Made by a program: the position numbers and the translations under genes. The notes beneath the pieces are model-generated. The model was not told the origin of the DNA. It saw nothing but the letters and a program-made list of their open reading frames with translations, and made no database searches. Below are positions 1 through 44,591 of a stretch of 44,591 bases of DNA, in pieces (within the stretch, counting starts at the first letter, position 1; every line of letters starts with the position of its first letter). The stretch is from Rhodovulum robiginosum (lineage in GTDB: Bacteria > Pseudomonadota > Alphaproteobacteria > Rhodobacterales > Rhodobacteraceae), in the NCBI RefSeq assembly GCF_003944755.1, contig NZ_RWGU01000032.1:1-44591 (forward strand), in the 5' to 3' direction.

Positions 1-1407
1 CGGGGCGGGCGCCGATCCGGGGTCGCGCAACGCGTCGAGGCGCCGGGCCACGTCCGCCCCCGCGCCCAGCAGCGGGTCGCGCTCTTCCAGCAGCGCGGCG
101 AGGGGGGCCGCGGCCGGGCCGGCCAGCGCCAGCATGTGCCCCAGCCGCGGATGCACCGGCAGCGCCGCCAGCGCCCGGCCATGGGCGGTGATCCGGCCGG
201 CGGCATCGAGCGCGCCGAGGCCCTGCAACAGCGCCGTCGCCTCGGCCCAGGCGCCGGGGTTGGGCGGCGTCAGAAAGGCCAGATCGCCCGGCCCCGACGC
301 CCCCCAAAGCGCCAGTTCCAGCGCCAGCCCCGTAAGGTCGGCAACCTCGATCTCGGCGGGCGGGAAGGCCGCCAAGGCGCCCTCTTCGCCTTTCGTCCAC
401 AGCCGGTAGCACGCGCCCTCGGCCACCCGGCCCGCGCGGCCCCGGCGCTGGTCCGCCTCGGCCTTGGTCACCCGTTCGGTCACCAGCCGGGACATACCCG
501 AATTGGGGTCGAACCGCGCCCGCCGCGCGCGCCCCGCATCGACCACCACGCGGATATCCCGGATCGTCAGCGAGGTCTCGGCGATGGCGGTGGCGAGCAC
601 AACCTTGCGGCCCGCCCCGCCCGGCGCGATGGCCGCACGCTGGGCGGCGAAGGGCAGGGCGCCGTAAAGCGGGCGAAGCTGGCAGTCGCCGGGCAGCACG
701 CCCTGCAACAACGCCTCCACGCGCCGGATTTCCCCCTCGCCGGGCAGAAAGACCAGCACGCCGCCCACGGTTTCGGCCACGGCGCGGGCCACCAGGTCGG
801 CCGCCGCCTCGGGCAGGCGCCGGCCCTTGGGCAGGGGTTTGTCCAGCCAGCGGGTGTCCACCGGGAAACTGCGCCCCTGCGAGGTGATGACCGGGGCGCC
901 GTCCATCAGTGCGGCCACCGGGGCCGCGTCCAGCGTGGCCGACATGACCAGCACGATCAGGTCGTCACGTAGCGCGCCGCGCAGCTCCCATGTCAGGGCA
1001 AGGCCCAGATCGGCGTTGAGCGAGCGTTCGTGGAACTCGTCGAAGATCACCGCGCCGACGCCCGAAAGCTCGGGGTCGGACTGGATCATCCGGGTCAGGA
1101 TACCCTCGGTGACCACCTCGATGCGCGTGGCCTTGCCAGTCTTGGCCTCGCCGCGGATGCGGTAGCCGACGGTTTGGCCGACCTTTTCGCCCAGCGTCTC
1201 GGCCATCCGCTCGGCGGCGGCGCGGGCGGCCAGCCGCCGGGGCTCCAGCATGACGATGCGGCCCCGGGCGAGCCCCGCATCGAGCAGCGCCAACGGCACC
1301 CGCGTCGTCTTGCCCGCGCCGGGGGGCGCCTGCAGCACCGCGCGGCCCGCATCGCCAAGGGCGGCGATGAGCCCGGGCAGGGCACTGTCTATGGGCAAGG
1401 CGGTCAT
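1..1407 (-). CDS. hrpB: ATP-dependent helicase HrpB, N-terminal part (cut by left edge)
   Basis: DEAH-box (SF2) helicase of the HrpB family. The reading frame is open from the ATG at 1405-1407 to base 1, giving 469 codons; the family is usually about 800 residues, so the C-terminal half lies outside the window. Visible motifs in order are the Walker A GAGKTT (residues 30-35), motif Ia LEPRRLAARA (about 54-63), the DEFH box (123-126), the SATLD motif III, a TAIAETSLTI segment and motif VI QRRGRAGR. Domain order and spacing fit HrpB rather than HrpA, which has a longer N-terminus. An AAGGGC sequence lies about 5 nt before the ATG. Its cellular role is poorly defined in most bacteria; helicase activity on RNA is inferred from the family. 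It stands alone here, with about 350 bp of non-coding DNA upstream. Confidence 0.93.
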   Translation of the reverse strand, partial: MTALPIDSALPGLIAALGDAGRAVLQAPPGAGKTTRVPLALLDAGLARGRIVMLEPRRLAARAAAERMAETLGEKVGQTVGYRIRGEAKTGKATRIEVVTEGILTRMIQSDPELSGVGAVIFDEFHERSLNADLGLALTWELRGALRDDLIVLVMSATLDAAPVAALMDGAPVITSQGRSFPVDTRWLDKPLPKGRRLPEAAADLVARAVAETVGGVLVFLPGEGEIRRVEALLQGVLPGDCQLRPLYGALPFAAQRAAIAPGGAGRKVVLATAIAETSLTIRDIRVVVDAGRARRARFDPNSGMSRLVTERVTKAEADQRRGRAGRVAEGACYRLWTKGEEGALAAFPPAEIEVADLTGLALELALWGASGPGDLAFLTPPNPGAWAEATALLQGLGALDAAGRITAHGRALAALPVHPRLGHMLALAGPAAAPLAALLEERDPLLGAGADVARRLDALRDPGSAPAP

Positions 1408-1758
1408 GCCGCCCTTATCGGCGATCGCGGCGGCGGGGGCCAGAGGCGGGGCGGGGGGCGGATCGGGTGCGGCGCGATCCAAAGCGGCCGGCGCGCGTTG
1501 CGGTGCGTCCGCAGTGCGGGACAATCCCGCCTTTCCGTTTGCCGAAACGAACGTCGGCTCCACAGGTATTTCCGGACATTTATGGGGACTGCACACAGCA
1601 TGCACATGAGGACCCGAAAAACGTGGAGCCTGAGCGGCGAGTTTGTCCGATCCTCCATGGGCGCTGTGCACGACAGCACGGCTTGCGAAACTGCGTTTCA
1701 AGGCAACTGAGAGTTCCTTGACCGTCTGGTTTTCCGACAGAGCCCATTGCCGCGATCC
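1408..1758. other. Intergenic, about 350 bp, upstream of hrpB
   Basis: No convincing gene is seen. The small reading frames across it have no recognisable domain and overlap each other. Two short hairpins are visible: GCGGGA-CAA-TCCCGC at 1516-1530 and CGTTT-GCCG-AAACG at 1536-1549. The hrpB promoter must lie here, but no clear -35/-10 pair was found. The segment also marks the change from the housekeeping helicase to the accessory gene block. Confidence 0.5.
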
Positions 1759-2769
1759 TCAGGCGTGCACTGGCGCAAGAGCCTGCCACTTCTTTCGGTA
1801 GGCCGACGCGGAGATGCCAACGCGCTTTCGAAAGGCCGAGCGGAAACTCGATGGTTCAGAGTAGCCGACCTCGGCGGCGATCTCGTCGATCGGCGTGGCG
1901 GTGGTTTCAAGAAGCTGCTTGGCCTCTTCGATCCGAAGGGTCTGGATGTAGTCACCCGGCGCCTGACCTGTCACCTTCTTGAAGCGGCGATGGAATCCGC
2001 GTTCGGTCATGCCGCTGCGTTCCGCCATGGCGGCGACGGGGCTCGGCGTTTCGTAGTGCTGCGCCGCCCAGACCTGCGCCTGCGCGATCAGATGATCCTC
2101 GTGCTGGCGCGCAGTGGTCAGCGACGCGTAGGTCAATTGCCCGTCCAGATGCGGGTCGATCAGGTAGATCTTGGCGATCCGGCGCGCTTCGTCGGCCCCT
2201 GCGAAACGCGCGATCAGGTACAACATGAGGTCGGCCCAGGCCGAGGCGCCGCCCGCGGTGACGATGCGGTGTCCTTCCCCGGCCGGCACGAGAATGCGGT
2301 CCCGGCAGACTTTCACCTCGGGATAGTTACGATCCAGCATGTCGGCGAAGCCCCAATGTGTCGTGGCCTCCTTTCCGTCAAGCAGGCCGGTCGCGCCGAG
2401 CAGCATGGTGCCGGAACAGACAGAAGTGACGATTGCGCCACGCGCCTCGGCCGCCCCGATCCAATCGGCGACAGGCTTCATGTCATCGGGCACGCCTGCG
2501 TTTGGATCGATATGCAAATCGGGCACGATAATGAGGTCGGGCGCCGGCGCTTCGCTCAGCATCGCATCGGGCGTGATCTTGCGCCCGTTGATATCCCAGT
2601 AAGGCGCACCATCGGAAGTCCTGAGGCTGACGTCGAAGACCGGGACCTTCGACGGAAGACCGTGCAGCATTTCCCAGTCTCGACCGACAGAAGCCAGGAT
2701 ATCAAGGATCGAGAACAGCGTTGATGTGCCAGCGTAGCGTGATCCGATTACCGTCGTATTGATGGTCAT
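1759..2769 (-). CDS. GlxA-type transcriptional regulator (DJ-1/PfpI domain plus AraC HTH)
   Basis: A 336-residue regulator. Residues about 5-190 form a DJ-1/PfpI (class I glutamine amidotransferase-like) domain with the nucleophile-elbow cysteine in SVCSGT (C118) and a nearby TTHW motif (H138). Residues about 235-330 form an AraC-type double helix-turn-helix containing RGFHRRFKKVTG and VGYSEPSSFRSAFRKR. AGGAGA lies 5 nt before the ATG, which supports the start. The family contains activators that respond to small nitrogenous or other metabolites through the amidotransferase-like domain; the ligand cannot be read here. It is divergent from the homocysteine methyltransferase-like gene with 141 bp between the two starts, so that gene and possibly the following cluster are its most likely targets (inference). 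Confidence 0.88.
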   Translation of the reverse strand: MTINTTVIGSRYAGTSTLFSILDILASVGRDWEMLHGLPSKVPVFDVSLRTSDGAPYWDINGRKITPDAMLSEAPAPDLIIVPDLHIDPNAGVPDDMKPVADWIGAAEARGAIVTSVCSGTMLLGATGLLDGKEATTHWGFADMLDRNYPEVKVCRDRILVPAGEGHRIVTAGGASAWADLMLYLIARFAGADEARRIAKIYLIDPHLDGQLTYASLTTARQHEDHLIAQAQVWAAQHYETPSPVAAMAERSGMTERGFHRRFKKVTGQAPGDYIQTLRIEEAKQLLETTATPIDEIAAEVGYSEPSSFRSAFRKRVGISASAYRKKWQALAPVHA

Positions 2770-2910
2770 TTCGCTCTCCTACAGGCTGTTCTCGTCCGAT
2801 TATCACCGATTCAGTCTTTTCTTCTTCTAACTCGACTCGGGCATCGGGTCCATGACCCTGCACATGAAATCGGCCGATCAGGCCAATCCATCGTGAGCAA
2901 GGATCAAATG

Positions 2911-3888
2911 ATGACCATTCAAAACCAAATCGCGGCCTTCCACACTGACCCGACCCGCAGCTACCTCGCCGACCCGCGCACCTATCTGACCGATGGCGGG
3001 TTTGAGACCTCCATGCTGTTCCTCGAAGGGTTCGACCTGCCGGCCTTCGCGGCCTGCGTCCTGCTCGAAGACGAGGCCGCCCGTGCGGCGATGGACCGGT
3101 ACTTCGACCGCTTTCTCGCGATGGCCCAGACGGCCGGAACCGGTTTCGTTCTCGACACCAACACCTGGCGCTCCGGGACGCATTGGGCCGACGCTGTCGG
3201 CCGGTCGCCCGCCCAGATGGAGGACCTCACCCGTGAGGCCGTCAGGTTTGCCCTGGCGATCCGCGCACGGTGGCAGGATCGCGTTTCGCCGATCCTGGTG
3301 AATGGCGTGATCGGACCCGCCGGCGACGCCTATGACGGTACGCTCGCCCTGGATGCGGCCGCCGCAGAGGAAATCCACGCACCGCAGATCGCATTGCTCG
3401 CGACATGCGGGGTCGATCTGGTCAGCGCGCTGACCTTCGGCAGCATGCCGGAGGCGATCGGGTTTGGCCGTGCAAGTGTCAATGCGGGTGTGCCCGTTGC
3501 GATCTCCTTCACGGTGGAGACGGACGGACGTTTGCCGGATGGAACGCCGCTTTCGCGCGCCGTGCTGGAGACGGATGCCGCAACCGGGGGTGCACCGCTC
3601 TACTACATGATCAATTGCGCGCATCCCGAGCATTTTCGCGACGTTCTGAGCGATGACGCCTGGTGCCGCCGCATCCGCGGTGTCCGGGCGAACGCATCGC
3701 GGCTGAGCCATGCGGAACTCGACGAGGCGGAGACCCTGGACGACGGCGATCCCGAAGAGTTCGGCGCGCTGCATGCCGAGCTCTCCCGAAAGCTCCCGGC
3801 GCTGAAAGTCGTCGGCGGGTGCTGCGGCACGGATCACCGTCATGTCGGCTGCATGGCAGACGCCATGCTTCCCCCGACCGCGGCCTGA
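2911..3888 (+). CDS. Homocysteine S-methyltransferase family protein
   Basis: A 325-residue single-domain Pfam S-methyl_trans (MetH N-terminal-like) TIM barrel. It has the LTDGGFETSM start of the barrel and all three zinc-binding cysteines: one in MINCAHPEH and two in VGGCCGTDHRH near the C-terminus. The family moves a methyl group from S-methylmethionine, betaine or similar donors to a thiol such as homocysteine; the donor is not evident. The frame extends to a GTG at 2893, but AAGGA at 2899-2903 sits 7 nt before the ATG at 2911, which is therefore preferred. It is divergent from the GlxA-type regulator and is followed by about 200 bp before the DUF1127 gene. Length is normal and no cobalamin domain is attached. 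Confidence 0.87.
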   Translation: MTIQNQIAAFHTDPTRSYLADPRTYLTDGGFETSMLFLEGFDLPAFAACVLLEDEAARAAMDRYFDRFLAMAQTAGTGFVLDTNTWRSGTHWADAVGRSPAQMEDLTREAVRFALAIRARWQDRVSPILVNGVIGPAGDAYDGTLALDAAAAEEIHAPQIALLATCGVDLVSALTFGSMPEAIGFGRASVNAGVPVAISFTVETDGRLPDGTPLSRAVLETDAATGGAPLYYMINCAHPEHFRDVLSDDAWCRRIRGVRANASRLSHAELDEAETLDDGDPEEFGALHAELSRKLPALKVVGGCCGTDHRHVGCMADAMLPPTAA

Positions 3889-4095
3889 CCTCCTCCCTCC
3901 GTCCCGGTCCGCACGGAACCGAAATTGATCGGTCATTGCGGGCCGCGCCTGGGCGCAGTGCGGGGCGTCGAAACCGCCGGGGAGTGCCGCGCTGAGACCG
4001 GCTTCGCCCGGTCGGGACGCTCCGCCTGCCGCACGACGACCTCAACGCCCGCTTCATCGCCCGCACCTGAGCGGGCTCCAACAAGGACGAATGAC

Positions 4096-4311
4096 ATGAC
4101 CATGATTTACATCCACGCCGGCGCAGCGCGCCGACACCCTTCGAGCATCGCAAGGGCGCTCCTCGACCGGCTGGCAAAAGCCGCGAAGCGGCGGCGCATC
4201 CGCAAGGAGATGAAAGAGCTGTCTCGGCTCCCCCGCCACCTCCTCCGGGACATGGGCCTCGAGCAATACGCATCGCCCGATGTCCCGACGTTCCCGAACC
4301 ACTGGCGCTAA
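4096..4311 (+). CDS. DUF1127 small basic protein
   Basis: A 71-residue, strongly basic protein. The C-terminal half carries the DUF1127 pattern: an Arg/Lys-rich helix (KAAKRRRIRKEMKEL) followed by LSRLPRHLLRDMGLEQYA. AAGGA at 4083-4087 lies 8 nt before the ATG at 4096, which sets the start; an out-of-frame ATG at 4091 is ignored. DUF1127 proteins are abundant small alphaproteobacterial proteins. One of 71 residues, CcaF1 of Rhodobacter sphaeroides, takes part in RNA maturation and turnover, and others affect phosphate and carbon metabolism. Whether this member binds RNA is unknown. It sits 19 bp upstream of the FMO-like gene and may be the first gene of that transcription unit. Confidence 0.82.
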   Translation: MTMIYIHAGAARRHPSSIARALLDRLAKAAKRRRIRKEMKELSRLPRHLLRDMGLEQYASPDVPTFPNHWR

Positions 4312-4330
4312 ACCTCGGAAAGGAAAGACA

Positions 4331-5554
4331 ATGAACACCATGAGACCCGGCAGTACGCTGGTGATCGGCGCGGGGCTTTCGGGCCTCGCCACCGCACACG
4401 CCCTGGCCGAACGCGGGCTGCCCGTTACCGTGCTCGAGGCACGGGACCGGGTGGCAGACCCCTGGCGCAACCGCCATCCGGCGCTTCGGCTCAACATCCA
4501 CCGCAAGTTCGCCGGGCTTCCGGGACAGGCGGCGCCGAAATCGGACGGTACGTACCTGAAGCGCGACACGGTGGTTGCGCATCTGGAGCGCTACGCCGCA
4601 CGGTTGGAGGCACCGATCCACTTCGGCGTTGCCGTGACGGCTGTCGAACCCGACGAAACTGGATGGCGAGTCACGACCGACGCCTCGGAGTACGGGGCGG
4701 AGAACGTGGTCATTGCGACGGGTCGGGAAAGCATTCCCCACATCCCTGACTGGCCGGGGCAAGACGCCTTTGCCGGGCAGCTCTTGCACGTGGCCGATCT
4801 CGGCGACGTTTCCCGCTTCGATGGCCAGCGTGTGCTGGTCGTGGGCGCGGGCAACTCCGGCACGGACGCGCTGAACCACTTGGCGCGGCACAATCCGGCT
4901 GAGGTGATGGTGTCGGTCCGCTACGGACCGGCGGTCGTGCCGAAGAGCATCTTCGGCTATCCGATCCACGGGCTGGCACGTGTCTTCGCGGCACTGCCGA
5001 ATGCGGTGCTAGACCCGGCCTTCAAGCTGACCGAGCGGCTCTTTCTCGGAGACCTCCGGCGCTATGGGCTCACCAGTCACCCCGAAGGCGGAAGCACGCG
5101 GCTCTTGCGCGATGGCGTGACCTTCGCCATCGACGACGGCTTCGTTGCGGCCCTGAAGGCAGGACGGTTCCGGATCGTGCCGCGCGTCGAGGGTTTTTCC
5201 GGCGACAATGTCGCTCTGGCCGATGGATCGGTCTGCCGACCGGATGTCGTGATCGCGGCCACCGGGTATCGCACGGGGCTCGAGCCGCTTCTGGGACATC
5301 TTGGTGTGCTGGATGAGAACGGCCGCCCGCACCATCCGATGGGCGAGCGTGATCCAGAGATGCCGGGCCTCTGGTTCGCCGGTTTCAAGCCGATCTACAC
5401 CGGCTTCTTCGACGCCGCGGGCATCGCTGCCGGGCGCATCGCCAGCGGTGTGGCTGCCGACGCAAGCCGCGGCGCGCCCTCCGATACGCTCGACATGCAC
5501 GCATCGCATGTCGCCCACCAGCGCCCCGCACCCGCGGACGCATCTCTTTCATGA
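4331..5554 (+). CDS. FMO-like FAD/NAD(P)H-dependent monooxygenase
   Basis: A 407-residue flavoprotein with two Rossmann dinucleotide-binding motifs, GAGLSG at residues 13-18 (FAD) and GAGNSG at 172-177 (NADPH). The segment F147-x-G149-x3-H153 before the second motif matches the start of the flavin-containing monooxygenase signature FxGxxxHxxxY, but the aromatic residue is replaced (LLHVADL). An ATGY motif is present near residue 310. The family oxygenates soft nucleophiles (N or S) or carries out Baeyer-Villiger-type oxidation; the substrate is unknown. A GGAAAGGAAAG purine run precedes the ATG at 4331, which is preferred to the upstream in-frame ATG at 4280. Co-directional with a secreted barrel protein, a MATE exporter and a GST, it looks like the oxidising enzyme of a small-molecule locus (inference). 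Confidence 0.85.
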   Translation: MNTMRPGSTLVIGAGLSGLATAHALAERGLPVTVLEARDRVADPWRNRHPALRLNIHRKFAGLPGQAAPKSDGTYLKRDTVVAHLERYAARLEAPIHFGVAVTAVEPDETGWRVTTDASEYGAENVVIATGRESIPHIPDWPGQDAFAGQLLHVADLGDVSRFDGQRVLVVGAGNSGTDALNHLARHNPAEVMVSVRYGPAVVPKSIFGYPIHGLARVFAALPNAVLDPAFKLTERLFLGDLRRYGLTSHPEGGSTRLLRDGVTFAIDDGFVAALKAGRFRIVPRVEGFSGDNVALADGSVCRPDVVIAATGYRTGLEPLLGHLGVLDENGRPHHPMGERDPEMPGLWFAGFKPIYTGFFDAAGIAAGRIASGVAADASRGAPSDTLDMHASHVAHQRPAPADASLS

Positions 5555-5576
5555 AACTCCAGAAAGGACTATTCGC

Positions 5577-6206
5577 ATGAAACACACGACCCTTGTTTTC
5601 GCCGCCGCCGTCGCGGTCATGCCCTTCGCCGGAAACGCCGGAGAGCCGCTTGCGGCCTTGGATGTTGCCGAGGATATCTCCCGCTTCGTCTTTTCCGCGG
5701 CACCCGTCTTCGACGACGGCATGCCTGCCTATGGCAACGCCTTCATCACGCAGGGCTATCTCTACCCCGCCGGCACGCTCGACGGTGGCGTCGAGGGCAC
5801 TCTGCCGAACGGCGATCCGGCCTTCCCGGACCTCGTGATCGGGGAATGGACCTGTGACGGGTATTTCATCGGCGACGGGATGCGCACGGAAACGGGCGCC
5901 CTCGTCATGACCCGGCAGGTTTACCGTTTCAACGACGGCGATGTGCTGATCAGCCATGGCGCCGAGCTTGTCGATGCCGGCGTGACCGTCACGCGCGCCG
6001 TCACGGGCGGGACCGGCGACTATGCCGATGCCCCGGCCGAGATCGACCAGGTGCTGCTGGGCATGAGCGACGGCTACGGCGTGCGGCTGCAGATCGAACT
6101 GGGCGGTGGGTCCGCGGACGCCTACGGCGACGAGGACCACACGGAATGGGAGTCCGGCTTTCCAGTCGGGCCCATTCCGACCTCGGGCTCCCATGAGGCC
6201 GGCTGA
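5577..6206 (+). CDS. Secreted protein, possible allene-oxide-cyclase/dirigent-like beta-barrel
   Basis: A 209-residue protein with an N-terminal signal peptide (MKHTTLVFAAAVAV... with likely cleavage after NA-21). The mature part is acidic and rich in beta-strand-like segments. The stretch from about 105 to 170 has strand-like MTRQVYRF, then TVTRAVTGGTGDYADA (GGTGDY at 144-149). A glycine-rich GGTG(D/K) turn in this position is typical of dirigent and allene oxide cyclase barrel proteins, lipocalin-like folds that bind or steer reactive small molecules. There is a single cysteine (C93). AGAAAGGA lies just before the ATG at 5577, only 22 bp after the monooxygenase stop, so the two are probably cotranscribed. 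The barrel assignment is by pattern only; catalytic or binding function is not established. Confidence 0.6.
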   Translation: MKHTTLVFAAAVAVMPFAGNAGEPLAALDVAEDISRFVFSAAPVFDDGMPAYGNAFITQGYLYPAGTLDGGVEGTLPNGDPAFPDLVIGEWTCDGYFIGDGMRTETGALVMTRQVYRFNDGDVLISHGAELVDAGVTVTRAVTGGTGDYADAPAEIDQVLLGMSDGYGVRLQIELGGGSADAYGDEDHTEWESGFPVGPIPTSGSHEAG

Positions 6207-6275
6207 GGCCAGTCTGGCGATACCGGAAAGGGGCGGTGGTTCCGCTCCGCGTCTTCCACTGCAAAGGGCGAACTC

Positions 6276-7646
6276 ATGACCTATTTTGAATTGCCGCGCG
6301 CAACAGGCGACCCCTTCAGACATGCCGCTCGAAACGTGAGCAAGGCCGAAGCATGGGCCGTCCTGCGGCTTGCCGCGCCGTTGACCGGTCTAGCGCTGGT
6401 CAACATGGCGATGAGCGTCACCGACACGCTGATGACGGCCGCGTTCGGAGTGGAAGCCCTTGCCGCCGTCGCCGTCGCAAGCGATTTCTATTCGATCCTC
6501 TTCTACCTCGCCGTTGGCTGCATCGGCGGTCTCGGACCGCTCTATGCGGCCGCCCATGCGGCGGGCGATGCGGATCGGTTGGCGCGGCTTAGAACGGCGG
6601 GGACCATCACCTGCGCCCTGCTGGCCTTGCCGATCTGCGGCCTGCTCTGGCAGACGCCGGCGCTATTGGGCCTGCTCGGCATCGATCAGGACCTTGCTGA
6701 TGCAGGCACGGGCTACGTCCGGGCGATGGCACTCACACTGATCCCGATGCTGGCGGTGGGCGTCCTGCGCACGCGCCTGACGGCCATCGGACGTCCAGGC
6801 GTGATGCTGCGGATCACGCTGTGTGCGGTGCCGCTCAATGCCGTCTTCAACTACGTGCTCATGTATGGCGCCTTCGGTCTGCCGGAACTTGGCGTGACCG
6901 GCGCGGGCGTGTCGTCCCTGCTGGTCGGCCTGCTGACGCTTGCCGCCTTGTTGCGAGAGGCGCACCGCGTCGGCGACAGCGGGTCGGGTCGCGTGGAACC
7001 GGAGCATATCGCGGCGATCTTCCGCATCGGCGTGCCCATCGGGATCGCGACGCTGGCCGAAGTCGGCCTCTATCTGGGGGCCACGATCTATGCCGCCTCG
7101 CTATCCGTCACGGACGCGGCTGCCCATTCAGTCGCGATCCGACTGGCCGGTATCGGGTACGCTTTCTATTTCGGCCTGCAGCAGGCCTCGATGACCCGGC
7201 TGGCACGGGTCGATCCCAAGTCGGGCCGCGAAGGTGATGTCGTTGCCACCACGATGGTGCTTGGAATGGCCATCGGTCTGTCGATTTGCACCACCCTCCT
7301 GGTCGTCGCCGAGCCGATCGCCAACTATGCGCTGCGGGGCTCGACGCCCGGCGCCGTCGGCGCTGCGATTACCGTGATCGGCGTGCTCGCCTTGACGGAG
7401 CTGTACGGTCCGGCCGGTGCAGGCGCCGCGGGATTGTTGCGGGCGAGGGAAGTGACGCGCCCGGTCATGGTCTATTCCCTGATCGGGAATTGGCTGGTTT
7501 CGGCCCCCCTGATCGCTGTCTTCACGGTCGTCTTCGACATGGGAGCGGTCGGGATCTGGATCGCGATGGCCACCGGAACGGTCGTCTATTCGGGCCTGTG
7601 CGTTCAGGCACTTCGAAACTTGCCCGCGGCGGGAGGCGAGACATGA
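6276..7646 (+). CDS. MATE family efflux transporter
   Basis: A 456-residue polytopic membrane protein of the multidrug and toxic compound extrusion (NorM/DinF-like) family. The two halves are homologous, each with about six predicted helices. The first half begins APLTGLALVNMAMSVTDTLM and the second has the equivalent IGVPIGIATLAEVGLYLGAT. Conserved P/N/G positions of MATE helices are present, for example VPLNAVFNYVLMYG. Export is by Na+ or H+ antiport in this family; substrates are usually cationic or polyaromatic compounds. AAGGG precedes the ATG at 6276. The last codons overlap the GST start as ATGA, so the two genes are translationally coupled. Its position between a monooxygenase/secreted protein pair and a GST suggests export of a modified or conjugated compound (inference). 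Confidence 0.93.
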   Translation: MTYFELPRATGDPFRHAARNVSKAEAWAVLRLAAPLTGLALVNMAMSVTDTLMTAAFGVEALAAVAVASDFYSILFYLAVGCIGGLGPLYAAAHAAGDADRLARLRTAGTITCALLALPICGLLWQTPALLGLLGIDQDLADAGTGYVRAMALTLIPMLAVGVLRTRLTAIGRPGVMLRITLCAVPLNAVFNYVLMYGAFGLPELGVTGAGVSSLLVGLLTLAALLREAHRVGDSGSGRVEPEHIAAIFRIGVPIGIATLAEVGLYLGATIYAASLSVTDAAAHSVAIRLAGIGYAFYFGLQQASMTRLARVDPKSGREGDVVATTMVLGMAIGLSICTTLLVVAEPIANYALRGSTPGAVGAAITVIGVLALTELYGPAGAGAAGLLRAREVTRPVMVYSLIGNWLVSAPLIAVFTVVFDMGAVGIWIAMATGTVVYSGLCVQALRNLPAAGGET

Positions 7647-8245
7647 CGCTCTATTTCATGCCCGGCGCCTGCTCATTGGCACCCCACATCGCCCTGCGCG
7701 AAGCGAACCTGGAGTTCGACCTCGTCGAGGTGGACTACCGGACGCGGCGAACCGACACCGGGACCGACTATCGCGCGGTTAATCCGAAGGGCACTGTCCC
7801 GGCCCTGCGGATTGCCGATGGCGAGGTCCTGACCGAAGTTCCCGTGATCCTTCAGTTCCTGGCTGACGGAGCACCCGATGCGGGGCTGCTGCCTGCCTCC
7901 GGCCTGCGGCGTCTGCGGGCGCTGGAATGGTTGAACTTCATTTCGACCGAGATCCACAAGAGCTTCAGCCCGCTGTTCCGACCGACGACACCGGACGGCT
8001 TTATTCAGCCGGGCAAAGCCCATCTGCGTAGCAGGCTGGTCATTGTCGAGCGTCACCTGTCCCAGCACACCTACCTTATGGGCGACGATTTCTCGCTGGC
8101 TGATGTGTTTTTGTTCACCGTTTGCCGCTGGCTTGCGGACCAGGACATTTCCCTTGCTGACTGGCCGGCCTTGAAACTGCATTCCGAGAGAATTCGGCTT
8201 CGACCAAGTGTCCGGAAGGCTCTGGATCGGGAGGGGTGTCCATGA
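7643..8245 (+). CDS. Beta-class glutathione S-transferase
   Basis: A 200-residue cytosolic GST. The N-terminal thioredoxin-fold domain has the beta-class motif YFMPGACSLAPHI with Cys10, which forms mixed disulfides with glutathione in bacterial beta GSTs. The conserved cis-proline segment NPKGTVPAL follows. The alpha-helical C-terminal domain has the usual GDDFSLADVFLF capping motif and a normal end (LRPSVRKAL). The glutathione gamma-glutamyl contact normally written TES/TEG is TEVP here. The ATG overlaps the MATE stop by 4 bp. It ends within about 50 bp of a truncated methyltransferase on the other strand. It probably conjugates or reduces electrophiles produced or exported by the neighbouring genes; the substrate is unknown. 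Confidence 0.92.
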   Translation: MTLYFMPGACSLAPHIALREANLEFDLVEVDYRTRRTDTGTDYRAVNPKGTVPALRIADGEVLTEVPVILQFLADGAPDAGLLPASGLRRLRALEWLNFISTEIHKSFSPLFRPTTPDGFIQPGKAHLRSRLVIVERHLSQHTYLMGDDFSLADVFLFTVCRWLADQDISLADWPALKLHSERIRLRPSVRKALDREGCP

Positions 8246-8295
8246 TGGGTCGACAGAGAGGGCCGATAGCCGAGCGGCCGCGACACCCGGCGGGT

Positions 8296-8718
8296 GATCC
8301 GCCCGCCCGGTCGCAGAACGCGGCGCGCCTCCGCCACGACGCGGGGTGGCTCGGGCACGTGCGGCATGCCGAAGCCGACGGTCACCGCGTCGAAGCTGGC
8401 ATCCGGAAACGAAAGCTGCATCGCGTCGCCATTGACGAAACGCGCCCCCGGCACCGCTGCACGGGCAAGCTCGAGCATGGCAGCGGAGAAATCGAGGCCG
8501 GTCACCCGCGCTCCGGCCGCGACAAGGCCCGCATAGACGTTGCCGTGCCCGCAACAGAGGTCGAGCGCATCCGTGTCCGGCCCCGCATCCACGGCGGCGA
8601 CAAGGTGCGGCACGACCATATCCGAGGCTTTTGCGAACCCGCTCGCATAGGCACCGGCGACGCCCGGTTCCGACCATTCCCGCTTTTCCAACTCTGCAAA
8701 GGCTCTCGTATCTCCCAC
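8296..8718 (-). pseudogene. SAM-dependent methyltransferase, C-terminal part lost
   Basis: The minus-strand frame encodes a normal class I methyltransferase N-terminal half: a GTG start at 8718 (VGDTRAFAELEKREW), then motif I DALDLCCGHGNVYAGL, motif II region TGLDFSAAML, GDAMQLSFPDASFDAV and RRVLRPGGR. Immediately after that motif, at about 8296, similarity to the family stops. The frame then runs on into the antisense of the GST without any further methyltransferase sequence. Relatives are about 250-270 residues, so roughly 100 residues are missing. The break lies about 50 bp beyond the GST stop, consistent with a deletion or recombination junction. It is divergent from the hydrolase-LuxR regulator, which may once have controlled it. 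An active shortened product is unlikely. Confidence 0.75.
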
Positions 8719-8884
8719 GACCCGTCGTCGCGTTCTGGCACGCGCGTGCGCCCAATCCACTACTGTGCGGCGCCGCCAAGATCCTGATCGGAGGTTACCA
8801 GATTTTTCCGCACTCCGCCGACAGCCCTGGCACGCACGACATTCCTCATCACAGGATCGGTTCGTCGCTGATATGATTGGCACC

Positions 8885-9982
8885 ATGACCGACTCTGACC
8901 GCCTCCCGCGCCAAGAGATTTCCTTCGTGTCCTCCGTCGACGGCACCCGAATCGCGGTCGCCGCGATGGGCGAAGGGCCGGTCATCCTGCGGGCCGCGCA
9001 TTGGCTGAGCCATGTGTCCAAGGACATCGAAAGCCCGGTCTGGCGCCCTTGGCTGTCCCGGTTGTCAGCGCGCAACCGGATGATCCGATATGATCTGCGC
9101 GGCTGCGGCCTGTCCGATCGCGACGTCGACGAGATCGGGTTCGACGCCTGGCAGGCGGACCTGGAGGCCGTTGCGTCCACGATCAGTGAACCATTCGTTC
9201 TCATGGGCATGTCGCAAGGCGCTGCACTTGCGATCGCCTATGCCCTGCGTCATCCGGACCGGGTCTCCAGCCTCATCCTCATCGGCGGATACGCTCGGGG
9301 TTTGCTGGCACGCGGCACGGACGACGCCACGCGGATGGAGGCCGAGACCCTGTCGAACCTCATGCTACTCGGCTGGGGCAAGCAGGGGTCTGCCTTCTCG
9401 CATGTGTTCACGCAGCTCTTCGTCCCGAATGGAACAGCGCAACAGGTCGGCTGGTGGGAGGACCTGCAACGCTTGTCCGCTTCGCCTGATGTCGCCGCGC
9501 GGACGCTGGACGTTCTGCACCGAATCGACGTCATCGAGGAGGCGCGGCGATTGGCGCTGCCCGTGCTGGTCATGCACAGCCGCCACGATGCGCGCATTCC
9601 GTTCGAGCAGGGCCGTCAACTGGCGGCAGCGATACCCGGCGCGTCCTTCGTCGCCTTGGAGAGCGCGAACCACGTCCTGCTGGAACAGGAGCCCGCATGG
9701 GACCAGATGTGGCGCGAAATCGACGCATTTCTGGGTAACGGCGCGCCAAGACCGGATATTGCGTCCCGCCCTGCCCAGGCGATCTCCGATCTGTCGCCGG
9801 CGGAGCGAGACGTGCTGGGCTGTTTGACCGAGGGGCTGGGCAATTCGGAAATCGCAGCACGGCTGGGAAAATCCGAAAAGACGGTGCGCAACCAGGTCTC
9901 GACCATTCTCGGAAAGCTCGGGGCCCGGAGCCGATCCGAAGCGATCGTCCAGGTTCTGTCCGGACGTCAACGGGACATTTGA
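8885..9982 (+). CDS. Alpha/beta-hydrolase fused to LuxR-type HTH regulator
   Basis: A 365-residue fusion. Residues about 10-285 are an alpha/beta-hydrolase fold with an apparently complete catalytic triad: nucleophile S110 in GMSQG, D235 in HSRHDARIP, and H263 in ESANHVLLE. Residues about 303-355 are a LuxR/GerE helix-turn-helix (LSPAERDVLGCLTEGLGNSEIAARLGKSEKTVRNQVSTILGK, whose first helices are LSPAERDVL and NSEIAARLG). Family members are annotated as transcription regulators in which the hydrolase fold is assumed to sense or process an ester or lactone ligand; this is not shown here. The frame is open upstream with another in-frame ATG at 8873; neither start has a strong ribosome-binding site, and 8885 gives the family-like N-terminus. 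It faces the EamA exporter on the same strand and is divergent from the methyltransferase relic. Confidence 0.85.
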   Translation: MTDSDRLPRQEISFVSSVDGTRIAVAAMGEGPVILRAAHWLSHVSKDIESPVWRPWLSRLSARNRMIRYDLRGCGLSDRDVDEIGFDAWQADLEAVASTISEPFVLMGMSQGAALAIAYALRHPDRVSSLILIGGYARGLLARGTDDATRMEAETLSNLMLLGWGKQGSAFSHVFTQLFVPNGTAQQVGWWEDLQRLSASPDVAARTLDVLHRIDVIEEARRLALPVLVMHSRHDARIPFEQGRQLAAAIPGASFVALESANHVLLEQEPAWDQMWREIDAFLGNGAPRPDIASRPAQAISDLSPAERDVLGCLTEGLGNSEIAARLGKSEKTVRNQVSTILGKLGARSRSEAIVQVLSGRQRDI

Positions 9983-10082
9983 CCCGACGTCGCCTGAAAT
10001 AGTCGGGCGAGGGGGGACACACGCCTCATGACCCAATCAATCCGATGCAGTTTCCTCGCTCACAGTAAAAGAGGAGACGACC

Positions 10083-10976
10083 ATGCAGATGACCGAGGCA
10101 CCCGATCGCAGTGCGGTCCCGGCCATGGCGGCCCTGACCCTCGCCGCATTCTTCTGGTCCGGAAACTTCATCGCCGGACGCGCGCTTGGGGGAACGATCC
10201 CGCCTCTGGAGTTGAATGTCATCCGCTGGGCGCTCTGCCTGGCGCTGCTGTTGCCGCTCGCCGTGCCGGCGCTTGTGCGATGCCGCGCCGAACTGGCGGA
10301 GCATTGGCGGTTGATCGTCCTGCTGGGCCTGACCGGCATCGCCGCGTTCCACACCATGGTCTACCAGGCGCTGACGCTGACGCCGGCGGTCAATGCCCTG
10401 CTCATCCTGTCGCTCGCGCCGGTTGTCACCGTCATCGGTGGCGCGATCTGGAACGGATTTCGACCGGGAAAGGCACAGTTTGCCGGACTTGCGATCTCGG
10501 CCGTCGGTGCGGGCATCATCGTGGTTTCGGGGCGCGGGAACATGCGTGCCGGCTTCGCGGATGCAGGGTCACTGTGGATGCTGGGCGCGATCCTGGTCTG
10601 GGCGGCCTATTCCCTGTTGCTGCGCCGGCGACCCGCCACGTTGCCACAGGACGTGACGCTGACGGCCAGCGTCATCGTCGGGCTATGCGTCATGGCACCG
10701 CTGCTTGCCATTCAGGGCGTTCAGCCCATTCCGATGACTGGCCCGATCATCGCAGCTCTTGGCTACATCGCCTTGTGCGCATCACTTCTGGGGTTTCTGC
10801 TTTGGTCGTGGGGGCTCGACCGGATCGGACCCGAACGTGCGGGACAATTCCTGCACCTGATGCCGGTTTTCGGCACCGTTCTCGCCGTCGCGCTGTTGGG
10901 CGAACGGCTGACACTGACCCATGTCTCCGGAGGGGCTCTCGCCGTCTGTGGGATAGTTCTGGTCAATCGCCGATGA
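10083..10976 (+). CDS. DMT superfamily transporter (two EamA domains)
   Basis: A 297-residue integral membrane protein with about ten hydrophobic helices arranged as two EamA repeats. The first contains FFWSGNFIAGRAL and FHTMVYQALTLTPAVNALLILSLAPV; the second contains LGYIALCASLLGFLLWSWGLDRIGPERAGQF, whose pattern near the end of repeat two is diagnostic, followed by LMPVFGTVLAVALLGERLTLTH. Members export amino acids, metabolites or drugs; the substrate cannot be predicted. GAGGAG at 10072-10076 sets the ATG at 10083. It starts 100 bp after the hydrolase-LuxR gene in the same direction and may be its target. It is convergent with the GNAT gene, with about 250 bp of non-coding DNA between them in which no terminator was evident. 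Confidence 0.9.
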   Translation: MQMTEAPDRSAVPAMAALTLAAFFWSGNFIAGRALGGTIPPLELNVIRWALCLALLLPLAVPALVRCRAELAEHWRLIVLLGLTGIAAFHTMVYQALTLTPAVNALLILSLAPVVTVIGGAIWNGFRPGKAQFAGLAISAVGAGIIVVSGRGNMRAGFADAGSLWMLGAILVWAAYSLLLRRRPATLPQDVTLTASVIVGLCVMAPLLAIQGVQPIPMTGPIIAALGYIALCASLLGFLLWSWGLDRIGPERAGQFLHLMPVFGTVLAVALLGERLTLTHVSGGALAVCGIVLVNRR

Positions 10977-11224
10977 TGAGATGGGAGTGTCCGTCGTCGA
11001 ATGCCTTGAAACTGGACAGCACGGATCAGATCCACACGTCGACGGAGCACGGCCAGAGTATTGCGAATCCTGGGTGCGCGCCTTCAAGATCGGCCCATAG
11101 CTTTCGTTTGTGCGACCAGCTTTATGCTGCGCTGCGGCCCGCCAGACCGGACGTACGCCCTAGGGGCGCCAACCTCGCCGCACCTGCGAGTGCCCCAGCG
11201 TTCAGGGTGGTTCGCTGCCCCTCC

Positions 11225-11683
11225 TTAGATCTGTAGCTTGTATCCAATATGGGTCGGTTCAAAACCCAGACGTTCATAGAAGCGATGGGCGTCCGGGCGG
11301 GCCTTGTCGGTGGTGAGCTGAACCAACGAACACCCGTGTGCCCGGCATTCGCTGATCGCCCACGCAAACATCGCTTCACCAAGCTTGCCGCCCCGACGGT
11401 CGCTCGCGATCCGCACCGCCTCGATCTGTCCTCGCTTGGTGCCATTGCGAGAGAGACCCGCGATGAAGGTGAGCTGCAAGGTTCCAACAATCTGCTGCTC
11501 CTCCTCGACCACACAAAGAAACTGGTTCGGGTCGGCATCAATCTCCGCAAATGCAGCCCGGTAGCAATCGTCTACGGCTGGCGAAGCGTTTTCCCGCGAC
11601 GCACCAAGCACGTCATCGGCCAGCATCGCGACAATCGCCCCCAGGTCCGCTGCGGTTGCTCGGCGGTAACGCGGGTCACCCAT
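11225..11683 (-). CDS. GNAT family N-acetyltransferase
   Basis: A 152-residue acetyltransferase with the GNAT order: N-terminal strand RYRRATAADLGAIVAML, beta4 region QIVGTLQLTFI, the motif A stretch IEAVRIASDRRGGKLGEAMFAWAI with an R-x-x-G-G/K-type acetyl-CoA loop (here RRGGKLG), and the C-terminal motif B AHRFYERLGFEPTHIGYKL. It acetylates an amine on an unknown small molecule or protein. The start at 11683 is fixed by a strong GAGGAGG sequence just upstream; the frame extends further with no second ribosome-binding site. It is the last gene of the minus-strand run that includes DUF1772, DUF4345 and the NmrA-like gene, but a 125-bp gap separates it from DUF1772. Confidence 0.88.
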   Translation of the reverse strand: MGDPRYRRATAADLGAIVAMLADDVLGASRENASPAVDDCYRAAFAEIDADPNQFLCVVEEEQQIVGTLQLTFIAGLSRNGTKRGQIEAVRIASDRRGGKLGEAMFAWAISECRAHGCSLVQLTTDKARPDAHRFYERLGFEPTHIGYKLQI

Positions 11684-11808
11684 GAGTATCCTCCTCTCTT
11701 CATTGCCGACCGCTTCCATAGGAACTGCGGGTCGTGAACGAACGTGCCGGCGGACAGGCGCCGCTGTGCTTCGTTGCGCAGGTCGGCGCCCTGATGCGGC
11801 TCGGTTTT

Positions 11809-12318
11809 TCAAGCCGCCTGTGCCTGAGACTGCGCCGCCCAAGCGAGCGAGAACAGCAGCAGGGCCGCAGACAGTCCGCAGGCGACGGTTCGGACGGTAT
11901 TCCAGAAGCTCCAGCGGGGCAGATAGGTGCGGGCCCAGTAGTCCAGGGTCGCATCCGCGGAGGCCTCCATGCCCGCGAGGGCTTCATTCATCGGCACGTT
12001 GAAGAACACCGTTACCCCGAAGCATCCGACGAAATATGTCAGGCCCGCCAGCATCATCACGGTTCCCGGACCGTGTGCGACGACTATTGCGCCATAGGCC
12101 GCGATCAGCAGGGATACCGGCGCCAGCCCGAGGAAGAGCACCATGAAGACCCAGCGGAACACCTCTCGGTTTATGGCCTGCATCGCCTCCGCGCCACCCT
12201 GACCGCTGGTCACGGACAGGGCGCGCATGATGAAATCCGAGAAGGCGAGAAAGACGCCGCCGACCAACGCATAGGCGAGGACGGTGAGGTGGGCGAGGTA
12301 GAAGAGAACAGGGGACAT
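11809..12318 (-). CDS. DUF1772 (anthrone oxygenase family) membrane protein
   Basis: A 169-residue protein with four likely transmembrane helices: an N-terminal VLFYLAHLTVLAYALVGGVF, then FRWVFMVLFLGLAPVSLLIA, VMMLAGLTYFVGCFGVTVFF, and a last one near the C-terminus. The segment FFNVPMNEALAG followed by a WSFWNTVRT motif before the last helix is characteristic of DUF1772. The Pfam family includes fungal noranthrone mono-oxygenases, but bacterial members are mostly uncharacterised, so an oxygenase role is only a possibility. AAGGA lies about 10 nt before the ATG at 12318. It lies 63 bp downstream of the DUF4345 gene in the same direction and is probably in its operon. Confidence 0.8.
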   Translation of the reverse strand: MSPVLFYLAHLTVLAYALVGGVFLAFSDFIMRALSVTSGQGGAEAMQAINREVFRWVFMVLFLGLAPVSLLIAAYGAIVVAHGPGTVMMLAGLTYFVGCFGVTVFFNVPMNEALAGMEASADATLDYWARTYLPRWSFWNTVRTVACGLSAALLLFSLAWAAQSQAQAA

Positions 12319-12381
12319 GGGGACGAGTTCCTTGGATTGGGGCGGCGGCAGGGCATCAAGCGCCACGCCGCCGCGGCAGGC

Positions 12382-12810
12382 TCAGCGCGCGGGCTGCACC
12401 GTGGAGAGGCCGGGCGCCGGCTGCCAAAGGCGCCGGCGGAAGGCTGCGAGGCAGAGCGCGGCGATCATCAGTTCGATGACGAGGGCGCCGATGACGTTGC
12501 CGGACGGCATCCCGTCCAATGCAAGCCCGACCAGCCGTCCGGCCGGAAAGGCGGTAAAGACCGTCAGGGCCGCCGCCATGCCAACGGGCCGGACCGCGTG
12601 CCGCCAGATGCCGAGCAGCATCAGAAAGCCGAACCCCGCGAGTCCGGCGCCTGGGGCGCGCAATTCGCTCAGCAGGTTGGCGTCTTCGCCGAGCGTGATG
12701 CCGGAGCTGGCGTAGAAGACGTGCGGCGCGAACAGGATGAAAGCGCCGATGGTAAGCGCGGTGAGGCCGGAGAGACCGAGCGCGATCTTCTCGAGCAGGG
12801 TGGGTCTCAT
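12382..12810 (-). CDS. DUF4345 family membrane protein
   Basis: A 142-residue protein with four hydrophobic helices. The helix 1-2 loop has the family-like FAPHVFYASSGITLGEDANLLSELRAPG, where LSELRAPGAGL precedes helix 2, and the third helix region has TAFPAGRLVGLALDGMPS. Function is unknown. Members of this family are often found beside AraC regulators and NmrA-like or DUF1772 genes, as here. The frame runs upstream to 12891, but AAGGA just before the ATG at 12810 and the end of the preceding gene at 12836 make 12810 the likely start. It lies 25 bp after the NmrA-like gene and is probably cotranscribed with it. Confidence 0.75.
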   Translation of the reverse strand: MRPTLLEKIALGLSGLTALTIGAFILFAPHVFYASSGITLGEDANLLSELRAPGAGLAGFGFLMLLGIWRHAVRPVGMAAALTVFTAFPAGRLVGLALDGMPSGNVIGALVIELMIAALCLAAFRRRLWQPAPGLSTVQPAR

Positions 12811-12835
12811 GACATGTTCCTTTCGATGGGGGGTG

Positions 12836-13663
12836 TCAGGCGGCGGTTGTCCAGGCGCCGGTTTGGGCGGCGGCGCGGGCGAACTCCGCAAAGTCGCGGG
12901 CGCCGCGGCCGAGCGCGCGCATCACGCCGTCCGTGGTGTGGGCGTTGCGCCCGTCCAGCGTTTCGCGCGCGATCGCGGTGAAGACGTCGGCGACGAAGGG
13001 GCCGCCAGCCTCGGCGATGTTCGCGTGGAACGCCTCGAAACTGATCGGGATATGCCGGATCTCGCGGCCGGTGGCCCGCGAGAGTTCACCCGCCATGTCC
13101 GCGAAAGTCATCAAGCGCGGGCCCGTCACCTCGTAGAGTTCGCCCTTGTGGCCTTCTTCGGTCAGGGCCGCGACTGCGACATCGGCAATATCGTCGATGT
13201 CGATGATGGGCTCGGCGACATCGCCGCCGGGCATTGGAAGAACGCCGGCCAGGACCGGATCGCGCAGGTAGCCTTCGGAGAAGTTCTGCGCGAACCAGGC
13301 GGCCCGGATGATGGTGAAGTCGACGCCGCAATTGCGCACCACCTCTTCGCCCAGCCGCGCATGATGCTCGCCGCGGCCGGACAGCAGCACGAGGTGCTCG
13401 ACGTCCACGTCGCGGGCCGTCTCGCAGAGAGACTCGAGCTTTTCCACGGCTCCGGGAAAGGCGAGATCGGGAAAGTAGGTGACATAGGCCGCACGGGTTC
13501 CGCGCAGGGCCGGCGTCCAGGTCTCCGGCGCGTCCCAGTCGAAGGGTGTTGCGGACCTGCGCGAGCCGCGGCGCACTGGCAGGCCCCGCGCCTCGAGGCG
13601 GCTGGCGACGCGGCGGCCGGTCTTGCCGGTTGCGCCGATGACGAGGATCGGTTGGTCTTTCAT
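12836..13663 (-). CDS. NmrA-like NAD(P)-binding oxidoreductase
   Basis: A 275-residue atypical short-chain dehydrogenase. It begins QPILVIGATGKTGRRVASRL, with the GATGKTG dinucleotide loop at residues 10-16 typical of NmrA/isoflavone-reductase-like proteins. Further family features are LVLLSGRGEH, IIRAAWFAQNFSEG, and DIDDIADVAVAAL near the middle, which is the conserved segment following the substrate site. The canonical SDR YxxxK pair is not seen, as is common in NmrA-like proteins, which can be enzymes or redox-sensing regulators. It is the first gene of an operon-like set with DUF4345 and DUF1772. The AraC regulator gene ends 108 bp upstream on the same strand and is a likely controller. 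Confidence 0.85.
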   Translation of the reverse strand: MKDQPILVIGATGKTGRRVASRLEARGLPVRRGSRRSATPFDWDAPETWTPALRGTRAAYVTYFPDLAFPGAVEKLESLCETARDVDVEHLVLLSGRGEHHARLGEEVVRNCGVDFTIIRAAWFAQNFSEGYLRDPVLAGVLPMPGGDVAEPIIDIDDIADVAVAALTEEGHKGELYEVTGPRLMTFADMAGELSRATGREIRHIPISFEAFHANIAEAGGPFVADVFTAIARETLDGRNAHTTDGVMRALGRGARDFAEFARAAAQTGAWTTAA

Positions 13664-13771
13664 GGGGTATCTCCCTGGCTTCGGTATCGGTAGCCAAGGG
13701 ATAGGCGCAGGGGTGCTGCGCGGTCTTGACCGGCGATGCCAGCCTTTTGACCGCCGTCGCCAATGCGCGCG

Positions 13772-14785
13772 TCAGCGCTGGGAGATATCCTTGCGGTAGG
13801 TCGCGGGGGTCGTGCCGACCCAGCGCTTGAACGCGCGGGTAAAGGCGCTCTGCTCGGAGAAACCGGTGAGGAACGCGATTTCGGCCAGAGAATGGCTCTC
13901 GTCCCGCAAGAGCCCCTCGGCGAGGTCGCGGCGGGTTTCCTCGGTGAGGCTCTGAAAGGTCATGCCGTGCTCTGAGAGGCGCCTGTGGAAGGACCGCGCA
14001 CTGAGCCCGAGGCCGCGGGCGATCTCGGCCATCCTCGGCGCCCCCTCGCTGAGGGCCTGGGCGATTGCGGCTTTCGCCTGCGTGACAAGCGCCGGCTCCC
14101 GGGTGATCTCGGACAGTTCCGCGTCGAGATGCGTGGTGAGGTATTTCGATATCCCCTCGTCCCCGAGGATATTGGGCCGGGCCAGCACCTCGTCGGCATA
14201 GAGGATCGCGTCGAGTTCGGCGCCGAAGCGCACCGGGCAGCCGAACCACTCCTCATGCGCGGCGACCCGGCGCGGGGCGGGATGCCGGACCAGCACTTCC
14301 ACGGGCGCGAGCGGCACCGGGCAGACCTGCCGTGCGATGGATACCGCGCTCGCAAGGGTCGCCTCGTTCGACAGCCGCATCCCGAGGCGCCGTTCGCCCG
14401 CCCGGTGCAGGATGAAGAGCGTGCCCCCGGTCGCCGGCCGCAGCTCGTATTCCACAACGCTGGACCACAGGCGCGCATAGCGTTCCACCCGCGCGTAGGA
14501 CGCCCCGAGCGTCGTCGCCGCCTTGAAGGCAAGGCCAAGCGCACCGTATTCGTCCAGCCGCATCGAGGCGCCCGTGCGCACCGGCAGGTCGGTCACGTCG
14601 ATCTGATCGGCGATCCTTTCGAGCATGTCGTAGTAGCGCTCGGCCGGAACCATCCTTCCGGCATCCCAGGGATCATCGGGGGCGATCCCGACGCTGGCCA
14701 GCATCGCCGCAGCATCGATTTTACCGCCCGCCGCGGCGACCACCTTGCGCGCGAAGAGCGACGTGACATACCCCATGCCCGGCAT
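13772..14785 (-). CDS. AraC family regulator with arabinose-binding-type N-terminal domain
   Basis: A 337-residue regulator. The N-terminal about 200 residues match the Arabinose_bd (OruR/ArgR-type) ligand domain, including [28 protein letters not shown] and a later [19 protein letters not shown] segment. The C-terminal about 100 residues are an AraC HTH pair: [20 protein letters not shown] and [23 protein letters not shown], ending GTTPATYRK. Such proteins usually activate genes next to them in response to small metabolites. The start is uncertain: ATGs at 14785, 14776 and an upstream 14812 are in frame, and none has a good ribosome-binding site. It lies directly upstream of the NmrA-like/DUF4345/DUF1772 genes on the same strand, which are its probable regulon. 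Confidence 0.87.
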
Positions 14786-15124
14786 TCTACGGTGCGCGTG
14801 GTGAACGGCCAACCTCGCGGTGGAACCGGGCGCGCGCTGAACTGGATGTCCGCTGTTCGTTCAACCTCGCATCCAACGTGCACGAGTAGAGAAGGTCGGC
14901 GTCCCGCCCCGTCCACCGGATTGTCGCGACCCGCCCGTGGCGTCGCCCGTGGCGCAGGCGATGAAGGTCTGAAATTCACTCTCACCGGCGCATCGGCACA
15001 GGATCGCGCCGCTGCGGCATGGTGCGCGGCAGAGGGCGGTCGCCCCCCGAACCGGGCTCCGGGGCTGGACACCCATCCGCGCGCGCGGCAAGAGGGGCAC
15101 CATCCCAGACGACCGGAGGCGCCC
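14786..15124. other. Intergenic, about 340 bp, between divergent AraC regulator and meaB
   Basis: No gene is supported; the open frames here are extensions or antisense shadows. The only clear signal is GGAGG at 15115-15119, 5 nt before the meaB ATG. No convincing sigma-70 promoter or long repeat was seen. It is the right-hand limit of the accessory block that begins near 1.76 kb. Confidence 0.5.
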
Positions 15125-16111
15125 ATGGACATCGCCGATCTCGCCACCCGCATCACATCCGGCGACCGCCGCGCGCTGGCCCGCGCGATCACCCTGGTCG
15201 AAAGCGGGCGGGCCGATCACCGCGAACGGGCGCAGGCGCTCTTGGCCGCGCTTCTGAGCAACGGCCGCCAGGCGCTCAGGATCGGGCTGTCAGGCACGCC
15301 GGGCGTGGGAAAATCGACCTTTATCGAAAGCTTCGGGATGATGCTGATCGGCAAGGGGCTGAAGGTGGCCGTGCTGGCCGTCGATCCCAGCTCGGCCCGC
15401 TCGGGCGGCTCGATCCTGGGCGACAAGACCCGGATGGAACGGCTGTCGCGCGACCCCAAGGCCTTTATCCGCCCCTCGCCCAGCCAGTCGACGCTGGGCG
15501 GCGTGGCGCGCCGGACCCGCGAGGCCGTCAGCCTGTGCGAGGCGGCCGGGTTCGACGTGGTGCTGATCGAGACCGTGGGCGTGGGCCAGTCCGAAACCAT
15601 GGTGGCCGAGATGACCGACCTCTTCGTGCTGTTGATGGCACCCGGCGGCGGCGACGAGTTGCAGGGGGTCAAGCGCGGCATCATGGAAATGGCCGACCTG
15701 ATTTTGGTAAACAAGGCCGATGGCGACCTGGAACCGGCCGCGCGCCGCACCTGCGCCGATTACGCCGGCGCGCTGCACCTGCTGCGCCGCCGCCCGCAGG
15801 ACCCCGAGGGCTTTCCCAAGGCGATGTGCGTCTCGGCGCTGTCCGAGGCCGGTCTGGAAACCGCCTGGGACGAGATGCAGGCGCTGGCCGACTGGCGGCG
15901 CGAGCACGGCTTTTTCGATGCCCGCCGGGCCGACCAGGCGCGGTTCTGGTTCGGCGAGGAGGTCCGGCGCGGGCTGCTGGCGCGTCTCGACCACGATCCG
16001 GCGCTGCGCCAGCGGATGGAAACGCTGGGCACGGCCGTGGCGGCGGGCGAGGCGACCGTGGCGGGCGCCGTGGCCGAGATTCTGGCCGAGATCGGCGCGC
16101 GCGGGGGATGA
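15125..16111 (+). CDS. meaB: Methylmalonyl-CoA mutase-associated GTPase MeaB (ArgK)
   Basis: A 328-residue G3E-class P-loop GTPase. Features are Walker [10 protein letters not shown] (residues 57-65), [20 protein letters not shown] (Walker B and the switch region diagnostic of MeaB), ETVGVGQSE, and the NKAD guanine-specificity motif. MeaB chaperones methylmalonyl-CoA mutase, gating adenosylcobalamin loading and protecting the enzyme from inactivation. No mutase gene lies in this window, so the partner (methylmalonyl-CoA or ethylmalonyl-CoA mutase) must be elsewhere. GGAGG 5 nt before the ATG at 15125 sets the start; the open frame extends far upstream but without coding character. rpmB follows after 103 bp with its own likely promoter. 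Confidence 0.95.
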
Positions 16112-16116
16112 ATCGC

Positions 16117-16145
16117 TTGACGCCTCCGCGCTTTGGCCGTAAAGG
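16117..16145 (+). promoter_or_regulatory. Candidate sigma-70 promoter of rpmB
   Basis: TTGACG at 16117-16122 is a good -35 hexamer. A 17-nt spacer leads to TAAAGG at 16140-16145, a weak -10. It starts six bases after the meaB stop and about 70 bp before the rpmB ATG, a sensible place for a ribosomal protein promoter. The -10 is poor, so this is tentative. Confidence 0.45.
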
Positions 16146-16214
16146 AGCCGGACGAATTTCGCGGCGTCGCCCTTGCGGCGCCGATCCGCTTTATCGAGAC
16201 AAGGAAAACAAGCC

Positions 16215-16505
16215 ATGTCGCGCGTCTGTGAACTGACCGGTAAGGGTCCGATGGTCGGCAACAATGTCAGCCACGCCAACAACAAGTCCAAGCGCCGGTT
16301 TCTGCCCAACCTGAACGACGTGACGCTGATTTCCGACGCGCTGGGCCAGTCGTACAAGCTGCGCGTCTCGGCCTCGGCGCTGCGCACGGTCGACCATCGC
16401 GGTGGCCTCGACGCTTTCCTCGTCCGCGCGAAGGACGCCGATCTTTCGGAAAAGGCGCTGAAGATCAAGAAAGACATCGAGAAGGCCCAGGCCACCGCCG
16501 CCTGA
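16215..16505 (+). CDS. rpmB: 50S ribosomal protein L28
   Basis: A 96-residue L28 protein. It begins [20 protein letters not shown], the standard N-terminus, and continues with [15 protein letters not shown] and a [22 protein letters not shown] core. It is the length seen in alphaproteobacteria, longer than E. coli L28. It is a component of the large ribosomal subunit near the exit-tunnel and E-site region. An AAGGAAAA sequence precedes the ATG at 16215. No rpmG follows; the gene appears monocistronic, with a promoter candidate upstream and a strong terminator downstream. A TC dinucleotide run begins directly after the stop codon. Confidence 0.98.
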
Positions 16506-16527
16506 TCTCTCTCTCTCTCTCTCTCTC
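16506..16527 (+). repeat. (TC)11 dinucleotide run
   Basis: Eleven consecutive TC units directly follow the rpmB stop codon and precede its terminator. It is a simple-sequence tract in transcribed but untranslated DNA, and is prone to slippage. Confidence 0.95.
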
Positions 16528-16541
16528 ACGATCGCTCTGTC

Positions 16542-16575
16542 GGGCCCTGCCGGAAACGGCGGGGCCCTGTCTTTT
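16542..16575 (+). terminator. Rho-independent terminator of rpmB
   Basis: An 11-bp stem (16542-16552 with 16557-16567, one G-T wobble) closes a GAAA tetraloop and is followed by TGTCTTTT. It is the best intrinsic terminator in the window and lies 37 bp after the rpmB stop. Confidence 0.88.
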
Positions 16576-16644
16576 CCGGGTCCGGTCTTTCCGTCGCTTC
16601 CAAGGCGCGCGAACGGTGCGCTGCCGCGACCGGCTGTCCTTGCT

Positions 16645-16659
16645 TTGACGTTTGGTCAA
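16645..16659. promoter_or_regulatory. TTGAC-N5-GTCAA inverted repeat upstream of the dienoyl-CoA reductase gene
   Basis: A perfect 5-bp dyad with a 5-nt spacer, 52 bp before the ATG of the flavoenzyme at 16711. It includes a T-N11-A half-symmetry of the LysR type, and a LysR gene lies downstream of the enzyme. Candidate operator only; a repeat of this size can occur by chance. Confidence 0.3.
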
Positions 16660-16710
16660 GGGGTGACAGGCGCCCTCGGGCGCAGCACTCTGGCCCGCGG
16701 GGAGGACGAC

Positions 16711-18726
16711 ATGACCGACTACCCGCACCTGTTGGCCCCGCTAAAGGTCGGGCCCGTGACGCTGAAAAACCGCGTCATCATGGGCTCGATGCATACCGGG
16801 CTGGAAGAGCGCCGGGACTGGGACCGCGTTGCCGCCTTTTATGCCGCGCGGGCCCGCGGTCGTGCCGGGCTGATCGTGACCGGCGGCATGGCGCCCAATG
16901 CCGAGGGCGCGCTCTTTCCCGGCGCGGCGGGTCTATTTACGCCCGAGGACATGGCCGGCCACGCCCGTGTCACGGCGGCCGTGCACGAGGCGGGCGGGCT
17001 GATCGCAATGCAGATCCTTCATGCCGGGCGCTACGCGGCGGTGCCCGACTGCGTGGCCCCCAGCGCGCTCAAGGCGCCGATCTCGCCCTACATGCCCGTG
17101 GCGCTCGACGCCGCCGGTATCGAAAAGCAGATCGCCGACATCGCCACCGCCGCGGCGCGGGCCCGCGAGGCTGGCTATGACGGGATCGAGATCATGGGCT
17201 CGGAAGGCTATCTCATCAACGAGTTCCTGGCCCCCCGCACCAACCGGCGCGAGGATGACTGGGGCGGCTCTTGTGAAAACCGGATGCGGTTTGCGCTGGA
17301 GGTCGTGCGGCGGGTGCGCGCCGCGGTGGGCCGCGATTTCCTGTTGATCTTCCGCCTCTCGGTGATCGACCTCGTGCCCGAGGGCTCGACCTTCGACGAG
17401 GTGGTCATGCTGGCGCGGCGGCTGCAGGACGCGGGGGCCGATCTGCTCAATACCGGTATCGGCTGGCACGAATCGCGGGTGCCCACCATCGCAACCTCCG
17501 TGCCGCGGGCGGGCTTTGCGTGGGTGACCGCGCGGCTGGCGCGCGAGGTGTCGATCCCGGTCGTGGTGTCGAACCGGATCAACACGCCCGAGCTGGCCGA
17601 GCGCCTGTTGGCCGAGGGCGCGGGCGATCTGGTGTCGATGGCGCGCCCCTTCCTGGCCGATGCCGATTTCGTGGCCAAGGCGGCGGCGGGCCGGGCCGAC
17701 GAAATCGCGCCCTGCATCGCCTGCAACCAGGCCTGCATCGACCATACGTTCCTCGGCAAGATATCGACCTGCCTCGTCAACCCGCGCGCGGCCTACGAGA
17801 CCGAGTTGCGCCCCGTCCCCGCCGCGCAGCCCAAACGGATCGCGGTGGTGGGCGCGGGGCCGGCGGGCCTGTCGGCGGCGCTGGCCGCAGCGGGGCGCGG
17901 CCACGCGGTGACGCTGTTCGAGGCGTCCGGCCGGATCGGCGGGCAGTTGACCATGGCCTGCGATATACCGGGCAAGGAAGAGTTCCGCGGCCTGCTGCAG
18001 TGGTACGAGACGATGCTGGCCAAGGCGGGCGTGGCGCTCAGGCTGGGGCACCGGGCAGAGGCCGACGACCTGGCCGGGTTCGACGCGGTGGTGCTGGCCA
18101 CCGGCGTCCGGCCCCGCGACCCGTCCATCCCCGGCCAAAACCTGCCCCATGTGCAGAGCTATGTCGACGTGCTGGCGCGCAAGGCACCGGTCGGCGCCCG
18201 CGTTGCGGTGGTGGGCGCGGGGGGCATCGGCTTTGACCTGGCCGAGTACCTGGTGACTGGCGACAGCCCCACCGAAGACCCCGCCGCCTGGCGCGCCGAA
18301 TGGGGTGTGGGCGACCCGGCGCGCGACCGAGGCGGGCTTGCCCCCGGCGGACCCCGGCCCAGCCCGCCCCTGCGCTCGGTCACGCTGATGCAGCGCCGCG
18401 CCGGCAAGCCCGGCAAGGGGCTGGGCAAGACCACGGGGTGGATTCACCGCGCCGCGCTGAAGGCCAAGGGCGTCGAAATGCTGTCGGGCGTCGCCTACGA
18501 GCGGATCACGCCGGAGGGACTCGAGATCTCGCAGGACGGTGCGCGGCGGCTGATCGCGGCCGACACCGTGGTCCTCTGCGCCGGGCAGGAGCCCGAGAAC
18601 GAACTGGCCGGAAAGCTGGAGAGCCGCGGTGTTTCCTGCCACGTTATCGGCGGGGCCGAGCGCGCGGCCGAACTGGATGCCAAAAGGGCTATAAACCAGG
18701 GCACGAGGCTTGGGTTTTCCCTTTGA
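16711..18726 (+). CDS. fadH: NADH:flavin oxidoreductase, 2,4-dienoyl-CoA reductase type
   Basis: A 671-residue multidomain flavoenzyme of the FadH/trimethylamine dehydrogenase type. Residues 1 to about 330 are an Old Yellow Enzyme TIM barrel (LLAPLKVGPVTLKNRV, QILHAGRYA, NEFLAPRTNRRxDDWGG). Cysteines C335, C338, C342 and C354 form the 4Fe-4S site. Two nucleotide-binding domains follow, with GAGPAG near residue 380 (FAD) and GAGGIG near 500 (NADPH). The segment KPGKGLGKTTGWIHR and the EWG-containing insertion before it are typical of bacterial FadH, which reduces 2,4-dienoyl-CoA in unsaturated fatty acid beta-oxidation. GGAGGA at 16701-16706 fixes the ATG. Related dehydrogenases of other substrates share the architecture, so the substrate is likely but not certain. 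Confidence 0.88.
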   Translation: MTDYPHLLAPLKVGPVTLKNRVIMGSMHTGLEERRDWDRVAAFYAARARGRAGLIVTGGMAPNAEGALFPGAAGLFTPEDMAGHARVTAAVHEAGGLIAMQILHAGRYAAVPDCVAPSALKAPISPYMPVALDAAGIEKQIADIATAAARAREAGYDGIEIMGSEGYLINEFLAPRTNRREDDWGGSCENRMRFALEVVRRVRAAVGRDFLLIFRLSVIDLVPEGSTFDEVVMLARRLQDAGADLLNTGIGWHESRVPTIATSVPRAGFAWVTARLAREVSIPVVVSNRINTPELAERLLAEGAGDLVSMARPFLADADFVAKAAAGRADEIAPCIACNQACIDHTFLGKISTCLVNPRAAYETELRPVPAAQPKRIAVVGAGPAGLSAALAAAGRGHAVTLFEASGRIGGQLTMACDIPGKEEFRGLLQWYETMLAKAGVALRLGHRAEADDLAGFDAVVLATGVRPRDPSIPGQNLPHVQSYVDVLARKAPVGARVAVVGAGGIGFDLAEYLVTGDSPTEDPAAWRAEWGVGDPARDRGGLAPGGPRPSPPLRSVTLMQRRAGKPGKGLGKTTGWIHRAALKAKGVEMLSGVAYERITPEGLEISQDGARRLIAADTVVLCAGQEPENELAGKLESRGVSCHVIGGAERAAELDAKRAINQGTRLGFSL

Positions 18727-18898
18727 TTGCAATGCCTTGATGTGCCCTTGCCCAAGGCCTGCCACCTTGGTGTCTTGTTTCCACCACGATAACGATCCGT
18801 CTTTTACCCAACTATTGTCGGGCGTCTTCCGCAATCTCGCCTGAATTCGCACCGAGTATCCAACCCATCGCGGCGGGGGTGTGAGTTAAGGTGGTACG

Positions 18899-19804
18899 AT
18901 GGACCGACTGACGGAAATGGAGGCGTTCGCGACCGTGGTGGATCAGGGGGGATTCACCGATGCTGCCAAGAAAATGGGGATTTCGAAATCTGCCGTTTCC
19001 AAGCATGTGTCCTCGCTTGAGGCGCGCCTCGGCGCGCGCCTGTTGAACCGGACGACCCGGCGGGTAAGCCCGACCGAGATCGGCCTTGCCTATTACGATC
19101 GCGCGCGGCGCGTGCTGAACGATGCCGGAGAGGCCGACGCGCTGGTCACCTCGATGCAATCGGCCCCGTCGGGGCTTTTGCGCATATCGGTGGCGACCGA
19201 TTTCGGGGTCAATCATCTCTCGCCGGTGCTGGGCGATTTCCTGCGCGAATATCCCGATATCACCGTGAACATGGTGTTGAACAACCGCTATGTGGAGCTG
19301 ATCTCGGAAGGATTCGACATGGCGATCCGCGTGGGCGAGTTGGAAGACAGCAGCCTGCGCGCCCGCAAGCTGACCGAGACGACCAAGCGGATGATCGGCT
19401 CGCCCGCCTATTTCCAGAAATTCGGCCGGCCGCAGAAGATCGACGATCTGAACGAGCACAAGCTTTTGCACTATTCCAACCAGTCCAGCGGCAACGTCTG
19501 GAAGCTGACCGCCCCCTCGGGCGAAAAGCGCCAGGTGCGCACGGCGGGCTGGTTGACGGTGAATGACGGCCAGTCGCTGTTGAATGCGGCGATCTCGGGC
19601 CTTGGCATCGCCTACCTGCCGAGCTTCCTGTTTCTGGAGGCGATGAAAGAGGGCCTCGTGGAAGAGGCGATCCCCGACTTGCCGGCCGAAAAGCTGGGCA
19701 TTTACGCAGTCTACCCGCCGGGCCGGTTCACTCAGCCCAAGGTGCGCGCCTTCATCGACTTCCTCGTCGATGTCTTCGCCGACGCGGGCCCCGACGAGTG
19801 GTAA
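18899..19804 (+). CDS. LysR family transcriptional regulator
   Basis: A 301-residue LysR-type regulator. The N-terminal winged HTH reads MEAFATVVDQGGFTDAAKKMG, then SKSAVSKHVSSLEARLG and LLNRTTRRVSPTEIG (residues about 1-60). The rest is a periplasmic-binding-protein-like effector domain (GLLRISVATDFGVNHLSPVLGDFL, FDMAIRVGELEDSSLRARKL). It resembles the large group of LysR proteins related to DsdC/CrgA-like clade members with unknown effectors. It lies 172 bp downstream of the dienoyl-CoA reductase-type gene in the same direction. LysR proteins commonly control a neighbouring, often divergent, gene; here no divergent partner exists, so the target is unclear. Confidence 0.92.
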   Translation: MDRLTEMEAFATVVDQGGFTDAAKKMGISKSAVSKHVSSLEARLGARLLNRTTRRVSPTEIGLAYYDRARRVLNDAGEADALVTSMQSAPSGLLRISVATDFGVNHLSPVLGDFLREYPDITVNMVLNNRYVELISEGFDMAIRVGELEDSSLRARKLTETTKRMIGSPAYFQKFGRPQKIDDLNEHKLLHYSNQSSGNVWKLTAPSGEKRQVRTAGWLTVNDGQSLLNAAISGLGIAYLPSFLFLEAMKEGLVEEAIPDLPAEKLGIYAVYPPGRFTQPKVRAFIDFLVDVFADAGPDEW

Positions 19805-19819
19805 GGCGATAGGCAGACC

Positions 19820-19841
19820 GCTCTGCCCCTCGGGGCAGGGC
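19820..19841. terminator. Hairpin after the LysR gene
   Basis: An inverted repeat 15 bp after the LysR stop: 19820-19829 pairs with 19832-19841 with one wobble, built on CTGCCCC/GGGGCAG. It is GC-rich and lies between convergent genes, but no T run follows, so it may be a rho-independent-like or merely attenuating structure. Confidence 0.4.
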
Positions 19842-20072
19842 CGTGTTCCATTGCACATCAAGTCCGAAGCGGGGCGCCCAGCGCCCCGTCGGTCGTGCGC
19901 CGGCCCGCGCATGGGCGCTGCCTGCATGGCCCGGTGACGCTCGTCCATGCACCAGCGGCCAGGCGATCCGCGCCCGAGCGAGCGTGGTCTTGCCGGCGTC
20001 GTTTCTCGTGAACCGAAACCATTGCCGCGCGACCGGACGGGCCGTGCGGGCATCGCCTGCCGGAGAGATCGT

Positions 20073-21008
20073 TCAGCGCGTCGAAGAGACGATCGCCTCG
20101 ACCCGCCGGTTCAGCGTGCGCCCGGTCTCGGTCAGGTTGCTGGCGAGCGGCGCAAGAAAGCCCACGCCCTCGGCCGCCAGCTGCCCGGCGGGCACGCCCA
20201 GCCGGCCGATCAGGTGGTCCATCACAGCGCGGGCCCGTTCGCGCGACAGCGCCACGTTGCTGGCCAGCCCGCCCTCTGCATCGGTATGGCCCACCAGCAC
20301 CACCGAGCGGTCGGGATGGTCGCGCAGGTAGGCGGCGAGCGCTTCGAGCGAGGCGAAATCCTCGCCGTCGAGTTGGGAAGAACCGGTGGCAAAGCGCACG
20401 TCTTTCAGCACCGTTCGGCCGGCCTGGTCCAGTTGGTCGGACAGCGCGCCGCTTTCGGCGGGCAGGGTGGGCAGCGGCCGCTTGGTCGAGCCGCGGCTAT
20501 CGGCCGGTGCGGGCTCGGCGGCGCCGATCCGGGTCATCTGGACAAAGCCGCGGGTCGAAGACCGGCTGACCATGAGGCTGACATAGTCGGGCTCGCCCGA
20601 GGCGGTGTTGCGCGCCGACAGAAAGCGGAAATCGCCTAGGTCCACATGCATCACCGGTTCGGGCAGCAACTCGACCGAATAGCGGAAATCGAACCCGCCG
20701 CATTCGGCGGCGGCGCAGTCGTAGATCACCGCATAGCCGGCCTCGATCAACGCCGCGCGCAGAGGCGCCAGGATTTGCAGGGTGGTCATCCCCTCGCCCG
20801 GCACATGCCACACCCGCGTCGTGACCTTGCCCTCGGCGCGCAGCATCGGCACCTCGCCGTCGGCGAAGGGTCCGACGGGCACCGCGTAACTGCCTGCCAC
20901 GATTTGCCTTTCGGCCACCGGGGCCTCGGCGCCCGGTGGCGTGACGGCCAGTGCCCAGGGCGCGGTGGGAAAGACCACCGCCGCCGCGATCAGTGCCGCG
21001 CGTCTCAT
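20073..21008 (-). CDS. OmpA family protein
   Basis: A 311-residue envelope protein. It has an N-terminal signal peptide (MRRAALIAAAVVFPTAPWALA), a central domain of about 150 residues with no recognised family, and a C-terminal OmpA/MotB peptidoglycan-binding domain. That domain has VRFATGSSQL, VLVGHTDAEGG, VALSRERARAVMDHL and a final ASNLTETGRTLNRRVE, which carries the residues that bind diaminopimelate. No transmembrane beta-barrel domain is apparent, so it is probably periplasmic and anchored to peptidoglycan. The ATG at 21008 overlaps the stop of the AhpD-like gene by 4 bp. It is the last gene of a minus-strand operon that starts with the CinA-like gene. The gene is convergent with the LysR gene. 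Confidence 0.88.
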   Translation of the reverse strand: MRRAALIAAAVVFPTAPWALAVTPPGAEAPVAERQIVAGSYAVPVGPFADGEVPMLRAEGKVTTRVWHVPGEGMTTLQILAPLRAALIEAGYAVIYDCAAAECGGFDFRYSVELLPEPVMHVDLGDFRFLSARNTASGEPDYVSLMVSRSSTRGFVQMTRIGAAEPAPADSRGSTKRPLPTLPAESGALSDQLDQAGRTVLKDVRFATGSSQLDGEDFASLEALAAYLRDHPDRSVVLVGHTDAEGGLASNVALSRERARAVMDHLIGRLGVPAGQLAAEGVGFLAPLASNLTETGRTLNRRVEAIVSSTR

Positions 21009-21580
21009 CGGGCTGCGCCGTGATACTCCGGGTTGGGCTCCATTCCCACGGCCGAGGCCACGCGGTTGGTCATGTTGAAGAACCCCACGACCGCGGCGAT
21101 GTCCCAGATATCGCGCTCGGAAAAGCCTGCGTCGCGCAGCGTGGCGCGGTCGGCCTCGTCCACCCGGTGGCTGGCCTCGGTCAGCCGGGCCGCGAAATCC
21201 AGCATGGCGCGCTGGCGGGCGTCCAGCGGCGCGGCGCGGTAGTTCATCACCATCGCCTCGCCCAGCGCGGGGTCGCCCGACAGTTCGCGTACCGCCGCCC
21301 CGTGGGCGACCTGGCAATACCAGCACCGGTTGATCGACGAGACCACGACCGCGATCATCTCGCGCTCCAGCTTCGACAGCCCGCTCTCGCCCAACATCAG
21401 GTCGCTATACATCGCCGAAAACGCGTTCAACTTGTCGATGTCGAAGGCATAGGCCTTCAGCACATTGGGCACGAGGCCAAGCTTTTCCTCGCAGATGGCA
21501 AAGTATTTCTCCGTGGCCTCGGGCAGGGGCGTGGCCATGTCGAGGTCGAGGGCGGTCGGGGTTTTTCGGTTGGTCGTCAC
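21005..21580 (-). CDS. AhpD-like carboxymuconolactone decarboxylase family (peroxidase-related) protein
   Basis: A 191-residue all-helical protein of the CMD/AhpD superfamily, peroxidase-related subfamily. The active-site pattern E-x11-C-x2-C-x3-H is intact: E74, C86, C89 and H93 in SSINRCWYCQVAHG. The C-terminal DIWDIAAVVGFFNMTNRVA is typical. Members act as thiol-dependent alkyl hydroperoxide reductases, with the CxxC pair cycling between dithiol and disulfide; the physiological reductant here is unknown. It lies 15 bp downstream of the GNAT gene and overlaps the OmpA-like start by 4 bp, so all belong to one operon. Pairing of a peroxidase with an OmpA protein has no obvious functional explanation. 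Confidence 0.9.
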   Translation of the reverse strand: MTTNRKTPTALDLDMATPLPEATEKYFAICEEKLGLVPNVLKAYAFDIDKLNAFSAMYSDLMLGESGLSKLEREMIAVVVSSINRCWYCQVAHGAAVRELSGDPALGEAMVMNYRAAPLDARQRAMLDFAARLTEASHRVDEADRATLRDAGFSERDIWDIAAVVGFFNMTNRVASAVGMEPNPEYHGAAR

Positions 21581-21595
21581 GGGTATTGCACGCTT

Positions 21596-22312
21596 TCAGG
21601 CCGTCAGGATGCGGTAATGGTAGTTTTCCACAACTGCCATGCCGAGGGAAGCATAGAGCGCACGGGCCGCTGCATTCTCCTCGGTCACCAACGCCGCCAG
21701 GATGCCGGCCCCGGCGTCGGCCGCCCATAGGGCGGTCGCGCGCATCAGGTTGCCGGCCACCCCCTGGCGGCGGTGGGCGGGCGCGACTTCCAGGGCATGA
21801 CACAGTGCGACCGGGCCGTGACAGGCGGCAAAGGCCACCCCCGCGGCGCGGTCGTTCTGCCGGCCCAGAAGCGCGGTTTTGGGGCCCACGACCCGGCCCA
21901 TCACCGCCAGCCGCGCCGGGCCGATGCCGCCCTCGGCCCAGATATCTTCCATGATCCTGAGCGGCGGCCACATGGTGAAGGCGCTGACCGGGGGCGGCGG
22001 CGCGGTGGCCAGCATGGCGACCGGTGCAGCCAGCACGACGACCGGATCGATGCGCACATAGCCCCGCGCGGCGAGGGCGTGATCGAGCGGCCGCTGGGCG
22101 CCGCGTATCTGGTAAAGCGGCGTCTGGCCCAGCGCGCGCATCGCGTCCTCGGCGCGGGCGAGGTCGGCCTCGGTGACGCGCCCTTGCACCGTTGCGGCCG
22201 ATACGCGCTTGCCGCCGCCCTGTCCGTCGCGCACGGTGATCGGCCCGACCTCCTGCCGCGCGGCCGGTGGCCAGGTGGCCTCGATCGCGGCGAACCAGTC
22301 GGTTTCGGTCAC
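21596..22312 (-). CDS. GNAT family N-acetyltransferase
   Basis: A 238-residue protein with a C-terminal GNAT domain. Acetyl-CoA-binding motif A reads LEVAPAHRRQGVAGNLMRAT (with R-R-x-G-x-A), followed by LVTEENAAARALYASLGM and the terminal VENYHYR often found in EIS-like and roseobacter GNATs. The N-terminal about 100 residues are divergent and may be a degenerate second GNAT fold. The start is taken as the GTG at 22312, which overlaps the CinA-like stop codon (GTGA); the frame extends to 22339, but that would lie inside the preceding gene. The substrate is unknown. Translational coupling with the CinA-like gene is likely. Confidence 0.85.
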   Translation of the reverse strand: MTETDWFAAIEATWPPAARQEVGPITVRDGQGGGKRVSAATVQGRVTEADLARAEDAMRALGQTPLYQIRGAQRPLDHALAARGYVRIDPVVVLAAPVAMLATAPPPPVSAFTMWPPLRIMEDIWAEGGIGPARLAVMGRVVGPKTALLGRQNDRAAGVAFAACHGPVALCHALEVAPAHRRQGVAGNLMRATALWAADAGAGILAALVTEENAAARALYASLGMAVVENYHYRILTA

Positions 22313-23040
22313 GTGCGTCCCTCGGGGATCAGCGCGCAAAGCCGCCCCATGGCGGCGTCGATCTGGGCGCCGTCCTCGCCGCGGATCACGACATTCGTGC
22401 CGTAAACCCCGTCGCGCTGATACGGGTAAGAGCCGATCGAGAGCCCCGGAAACTCGTCGGCCAGCGCGCGCAGGGGGCCGGCGATATCGCCCTCGGCAAG
22501 GCCGAGGTTGAGGTTTTGCGACAACAGCGGTGCGCCGCCGGTCAGCGTCGGCAGCACGCTGGCCACCATCGCCTGAAAGACCGACGGCACGCCCGCCATG
22601 ACATGCACGTTGCCGATGGTGAACCCGGGCGCGGCCGAGATCGGGTTGTCGATCAGCGCAGCGCCTTCGGGGATGCGCGCCATCCTGAGGCGCGCCTCGT
22701 TCATCTCGCGCCCCATCCGGTCGTAATACTCCTGCATGACGGCGCGGGCGTCCTCGCGCACGTCGATGGCGGCGCCAAAGGCCGCGGCGACCGCGTCGGC
22801 GGTGATGTCGTCATGCGTCGGCCCGATGCCCCCCGAGGTGAACACCAGGTCGTGGCCGGCGCTGAGCGCGCGCAGCGCCTCGACGATGCGCTCGTGAATG
22901 TCGGGCACCACGCGCACCTCGGCCAGCCTGATGCCGTGCTTGGTCAACTCGCCGGCGAGGAAGTGCATGTTCGAATCGCGCGTCCGCCCTGACAGGATCT
23001 CGTCTCCGATCACCAGCATGGCCGCTTCCGGGTTGCCCAT
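22309..23040 (-). CDS. CinA-like molybdopterin-binding (MoCF_biosynth) domain protein
   Basis: A 243-residue protein with the MoaB/Mog-like competence-damage (CinA N-terminal) domain. It has AAMLVIGDEILSGRTRDSN at the start and VFTSGGIGPTHDDITADAVA in the middle, the two hallmark segments, followed by MAGVPSVFQAM. The C-terminal NMN-deamidase domain found in full-length CinA (about 400 residues) is absent; in alphaproteobacteria it is commonly a separate protein. The domain is related to ADP-ribose pyrophosphatase activity in CinA, but the role of the short form is uncertain. AAGGAGG precedes the ATG at 23040. It is divergent from sfsA with 45 bp between starts and is the first gene of the four-gene operon ending with the OmpA-like gene. 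Confidence 0.9.
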   Translation of the reverse strand: MGNPEAAMLVIGDEILSGRTRDSNMHFLAGELTKHGIRLAEVRVVPDIHERIVEALRALSAGHDLVFTSGGIGPTHDDITADAVAAAFGAAIDVREDARAVMQEYYDRMGREMNEARLRMARIPEGAALIDNPISAAPGFTIGNVHVMAGVPSVFQAMVASVLPTLTGGAPLLSQNLNLGLAEGDIAGPLRALADEFPGLSIGSYPYQRDGVYGTNVVIRGEDGAQIDAAMGRLCALIPEGRT

Positions 23041-23085
23041 CGTGCCCTCCTTGTCGCCCCTACCGGCCCGGTATAGGACCGCACC

Positions 23086-23802
23086 ATGCGCTTTCAAACC
23101 CCTCTCGTTCGGGCGACGCTGGTGCGCCGCTACAAACGCTTTCTCGCCGACGCGCGGCTGGAAGACGGGCGCGAGGTCACGGCCCATTGCCCAAACCCCG
23201 GCGCGATGCTGGGGCTCAAGGCGCCCGGCACGCCGATCTGGCTGGAGCCCAACGACGACCCGCGGCGCAAGCTGAACTACGCCTGGCGGCTGGCCGAATT
23301 GCCGGGTGGACACTGGGCCGGGATCGACGCGGGCCTGCCCAACCGCGTGGTGGCCGAGGCGCTGGCCGACGGCCGCATCGCCGAGGCGGCAGGTTACGAC
23401 AGCGTGCGGCCAGAGGTGAAATACGGGCAGAAAAGCCGCGTCGATTTCCTGCTGACCGGCGCAGGCCGGCCCGATTTCTACCTCGAGGTCAAGAACGTGC
23501 ATCTCAGGCGCGCCGATGACTGGGCCGAGTTTCCCGACAGCGTCACCGCCCGCGGCGCGCGGCACATGGCCGACCTGGCCGCGATGGCGGGCGCGGGGCA
23601 CCGGGCGGCGGTGCTCTATCTCGTCCAGCGCAGCGATTGCGCGCGCCTGCGCCTGGCCGCCGATCTCGACCCCGCCTATGCAACGGCCGCCCGCGCGGCG
23701 CGTGAGGCCGGCGTCGAGATGCTGTGCTATGGCACCGACATCTCGCCCGAGAGGGTCACGCTGGCCGATCACATGCCCGTGGACCTTGCGCCGCAGCCCT
23801 AG
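23086..23802 (+). CDS. sfsA: SfsA family DNA/RNA nuclease-like protein
   Basis: A 238-residue SfsA protein, of normal family length. It has an N-terminal OB-like domain (LVRRYKRFLADARLEDG, AHCPNPGAMLGL) and a C-terminal nuclease-like domain with SRVDFLL and YLEVKNVHL, where D and the E-x-K pair form a PD-(D/E)xK-type site, then FPDSVTARGARHM and LYLVQRSDC. E. coli SfsA was first linked to maltose metabolism gene expression; nuclease activity is a later proposal. It is divergent from the CinA-like gene, with only 45 bp between starts, so promoters must overlap. map follows 64 bp downstream on the same strand, a neighbour pair common in alphaproteobacteria. Confidence 0.93.
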   Translation: MRFQTPLVRATLVRRYKRFLADARLEDGREVTAHCPNPGAMLGLKAPGTPIWLEPNDDPRRKLNYAWRLAELPGGHWAGIDAGLPNRVVAEALADGRIAEAAGYDSVRPEVKYGQKSRVDFLLTGAGRPDFYLEVKNVHLRRADDWAEFPDSVTARGARHMADLAAMAGAGHRAAVLYLVQRSDCARLRLAADLDPAYATAARAAREAGVEMLCYGTDISPERVTLADHMPVDLAPQP

Positions 23803-23854
23803 CCCCCCTCTGGCAAATAACCGCAATGCGCTTTATCTAACGTCAGGAAAAGCC

Positions 23855-23860
23855 AAGGAG
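23855..23860 (+). promoter_or_regulatory. Ribosome-binding site that selects the TTG start of map
   Basis: AAGGAG lies 6 nt before TTG 23867. No ATG in the frame fits between the sfsA stop and the first conserved residues of methionine aminopeptidase, so this site decides the start. Confidence 0.8.
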
Positions 23861-23866
23861 CAGACG

Positions 23867-24682
23867 TTGGACGACAAGACGCGCGGCCGCCTGACCAAGG
23901 ATGGCATCCGGATCTATGACAGGGCCGATTTCGCGGGGATGCACCAGGCCGGCCGGCTGGCCGCCGAGATCCTCGACGCGATGGCCCCTCTCGTCGTGCC
24001 CGGCCGGAGCACGGGCGAGCTTGACGAGGCGATCACCCGCATGGTCGACGAGGCGGGGGCGACCTCGGCCACGATCGGCTACAAGGGCTACCGCCATGCA
24101 AGCTGCATCTCGGTCAACCACGTGGTCTGTCACGGCATTCCCGGCGAAAAGCTTCTCAAGGACGGCGACATCCTGAATATCGACGTCACCGTGATCGTCG
24201 ATGGCTGGTACGGCGACACCTCGCGGATGTACGTGGCCGGAAAGCTGTCGCGCAAGGCCGAGCGGCTGATCCAGGTCACCCACGACGCGCTGATGAAGGG
24301 GATCGAGGCGGTTCGGCCCGGCAACACGTTCGGCGATATCGGCCACGCCATCCAGAGCCATGTCGAGGCCCACCGCATGAGCGTCGTGCGCGATTTCTGC
24401 GGCCACGGGCTGGGGCGCGTGTTCCACGCGCCGCCCAACGTGTTGCATTACGGCCGTTCGGGCATGGGCCCCGCGCTGGAGGAAGGCATGTTCTTCACCA
24501 TCGAGCCGATGGTGAACCTGGGCCGCCCCGAGACCAAGGTCCTGTCCGACGACTGGACGGCGGTGACCCGTGACAAGTCGCTATCGGCGCAGTTCGAACA
24601 TTCGATCGGGGTGACGGCCGATGGCTGCGAGGTGTTCACCCACTCGCCGGCGGGACTGTTCCACCCGACCTACGCGACCTGA
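23867..24682 (+). CDS. map: Type I methionine aminopeptidase
   Basis: A 271-residue MetAP with the full set of metal ligands of the pita-bread fold: D106 (NIDVTVIVDGWYGDTSR), D117, H180 (CGHGLG), E213 (FFTIEPM) and E244 (FEHSIGVT), plus the substrate-contacting H89 in VCHGIPG. It removes the initiator methionine from nascent proteins. The start is TTG at 23867, chosen from AAGGAG 6 nt upstream; the protein then begins MDDKTRGRLTKDGIRIYD, as in related alphaproteobacteria. The open frame extends upstream through sfsA in another frame and is not coding there. A 10-bp inverted repeat and the hydrolase gene follow. Confidence 0.96.
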   Translation: MDDKTRGRLTKDGIRIYDRADFAGMHQAGRLAAEILDAMAPLVVPGRSTGELDEAITRMVDEAGATSATIGYKGYRHASCISVNHVVCHGIPGEKLLKDGDILNIDVTVIVDGWYGDTSRMYVAGKLSRKAERLIQVTHDALMKGIEAVRPGNTFGDIGHAIQSHVEAHRMSVVRDFCGHGLGRVFHAPPNVLHYGRSGMGPALEEGMFFTIEPMVNLGRPETKVLSDDWTAVTRDKSLSAQFEHSIGVTADGCEVFTHSPAGLFHPTYAT

Positions 24683-24720
24683 CGCCGCGACGCCGCCGGT
24701 ATTGGCCGCGCCGGGCCTGA

Positions 24721-24763
24721 CCTCTGCGCGCCGCATGCTAGATGTGACGCACACGCGCAGAGG
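24721..24763. repeat. 10-bp perfect inverted repeat upstream of the hydrolase gene
   Basis: CCTCTGCGCG at 24721-24730 and its exact complement at 24754-24763 flank a 23-nt loop. It lies between the map stop and the ATG at 24788. It could be an operator, an mRNA hairpin occluding translation, or a map transcription end; there is no T run. Confidence 0.6.
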
Positions 24764-24787
24764 CAGAGCAGAAGGACGCCGCAGGCC

Positions 24788-26341
24788 ATGACTCCCGAGA
24801 CAGCCAACCCTCACCGCTTCGGCTGGCGTCTGACCCCTGCGCGCTGGGCCGTCGCCATCCTCGCGCTTGCCGCCATCGCGCTGTCGGTCTGGCAGCTCGA
24901 GGCCGAGCGCGCCGGTATCACGATAGAGCGCGTGCCGGGCACCGGCACCACGCCGGCCACCGTCTACCGCCTGAAGGACGCGCCGCCCGCGCCGGTCGTG
25001 CTGGTGCTGCACGGCTTTGCCGGGTCGCGGCCCTTGATGCAGGCCAGTTCGCTGATGCTGGCGCGCGCGGGTTATGCCGCGGTCGCCTTCGATTTCGAGG
25101 GGCACGGGCGCAACCCGGTGCCGATGTCGGGCGACCTTGCCAGCCCCGAGGGCACCGCGCTGTTGCTGATGGCCGAAACCCGGCGCGTCACCGACGCGGC
25201 GCTCGCCCAGCCCTGGGCCGACGGGCGGCTGGCGGTCCTCGGGCATTCCATGGGCAGCTACATCGCGGTCCGCCAGGCGCCCGAGGACGACCGCATCGCC
25301 GCAACCGTCGGCATCGCGGCGTCCGATGACGGGGTGACGGCGAATGAGCCGCGCAACCTCCTGGTGGTGAATGGCGCGTGGGAGGGGCGGCTGGTCGCCG
25401 ACGCGCGCTCCGCGCTGCAGATGGCCGACCCCGCGGCGGAGCTGGGCCAGACCGTCGGCGACCCGGCCGAGGGCACGGGGCGGCGCGCCCTGCTGGCCCC
25501 GCACGTGGAACATGTGGGCGTGATCTACGCGCCCACCACCCTGCGGGAGGCCCGTGCCTGGCTCGATGCGACCTTCGGCCGGTCGAGCGACGGGCCGGTA
25601 CCCCAGATGGGCGGCTGGATCGTGCTCTTGCTCGCCGGCATCGTGGCGCTGGGCTGGCCGCTGGCGCGGCTGCGCGACCGCACCCACGCGCCGCGCCCGG
25701 TGCCGCTGTCGCGCCGGCGATTCCTGGTCGCGGCCGCGCTGCCCGCGCTGGCGGTGCCGCTGATGCTGGCGCCTTTCGAGACGCGATTCCTGCCAGTGCT
25801 GGTGGCCGACTACCTGGCGGTGCATTTCGCGCTTTACGGCGCATTGGTGCTGGCCCTGCTGGCTTGGTGGGGCGAGGTGCGCTGGCCCGGCCGGGCCGAG
25901 GCGTGGCGCATCCTCGTGCTCGCGGCGCTGGTGGCCTTTTACGGCATCGGCATCTTCGGCCTGGCGATGGACCGATACGTGACCTCGTTCTACCCGATCC
26001 CGGTGCGCGGCCTGATCATCGCGGCGATGGCCGCGGGCACGATCCCCTTCATGCTGTCCGATGCGCTGATGGTCGAGGGTGGCCGCGCGCCCCTGTGGCG
26101 CAGCCTGACCGCGCGCGGCGCCTTCCTCGTCTCGCTCGGCCTCGCCGTCGCGCTGGATTTCGAGCGGCTGTTCTTCCTGCTGATCATCCTGCCGATCGTG
26201 CTGGTCTTTTTCCTGCTCTTCGGGATGATGGGCGGCTGGGTCGGCCGCGCCACGGCCCGGCCCGCGGGCGCCGGGCTGGGCTTGGGTCTTTTCCTGGCCT
26301 GGGCGCTGGGCGTGACCTTTCCGATGTTCCAGGCGGTCTGA
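24788..26341 (+). CDS. Alpha/beta-hydrolase with C-terminal polytopic membrane domain
   Basis: A 517-residue protein. A first transmembrane helix (WAVAILALAAIALSVW, about 20-35) anchors an extracytoplasmic alpha/beta-hydrolase domain with oxyanion motif LVLHGFAGS (73-80), strand AFDFEGHGR and nucleophile S154 in LGHSMGS. The acid residue is less clear; VVNGAWEGR may supply a Glu. A histidine is available in APHVEHVG. From about residue 277 to the end there are seven or eight hydrophobic helices with short polar loops. AAGGA lies 11 nt before the ATG. Family members are annotated only as alpha/beta hydrolase or dienelactone-hydrolase-like. The membrane part has no recognised function. It ends before a large hairpin shared with the convergent DUF6635-like gene. 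Confidence 0.8.
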   Translation: MTPETANPHRFGWRLTPARWAVAILALAAIALSVWQLEAERAGITIERVPGTGTTPATVYRLKDAPPAPVVLVLHGFAGSRPLMQASSLMLARAGYAAVAFDFEGHGRNPVPMSGDLASPEGTALLLMAETRRVTDAALAQPWADGRLAVLGHSMGSYIAVRQAPEDDRIAATVGIAASDDGVTANEPRNLLVVNGAWEGRLVADARSALQMADPAAELGQTVGDPAEGTGRRALLAPHVEHVGVIYAPTTLREARAWLDATFGRSSDGPVPQMGGWIVLLLAGIVALGWPLARLRDRTHAPRPVPLSRRRFLVAAALPALAVPLMLAPFETRFLPVLVADYLAVHFALYGALVLALLAWWGEVRWPGRAEAWRILVLAALVAFYGIGIFGLAMDRYVTSFYPIPVRGLIIAAMAAGTIPFMLSDALMVEGGRAPLWRSLTARGAFLVSLGLAVALDFERLFFLLIILPIVLVFFLLFGMMGGWVGRATARPAGAGLGLGLFLAWALGVTFPMFQAV

Positions 26342-26379
26342 GCCCCCGGCGCCGCGCCCCTGGCCGCGGTCCGGCATCT

Positions 26380-26432
26380 GGGTATTTGGGCCAAGAAGAA
26401 GATGCAGGGGCTTCTTCTTGGTGAAAATACCC
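26380..26432. terminator. Bidirectional hairpin between convergent genes
   Basis: Arms of 22 nt (26380-26401 and 26411-26432) match at 19 positions, as an 11-bp inner stem (CCAAGAAGAAG) and an 8-bp outer stem (GGGTATTT), with a 9-nt loop. It lies between the hydrolase and the DUF6635-like gene. Hairpins built on a GGTATTT...GAAGAAG pattern are, from memory, frequent at gene ends in Rhodobacteraceae. It probably terminates transcription from both sides. Confidence 0.75.
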
Positions 26433-26458
26433 ATCTCTTCCGGACCAGCGGCGCTGCG

Positions 26459-27394
26459 CTATCCGCCGAACGCCCTGAGCGCGGCGAGCCCGGCATCGCT
26501 GAGGTCCAGCAGCCGCGCAAGGTAATGCTCGCGCGCGGCAAAGGCGCGGCGGCCTTCGCCCGTGAAGCTGTCTTCCATGGCATCGATCAGCCGGTGCAGC
26601 CGGCGCTGGTGCAGGCCGAGCGCGGTTTGGACCGGGTCGGCGATCACGCCCGCGAAGGCCGCGACAAGGGCGCCGAACGCCACCAGTCCGAGCGTCAGCG
26701 CCGCGAGGAGCCAGAGGGGCGTGGCCGTCGGGAACGCCCCGTACCAGAGCGACCCCGCCAGCCCGCCGAGCGGGAAGGCGGCGATGGCGGCCTGATGGGC
26801 CAGCACGGCCGCGAGGCCGGGCGCGAAGGAGACGACGCCGGGGGTGAGCGTCTGGAAAGCCACGGCGCCTGCGCCCATGGTGCCCAGCGCCGTGGTCATC
26901 TCGGCCACGGCCGAGCGGGTGCCGGCATAATCGTTGAGCGCGCGTGCCGCCTGGCCGGGGGCCCCGGCGTGGCGGCCGACGAGGGCGGCAAGCCGGGGCT
27001 CGGCCAGCATCGCCTCGGCCAGGGCGTCGCGCCGGCTGGTCCCGCCGGGGCCCGCCCAGGGAAGTTCCAAGAGGTCCACCACGATGGCGCGCTCGGTCGC
27101 CAGGCCGACAGCGGTGGGCAACAGGATGCGCCGGGTGGCGAGCCAGAAGGCCAGCCGGCGCGCGCCCAGGCGCCCGGCGCCCCAGGCGCCGAGGCGCGCG
27201 GCGATCAGGACTGGAGACAGCCCGACGTTGAGCGGCGCCTTGACGATGTCCCAGCCCAATGCGTGTCGGTGCAGCGTCAGCGAGCCGCGCAGCCCGAACC
27301 GGCGCCGCGAGAATTCGTCCACGCGCGCGCGTCGCGTGGCGAAATAGGCGCGGGCGGCCTCGATCAGGGCGGTATCGGCGGCGGGGTCTGTCAT
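26459..27394 (-). CDS. Uncharacterised membrane protein, DUF6635-like
   Basis: A 311-residue protein with an N-terminal segment RRRFGLRGSLTLHRHALGWDIVKAPLNVGLSPVL, whose FGLRG(S/T)L-LHR core resembles DUF6635 proteins of Rhodobacteraceae. Three or so hydrophobic stretches follow (LRILLPTAVGL region, GVVSFAPGLAAVLAHQAAIAAF, and LWLLAALTLGLVAFGALVAAFAGV). The C-terminus is basic and helical. Function is unknown and no catalytic motif is seen. The ATG at 27394 is preferred to 27430, although no strong ribosome-binding site was found. It lies 48 bp downstream of rsmD on the same strand and may be cotranscribed with it. Confidence 0.65.
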   Translation of the reverse strand: MTDPAADTALIEAARAYFATRRARVDEFSRRRFGLRGSLTLHRHALGWDIVKAPLNVGLSPVLIAARLGAWGAGRLGARRLAFWLATRRILLPTAVGLATERAIVVDLLELPWAGPGGTSRRDALAEAMLAEPRLAALVGRHAGAPGQAARALNDYAGTRSAVAEMTTALGTMGAGAVAFQTLTPGVVSFAPGLAAVLAHQAAIAAFPLGGLAGSLWYGAFPTATPLWLLAALTLGLVAFGALVAAFAGVIADPVQTALGLHQRRLHRLIDAMEDSFTGEGRRAFAAREHYLARLLDLSDAGLAALRAFGG

Positions 27395-27442
27395 CGGTTC
27401 CACAAAGATGGGGTGCGTACGCGCGGGCACAAGCCGCGCGGC

Positions 27443-28003
27443 TCAGCAGGCGCGCAGCAGCGCGATGGTCGTGTCGCTATAGCGGCGGCTGTCGACGAGG
27501 CAGAGACCCTCGGGCGGCACGATCCCGGCGCTTTCCTCCCACACCACCAGGGCGTCCGGCGCGATCCAGCCCCCCGCGATCGCCGCGGCCAGCGCCTTTT
27601 CCCCCAGCCCCTTGCCGTAGGGCGGATCGAGGAAGACCAGGTCGAAGGGCGCGCCGGGCGCCGCGGCGAGCCGCGTTGCGTCGCGCCGGACGATCGTTGT
27701 CGCGCCCTCGGCGCGGCAGCGGGCGACGTTTTCGCCGATCATCGCGCGCGCCTTGGCCCCGGTATCGACGAAGGTGACATGCGCCGCGCCGCGCGACAGC
27801 GCCTCGAGCCCCAGCGCCCCGGTGCCGGCGAAGAGGTCGAGCACGCGCGCACCGGTGACCGGGTCGCCGTAGCGCCCGCCCAAGAGCAGGTTGAACAGGC
27901 TTTCGCGCACCCTGTCGGTGGTCGGGCGCAGATGCGCGCCGGCATCGCCCTTGCCCAGCGCGGCGAGGGTCAGGCCCCGGTGACTGCCCGCGATGATCCT
28001 CAC
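27443..28003 (-). CDS. rsmD: 16S rRNA (guanine(966)-N(2))-methyltransferase RsmD
   Basis: A 186-residue methyltransferase. It starts RIIAGSHRGLTL and continues with RPTTDRVRESLFNLL (the RsmD family signature), motif I VLDLFAGTGALGLEAL, and the catalytic (D/N)PPY motif as FLDPPYGKG. It methylates G966 of 16S rRNA in the small subunit. The start is GTG at 28003 and overlaps the stop of the flavoprotein gene as GTGA, so translation is coupled. Length and motifs are normal. The coupling with a ferredoxin-reductase-type flavoprotein is a neighbourhood feature with no known functional link. Confidence 0.93.
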   Translation of the reverse strand: MRIIAGSHRGLTLAALGKGDAGAHLRPTTDRVRESLFNLLLGGRYGDPVTGARVLDLFAGTGALGLEALSRGAAHVTFVDTGAKARAMIGENVARCRAEGATTIVRRDATRLAAAPGAPFDLVFLDPPYGKGLGEKALAAAIAGGWIAPDALVVWEESAGIVPPEGLCLVDSRRYSDTTIALLRAC

Positions 28004-29211
28004 GCCGCGATCAGCCCCTTGAGGTCGGTTGCCGGGTCGGCGATGCGCGCGGCGTCGGGCGAGCGGCCGGCCTCGATCAGGCGCTTGGCGATCATGTAGG
28101 CGCGCGGGTCGTTCATCGCGTCGACGGCCAGCAGGGTGGCGCCGGCGAAATACCAGTGGCTGACGCTGCCCGCGCGCGCGCCGGGGCGTAGGACCACCCG
28201 GTCATAGCCCGTGTTCAGCCCCGCGATCTGCAGCTTGACATCGTACTGGTCGGACCAGAACCACGGCTGGGGCAGATAGGGCGTCTCGGCGCCCAGCATG
28301 TTGGCGGCAACGGCCTCGGCCTGGTCGATGGCGTTTTGCACGCTCTCCAGCCGGATGCGCGCGCCGCGATAGGGCAGGCTGGTGCAATCGCCCGCCGCCC
28401 AGATCAGCGGGTCTGACGTGCGGCCCATGGCATCCACCGCGATACCGTTCTCGACGCGCAGCCCGGCGGTTTCGGCCAGTTCGGTCGCCGGCGTCACGCC
28501 GATGCCGACGATGACGAGATCGAGCTCCAGTTCGGTCCCGTCGCCCAGTTCGGCCCCTCTCACCCGGGTGTCGCCCAATAGCCGGGTCAGCCCGGTGCCC
28601 TCGCGCAGGTCGACCCCCCGTGCACGGTGCAGATCGCGGAAATAGGCGGCGGTCTCGGGCGCGGCGACGCGGCCGAGGATGCGCGGCGTGGCCTCGGTCA
28701 ACGTGACCGACAGGCCCCGGCTGGCGGCCACCGCCGCGGCCTCGAGCCCGATATAGCCGCCGCCGACGATCAGCGCCCTTGCGCCGGGCCGAAAGGCCGG
28801 CGCCATGGCATCGACATCGGCCAGCGTGCGGACCACGTGTACCCCCGCCAACTCGCCCCCCAGGGCGCCCGACAGGCGGCGCGGCACGGCACCGGTGGTC
28901 AGCGCGAGATGGTCATAGCCGATTGCTTCGCCCCCGGCGATGATCCGCCGGTCGGCGCGGTCGATGGCGATGGCGGTGTCCGACAGGCGCAGCTCGATCC
29001 CGTTCTCGGCGTAAAAGCTTTCGGGGCGGAGGTAGAGCCGTTCCTCGGCCAGCTCGCCCAGGAGGTATTTCTTGGACAGCGGCGGGCGCTGGTAGGGCGG
29101 CACCGACTCTTCGCCGATCAGTGTCACGGTGCCGCCGAACCCCAGCGCCCTGAGTTTCGCGGCCATCGCGGCACCGGCCTGCCCGGCACCGACGATCACG
29201 ATATGCGACAT
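28000..29211 (-). CDS. FAD-dependent oxidoreductase, ferredoxin/rubredoxin reductase type
   Basis: A 403-residue two-Rossmann flavoprotein. It has IVIVGAGQAGAAMAAKLR at the N-terminus (FAD), the PPYQRPPLSKKYLLGE motif typical of putidaredoxin reductase-type enzymes, a second GGGYIGLEAAAVAASRG (NADH) near residue 150, and AAGDC near 280. The C-terminal reductase domain is present (FWSDQYDVKLQIAGL, which matches the ferredoxin reductase C-terminal motif). Such proteins pass electrons from NADH to a 2Fe-2S ferredoxin that serves a P450 or dioxygenase, but no ferredoxin gene is adjacent. AAAGGGG precedes the ATG at 29211. The gene is divergent from the peroxiredoxin gene with 82 bp between starts. 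Confidence 0.9.
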   Translation of the reverse strand: MSHIVIVGAGQAGAAMAAKLRALGFGGTVTLIGEESVPPYQRPPLSKKYLLGELAEERLYLRPESFYAENGIELRLSDTAIAIDRADRRIIAGGEAIGYDHLALTTGAVPRRLSGALGGELAGVHVVRTLADVDAMAPAFRPGARALIVGGGYIGLEAAAVAASRGLSVTLTEATPRILGRVAAPETAAYFRDLHRARGVDLREGTGLTRLLGDTRVRGAELGDGTELELDLVIVGIGVTPATELAETAGLRVENGIAVDAMGRTSDPLIWAAGDCTSLPYRGARIRLESVQNAIDQAEAVAANMLGAETPYLPQPWFWSDQYDVKLQIAGLNTGYDRVVLRPGARAGSVSHWYFAGATLLAVDAMNDPRAYMIAKRLIEAGRSPDAARIADPATDLKGLIAA

Positions 29212-29293
29212 GCGAGGCCCCTTTGCTCTGGTCTGTCCGGTGGTGAAACCTACATGCGCCTGAGGTGAAATGGCAACGCGAACAGGGAGAGCC

Positions 29294-29779
29294 ATGACGA
29301 TTTCCAAAGGCGACCGTCTGCCGGATGTGACAATGACCCGGGTGGGGGTCGAGGGCCCCGAGACAGTGCAACTGGCCGAGGTGCTCAAGGGCCGCAAGGT
29401 GGTCGTCTTCGGCCTGCCGGGGGCGTTCACGCGGGGCTGCACGTCGGCCCACCTGCCTAGCTTTATCCGCACCGCAGACGCGTTTCGCGGCAAGGGCGTG
29501 GACGAGATCGTGTGCATCGCGGTCAACGACCCCTTCGCGCTGAACGCCTGGGCCGAAGCGACCGGGGGAAAGGCCGCGGGGATCAGCTTTCTGGGCGATT
29601 CCGAGGGCAAGCTGACCCATGCGCTGGGCATGGAGTTCAGTGCCCCGGCGATCGGCCTGATCGGCCGGTCGAACCGCTATGCCGCGCTCGTCGAGGACGG
29701 GGTGGTGACCGTGGCGCAGGTCGACGCGCCCGGCGAATGCAACCTGTCCACGGGCGAAGAGTTGCTGGCGGCGATCTAG
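29294..29779 (+). CDS. Peroxiredoxin, Prx5 (PrxII) type
   Basis: A 161-residue peroxiredoxin. The peroxidatic cysteine lies in [21 protein letters not shown], matching the Prx5 motif PGAFTPxC except that the second proline is Arg-Gly here. The rest ([27 protein letters not shown] and the end TGEELLAAI) is standard for glutathione/glutaredoxin-dependent Prx5 proteins. A further cysteine in APGECNLST near the C-terminus might act in resolution, but this is not certain. It reduces peroxides and peroxynitrite in the cytoplasm. CAGGGAGA just before the ATG at 29294 sets the start. Its TAG stop shares a CTAG with the stop of the convergent pterin dehydratase. Confidence 0.93.
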
Positions 29780-30069
29780 GCCAGCGCGTCCATGCGCTTG
29801 GCCAGGTCCACGTCCTTCGCTGACAGCCCGTCCGCGTCATGGGTTGTCAGCACGACCTCGACCGTCTTGTAGACGTTCGACCACTCGGGATGGTGGTTCA
29901 GCTTTTCCGCGTGCAGCGCCGCGCGTGTCATGAAGCCGAAGGCCTCGACGAAATCCTTGAAAACGAAGGTCTTGGCGATGGCGTCGCGGCCGTCGGCCAG
30001 GCTCCAACCATTTTGCAGAAGTGGCGCGAGGTCGGTTTCGCGCTCGGCCTTGGTCAGCTTGTCGGTCAT
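29776..30069 (-). CDS. phhB: Pterin-4-alpha-carbinolamine dehydratase
   Basis: A 97-residue PCD/DCoH protein. The catalytic motif HHPEW is present within [24 protein letters not shown], and the [17 protein letters not shown] helix is typical. It dehydrates 4a-hydroxytetrahydrobiopterin in the recycling of pterin cofactor used by aromatic amino acid hydroxylases; no phenylalanine hydroxylase gene is in the window. In bacteria without one, a role in molybdopterin or folate-related metabolism has been suggested. Its ATG overlaps the stop of the COG3146 gene by 4 bp, making it the last gene of a minus-strand operon. Its stop interlocks with that of the peroxiredoxin. Confidence 0.93.
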
Positions 30070-31271
30070 GTGTGATCCTCCATGTCGGTCTTGCGGAACG
30101 GGCCGTAGGCGGTCAGCACCTCGATTTCCTCGTCCACCGCCGCACGTTCGGCCCTGAGGTATTGCGCGATGGCCTCGCGGAAGCCGTCGTCGGCGACCCA
30201 GTGCAGCGAATGGGTCGGCACCGGCAGGTAGCCGCGGGCGAGCTTGTGGCTGCCTTGCGCGCCGGCCTCGACCGTTTCCAGTCCGTGGTCAATCGCGTAG
30301 TCGATGGCCTGATAGTAGCAGCATTCGAAATGCAGGCAGGGGTAATCCTCTGTGCAGCCCCAGTAACGGCCGTAAAGCCGCCTGCGCCCGATCATGTTCA
30401 GTGCGCCGGCAACGGGGCTGCCGCCCTGCTCGGCCATCACCAGCAGGATGTCGTCGGCCAGCGTTTCGTGGGCGATGTCGAAAAACGCGCGGGTCAGGTA
30501 GGGCGTGCCCCATTTCCGCGCGCCGGTGTCCTGGTAGAAATGCCAGAAGGCATCCCAATGGGCGGGCTCGATCGCGTCGCCGGTCAGTTGCCGGATGGTG
30601 CCGCCGAACGCCTGGGCCGTCGCGCGCTCCTTGCGGATGTTCTTGCGCTTGCGCGACGAGAGACTGGCGAGAAAGGCGTCGAAATCTGGATAGCCGGCGT
30701 TTTCCCAGTGAAATTGCTGGCTGACGCGATGAAGAAGCCCCATCTCGACGCCCGCCGCGGCCTCGTCCCCGGTGCAGAAGGTGACATGAACCGAGGAGAG
30801 CCGGTTCTCGGCGGCCAGCCGCACCGCCGCCTCGACCAGCGCCGCCTGGCCCAGCGCCTCGTGGCCGGGGCGCACCAGAAAGCGCCGCCCGGTGGCGGGG
30901 GTGAAGGGCACCGCGATCTGCAGCTTGGGGTAATAGCGCCCGCCCGCGCGCTCGTAGGCGTGGGCCCAGTTGTGGTCGAAGATATACTCGCCCTGGCTGT
31001 GGCCCTTGGCGTAAAGCGGCGCGGCGGCGATGGGGGTGCCAGCCTTGCGGGCCAGCAGATAGCGCGGCTCCCAGCCGGTGCCGGGCCCGACCGAACCGCT
31101 GTCTTCTAGGGCTTTCAGAAAGCGGTGGGTGGTAAACGGGTCTTCGGGGCGTCCGCCCTCGGCGGCCTCGGGGCAGGCGCAGGCGTCCCATTCTGCCGCC
31201 GCGACCTGCGACAGCGAGGACAGCACCTCGATTTCCACCTGTGTCTCGTTCATCCGCGCCGCGTCCGCCAT
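30066..31271 (-). CDS. GNAT-fold protein of the COG3146/DUF482 (FemAB-like) family
   Basis: A 401-residue protein of the COG3146 'predicted N-acyltransferase' group. Characteristic segments are [23 protein letters not shown] near the N-terminus, [34 protein letters not shown] and [28 protein letters not shown] near the C-terminus, where the YYGRYWG and HFE-CYYQ blocks are highly conserved. The family is sometimes called peptidoglycan-biosynthesis-like, but no enzymatic activity is established. Starts at ATG 31271 or ATG 31253 are both possible, and neither has a clear ribosome-binding site. It is 31 bp downstream of the GDPD gene and its stop overlaps the pterin dehydratase start. Confidence 0.85.
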
Positions 31272-31302
31272 GGGGTTTGAGATGGCGTGGCCCCCGGCTC
31301 GG

Positions 31303-32067
31303 TCAAGGCGCTGACGGCGCGTAGCCCTCGAAGGTGATGTTCTGCGCCACCTCGCGGGCCTGTGCCTCTTCGGCTTCGTCATGCACTGTCCAGCACAGCA
31401 CAGCCGCGCCCTGCGCTTTCAACTCGGCCACGCGGGGGCGGGCGAGGTCGGACCAGCGGTGGCTGATGAAACAGGCCCCCGCCCGGTCGTAATCGGGAAT
31501 ACCGCGCAGGGTTTCGCGGGTGGCGGCAGGCAGGCCGGGCCAGTTCTCGGCCTCGAAGGCGCAGGTGGTCAGGCCGCGGGGCCGGTCCGGCGCGGCCTCG
31601 GCCAAGGCGATGACGGAGTGGGGGTTGAACGACATCAGCGCGACATCGCCATCATAGTCCCCCAGCACCTTCGCCACGGCGCGTTCCAGCGCGCCCACGT
31701 CGCGGCCCAACGCGCCGTCCTGGTCCTTTATCTCGATCAGAATGGGCACCCGGCCCGCGACCGTTTCCAACACCGCCTCCAGCGTCGGGATGCCCTCGTC
31801 GCCGCCCAAAAGCGGCAGCTCGGAAAGCTCGGCCGCGGGGCGGGCCGAGACTGCGCCCGCTGCGCCCGTCAGCCGCGCCAGGTCGGCGTCGTGAAACACC
31901 ATCGGCACGCCGTCGGCCGAGGGCTGGATGTCGATCTCGATGCCATAGCCCGCCGCCACCGCCGCGCGGACAGCGGCGAGCGAGTTCTCGGGCCGCCCCG
32001 CCGCGCGGTCGTGCAGCGCGCGGTGGGCGATGGGCGCGGCAAGGAAGGCCGGCGGCAGCGCGGTCAT
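31303..32067 (-). CDS. Glycerophosphodiester phosphodiesterase family protein
   Basis: A 254-residue TIM-barrel enzyme. The catalytic set is visible: AHRALHD (the first His), then PENSLAAVRAAVAAGYGIEIDIQPSADGVPMVFHD, containing the metal ligands E and D and the second His, followed by LARLTG. The GDPD family hydrolyses deacylated phospholipids to glycerol-3-phosphate and an alcohol, and this form lacks a signal peptide, so it is probably cytoplasmic. It overlaps the RidA stop by 4 bp and precedes the COG3146 gene, consistent with one operon. The N-terminus starts directly with the barrel, as usual. Confidence 0.92.
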   Translation of the reverse strand: MTALPPAFLAAPIAHRALHDRAAGRPENSLAAVRAAVAAGYGIEIDIQPSADGVPMVFHDADLARLTGAAGAVSARPAAELSELPLLGGDEGIPTLEAVLETVAGRVPILIEIKDQDGALGRDVGALERAVAKVLGDYDGDVALMSFNPHSVIALAEAAPDRPRGLTTCAFEAENWPGLPAATRETLRGIPDYDRAGACFISHRWSDLARPRVAELKAQGAAVLCWTVHDEAEEAQAREVAQNITFEGYAPSAP

Positions 32068-32528
32068 GCGATCTCGAAGATCCCCTCGATCTCGACCGCC
32101 ACACCGAAGGGCAGCGACGCGGCGCTGACCGCCGAGCGCGAATGTCGTCCGGCCTCTCCCAGCGCCTCGACCAGGAAATCGGAGGCGCCGTTGACCACCT
32201 TGGGCTGATCGCCGAAATCGGCGGTGGAATTGACGAAGCCCGTCAGCTTGACCACGCGCACCAACCGATCGAGATCGCCGCCGCAGGCCGCCTTGACCTG
32301 CGACAGCAGGCCAATGGCGCAGGTCCGCGCCGCCGCGGCGCCGGCCTCGACATCCATGTCCACGCCCAGCTTGCCGGTGATGAAGGCACCATCGGCCATC
32401 GAGATCTGGCCCGAGACGAAGACAAGGTTGCCCGTTATCACGTAGGGCACGTAGTTGGCGGCCGGCGCCGGTGCATCGGGCAGGGTGACGCCCAGTTCGG
32501 CCAGGCGTGCCTCGAATTGTCCACTCAT
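32064..32528 (-). CDS. RidA family (YjgF) protein
   Basis: A 154-residue RidA/YER057c/UK114 protein of the longer subgroup. It has YVITGNLVFVSGQISMADG at the start and ends SRSAVSAASLPFGVAVEIEGIFEIA, containing the conserved Arg (RSAVS) that binds the imine carboxylate and the LP-x-V-x-VEIE signature. RidA proteins hydrolyse reactive enamine/imine intermediates from pyridoxal-phosphate enzymes; the exact subgroup activity is unproved. AGGAGC lies 6 nt before the ATG at 32528, fixing the start. It is the first gene of the minus-strand operon with GDPD, the COG3146 protein and pterin dehydratase. It is divergent from mlaA, with 219 bp between the starts. Confidence 0.9.
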   Translation of the reverse strand: MSGQFEARLAELGVTLPDAPAPAANYVPYVITGNLVFVSGQISMADGAFITGKLGVDMDVEAGAAAARTCAIGLLSQVKAACGGDLDRLVRVVKLTGFVNSTADFGDQPKVVNGASDFLVEALGEAGRHSRSAVSAASLPFGVAVEIEGIFEIA

Positions 32529-32747
32529 CGCATTGCTCCTTGGGTCGGGGTTGGGCCAGACGCTACCCTTGCGCGTCCCGCGCTGAAACCGGAAAAATCC
32601 ATGCTGTGCTCGAAACGCTGCGCGGCGCGGCAATGAGCGGTAGTCGCGCCTCGCCGGTGGCATTTCGCCGGGCAAAGTTGTATTCGGCAGATGACCGTGG
32701 CGCAATCTCTGGGGTTCCCGCCCGGACAGCCCTATATTGATACCCGA

Positions 32748-33536
32748 ATGTCCGAGAAGAGCAGTTCATTGGCCCGTTCATATTTCACCCCTTCGTTGCG
32801 CCTGGCCGCCGTTGCGGCGCTCGCCCTCCTGGCCGGCTGCGCGGCGACCGACCCCACGTCCGAGTTCACCGACCCCTACGAAGCGAGCAATCGACAGGTG
32901 CACCGCTTCAACAAATCCGTCGACCGGAGTGTTCTGCGCCCCACATCGCAGACCTACGGCACGGTTTTGCCCGCGCCGGTGCGCCGGGGCGTGTCGAATT
33001 TCGCCGACAACCTCGCGCTGCCCGGCATGGTGGTGAACAACCTCTTGCAGGCCCGTCCGGGAGAGGCGCTGCAGAACTCGGGCCGTTTCCTGTTCAACAG
33101 CACCATCGGGCTGGGCGGCGTTCTCGACCCGGCCGACAGCATCCGCCTGTATGAGCGGGAGGCCGATTTCGGGGGAACCTTGCATGTCTGGGGCGTGCGC
33201 GAGGGCGCCTATGTCGAGCTGCCGCTTCTCGGCCCCTCGACCGAGCGCGACGTGGTCGGCAAGATCGTCGATTTCGCCCTCGACCCGCTGGGTCGCGCGC
33301 TTCCGGCCGGCGAGCGCGGCGTCAAGACGGGCGCGTCCTACGTCAAGCTTTTGGGCGACCGCTACGAATACGCTGACACGATCGATTCGATCCTCTACGA
33401 CAGCGCCGACAGCTATGCCCAGGCCCGCGCGCTCTACCTGCAGAACCGCCGGTACGAGCTGGGCGGCGACGATGCCCAGCCCGACTATGACCGGCCCGAC
33501 TACTCCGACCCCTATGAGGACCCCTATGCGCAATAA
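32748..33536 (+). CDS. mlaA: MlaA (VacJ) family outer-membrane lipoprotein
   Basis: A 262-residue lipoprotein. The signal peptide ends in the lipobox LLAGC with the lipidated Cys at residue 31, followed by the MlaA/VacJ domain with DPYEASNRQVHRFNKSVDRSVLRP, NFADNLALPGMVVNNLLQARP, LFNSTIGLGGVLDPA and YVELPLLGPSTERD. MlaA removes mislocalised phospholipids from the outer leaflet of the outer membrane and hands them to MlaC. The C-terminus is an unusual acidic, tyrosine-proline-rich tail repeating (Y/D)DRPDYSDPYEDPYAQ, similar to the Y/D/P-rich tails of some VacJ proteins. mlaC starts 11 bp before its stop. Alternative starts lie upstream, but 32748 gives a normal signal sequence. Confidence 0.93.
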   Translation: MSEKSSSLARSYFTPSLRLAAVAALALLAGCAATDPTSEFTDPYEASNRQVHRFNKSVDRSVLRPTSQTYGTVLPAPVRRGVSNFADNLALPGMVVNNLLQARPGEALQNSGRFLFNSTIGLGGVLDPADSIRLYEREADFGGTLHVWGVREGAYVELPLLGPSTERDVVGKIVDFALDPLGRALPAGERGVKTGASYVKLLGDRYEYADTIDSILYDSADSYAQARALYLQNRRYELGGDDAQPDYDRPDYSDPYEDPYAQ

Positions 33537-34131
33537 CCCCAGCCGCCGCAGCGTGCTTGCCGGCCTTGCCGCCGGGGGCACCGCCCTGAGCCTTGCCGGG
33601 CCGCTCGCTGCCCTGACCACGTCCCAGGCGCGCGACCTGATCGACCAGGTCGTGGCCGATATCAATTCGGTCATAAACTCGCGCCGGTCCGAGGCGCAGA
33701 TGTTTGCCGATTTCGAACGGATTTTCACCCGTTACGCCGATGTGCAGATCATTGCCCGCAGCGCGCTGGGTGTGGCCGCGCGACAGGCCAGCGCGGCGCA
33801 GATGCGCGCCTTTACCGATGCCTTCCGCGGCTATATCTCGCGCAAATACGGCAAGCGCTTCCGCGAGTTCATCGGCGGCAAGCTGGAGGTGAACGACGCG
33901 CGCCCGGTCAAGAGCTTTTACGAGGTCAAGACCACCGCCTACCTGCGGGGCGAATCGCCCTTCGACGTCACCTTTCTGGTGTCGGACAAAAGCGGCCGGA
34001 ACCTGTTTTTCAACCTCTACATCGAAGGCGTCAACATGCTGGCGACCGAGCGCACCGAGATCGGCGCGATGCTCGACCGGCGGCGGGGCGACCTCGACGC
34101 GCTGATCCGCGATCTGAAAACCGCGGGCTGA
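33526..34131 (+). CDS. MlaC/ttg2D family phospholipid-binding protein
   Basis: A 201-residue periplasmic protein. The N-terminus NNPSRRSVLAGLAAGGTALSLAGPLAA contains a twin-arginine, followed by a hydrophobic stretch with alanine-rich cleavage region, and looks like a Tat signal peptide. The mature part is the MlaC (Tol-Tol-Tgt2) fold: FERIFTRYADVQIIARSALG, FTDAFRGYISRKYGKRF, and DVTFLVSDKSGRNLFFNLYIEGVNML. MlaC ferries phospholipid between MlaA and the inner-membrane MlaFEDB ABC transporter, and no MlaF/E/D gene is adjacent here. GAGGA 5 nt before the ATG at 33526 decides the start. The gene overlaps mlaA by 11 bp and is therefore translationally coupled. Confidence 0.9.
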   Translation: MRNNPSRRSVLAGLAAGGTALSLAGPLAALTTSQARDLIDQVVADINSVINSRRSEAQMFADFERIFTRYADVQIIARSALGVAARQASAAQMRAFTDAFRGYISRKYGKRFREFIGGKLEVNDARPVKSFYEVKTTAYLRGESPFDVTFLVSDKSGRNLFFNLYIEGVNMLATERTEIGAMLDRRRGDLDALIRDLKTAG

Positions 34132-34145
34132 GGCGCGCGCCTCAG
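34128..34145. repeat. 18-bp perfect palindrome spanning both stop codons
   Basis: CTGAGGCGCGCGCCTCAG lies between mlaC and the sirtuin gene. Both stop codons, TGA at 34129-34131 and TCA (minus-strand TGA) at 34142-34144, are inside it, 10 bp apart. Confidence 0.8.
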
Positions 34146-34846
34146 GGCCAGCGCCCGGCCAGCATCTCGTCGACCCAGGCGGGCACGATCTCGCTGGCCT
34201 TGCCATGGCGCGCCTCGGTGAAATAGCTGCGCGTCTCGGACGGCTCGAGGTTGAGCTCCAGCGTTAGGGCGCCCGCGCGCGCCGCATCCTGCACGAAGGC
34301 GGCGGCGGGATAGACGCTGCCCGAGGTCCCGATCGACACGAAAACCTCGGCCCCGCGCAGGGCCTCCCAAATGTCGTCCATGTGGTAGGGAAACTCGCCG
34401 AACCAGACGATGTCGGGGCGGGTCGCCGGCGCGCCGCAGCCGGGGCAGGCGTCTTCGGCGTGCATCACAGGGGGCGCATCCCAGCCATGGCCACAGGCGG
34501 CGCAGGTCGCCGCGCGCAGCGTGCCATGCATGTGCAGCACGGTGCGGCTGCCGGCGCGCTCGTGCAGGTCGTCGATATTCTGGGTGACGATCAGCACCTC
34601 GCCGGGCCGTTCCGCCTCGAGCCGGGCGAGCGCGGCATGCGCCGCGTTCGGGATCGCCTCGGCGGCGTTCTTGCGCCGCGCGTTGTAGAACGTGTGCACC
34701 AGCGCGGGGTCGGCGGCAAATCCTTCGGGCGTGGCGACCTCGGCCAGGTCGTACTGGCTCCAGATGCCGCCTTCGTCGCGGAAGGTGCCAAGCCCGCTTT
34801 CGGCCGAGATGCCGGCCCCGGTCAGGATCACGATGCGTGCGCTCAT
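34142..34846 (-). CDS. cobB: NAD-dependent protein deacylase, sirtuin class III (CobB-like)
   Basis: A 234-residue sirtuin. It starts ARIVILTGAGISAESGLGTFR, the NAD-binding motif GAGIS, and has HTFYNARRKNAAEA, where Y54 and R57 are the two residues that recognise succinyl or malonyl-lysine in class III sirtuins. The catalytic region VTQNIDDLHERAGSRTVLHMHGTLRAATC follows, including the HG catalytic His. Four zinc cysteines are present as CAAC and CPGC. It removes acetyl or succinyl groups from lysine, with NAD as cosubstrate. The ATG at 34846 is chosen because the frame extends upstream without a further sirtuin sequence. It is divergent from the phosphatase gene and convergent with mlaC. Confidence 0.95.
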   Translation of the reverse strand: MSARIVILTGAGISAESGLGTFRDEGGIWSQYDLAEVATPEGFAADPALVHTFYNARRKNAAEAIPNAAHAALARLEAERPGEVLIVTQNIDDLHERAGSRTVLHMHGTLRAATCAACGHGWDAPPVMHAEDACPGCGAPATRPDIVWFGEFPYHMDDIWEALRGAEVFVSIGTSGSVYPAAAFVQDAARAGALTLELNLEPSETRSYFTEARHGKASEIVPAWVDEMLAGRWP

Positions 34847-34955
34847 GCGCCCGAGGCTAACGCCGTGCCGGGGGGCCTGCCAAGGGCCTGGCTTGCCGTG
34901 CGCTGCGCTTTGCGGTTTTCTGGGCCCGGTTCGAAACAACGGGAGACGGCCACGC

Positions 34956-35414
34956 GTGACCCATCGCATCCTCTTTGTCTGCCTTGGAAATATCTGCCGC
35001 TCGCCCACCGCCGAAGGGGTGTTCACGCGCCTTGCGCGCGAGGCCGGGCTCAATGTCGAGATCGAGAGCGCCGGCACCGGCGGCTGGCATCTGGGCGAGC
35101 CGCCCGACGCCCGCGCGCAGGCCGAGGCGGCGCGGCGCGGCTATGACATCGGCGCGCTGCGCGCCGCGCAGGTGCGCCCCGCCGATTTCGGCCGCTTCGA
35201 TCTGATCCTCGCCATGGACCGGTCGAACCTGGCCGCGCTGGAACGGATGCGGCCGGCGGGCGACGAGACGCCGGTACATCTCTTCCTGGATTATGCCGAC
35301 AGCCTGCGCGACGAGGTGCCCGACCCTTATTACGAAGGCGGGTTCGACCTGGTGTTCGAGCTGATCGAAGATGCCGCGCGCGGGCTGGTCGCCCATCTTG
35401 AGGCGCGTGGCTAG
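34956..35414 (+). CDS. Low-molecular-weight protein-tyrosine phosphatase
   Basis: A 152-residue LMW-PTPase. The P-loop C-x5-R-S is CLGNICRSP (C9, R15, S16) near the N-terminus, and the general-acid motif is VPDPYYEGGFD near the C-terminus, so the active site is complete. It dephosphorylates tyrosine residues, and in bacteria such enzymes often act on envelope or polysaccharide assembly proteins; none is adjacent. The start is GTG at 34956, with GGGAGA about 9 nt upstream; the frame extends upstream but the rest lacks coding character. Its TAG stop interlocks with that of the convergent DUF4336 gene in a shared CTAG. Confidence 0.94.
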   Translation: MTHRILFVCLGNICRSPTAEGVFTRLAREAGLNVEIESAGTGGWHLGEPPDARAQAEAARRGYDIGALRAAQVRPADFGRFDLILAMDRSNLAALERMRPAGDETPVHLFLDYADSLRDEVPDPYYEGGFDLVFELIEDAARGLVAHLEARG

Positions 35415-36145
35415 GACAGCCAGGCGAAGGCGCGCTCAAGCTCGCCGACCGCGTCTTCCTCGATGATCTTGCCATGGGCCATGATCACGCGCTCGGGGCC
35501 CCAGCCGATTACCTCGCCAATCGCCGCCGCCGCGGCGGGCTTGTCGCGCCAGGTCAGCTTGGCGTCGCGCGGTGTGCCGCCATGGGGCGCCTGAACGCCG
35601 CCGATCCAGGTGGCGAGCTTCATGAAGCGGCCCAGCTTGCCGGGCTCGAAATTCTCGATCAGGTCGGTCAGGATCAGGCTTTTGGTCGCGTCGTGAAAAA
35701 AGACGACCTCTTGCAACAGGTCGTGGCCGGGGATCAGCTTCTGGCGGATCAGCCCGGTCCAGTCTGAATGCGGCCTGTCGCTCAGCACCCTGTGCACCGG
35801 AAAATCGAGCCCGTGATGCGCCGAGCGCGCGGCGACGCCGGGCGCCGCCCAGACCACAGCATCGGGGAATCGCTTGGCCCATGCGCCGATATGCAGGTAA
35901 TGAAGCGGGTTCGGCGCGATCAGCCACCGCACGGGCCCCAGCTTGTCCAGCGCCGCCAGCAAACCCTCCTCGGGGGCGATCGGCGAATGCACCCACAGCC
36001 CGCCGGACACCCGCAGCACCGTCATCCGGGTCGGGAAGGGCATTCCGTAGAATGAAACCGACGGCCCGTCCACGACCCAGATATTCGCGCCGAGCGGCTT
36101 GGGCACATTCAAGGGTGTGTAAAGCTGATCTTCCCCGCCGCTCAT
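35411..36145 (-). CDS. DUF4336 family protein (metallo-hydrolase-like)
   Basis: A 244-residue protein matching DUF4336. Its conserved segments are GANIWVVDGPSVSFYGMPFPTRMTVLR at the N-terminus, LVRWLIAPNPLHYLHIGAWA with the motif NPLHYLHI-W, and IPGHDLLQEVVFFHDATKSLILTDLIENFEP. The shape resembles a degenerate metallo-beta-lactamase fold, and the histidines in HYLH could bind a metal; no activity is known. The start is ATG 36145 or GTG 36148, six bases or fewer after the preceding small gene's stop at 36152, so the two are cotranscribed. The stop overlaps that of the phosphatase by interlocking TAG codons. Confidence 0.85.
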   Translation of the reverse strand: MSGGEDQLYTPLNVPKPLGANIWVVDGPSVSFYGMPFPTRMTVLRVSGGLWVHSPIAPEEGLLAALDKLGPVRWLIAPNPLHYLHIGAWAKRFPDAVVWAAPGVAARSAHHGLDFPVHRVLSDRPHSDWTGLIRQKLIPGHDLLQEVVFFHDATKSLILTDLIENFEPGKLGRFMKLATWIGGVQAPHGGTPRDAKLTWRDKPAAAAAIGEVIGWGPERVIMAHGKIIEEDAVGELERAFAWLS

Positions 36146-36151
36146 CACCTG

Positions 36152-36451
36152 TCAGCCGCAGAACGCCTCTGCGGTGGTGCCGAAACGTTTGTAGCGCTGC
36201 CAGAATGCCTCGTGGCTGGTGTTGTCGGACTGGCGCACGACCTGCGCCTGATGCGGGTCGCGGAAGAATTTTGCGGCGAACCGCTGGTCGGCGCCGGTCA
36301 GCGTCAGATTGGCGGCATCCTGAATGCAGCCGCAAAGGCTGCGCGATCCGTTGGAGCGATCCGATTGCAGGCAGGCCCGCTCGATGGGGCCGGCTTGGGC
36401 GGCGGACACAGCCAGAACGGACAACGCCGCCGCATACGCGAGTTTTTTCAT
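36152..36451 (-). CDS. Small secreted cysteine-containing protein, uncharacterised
   Basis: A 99-residue protein with a clear signal peptide (MKKLAYAAALSVLAVSAAQA). The mature part of about 79 residues has four cysteines: one in ERACLQSD, two in SLCGCIQ, and one at the very end (EAFCG), which could form two disulfides in the periplasm. The segment ADQRFAAKFFRDPHQAQVVRQSDNTSHEAFWQRYKRFG is strongly helix-like. I recall similar small proteins in Rhodobacteraceae, where some are loosely annotated as arginine transporter, a label with no support here. A GAGGCAGAG purine run precedes the ATG. It lies directly upstream of the DUF4336 gene. Confidence 0.75.
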   Translation of the reverse strand: MKKLAYAAALSVLAVSAAQAGPIERACLQSDRSNGSRSLCGCIQDAANLTLTGADQRFAAKFFRDPHQAQVVRQSDNTSHEAFWQRYKRFGTTAEAFCG

Positions 36452-36580
36452 GATCTCTGCCTCGATCCGTGCGGGGCGTGCGGCGGTTTGCCCGCTCTCT
36501 GCCCCTGGTTCCACAATGCCGTTCAGTATGCCCGAATCATCAAGAAATTCAATTGCGCCCGATTGTCCCGTGACGTTTTT

Positions 36581-37840
36581 TCAGAAGCGCTGCAATTTGC
36601 TGTCGATGCGCTGCCGCACGAGGTCGATATGCAGCCGCGCGGTATAGGCCCGGTCGCGGTAGGGCGGCGGCAGCGTCATCTCGGCCACGTCCTCGTCGAT
36701 TGCTTCCAGGCGGCGTTCCAGCTCGGTTAGGGTTTCGGCCTCCGTGGCCTTGCGCGCGGCCATGTCGATGGCCCGGATCATCGGGTAATAGCGGAAAACC
36801 CGGCGCCGCATCCGCCACGAGTAGACCCCGGGCAATGCCCGGACGAGCGGCAACAGGATGAACAGGATCGGCAGCAGCAGGATGGCGAAACGGTTGACCT
36901 GGGCAACCACCCAATAGGGCAGCACGTCCTGCAGCGGGCTGGGGCCCTGCCGGATCAGCGTGGCGGCGTAGGCGTCAACCGGCAGCGCGCCCGCCTCGGC
37001 CGAGGGGAACTGGCGCGTCCGGGTGATCGCGTCGGCGGCGCCGTGGATGTCGCGCGCTGCCATTGCCAGCCGATCGGCCAGCGACGGGTGCAGCCTCTCG
37101 TCGGCCACCAGGTTGGCGACCATGCCGAGCATCCGCAGATCTTCGGGCGGCACGACCGGCGCAAATGACACGCCCGCGGCGGGCAGGGTGATGGCTTCGG
37201 CCTGCGGCATCCGGCGCGAAAGTGCCGTGATATGCTCAAGCTGCAGCAGGCCCACCCCTTCTTCGGCAAAGAGCGGGGCAAGGTACGGCGCGCTCAGCGG
37301 GGCCACGAACACCGCCAGGTCGGCCTCGCCCCGAAGCAGCGCGTCGGCGGCCTCGGCCCCGCTCAGCGGCAGGCGGCGGTTGGCGCCGGGCGCGTGGCCG
37401 GCGGCGCGTTCCAGCGCATCGAAGGCCGCGGTGGTGCCCGACCCCGGCGCGCCCGCCGCGATGGTCAGCTCCGCCCAGCGGCCGGGGTTGGCGGGCACTT
37501 CGGCGTCCCGTCGGGCAAAGACGAAAAGCGGCTCGTAGAACATCGCGCCCAACGTCTCGGTGCCCTCCGGTGCCGCAATCCCCCCCTGCAAGAGCGCCAC
37601 ATCCACGCGGCGTTCGCCCAGAAGGGCGGCGTTCTCGACCGAGCCGGACGTTTCGACGATTTCCATGTCGATGTCGTCGCGTGCAAGACGGGCGCGATAG
37701 CGCTCGGCGATGGCGTAATAGCCGCCGCCCGCGGCCCCGGCGGCGAAACGCACGCTTTTGGGCGGCACCAGATCGCGGCTGAGAAACCACAGCGCCACCG
37801 CCGCGAGCAGAATCGAAAGAAAGCCGATGAAAATGCGCAA
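36581..37840 (-). CDS. TAXI-type TRAP solute-binding-like membrane protein
   Basis: A 419-residue protein. An N-terminal hydrophobic segment (FIGFLSILLAAVALWFL) anchors a periplasmic TAXI domain: VRFAAGAAGGGYYAIAERYRA, DMEIVETSGSVENAALL, VDVALLQGG, and IAAGAPGSGTTAAFDALE. Unlike a typical TAXI receptor, it continues with a second membrane helix (FAILLLPILFILLPLV, about 320-335) and a cytoplasmic basic/coiled-coil tail of about 80 residues. No TRAP permease subunit is adjacent, so it may be a sensor or an accessory protein rather than a transport receptor. The start is TTG at 37840, supported by GGGGGGAC about 8 nt upstream. No other start lies near the hydrophobic segment. Confidence 0.82.
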   Translation of the reverse strand: MRIFIGFLSILLAAVALWFLSRDLVPPKSVRFAAGAAGGGYYAIAERYRARLARDDIDMEIVETSGSVENAALLGERRVDVALLQGGIAAPEGTETLGAMFYEPLFVFARRDAEVPANPGRWAELTIAAGAPGSGTTAAFDALERAAGHAPGANRRLPLSGAEAADALLRGEADLAVFVAPLSAPYLAPLFAEEGVGLLQLEHITALSRRMPQAEAITLPAAGVSFAPVVPPEDLRMLGMVANLVADERLHPSLADRLAMAARDIHGAADAITRTRQFPSAEAGALPVDAYAATLIRQGPSPLQDVLPYWVVAQVNRFAILLLPILFILLPLVRALPGVYSWRMRRRVFRYYPMIRAIDMAARKATEAETLTELERRLEAIDEDVAEMTLPPPYRDRAYTARLHIDLVRQRIDSKLQRF

Positions 37841-37904
37841 CTTGCTGTCCCCCCGTCCATAGTAACGGGCAAGATGCGTAAGTGTAGGATAAAGATCGCC
37901 GCGG

Positions 37905-38573
37905 TCAGGCCAGCGCGGCCGTGTCGATCACATGCAGCGAGACCGCGGCGAAGAAGATCACGCTGGCGACCAGAACGAACACGTGCCAGATCGTGTTGTG
38001 AAAGGGCAGCTTCTCCCAAAGGAAGAAGACCATGCCGGCGGTGTAGATCACGCCCCCGACGACCACCAGCGCCATCACCGCGCCCGAGAGCGTGGCGAAA
38101 AGGCTCCAGCCCGCGACGGCGCCAGCCCAGCCCATGGCGGGGTAAAGCGCAAGCGAGGCCCAGCGGAACCGGCCCGGTGCCAGCACCCGCATCCCCGTCC
38201 CCGCCGCCGCCGCGGCCCAAAGCCCGGCCACCAGCGCGGCGCCGTGCCCGCCCGACAACAGCGTGAAAGGCGTGTAGGTGCCCGCGATTTTCCAATAGAT
38301 CGCGGAGTGGTCGAGCCGGCGCAGGATGCCTTTCCAGCCGGCGTGCGGCACCATGTGATAAAGCGCCGAGCACAGGATCATGGCCAGCAGCGCCGCGCCG
38401 TAGACCGATGTGCCGAAAATCGCCGCGCTGTCGCCGCGCATCACCACGGCCAGCACGATCAGCCCAGGCACGCCGACGGCGACGGTGGCAAGGCCGGCGA
38501 CATGCACCACCGCATCGGATCGGCGCTCGGCGCGGGTATAGGGGGGGTAATCCATGGGGTCATCATAGCGCAT
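37905..38573 (-). CDS. Hemolysin III family membrane protein
   Basis: A 222-residue polytopic protein of the HlyIII/PAQR-like family with seven predicted helices. The diagnostic parts are YTRAERRSDAVVHVAG at the N-terminus, LYHMVPHAGWKGILRRLDHSAIYWKIAGTYTPF (metal-binding His residues and the RRLDH-x2-I motif), and the last-helix FHNTIWHVFVLVAS. Despite the name, bacterial members are thought to be channel- or hydrolase-like proteins of unclear role. Two in-frame starts are possible, ATG 38573 and ATG 38555; the second begins MDYPPYTRAE and is typical of relatives. It lies downstream of argB with a strong palindrome between them. Confidence 0.87.
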   Translation of the reverse strand: MRYDDPMDYPPYTRAERRSDAVVHVAGLATVAVGVPGLIVLAVVMRGDSAAIFGTSVYGAALLAMILCSALYHMVPHAGWKGILRRLDHSAIYWKIAGTYTPFTLLSGGHGAALVAGLWAAAAAGTGMRVLAPGRFRWASLALYPAMGWAGAVAGWSLFATLSGAVMALVVVGGVIYTAGMVFFLWEKLPFHNTIWHVFVLVASVIFFAAVSLHVIDTAALA

Positions 38574-38605
38574 GGCGCGGCCAGGTCCTAATCACCGTTT
38601 CGCGT

Positions 38606-38627
38606 GGCCGGCGCCGCGGCGCCGGCC
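38606..38627. repeat. 22-bp perfect palindrome between argB and the HlyIII gene
   Basis: GGCCGGCGCCG and its exact complement abut without a spacer. As RNA it would form a GC-only stem of nine pairs with a four-base loop. It lies 14 bp downstream of the argB stop and 33 bp upstream of the HlyIII gene; no T run follows on either strand. Confidence 0.6.
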
Positions 38628-38640
38628 CATATGCGCGCCG

Positions 38641-39507
38641 CTATTTCCGGCGGATCAGCGACCCGGCACCGTGATCGGTGAAAAGCTCCAGCAGGCAGGC
38701 ATTGGGCGCCCGCCCGTCGAGGATGACCACCGCGCGCACCCCGCCCGCGATCGCCGCCAGCGCGGTTTCGGTCTTGGGGATCATGCCGCCGGCGATCACG
38801 CCGGCCTCGGTCAGTTCGGCGATGTGTTCCGGCGTCAGCTCGGTCACCACCTCGCCCGAGGCGTCCTTGACCCCGGCGACATCGGTCAGCAAGAGCAGCC
38901 GGTCTGCCTTGAGCGCGGCGGCCACCGCCCCGGCGGCGGTATCGCCGTTGACGTTGAATGTCTCGCCCGCGCGCCCCGAGCCCAGCGGCGCCACGACCGG
39001 GATCATCCCCGCCTCGAAAAGCTGGTGCAGCACGGCGGGGTTCATCTCGGCCGGCGTGCCGACGAACCCCAGCGCCGGGTCGGTCTGGTTGCAGACCATC
39101 ATCCCGGCATCCTTGCCCGACAGCCCGACAGCCTTGCCGCCCTGGCTGTTGATCGCCTGCACGATGCGCTTGTTCACGCGGCCCGACAGCACCATCTCGA
39201 CCACCTCGACGGTGGCGGCATCGGTCACGCGCTTGCCGTTCACGAAGGCCGATTCGACGCCCAGCTTGGCCAGCATCTCGTTGATCATCGGCCCGCCGCC
39301 ATGCACGATCACCGGGTTCACCCCGACCTGGCGCATCAGCACCACGTCGCGGGCAAAGCTCTCCATTTCGGCATCGTCGCCCATCGCGTGGCCGCCGAAC
39401 TTGATCACCACGATTGCGCCGGTGTAGCGCTGCAGGTAGGGAAGCGCCTCAGAGAGCGTCCGGGCGGTGGCGATCCAGTCGCGGTTCATGGCGGTCTGCT
39501 TTTTCAT
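38641..39507 (-). CDS. argB: Acetylglutamate kinase
   Basis: A 288-residue amino acid kinase. It has [11 protein letters not shown] at the N-terminus, [14 protein letters not shown] (the substrate-binding GGG loop), [58 protein letters not shown] and a final [10 protein letters not shown], where the conserved Lys and Asp bind ATP. It phosphorylates N-acetylglutamate in arginine biosynthesis and is usually inhibited by arginine. An AGAGAAG sequence precedes ATG 39507; another in-frame ATG lies at 39489. In related genomes argB often follows engB directly; here an SDR gene on the opposite strand separates them. Confidence 0.96.
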
Positions 39508-39618
39508 CTTCTCTGTCCAGAATCTGGGCCGTCTGTTAGCCCGCGGGGGCGGCGGTGCCAAGGGGCGTTGTCAGGTACGGGCGGTCGGATAGGCTGCCGA
39601 GTGGAAGGGAAATGCGCG

Positions 39619-40350
39619 ATGGAGCAGAAGATCCTGTTGTTGACCGGGGCAAGCCGGGGCATCGGCCATGCCACGGTCAAACGGTTCTCGGCCGAGGGGT
39701 GGCGGGTGCTCACCTGTTCGCGTCAGCCTTTTGACGAACGCTGCCCCTGGCCCGGCGGCGAGGCAAACCATATAGAGATCGACCTCGCCGACGCCGAAAA
39801 GACAGTCCAGGCCATCGAAGTGGTGAAAAGCAAGCTGCCAGACGGCAGGCTGCATGCGCTGGTCAACAATGCCGGTATCTCGCCCAAGGACGAGGACGGC
39901 GCGCGGCTGAACACGCTGACGACCGATCTGCGCACATGGGGCCATGTTTTCAACGTGAATTTCTTTGCCTCGGTGGTTCTGGCCCGCGGGCTGAAGGACG
40001 AGCTGACCGCGGCCAAAGGGGCGATCGTCAACGTCACCTCTATCGCGGGCAGCCGGGTGCATCCTTTCGCCGGGGCGGCCTATGCCACCTCGAAATCGGC
40101 GCTGGCCGCGCTGACCCGCGAGATGGCCCATGATTTCGGGCCGCTGGGCGTGCGGGTCAACGCGATCGCGCCGGGCGAGGTGGAAACCTCGATCCTGTCG
40201 CCGGGAACGGAAAAGATCGTGGCGGGGCTGCCGCTGGGGCGGCTGGGCCAGCCCGAAGAGGTGGCCAGCGTCATCCATTTCCTCTGTTCGGACGAATCCA
40301 CCTACGTCACCGGAACCGAGATCGAGGTGAATGCCGGGCAGCATGTCTGA
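39619..40350 (+). CDS. SDR family oxidoreductase
   Basis: A 243-residue classical short-chain dehydrogenase. It has the NAD(P) loop LLTGASRGIGHA near the N-terminus, the NNAGIS motif, and the YATSK catalytic pair (Tyr and Lys) with SIAGSRV giving the Ser. The segment RVNAIAPGEVETSIL and the end VTGTEIEVNAGQHV fit 3-oxoacyl-ACP reductase-type enzymes, but the substrate is not determined. A GGAAGGGAA sequence lies before ATG 39619. The frame extends far upstream as an antisense shadow of argB and is non-coding there. It is divergent from argB with 111 bp between starts, and convergent with engB. Confidence 0.9.
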   Translation: MEQKILLLTGASRGIGHATVKRFSAEGWRVLTCSRQPFDERCPWPGGEANHIEIDLADAEKTVQAIEVVKSKLPDGRLHALVNNAGISPKDEDGARLNTLTTDLRTWGHVFNVNFFASVVLARGLKDELTAAKGAIVNVTSIAGSRVHPFAGAAYATSKSALAALTREMAHDFGPLGVRVNAIAPGEVETSILSPGTEKIVAGLPLGRLGQPEEVASVIHFLCSDESTYVTGTEIEVNAGQHV

Positions 40351-40379
40351 GCTGCGCGAAACAATCTGTGAGGATTTTT

Positions 40380-40401
40380 CAGGACAATTCGAAAAGTCCT
40401 G
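40380..40401. repeat. Short inverted repeat between the SDR gene and engB
   Basis: CAGGAC at 40380-40385 and GTCCTG at 40396-40401 flank a 10-nt AT-rich loop, 30 bp after the SDR stop. It is preceded by TTTTT on the plus strand, so it is not a standard terminator for either gene. Confidence 0.35.
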
Positions 40402-40412
40402 GGCGCGGGATG

Positions 40413-41066
40413 TCAGCCGATCCCGGCGATGATCGACCGCAGAGTGGCGATGCCGTCGCCTTTTTCGGCCGAACTAAGCACCAGTTCGGGAAAGGCCGCC
40501 GGGTGTTTGGCGAGCGTACCGCGCACCTGGGCCAGCACCTTGTCCTGGTCCTTGCCCTTCACCTTGTCGGCCTTGGTCAGCACCACCTGGAACGGCACCG
40601 CCGAGCTGTTGAGCAGGGCTAGGATATCCTCGTCGGCCGCTTTAACCCCGTGCCGCGCGTCGATCAGCACGAAGGCGCGGCGCAGGGTCTGGCGCCCGGC
40701 GAGATAGGCCTTGAGCAGCCGTTGCCATTTCGCAACCACGGCCACCGGCGCCTCGGCGTAGCCGTAGCCGGGCAGGTCGACCATGTAATGGCTGTCACCC
40801 AATGTGAAAAAGTTGATCTCTTGCGTCCGCCCCGGCGTGTTCGACGCCCGCGCCAGCCCCTTGCGGCCGGTCAGCGCGTTGATCAGGCTCGATTTGCCCA
40901 CGTTGGAGCGGCCCGCGAAACAGATCTCCGGCCGGTCGGCGGGGGGCAGGCCCTCCATCGCCACGACGCCCTTGAGAAAATCCACCGGACCGGCAAAAAG
41001 CTTGCGCCCGCGCTCTGCGGCGGCGGGCTCTGGCGGCGCGGCCAGCGGGAAGGGCAGCGTGCTCAT
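40413..41066 (-). CDS. engB: Ribosome biogenesis GTPase YihA/YsxC (EngB)
   Basis: A 217-residue TRAFAC GTPase. It carries G1 CFAGRSNVGKSSLINAL, G2 TPGRTQEINF, G3 DLPGYGYA, and G4 VLTKADKVK, all standard for EngB. It is required for late assembly of the 50S subunit. Its ATG at 41066 overlaps the stop of the MOSC gene as ATGA, so the two are coupled. The N-terminal about 45 residues before the core are an alphaproteobacterial extension. It is the last gene of the run with yidC and the MOSC gene and is convergent with the SDR gene. Confidence 0.96.
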   Translation of the reverse strand: MSTLPFPLAAPPEPAAAERGRKLFAGPVDFLKGVVAMEGLPPADRPEICFAGRSNVGKSSLINALTGRKGLARASNTPGRTQEINFFTLGDSHYMVDLPGYGYAEAPVAVVAKWQRLLKAYLAGRQTLRRAFVLIDARHGVKAADEDILALLNSSAVPFQVVLTKADKVKGKDQDKVLAQVRGTLAKHPAAFPELVLSSAEKGDGIATLRSIIAGIG

Positions 41067-41809
41067 ACCGGCTCCAGCGCGTCGCCCGGCGCGACGCGCC
41101 CATCCTTGACCACCTCTGCATAGACGCCGAGATCGGTATGGCCCCAATGGCTGTCCAGCAGGCCCAGGATGTCTGTGTCGCGCCGCCCCGTCGCGGGATC
41201 GACGGTGGTGGCCATGCAGCGTCCGATGCGCTCACGCACTTCCAGTTCGGCCTCGCCCAGGTGCAGCCGGCGGCCGACCCAGTCGAATTCCTCGAATGGC
41301 GCCAGCCCTTCGACCCAGAAATTGCCCCGAAACCGCAGGGGGGAAAGCGTGCGGCCGGCGGCATCCGAAAGCGCGCGCAGCGATGCAAGGCCCAGCAGGC
41401 TGACCGAGGGGAACGCGCTGTCGGTCATGCCGCGCCCCGGCACCCGGACGATGCGGGCCGAGGCGGCGCGGTCGTCCGGCATCAGCGGCGCCACCCAATC
41501 GAGGAAGAGCGCCGCCTCGTTGTCGGGGTCGAAGGTGACGGCGGGCCGGTCGGGATGGGTCAGCGTGATGCGCCCCGCGGCCTCGTCCAGCCGCGCCGCG
41601 ATGGCCATCAACCGCGGTGCCTTGGCCCCGCGCGAGAAATTGGCGCAGGGCGCCCAGCCGCGGCCATCGGTCTTGGCCGCCTCGTGCGCCACTGCCCAGG
41701 TGCGGTCCCACGGCATCGTTCGCCCGGCTTCAAGCGTCACCTCGTCCAGAGTCTCGGCGCCGTGCCCCTTGATCGGGTGGCGCCAGATCTGCGCGAGGCG
41801 GGCGGTCAT
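41063..41809 (-). CDS. MOSC domain protein (mARC/YcbX-like)
   Basis: A 248-residue protein with an N-terminal beta-barrel domain (LAQIWRHPIKGHGAETLDEVTLEAGRTMPWDRTWAV) followed by the MOSC domain. The catalytic-type segment RFRGNFWVEGLAPFEEFDWVGRRLHLGEAELEVRERIGRCMATTVDPATGRRD is present, with the single Cys in RCMATTVDP that binds molybdenum in mARC/YcbX-like proteins. It may take part in N-hydroxylated compound reduction, though it lacks the fused ferredoxin domain of YcbX. The start overlaps the yidC stop by 4 bp and its stop overlaps engB. The yidC-MOSC-engB order is common in Rhodobacteraceae. Confidence 0.9.
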   Translation of the reverse strand: MTARLAQIWRHPIKGHGAETLDEVTLEAGRTMPWDRTWAVAHEAAKTDGRGWAPCANFSRGAKAPRLMAIAARLDEAAGRITLTHPDRPAVTFDPDNEAALFLDWVAPLMPDDRAASARIVRVPGRGMTDSAFPSVSLLGLASLRALSDAAGRTLSPLRFRGNFWVEGLAPFEEFDWVGRRLHLGEAELEVRERIGRCMATTVDPATGRRDTDILGLLDSHWGHTDLGVYAEVVKDGRVAPGDALEPV

Positions 41810-43632
41810 CTTCCGCCCGATTTCGACGATTTCCTGAAGCTCGAAAGGATGTTGCCGAACACGTCGGGCTTGTACCCGTGGCTGCGCATGATCGCGTATT
41901 GCTGGGTAAAGGTGATCGTGTTGTTCGCAATCCAGTAGAGCACAAGGCCGCTGGCGAAGTTGCCCAGCATGAACATGAAGACCCACGGCATCCAGGCAAA
42001 GATCATCGCCTGGGTCTGGTCGGTGGGGGCCGGGTTCAGCTTTTGCTGCAGCCACATCGAGATGCCCAGCAGAATCGGCAGCACGCCCAGCGAGACGATG
42101 GCGAAGATCGAGCCCGGGTCGGGCACGCCCCAGGGCAGCAGCCCGAAGAGGTTGAGGATCGACGACGGGTCGGGCGCCGAGAGGTCCCTGATCCAGCCGA
42201 CCCAGGGGGCGTGGCGCAGCTCGATCGTGACGAAGATCACCTTGTAGAGCGAGAAGAAGATCGGGATCTGCAGGAAGAGCGGCAAACAGCCCGAGGCCGG
42301 GTTCACCTTCTCTTTCTTGTAGAGCGCCATCATCTCTTGCTGCAGTTTCTGGCGGTCGTCGCCGGCGCGCTCCTTGATCTCCTCCATCTTCGGCTGAAGC
42401 TCTTTCATCTTCGCCATCGAGGTGTAGGACTTGTAGGCCAGCGGCAGCAGCAGCGCCTTGATGATGATCGTCAGCGCGATGATCGACCAGCCCATGTTGC
42501 CGATCAGCCCGTTGAGCGTGTGCAGCATCCAGAAGATCGGCTTGGTCAGAAAGAAGAACCAGCCCCAGTCGATCGAGTCGATGAAGCGGTAGATGCCCCG
42601 ATCCTTCTGATAGTCCTGAATCGCCTCCCATTCCTTGGCGCCGGCGAACAGCATGGTTTCGGTCCGCGCGGCCTCGCCGGGGGCGACGGTGACCGGCGGC
42701 AGGCGCGATTCCACCTGGTAGATATCGGCGGCCTCGACATATTTGGCGACCGAGGTGAAGGGCTGACCGGGCTGGGGAATCAGCGTGGTCATCCAGTATT
42801 TGTCGGTAAAGCCGACCCAGCCGTTTTGCTCGACCTGCGCGATCTCGGCGTTGGCGGCCTCGCGGGGGACCAGTTCCATGTCGGGCATGGCCTTATAGCC
42901 GATCTCCTCCAGCTCGTCGTCGACCTGGCGCACAACGCCCTCGTGAAGGATGAAAAACCGCGTCGTCTCGGGCTGGCCATGGCGCGCGACGATGCCGTAA
43001 GGGGCCAGGCGCACCGATTCGCCGGTGGTGTTTTCCACGGACTGGATCACCGTGAAAAGGTATTCGTCGTCAACGGAAATGGTGCGGCGGAAGATCAGGC
43101 CGTTGCCGTTGTCCCAGCGCAGGGTGACAGGGCTGTCCGCGGTCAGCGTTTCGCCCGATTCCAGCGTCCAGGTCGTGTTTGCGCCGGGCACGTCCTCATA
43201 GGCCAGCTGTCCGGCCGGGGCCCAGCCGTAAAGCGCGTAATAGGGCTTGGTGCTGCCCACCGGTGCCAGCAGCTCGACATTGTCCGAGTTCGGATCGAGT
43301 GTTTCCTGGTAGTCGCTCAGCGAGAGCGTGTCGATGCGCCCGCCCAGAAGCGATATCGAACCGGCCAGGCGCGGCGTCTCGATGGCCAGGCGCGGGGCGT
43401 CGGCGGTCCTGTCGCGGGCGGGGGTGTCCGCGGGTGCGTCTGCCGTCGCGGGGGCGGCGGCGGGCGGCAGCGGTGCGACCTGCGGTGTCGCGGGTGTAGT
43501 GGTCTCGGCCACGGACTCGACCGTGCCGGTTTCCTGCACCGGTTCTTCGGGCGGGAAGAGCAGGAACCAAAGGAGGATCACCAGAAAGCTGAGCGCCGTC
43601 GCGAGAATGAGGTTCTTGTTCTGATCGTCCAT
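41806..43632 (-). CDS. yidC: Membrane protein insertase YidC
   Basis: A 608-residue YidC/Oxa1 insertase of the Gram-negative type. An N-terminal helix (LILATALSFLVILLWFLLF) is followed by an Ala/Pro/Thr-rich linker and a large periplasmic beta domain (about residues 75-350). The C-terminal half holds five membrane helices with WGWFFFLTKPIFWMLHTLNG, NMGWSIIALTIIIKALLLPLAYKSYTSMAKMKELQP, CLPLFLQIPIFFSLYKVIFV, and GNFASGLVLYWIANNTITFTQQYAI. It inserts membrane proteins alone or with SecYEG. The ATG at 43632 begins MDDQNKN as in relatives. No rnpA, rpmH or yidD lies upstream within the window; an EAL protein gene does. Confidence 0.97.
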   Translation of the reverse strand: MDDQNKNLILATALSFLVILLWFLLFPPEEPVQETGTVESVAETTTPATPQVAPLPPAAAPATADAPADTPARDRTADAPRLAIETPRLAGSISLLGGRIDTLSLSDYQETLDPNSDNVELLAPVGSTKPYYALYGWAPAGQLAYEDVPGANTTWTLESGETLTADSPVTLRWDNGNGLIFRRTISVDDEYLFTVIQSVENTTGESVRLAPYGIVARHGQPETTRFFILHEGVVRQVDDELEEIGYKAMPDMELVPREAANAEIAQVEQNGWVGFTDKYWMTTLIPQPGQPFTSVAKYVEAADIYQVESRLPPVTVAPGEAARTETMLFAGAKEWEAIQDYQKDRGIYRFIDSIDWGWFFFLTKPIFWMLHTLNGLIGNMGWSIIALTIIIKALLLPLAYKSYTSMAKMKELQPKMEEIKERAGDDRQKLQQEMMALYKKEKVNPASGCLPLFLQIPIFFSLYKVIFVTIELRHAPWVGWIRDLSAPDPSSILNLFGLLPWGVPDPGSIFAIVSLGVLPILLGISMWLQQKLNPAPTDQTQAMIFAWMPWVFMFMLGNFASGLVLYWIANNTITFTQQYAIMRSHGYKPDVFGNILSSFRKSSKSGGR

Positions 43633-43694
43633 GAAGGGCCGCCACCATGTCCTTTGAAACGTGAGGGTCGTTCAACAGACTGAGGCCCGCGAGG

Positions 43695-44591
43695 TCAAGC
43701 GGTTTTCCCGCCGCATGGTGGTGGCGCGCGCGGGGCGCCGAGCGTGCTGCGGGCCAGTTTCTCGCGATGTTTCATGGTCCAGGCCAGCATCTCGGCGAAC
43801 GGCAGCGGCGGGGCGATGGCGTGGCCTTGCACGTGACCGCAGCCCAACTGCGCCAGCGCGGCGTTTTCGCCCAGCGTCTCGACGCCCTCGCCCAGGGTGT
43901 CGAGCCCCAGCCGGTCGGCAAGGCCCAGGATCGCGGCAACCATGTCCTGTCGCGGGCGGGCGGTGTCGATACCGGCGACGAAGCTGCGGTCGATCTTGAT
44001 CCGCCCGATGGCAAAGCGGCCGAGCGCGGCCAGCGAGGCATGGCCGGTGCCGAAGTCGTCGAGGTCGATCGCGCAGCCCAGATCGGCCAGCGCCGCGATC
44101 GAGCGCGCGACCGCCTCGTCTCCCGGCGCGGCGATCACGCTTTCCAGGATTTCGACCGTCAAGCGGGACGGGGCGAGGTCGAACCGGTCGAGTTCCCAGG
44201 CGATGCGGTCGGCGAGGTCCGGCGCGCCCAGATCCTCGGCGGTGAAATTGACCGCCACGCGCGGCACGTCGATGCCGGCCCGGTCCCAGGCGGCGAGGGC
44301 CGAAAAGCTTTGAAATCGTATCTCTTCGGCCAGCCGCTCGGCCAGGCCTGCCTCGACCAGCGCGGGCAGGAAGTCGTCGGGGCAGAGCACCCCGCGCTCG
44401 GGGTGATGCCAGCGCGTCAGCGCCTCGACCCCGGTCAGCCTCCCGGTGTCGGTCGAGAGCTGCGGCTGGTACCACGGCCGGATTTCGCCCGCCTCCAGCG
44501 CGGCGGCGAGCGTGCGCTCGGTTTCGTGCCGGGCCGCGCCGGCGCGGTGCATCGACGGCCGGTAGGCCCGGATCGGCCCTGGGCCGGCGGC
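43695..44591 (-). CDS. EAL domain protein, C-terminal part (cut by right edge)
   Basis: The reading frame runs from the right edge to a stop at 43695, 299 codons counted to the window end including the stop. The EAL phosphodiesterase domain is complete: EALTRWHHPERG (the EAL signature), AVNFTAEDLGA, VEILESVI, DDFGTGHASL, IGRIKIDRSFVAGI, LGEGVET and the end GCGHVQGHAIAPPLPFAEM. All metal- and cyclic-di-GMP-binding residues appear present, so it probably hydrolyses c-di-GMP. The start of the visible part (RAYRPSMHRAGAARHETE) resembles the linker after a GGDEF domain, so the missing N-terminal part may contain one. The gene is 62 bp upstream of yidC on the same strand. Confidence 0.9.
   Translation of the reverse strand, partial: AAGPGPIRAYRPSMHRAGAARHETERTLAAALEAGEIRPWYQPQLSTDTGRLTGVEALTRWHHPERGVLCPDDFLPALVEAGLAERLAEEIRFQSFSALAAWDRAGIDVPRVAVNFTAEDLGAPDLADRIAWELDRFDLAPSRLTVEILESVIAAPGDEAVARSIAALADLGCAIDLDDFGTGHASLAALGRFAIGRIKIDRSFVAGIDTARPRQDMVAAILGLADRLGLDTLGEGVETLGENAALAQLGCGHVQGHAIAPPLPFAEMLAWTMKHREKLARSTLGAPRAPPPCGGKTA

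Follow-up and report, generated by a model that had tools for sequence, protein, structure and literature searches.

Gene content of the locus

The window, that is, the whole stretch of 44,591 nucleotides of Rhodovulum robiginosum that was analysed, holds the following features.

1447-15061, no strand: genomic island of about 13.6 kb holding the locus (empty site in same-genus genomes)
1743-8278, no strand: module from GlxA to GST, common to the window and locus L004 (one blastn block)
1759-2769, minus: GlxA-type regulator (DJ-1/PfpI and AraC HTH; PF12833 and PF01965 over cut-off), divergent
2794-2808, plus: candidate operator GTCCGATTATCACCG in the divergent intergenic region (alignment of GlxA-type regions)
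2908-3888, plus: homocysteine-S-methyltransferase-like protein (HMT) with Cys237/305/306 (PF02574, 111 vs. 22 bits)
4096-4311, plus: DUF1127-like small basic protein (Pfam 18.9 bits, below cut-off)
4331-5554, plus: flavin monooxygenase (FMO), putative class-B type, kin of the sulfide-oxidising SMFMO/CFMO (PF13738, PF00743; PDB match; motifs)
5577-6206, plus: secreted AOC/dirigent-like barrel with invariant Cys93 (WTCxG motif; hhalign to AOC_like 95.7%)
6276-7646, plus: MATE exporter (PF01554, 99.9 vs. 24.9 bits)
7643-8245, plus: glutathione transferase GstA (NCBIfam NF007831, 220.7 vs. 198)
8284-8712, minus: class I methyltransferase fragment at the right module edge (56% to a relative over ORF residues 26-168)

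The initial annotation described five plus-strand genes, from the DUF1127-like gene to GST, with gaps of 19, 22 and 69 bp and a 4-bp overlap, and these coordinates proved exact; together with HMT, the five genes form a predicted operon. The family names held for FMO, MATE and GST, whose FMO-like/Pyr_redox_3, MatE and GST domains exceed the Pfam cut-offs; the small DUF1127-like protein scored 18.9 against the PF06568 cut-off of 23.3. On pSMR1-5, the corresponding gene of the operon carries the annotation DUF1127. Of the 69 loci described below, 17 have a DUF1127-like ORF no more than 3 kb upstream of the barrel, as counted with an HMM made from eight such proteins (seven of the counted loci are among the seeds); this count was used in place of that of a regular expression, which was too strict (7/69). 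A promoter and terminator scan of the locus gave counts close to those of shuffled sequences (1 vs. 0.9 and 5 vs. 4.7) and placed no promoter-like plus-strand site in the gene gaps. The window gave no hits in Rfam at the gathering threshold, nor in a tRNA scan.

Conservation, methyltransferase slot and mobility

Loci containing a relative of the secreted barrel, picked by the barrel alone, were collected; they numbered 69, and many are near relatives, so that the counts are not independent. The gene caller had missed the barrel in three of them (L070, L071 and L072). In 61 loci the barrel gene was preceded, on its own strand, by a methyltransferase gene. This was HMT in 51 loci (in L058 and L068 just a fragment of it) and a SAM-methyltransferase unrelated to HMT in 10, and no locus had the two together. 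The other 8 had neither in this position. Two unrelated methyltransferases occupy one operon slot. In the barrel tree (67 rows, without the second L015 copy and without L070, L071 and L072) the window and L004, both with HMT, nest with nine SAM-methyltransferase loci (99/94) and group with two of these (97/86). Since the HMT operon of the window is nested among SAM-methyltransferase operons, the simplest account is a replacement of one enzyme by the other within the operon. The best PDB relatives of the slot SAM-methyltransferase are 5f8c and TnmJ, neither of which is known to us as an S-methyltransferase.

The gene order is not confined to this genome: L004 and L016 also contain FMO-barrel-MATE, and L004 shows the complete order from the DUF1127-like gene to GST. 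However, the five genes did not stand as a natural unit, because MATE lies downstream of the barrel on the plus strand in only 8/69 loci and GST is present in 2/69, as compared to 61/69 for the upstream methyltransferase. The GlxA and homocysteine methyltransferase-like genes noted at the left are indeed present, but as part of the unit and not as mere neighbours. The biological unit is larger than the five genes and modular: it includes the divergent GlxA-type gene and HMT, and MATE and GST are its exchangeable ends.

The 13.6-kb island carries the locus: the sequences up to 1446 and from 15062 lie 1-63 bp apart in 9/9 same-genus genomes searched. Comparison by blastn with Maritimibacter sp. 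NAT7 (L004) gave one 6,538-bp block of 87% identity (1743-8278), and the similarity ends on both sides of this module. Between the two, dN/dS was 0.11-0.35 for each of the seven genes that run from GlxA to GST. Barrel loci are also carried by the plasmid pSMR1-5, where a vanadium haloperoxidase gene lies beside the locus, and by a Ruegeria YS9 plasmid, where arsH lies nearby. In the fragment at 8284-8712 the match to its relative breaks off close to the edge of the module; a simple insertion into a class I methyltransferase gene was not supported, as the left flank does not contain the lost 3' part.

A divergent regulator resembling one of four representatives was found in 63/69 loci, and a GlxA-type regulator, upstream and divergent, in 10/69. 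The window protein passes Pfam for HTH_18 and DJ-1_PfpI and scored 199.2 against the cut-off of 425 of the FtrA-type model (NF006902), and we therefore assign it no more than the general GlxA type. A core similar to GTCCGATTATCACCG was aligned in 11 of 12 chosen GlxA-type regions; in the window there is one exact copy, and three matches at up to three mismatches as compared to 1.10 expected. This conserved element is a candidate operator, through which the operon may perhaps be controlled.

Properties of HMT and of the secreted barrel

HMT passes PF02574 and, like the homocysteine S-methyltransferases of this family (MmuM, BHMT and the MetH domain), has the three zinc-site cysteines (Cys237, 305 and 306), which are kept in 42/42 aligned proteins. 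In contrast to those enzymes, none of the 42 has Glu at position 175, where L, I, M, V, A or T is found instead; this position aligns with BHMT Glu159 and the MmuM CETLP site, at the homocysteine site. No NCBIfam equivalog cut-off was reached by HMT (57.9 vs. 215 bits for the MmuM-type model). Of 394 genomes from the family to which the window belongs, 90 contain this subfamily lacking the Glu (E<=1e-60).

The window barrel matched no Pfam family even at E=10, and the AOC_like and Dirigent cut-offs were not reached. Among 60 relatives, searched at E<=1, six matched Dirigent (best 0.0029) and four AOC_like (best 0.052). The barrel alignment comprised 60 proteins. The dirigent/AOC-like pattern that the initial annotation had noted holds at the profile level: hhalign of the barrel profile against AOC_like gave 95.7% (E 1e-8, 110 columns), as compared to 0.1-1.4% for 20 column-shuffled controls and 0.1-0.4% for four unrelated profiles. 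The AOC_like profile consisted of 21 rows, near-copies among them (18 of 22 actinobacterial places, four being left out, plus three others), 12 of which exceed Pfam's cut-off; an earlier profile of three proteins had given only 4.9%. The WTCxG motif is present in 68/68 barrels, a TGGTG-type hallmark in 61/68, the window's included, and in 66/68 the mature part contains a single Cys. A clear hydrophobic N-segment is absent in 7/68, six of which have short called N-termini, and called starts may be wrong in some loci. By profile comparison, the protein is a remote allene-oxide-cyclase (AOC)/dirigent relative with one invariant cysteine (Cys93).

Bacterial dirigent-like and AOC-like proteins (PF03018, PF18678) resemble the window barrel in being secreted and in the GGTG-type hallmark. 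To our knowledge, no function is on record for these bacterial barrels. A 2022 survey, in the part cited here, describes their gene neighbours as mostly uncharacterised, some genes adjoining an oxidoreductase, as the window barrel adjoins FMO, and reports a beta3/beta4 cysteine pair in 42/49 proteins, whereas the barrel has one invariant Cys (PMC9344732). The window barrel also differs from the surveyed proteins in its linked methyltransferase and its lack of a Pfam match, and "Rhodobacter" does not occur in the main text of that survey.

Oxidising enzymes, exporters and other partners

In 9/69 loci an FMO gene precedes the barrel gene on its strand. A di-haem peroxidase is present in 25/69 loci and an MddA-like protein in 7/69; no locus contained two of the three, and 28/69 contained none. 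A MATE or a small EamA-like exporter was present in 16/69 loci, and neither in 53/69. Oxidation and export thus vary between loci. Downstream of the barrel, the most frequent partner is a GNAT acetyltransferase (38/69), absent from the window module. The window MATE did not reach TIGR00797 (115.1 vs. 147.4).

The best PDB match of the window FMO is 4usq, and 4a9w also matches. Its best PDB relatives, the SMFMO/CFMO/PSFMO enzymes, oxidise prochiral sulfides, and class B enzymes of the SMFMO type are described, in the part of the source used, by two GxGxxG motifs and FxGxxxHxxxY (PMC4220118). The window FMO shares the two GxGxxG motifs, but it is longer (407 vs. 357-361 aa), and its counterpart of the third motif, FAGQLLHVADL, ends in Leu instead of Tyr.

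The MddA-like protein (cluster c16) does not occur in the window module, and all seven loci containing it have HMT. All seven proteins matched NF045656 (MddA; best E 1.2e-75), the one score given being 235.3 vs. 270. Mdd systems (MddA, MddH, MddM1/2) S-methylate H2S and methanethiol, with detoxification proposed, and the passages of that report cited here describe neither a barrel nor an operon of the window type (PMC12904073).

Discussion

Tentatively, we read the whole as a mobile, regulator-linked modification operon, with a cytoplasmic methyltransferase and an exported AOC/dirigent-type barrel as its core. Its most likely role would be to detoxify a sulfur-containing small molecule; both the substrate and the direction (detoxification or biosynthesis) are inferred. 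The earlier hint of thiol or sulfur chemistry, drawn from the HMT gene, gains weight because no other gene accompanies the barrel as often as HMT. With a sulfonium-type compound as donor, HMT would methylate a thiol that is not homocysteine, FMO would oxygenate the resulting thioether, MATE would export the product and GstA would deal with electrophilic by-products. Outside the cytoplasm, the barrel might bind or steer a reactive molecule in a cavity with Cys93, and GlxA may sense the compound and control the operon, perhaps via the element at 2794-2808. This scheme leaves the GNAT partner unexplained. Also speaking against it are the loci that lack an oxidising enzyme, an exporter or the upstream methyltransferase, the PDB relatives of the slot SAM-methyltransferase and the terminal Leu in the FMO motif.

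AOC and dirigent proteins cyclise or steer molecules in plants. A biosynthetic operon is accordingly a possible, if somewhat unlikely, alternative: methyltransferase and FMO would build a secreted metabolite or signal, exported by MATE and cyclised or steered outside by the barrel. The kinship with AOC_like, an oxidising enzyme (FMO or peroxidase) in 34/69 loci and the patchy distribution (15/394 family genomes) agree with it, but the identified recurrent neighbour clusters (c6 and c7 are among those outside) include no scaffold-forming enzyme. Moreover, a reaction to some compound would be the better match for the divergent one-component regulators, the exporters and the GST, GNAT and RidA-like proteins. 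Rather doubtful, in turn, is the broader proposal of a bacterial thiol-handling system, in which the methyltransferase and the secreted one-cysteine barrel would be the core and the oxidising enzyme and exporter swapped modules. A general oxidative or hypohalous stress cassette, with the barrel as scavenger outside the cytoplasm, is unlikely: the di-haem peroxidase, the haloperoxidase adjoining the pSMR1-5 copy and the occurrence of DUF1127 proteins in parts of the stress-response literature suit it, but it gives no account of a methyltransferase slot kept while the enzyme is exchanged.

Two further explanations appear improbable to a like degree. Resistance to organoarsenicals or metalloids, by an ArsO-like FMO, methyltransferase, exporter and GST, would fit the best NCBIfam match of FMO (ArsO, NF040505, E 3.4e-47) and the arsH of the Ruegeria YS9 plasmid; however, the match is far below the cut-off (161.6 vs. 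425 bits), and the module's Pfam and NCBIfam matches include no arsenic regulator, reductase or arsenite pump. Ordinary methionine metabolism, in which HMT would methylate homocysteine from S-methylmethionine or betaine and the remaining genes would be incidental, agrees with PF02574 membership and the intact zinc-site cysteines but not with the missing Glu, the low MmuM-type score or the secreted barrel as usual partner. Chance adjacency, though the FMO, MATE and GST families are each common, has a negligible probability and is refuted for the methyltransferase-barrel core, which recurs in loci chosen by the barrel, always in the same orientation and with low dN/dS; the refutation does not extend to GST.

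The cassette is named nowhere in the literature searched (open PMC papers), and the tropodithietic-acid idea found no support there. With this locus, bacterial dirigent/AOC-like barrels gain an enzyme that often accompanies them, a chemistry open to testing (methylation of a thiol followed by oxidation) and strains in culture. If the broader proposal of a thiol-handling system is true, it would be the first functional setting, as far as we know, in which bacterial dirigent-like proteins are placed, and an example of one operon slot taken by an unrelated methyltransferase. Given how widespread the HMT subfamily is in this family, the acceptor that it really uses matters for marine organosulfur chemistry, and these co-travelling genes of marine bacteria probably serve to modify and get rid of a sulfur-containing molecule.

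Gene calls, selection and the barrel protein

The five genes of the initial annotation, DUF1127, FMO, barrel, MATE and GST with gaps of 19, 22, 69 and -4 bp, were confirmed in place. Pfam and NCBIfam supported the family assignments of FMO, MATE and GST, but not that of DUF1127, which scored below cut-off; neither database assigned a family to the barrel. When the window was compared with L004 (Maritimibacter sp. NAT7), dN/dS ranged from 0.11 to 0.35 for each of the seven genes from GlxA to GST, and all of them are under purifying selection.

WTCxG occurs in all 68 called barrel proteins, exactly one cysteine in the mature part of 66, and a hydrophobic N-segment and the AOC/dirigent-type hallmark in 61 each. 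In profile-profile comparison, the barrel matched a 21-row AOC_like profile at 95.7% (E 1e-8, 110 columns), as compared to 0.1-1.4% for 20 column-shuffled controls and 0.1-0.4% for four unrelated profiles; an earlier three-protein AOC_like profile had given 4.9%.

Distribution and neighbours

Among 101 genomes, two carry the barrel (that of the window and another, with two copies), and none of the 15 same-genus genomes listed does; in the family, 15 of 394 genomes have it. A scan of genome contigs gave 69 barrel loci out of 120 candidate stretches, mostly from Rhodobacterales; the remainder come from further Proteobacteria, three Chloroflexota and a single actinobacterial MAG. One locus (L015) carries two barrel genes (16-699 and 10001-10585), about 9.3 kb apart.

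The homocysteine-S-methyltransferase-like protein (HMT) of the window's subfamily is present in all 15 barrel-bearing family genomes, in 14 of them within 2 kb of a barrel by eye comparison of coordinates (exception, G541). Since it is commoner than the barrel (90 of 394 family genomes at E<=1e-60), HMT also works without it; a Roseibium example reads HMT-DUF1127-GNAT. A second HMT of this subfamily lies elsewhere in the window's genome (G000:C11:183007-183927).

Neighbours scored by tblastn within 5.5 kb of the barrel at 69 loci; many loci are close relatives, and the counts are not independent
HMT: upstream, +, 51/69 (L058 and L068, fragments only)
SAM-methyltransferase (c12): upstream, +, 10/69
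HMT and SAM-methyltransferase together: 0/69
Neither upstream: 8/69
GlxA: divergent, 10/69; downstream in 2 more
FMO: upstream, +, 9/69; 2 weak matches downstream, opposite strand
MATE: downstream, +, 8/69
GST: 2/69
GNAT: downstream, 38/69
Di-haem peroxidase: 25/69, 24 of them downstream
MddA-like: 7/69

A divergent upstream regulator resembling one of four representatives was found at 63 of the 69 loci.

Operon variants and probable methyltransferase exchange

Operon variants
(a) GlxA divergent; methyltransferase, DUF1127, FMO, barrel, end module
(b) GlxA divergent; HMT (88%), DUF1127, barrel, di-haem peroxidase (L136, in the single-contig genome G179)
(c) alpha/beta-hydrolase regulator-like protein divergent; HMT, MddA-like, DUF1127, barrel (seven loci)
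(d) TetR or winged-helix/TPR regulator divergent; HMT, barrel, then often GNAT and peroxidase

In variant (a), the window and L004 have HMT in the methyltransferase slot and end with MATE-GST, while in L005, L006, L007, L008, L009, L010 and L012 the slot is taken by the SAM-methyltransferase. The end module is a c17 methyltransferase in L008, L009, L010 and L012, a small gene that we read as cupin-like plus GST in L007, and neither of these in L005 and L006; in L007 and L012 the GlxA position falls beyond the contig end. The mobilizable plasmid pSMR1-5 has the order GlxA-type regulator, two small genes, methyltransferase, DUF1127, FMO, barrel, 134-aa gene, gstA, methyltransferase. At L079, the locus with its operon copy, genes annotated as vanadium haloperoxidase, MAPEG protein and methyltransferase adjoin (1-3026).

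L136, with no FMO between DUF1127 and barrel, bridges two operon variants. MATE is present in six of the seven variant (c) loci, and their regulator-like protein includes, in our reading, a BTAD part. The window encodes at 8873-9982 an alpha/beta-hydrolase and LuxR-type protein, whose hydrolase part resembles this protein (44-46% identity in seven loci). In two Chloroflexota MAGs (L057, 6233-7651; L069, 10518-11912) the barrel is followed by what we read as an FAD-linked oxidase-like gene (c18), a cluster also seen in L014, L015, L019 and L020.

In the barrel tree, the window and L004 group with nine SAM-methyltransferase loci (support 99/94), and with L005/L006 at 97/86; their GlxA, DUF1127 and FMO are common to most of the nine. 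This is most simply read as the replacement of one methyltransferase by an unrelated one in the same operon slot.

Island and module edges

The left flank (hrpB-like in our reading) and the gene from 15062 (MeaB-like, likewise) adjoin in all nine same-genus genomes searched, so that 1447-15061 is an insertion in the window's genome. The L004-like module reaches 8278, and some six bases away lies a fragment:
8284-8712, -, class I methyltransferase without its 3' part, similarity to a relative stopping next to the module edge

The missing part was not found on the left flank. Since the L004 operon goes on beyond GST with a methyltransferase, a gene that we read as dihydrofolate-reductase-like, and c20, the copy in the window is probably truncated on the right. 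The same island carries at 11225-14812 (-) a second gene set, whose translations we read as GNAT-like, two small membrane proteins, NmrA-like and an AraC regulator.

Candidate regulatory element

A core like GTCCGATnATCACCG, with at most about four differences, is common to 11 of 12 hand-picked GlxA-type divergent regions; the Sinorhizobium region lacks it. The window contains one exact copy and, at <=3 mismatches, 3 matches as compared to 1.10 expected. This count was reached by 12 of 100 shuffles, and therefore only conservation and place speak for the element.

Proposed sulfur chemistry and function

Known acceptors in the HMT superfamily are thiols or selenols. The zinc-site cysteines are kept in all 42 HMT sequences, and none has Glu at the position aligned with BHMT Glu159, which makes homocysteine an unlikely acceptor. 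The c16 neighbour closely resembles MddA (7/7 match; the member shown scored 235.3 bits vs. a cut-off of 270), an enzyme described in PMC12904073 as S-methylating H2S and methanethiol. Solved relatives of the window FMO include 4usq and 4a9w, from a group for which oxidation of prochiral sulfides has been demonstrated, according to PMC4220118; 4usq would be CFMO, judging from the equal length (361 aa) and one mention of the entry there. The best NCBIfam match of the window FMO is ArsO, below cut-off. The SAM-methyltransferase of the slot is related to 5f8c and TnmJ, kinships that do not speak for sulfur. The case for sulfur, from HMT, MddA-like protein and FMO, is one of kinships, not activities.

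The gene set, of which the listings of the literature searches gave no description, is real, conserved and mobile. Methyl transfer is seen as the core step of the operon, mainly because the slot is kept while its enzyme seems to have been exchanged. The main rival is a biosynthetic role of the operon; most likely, it serves to modify and remove a small molecule that contains sulfur.
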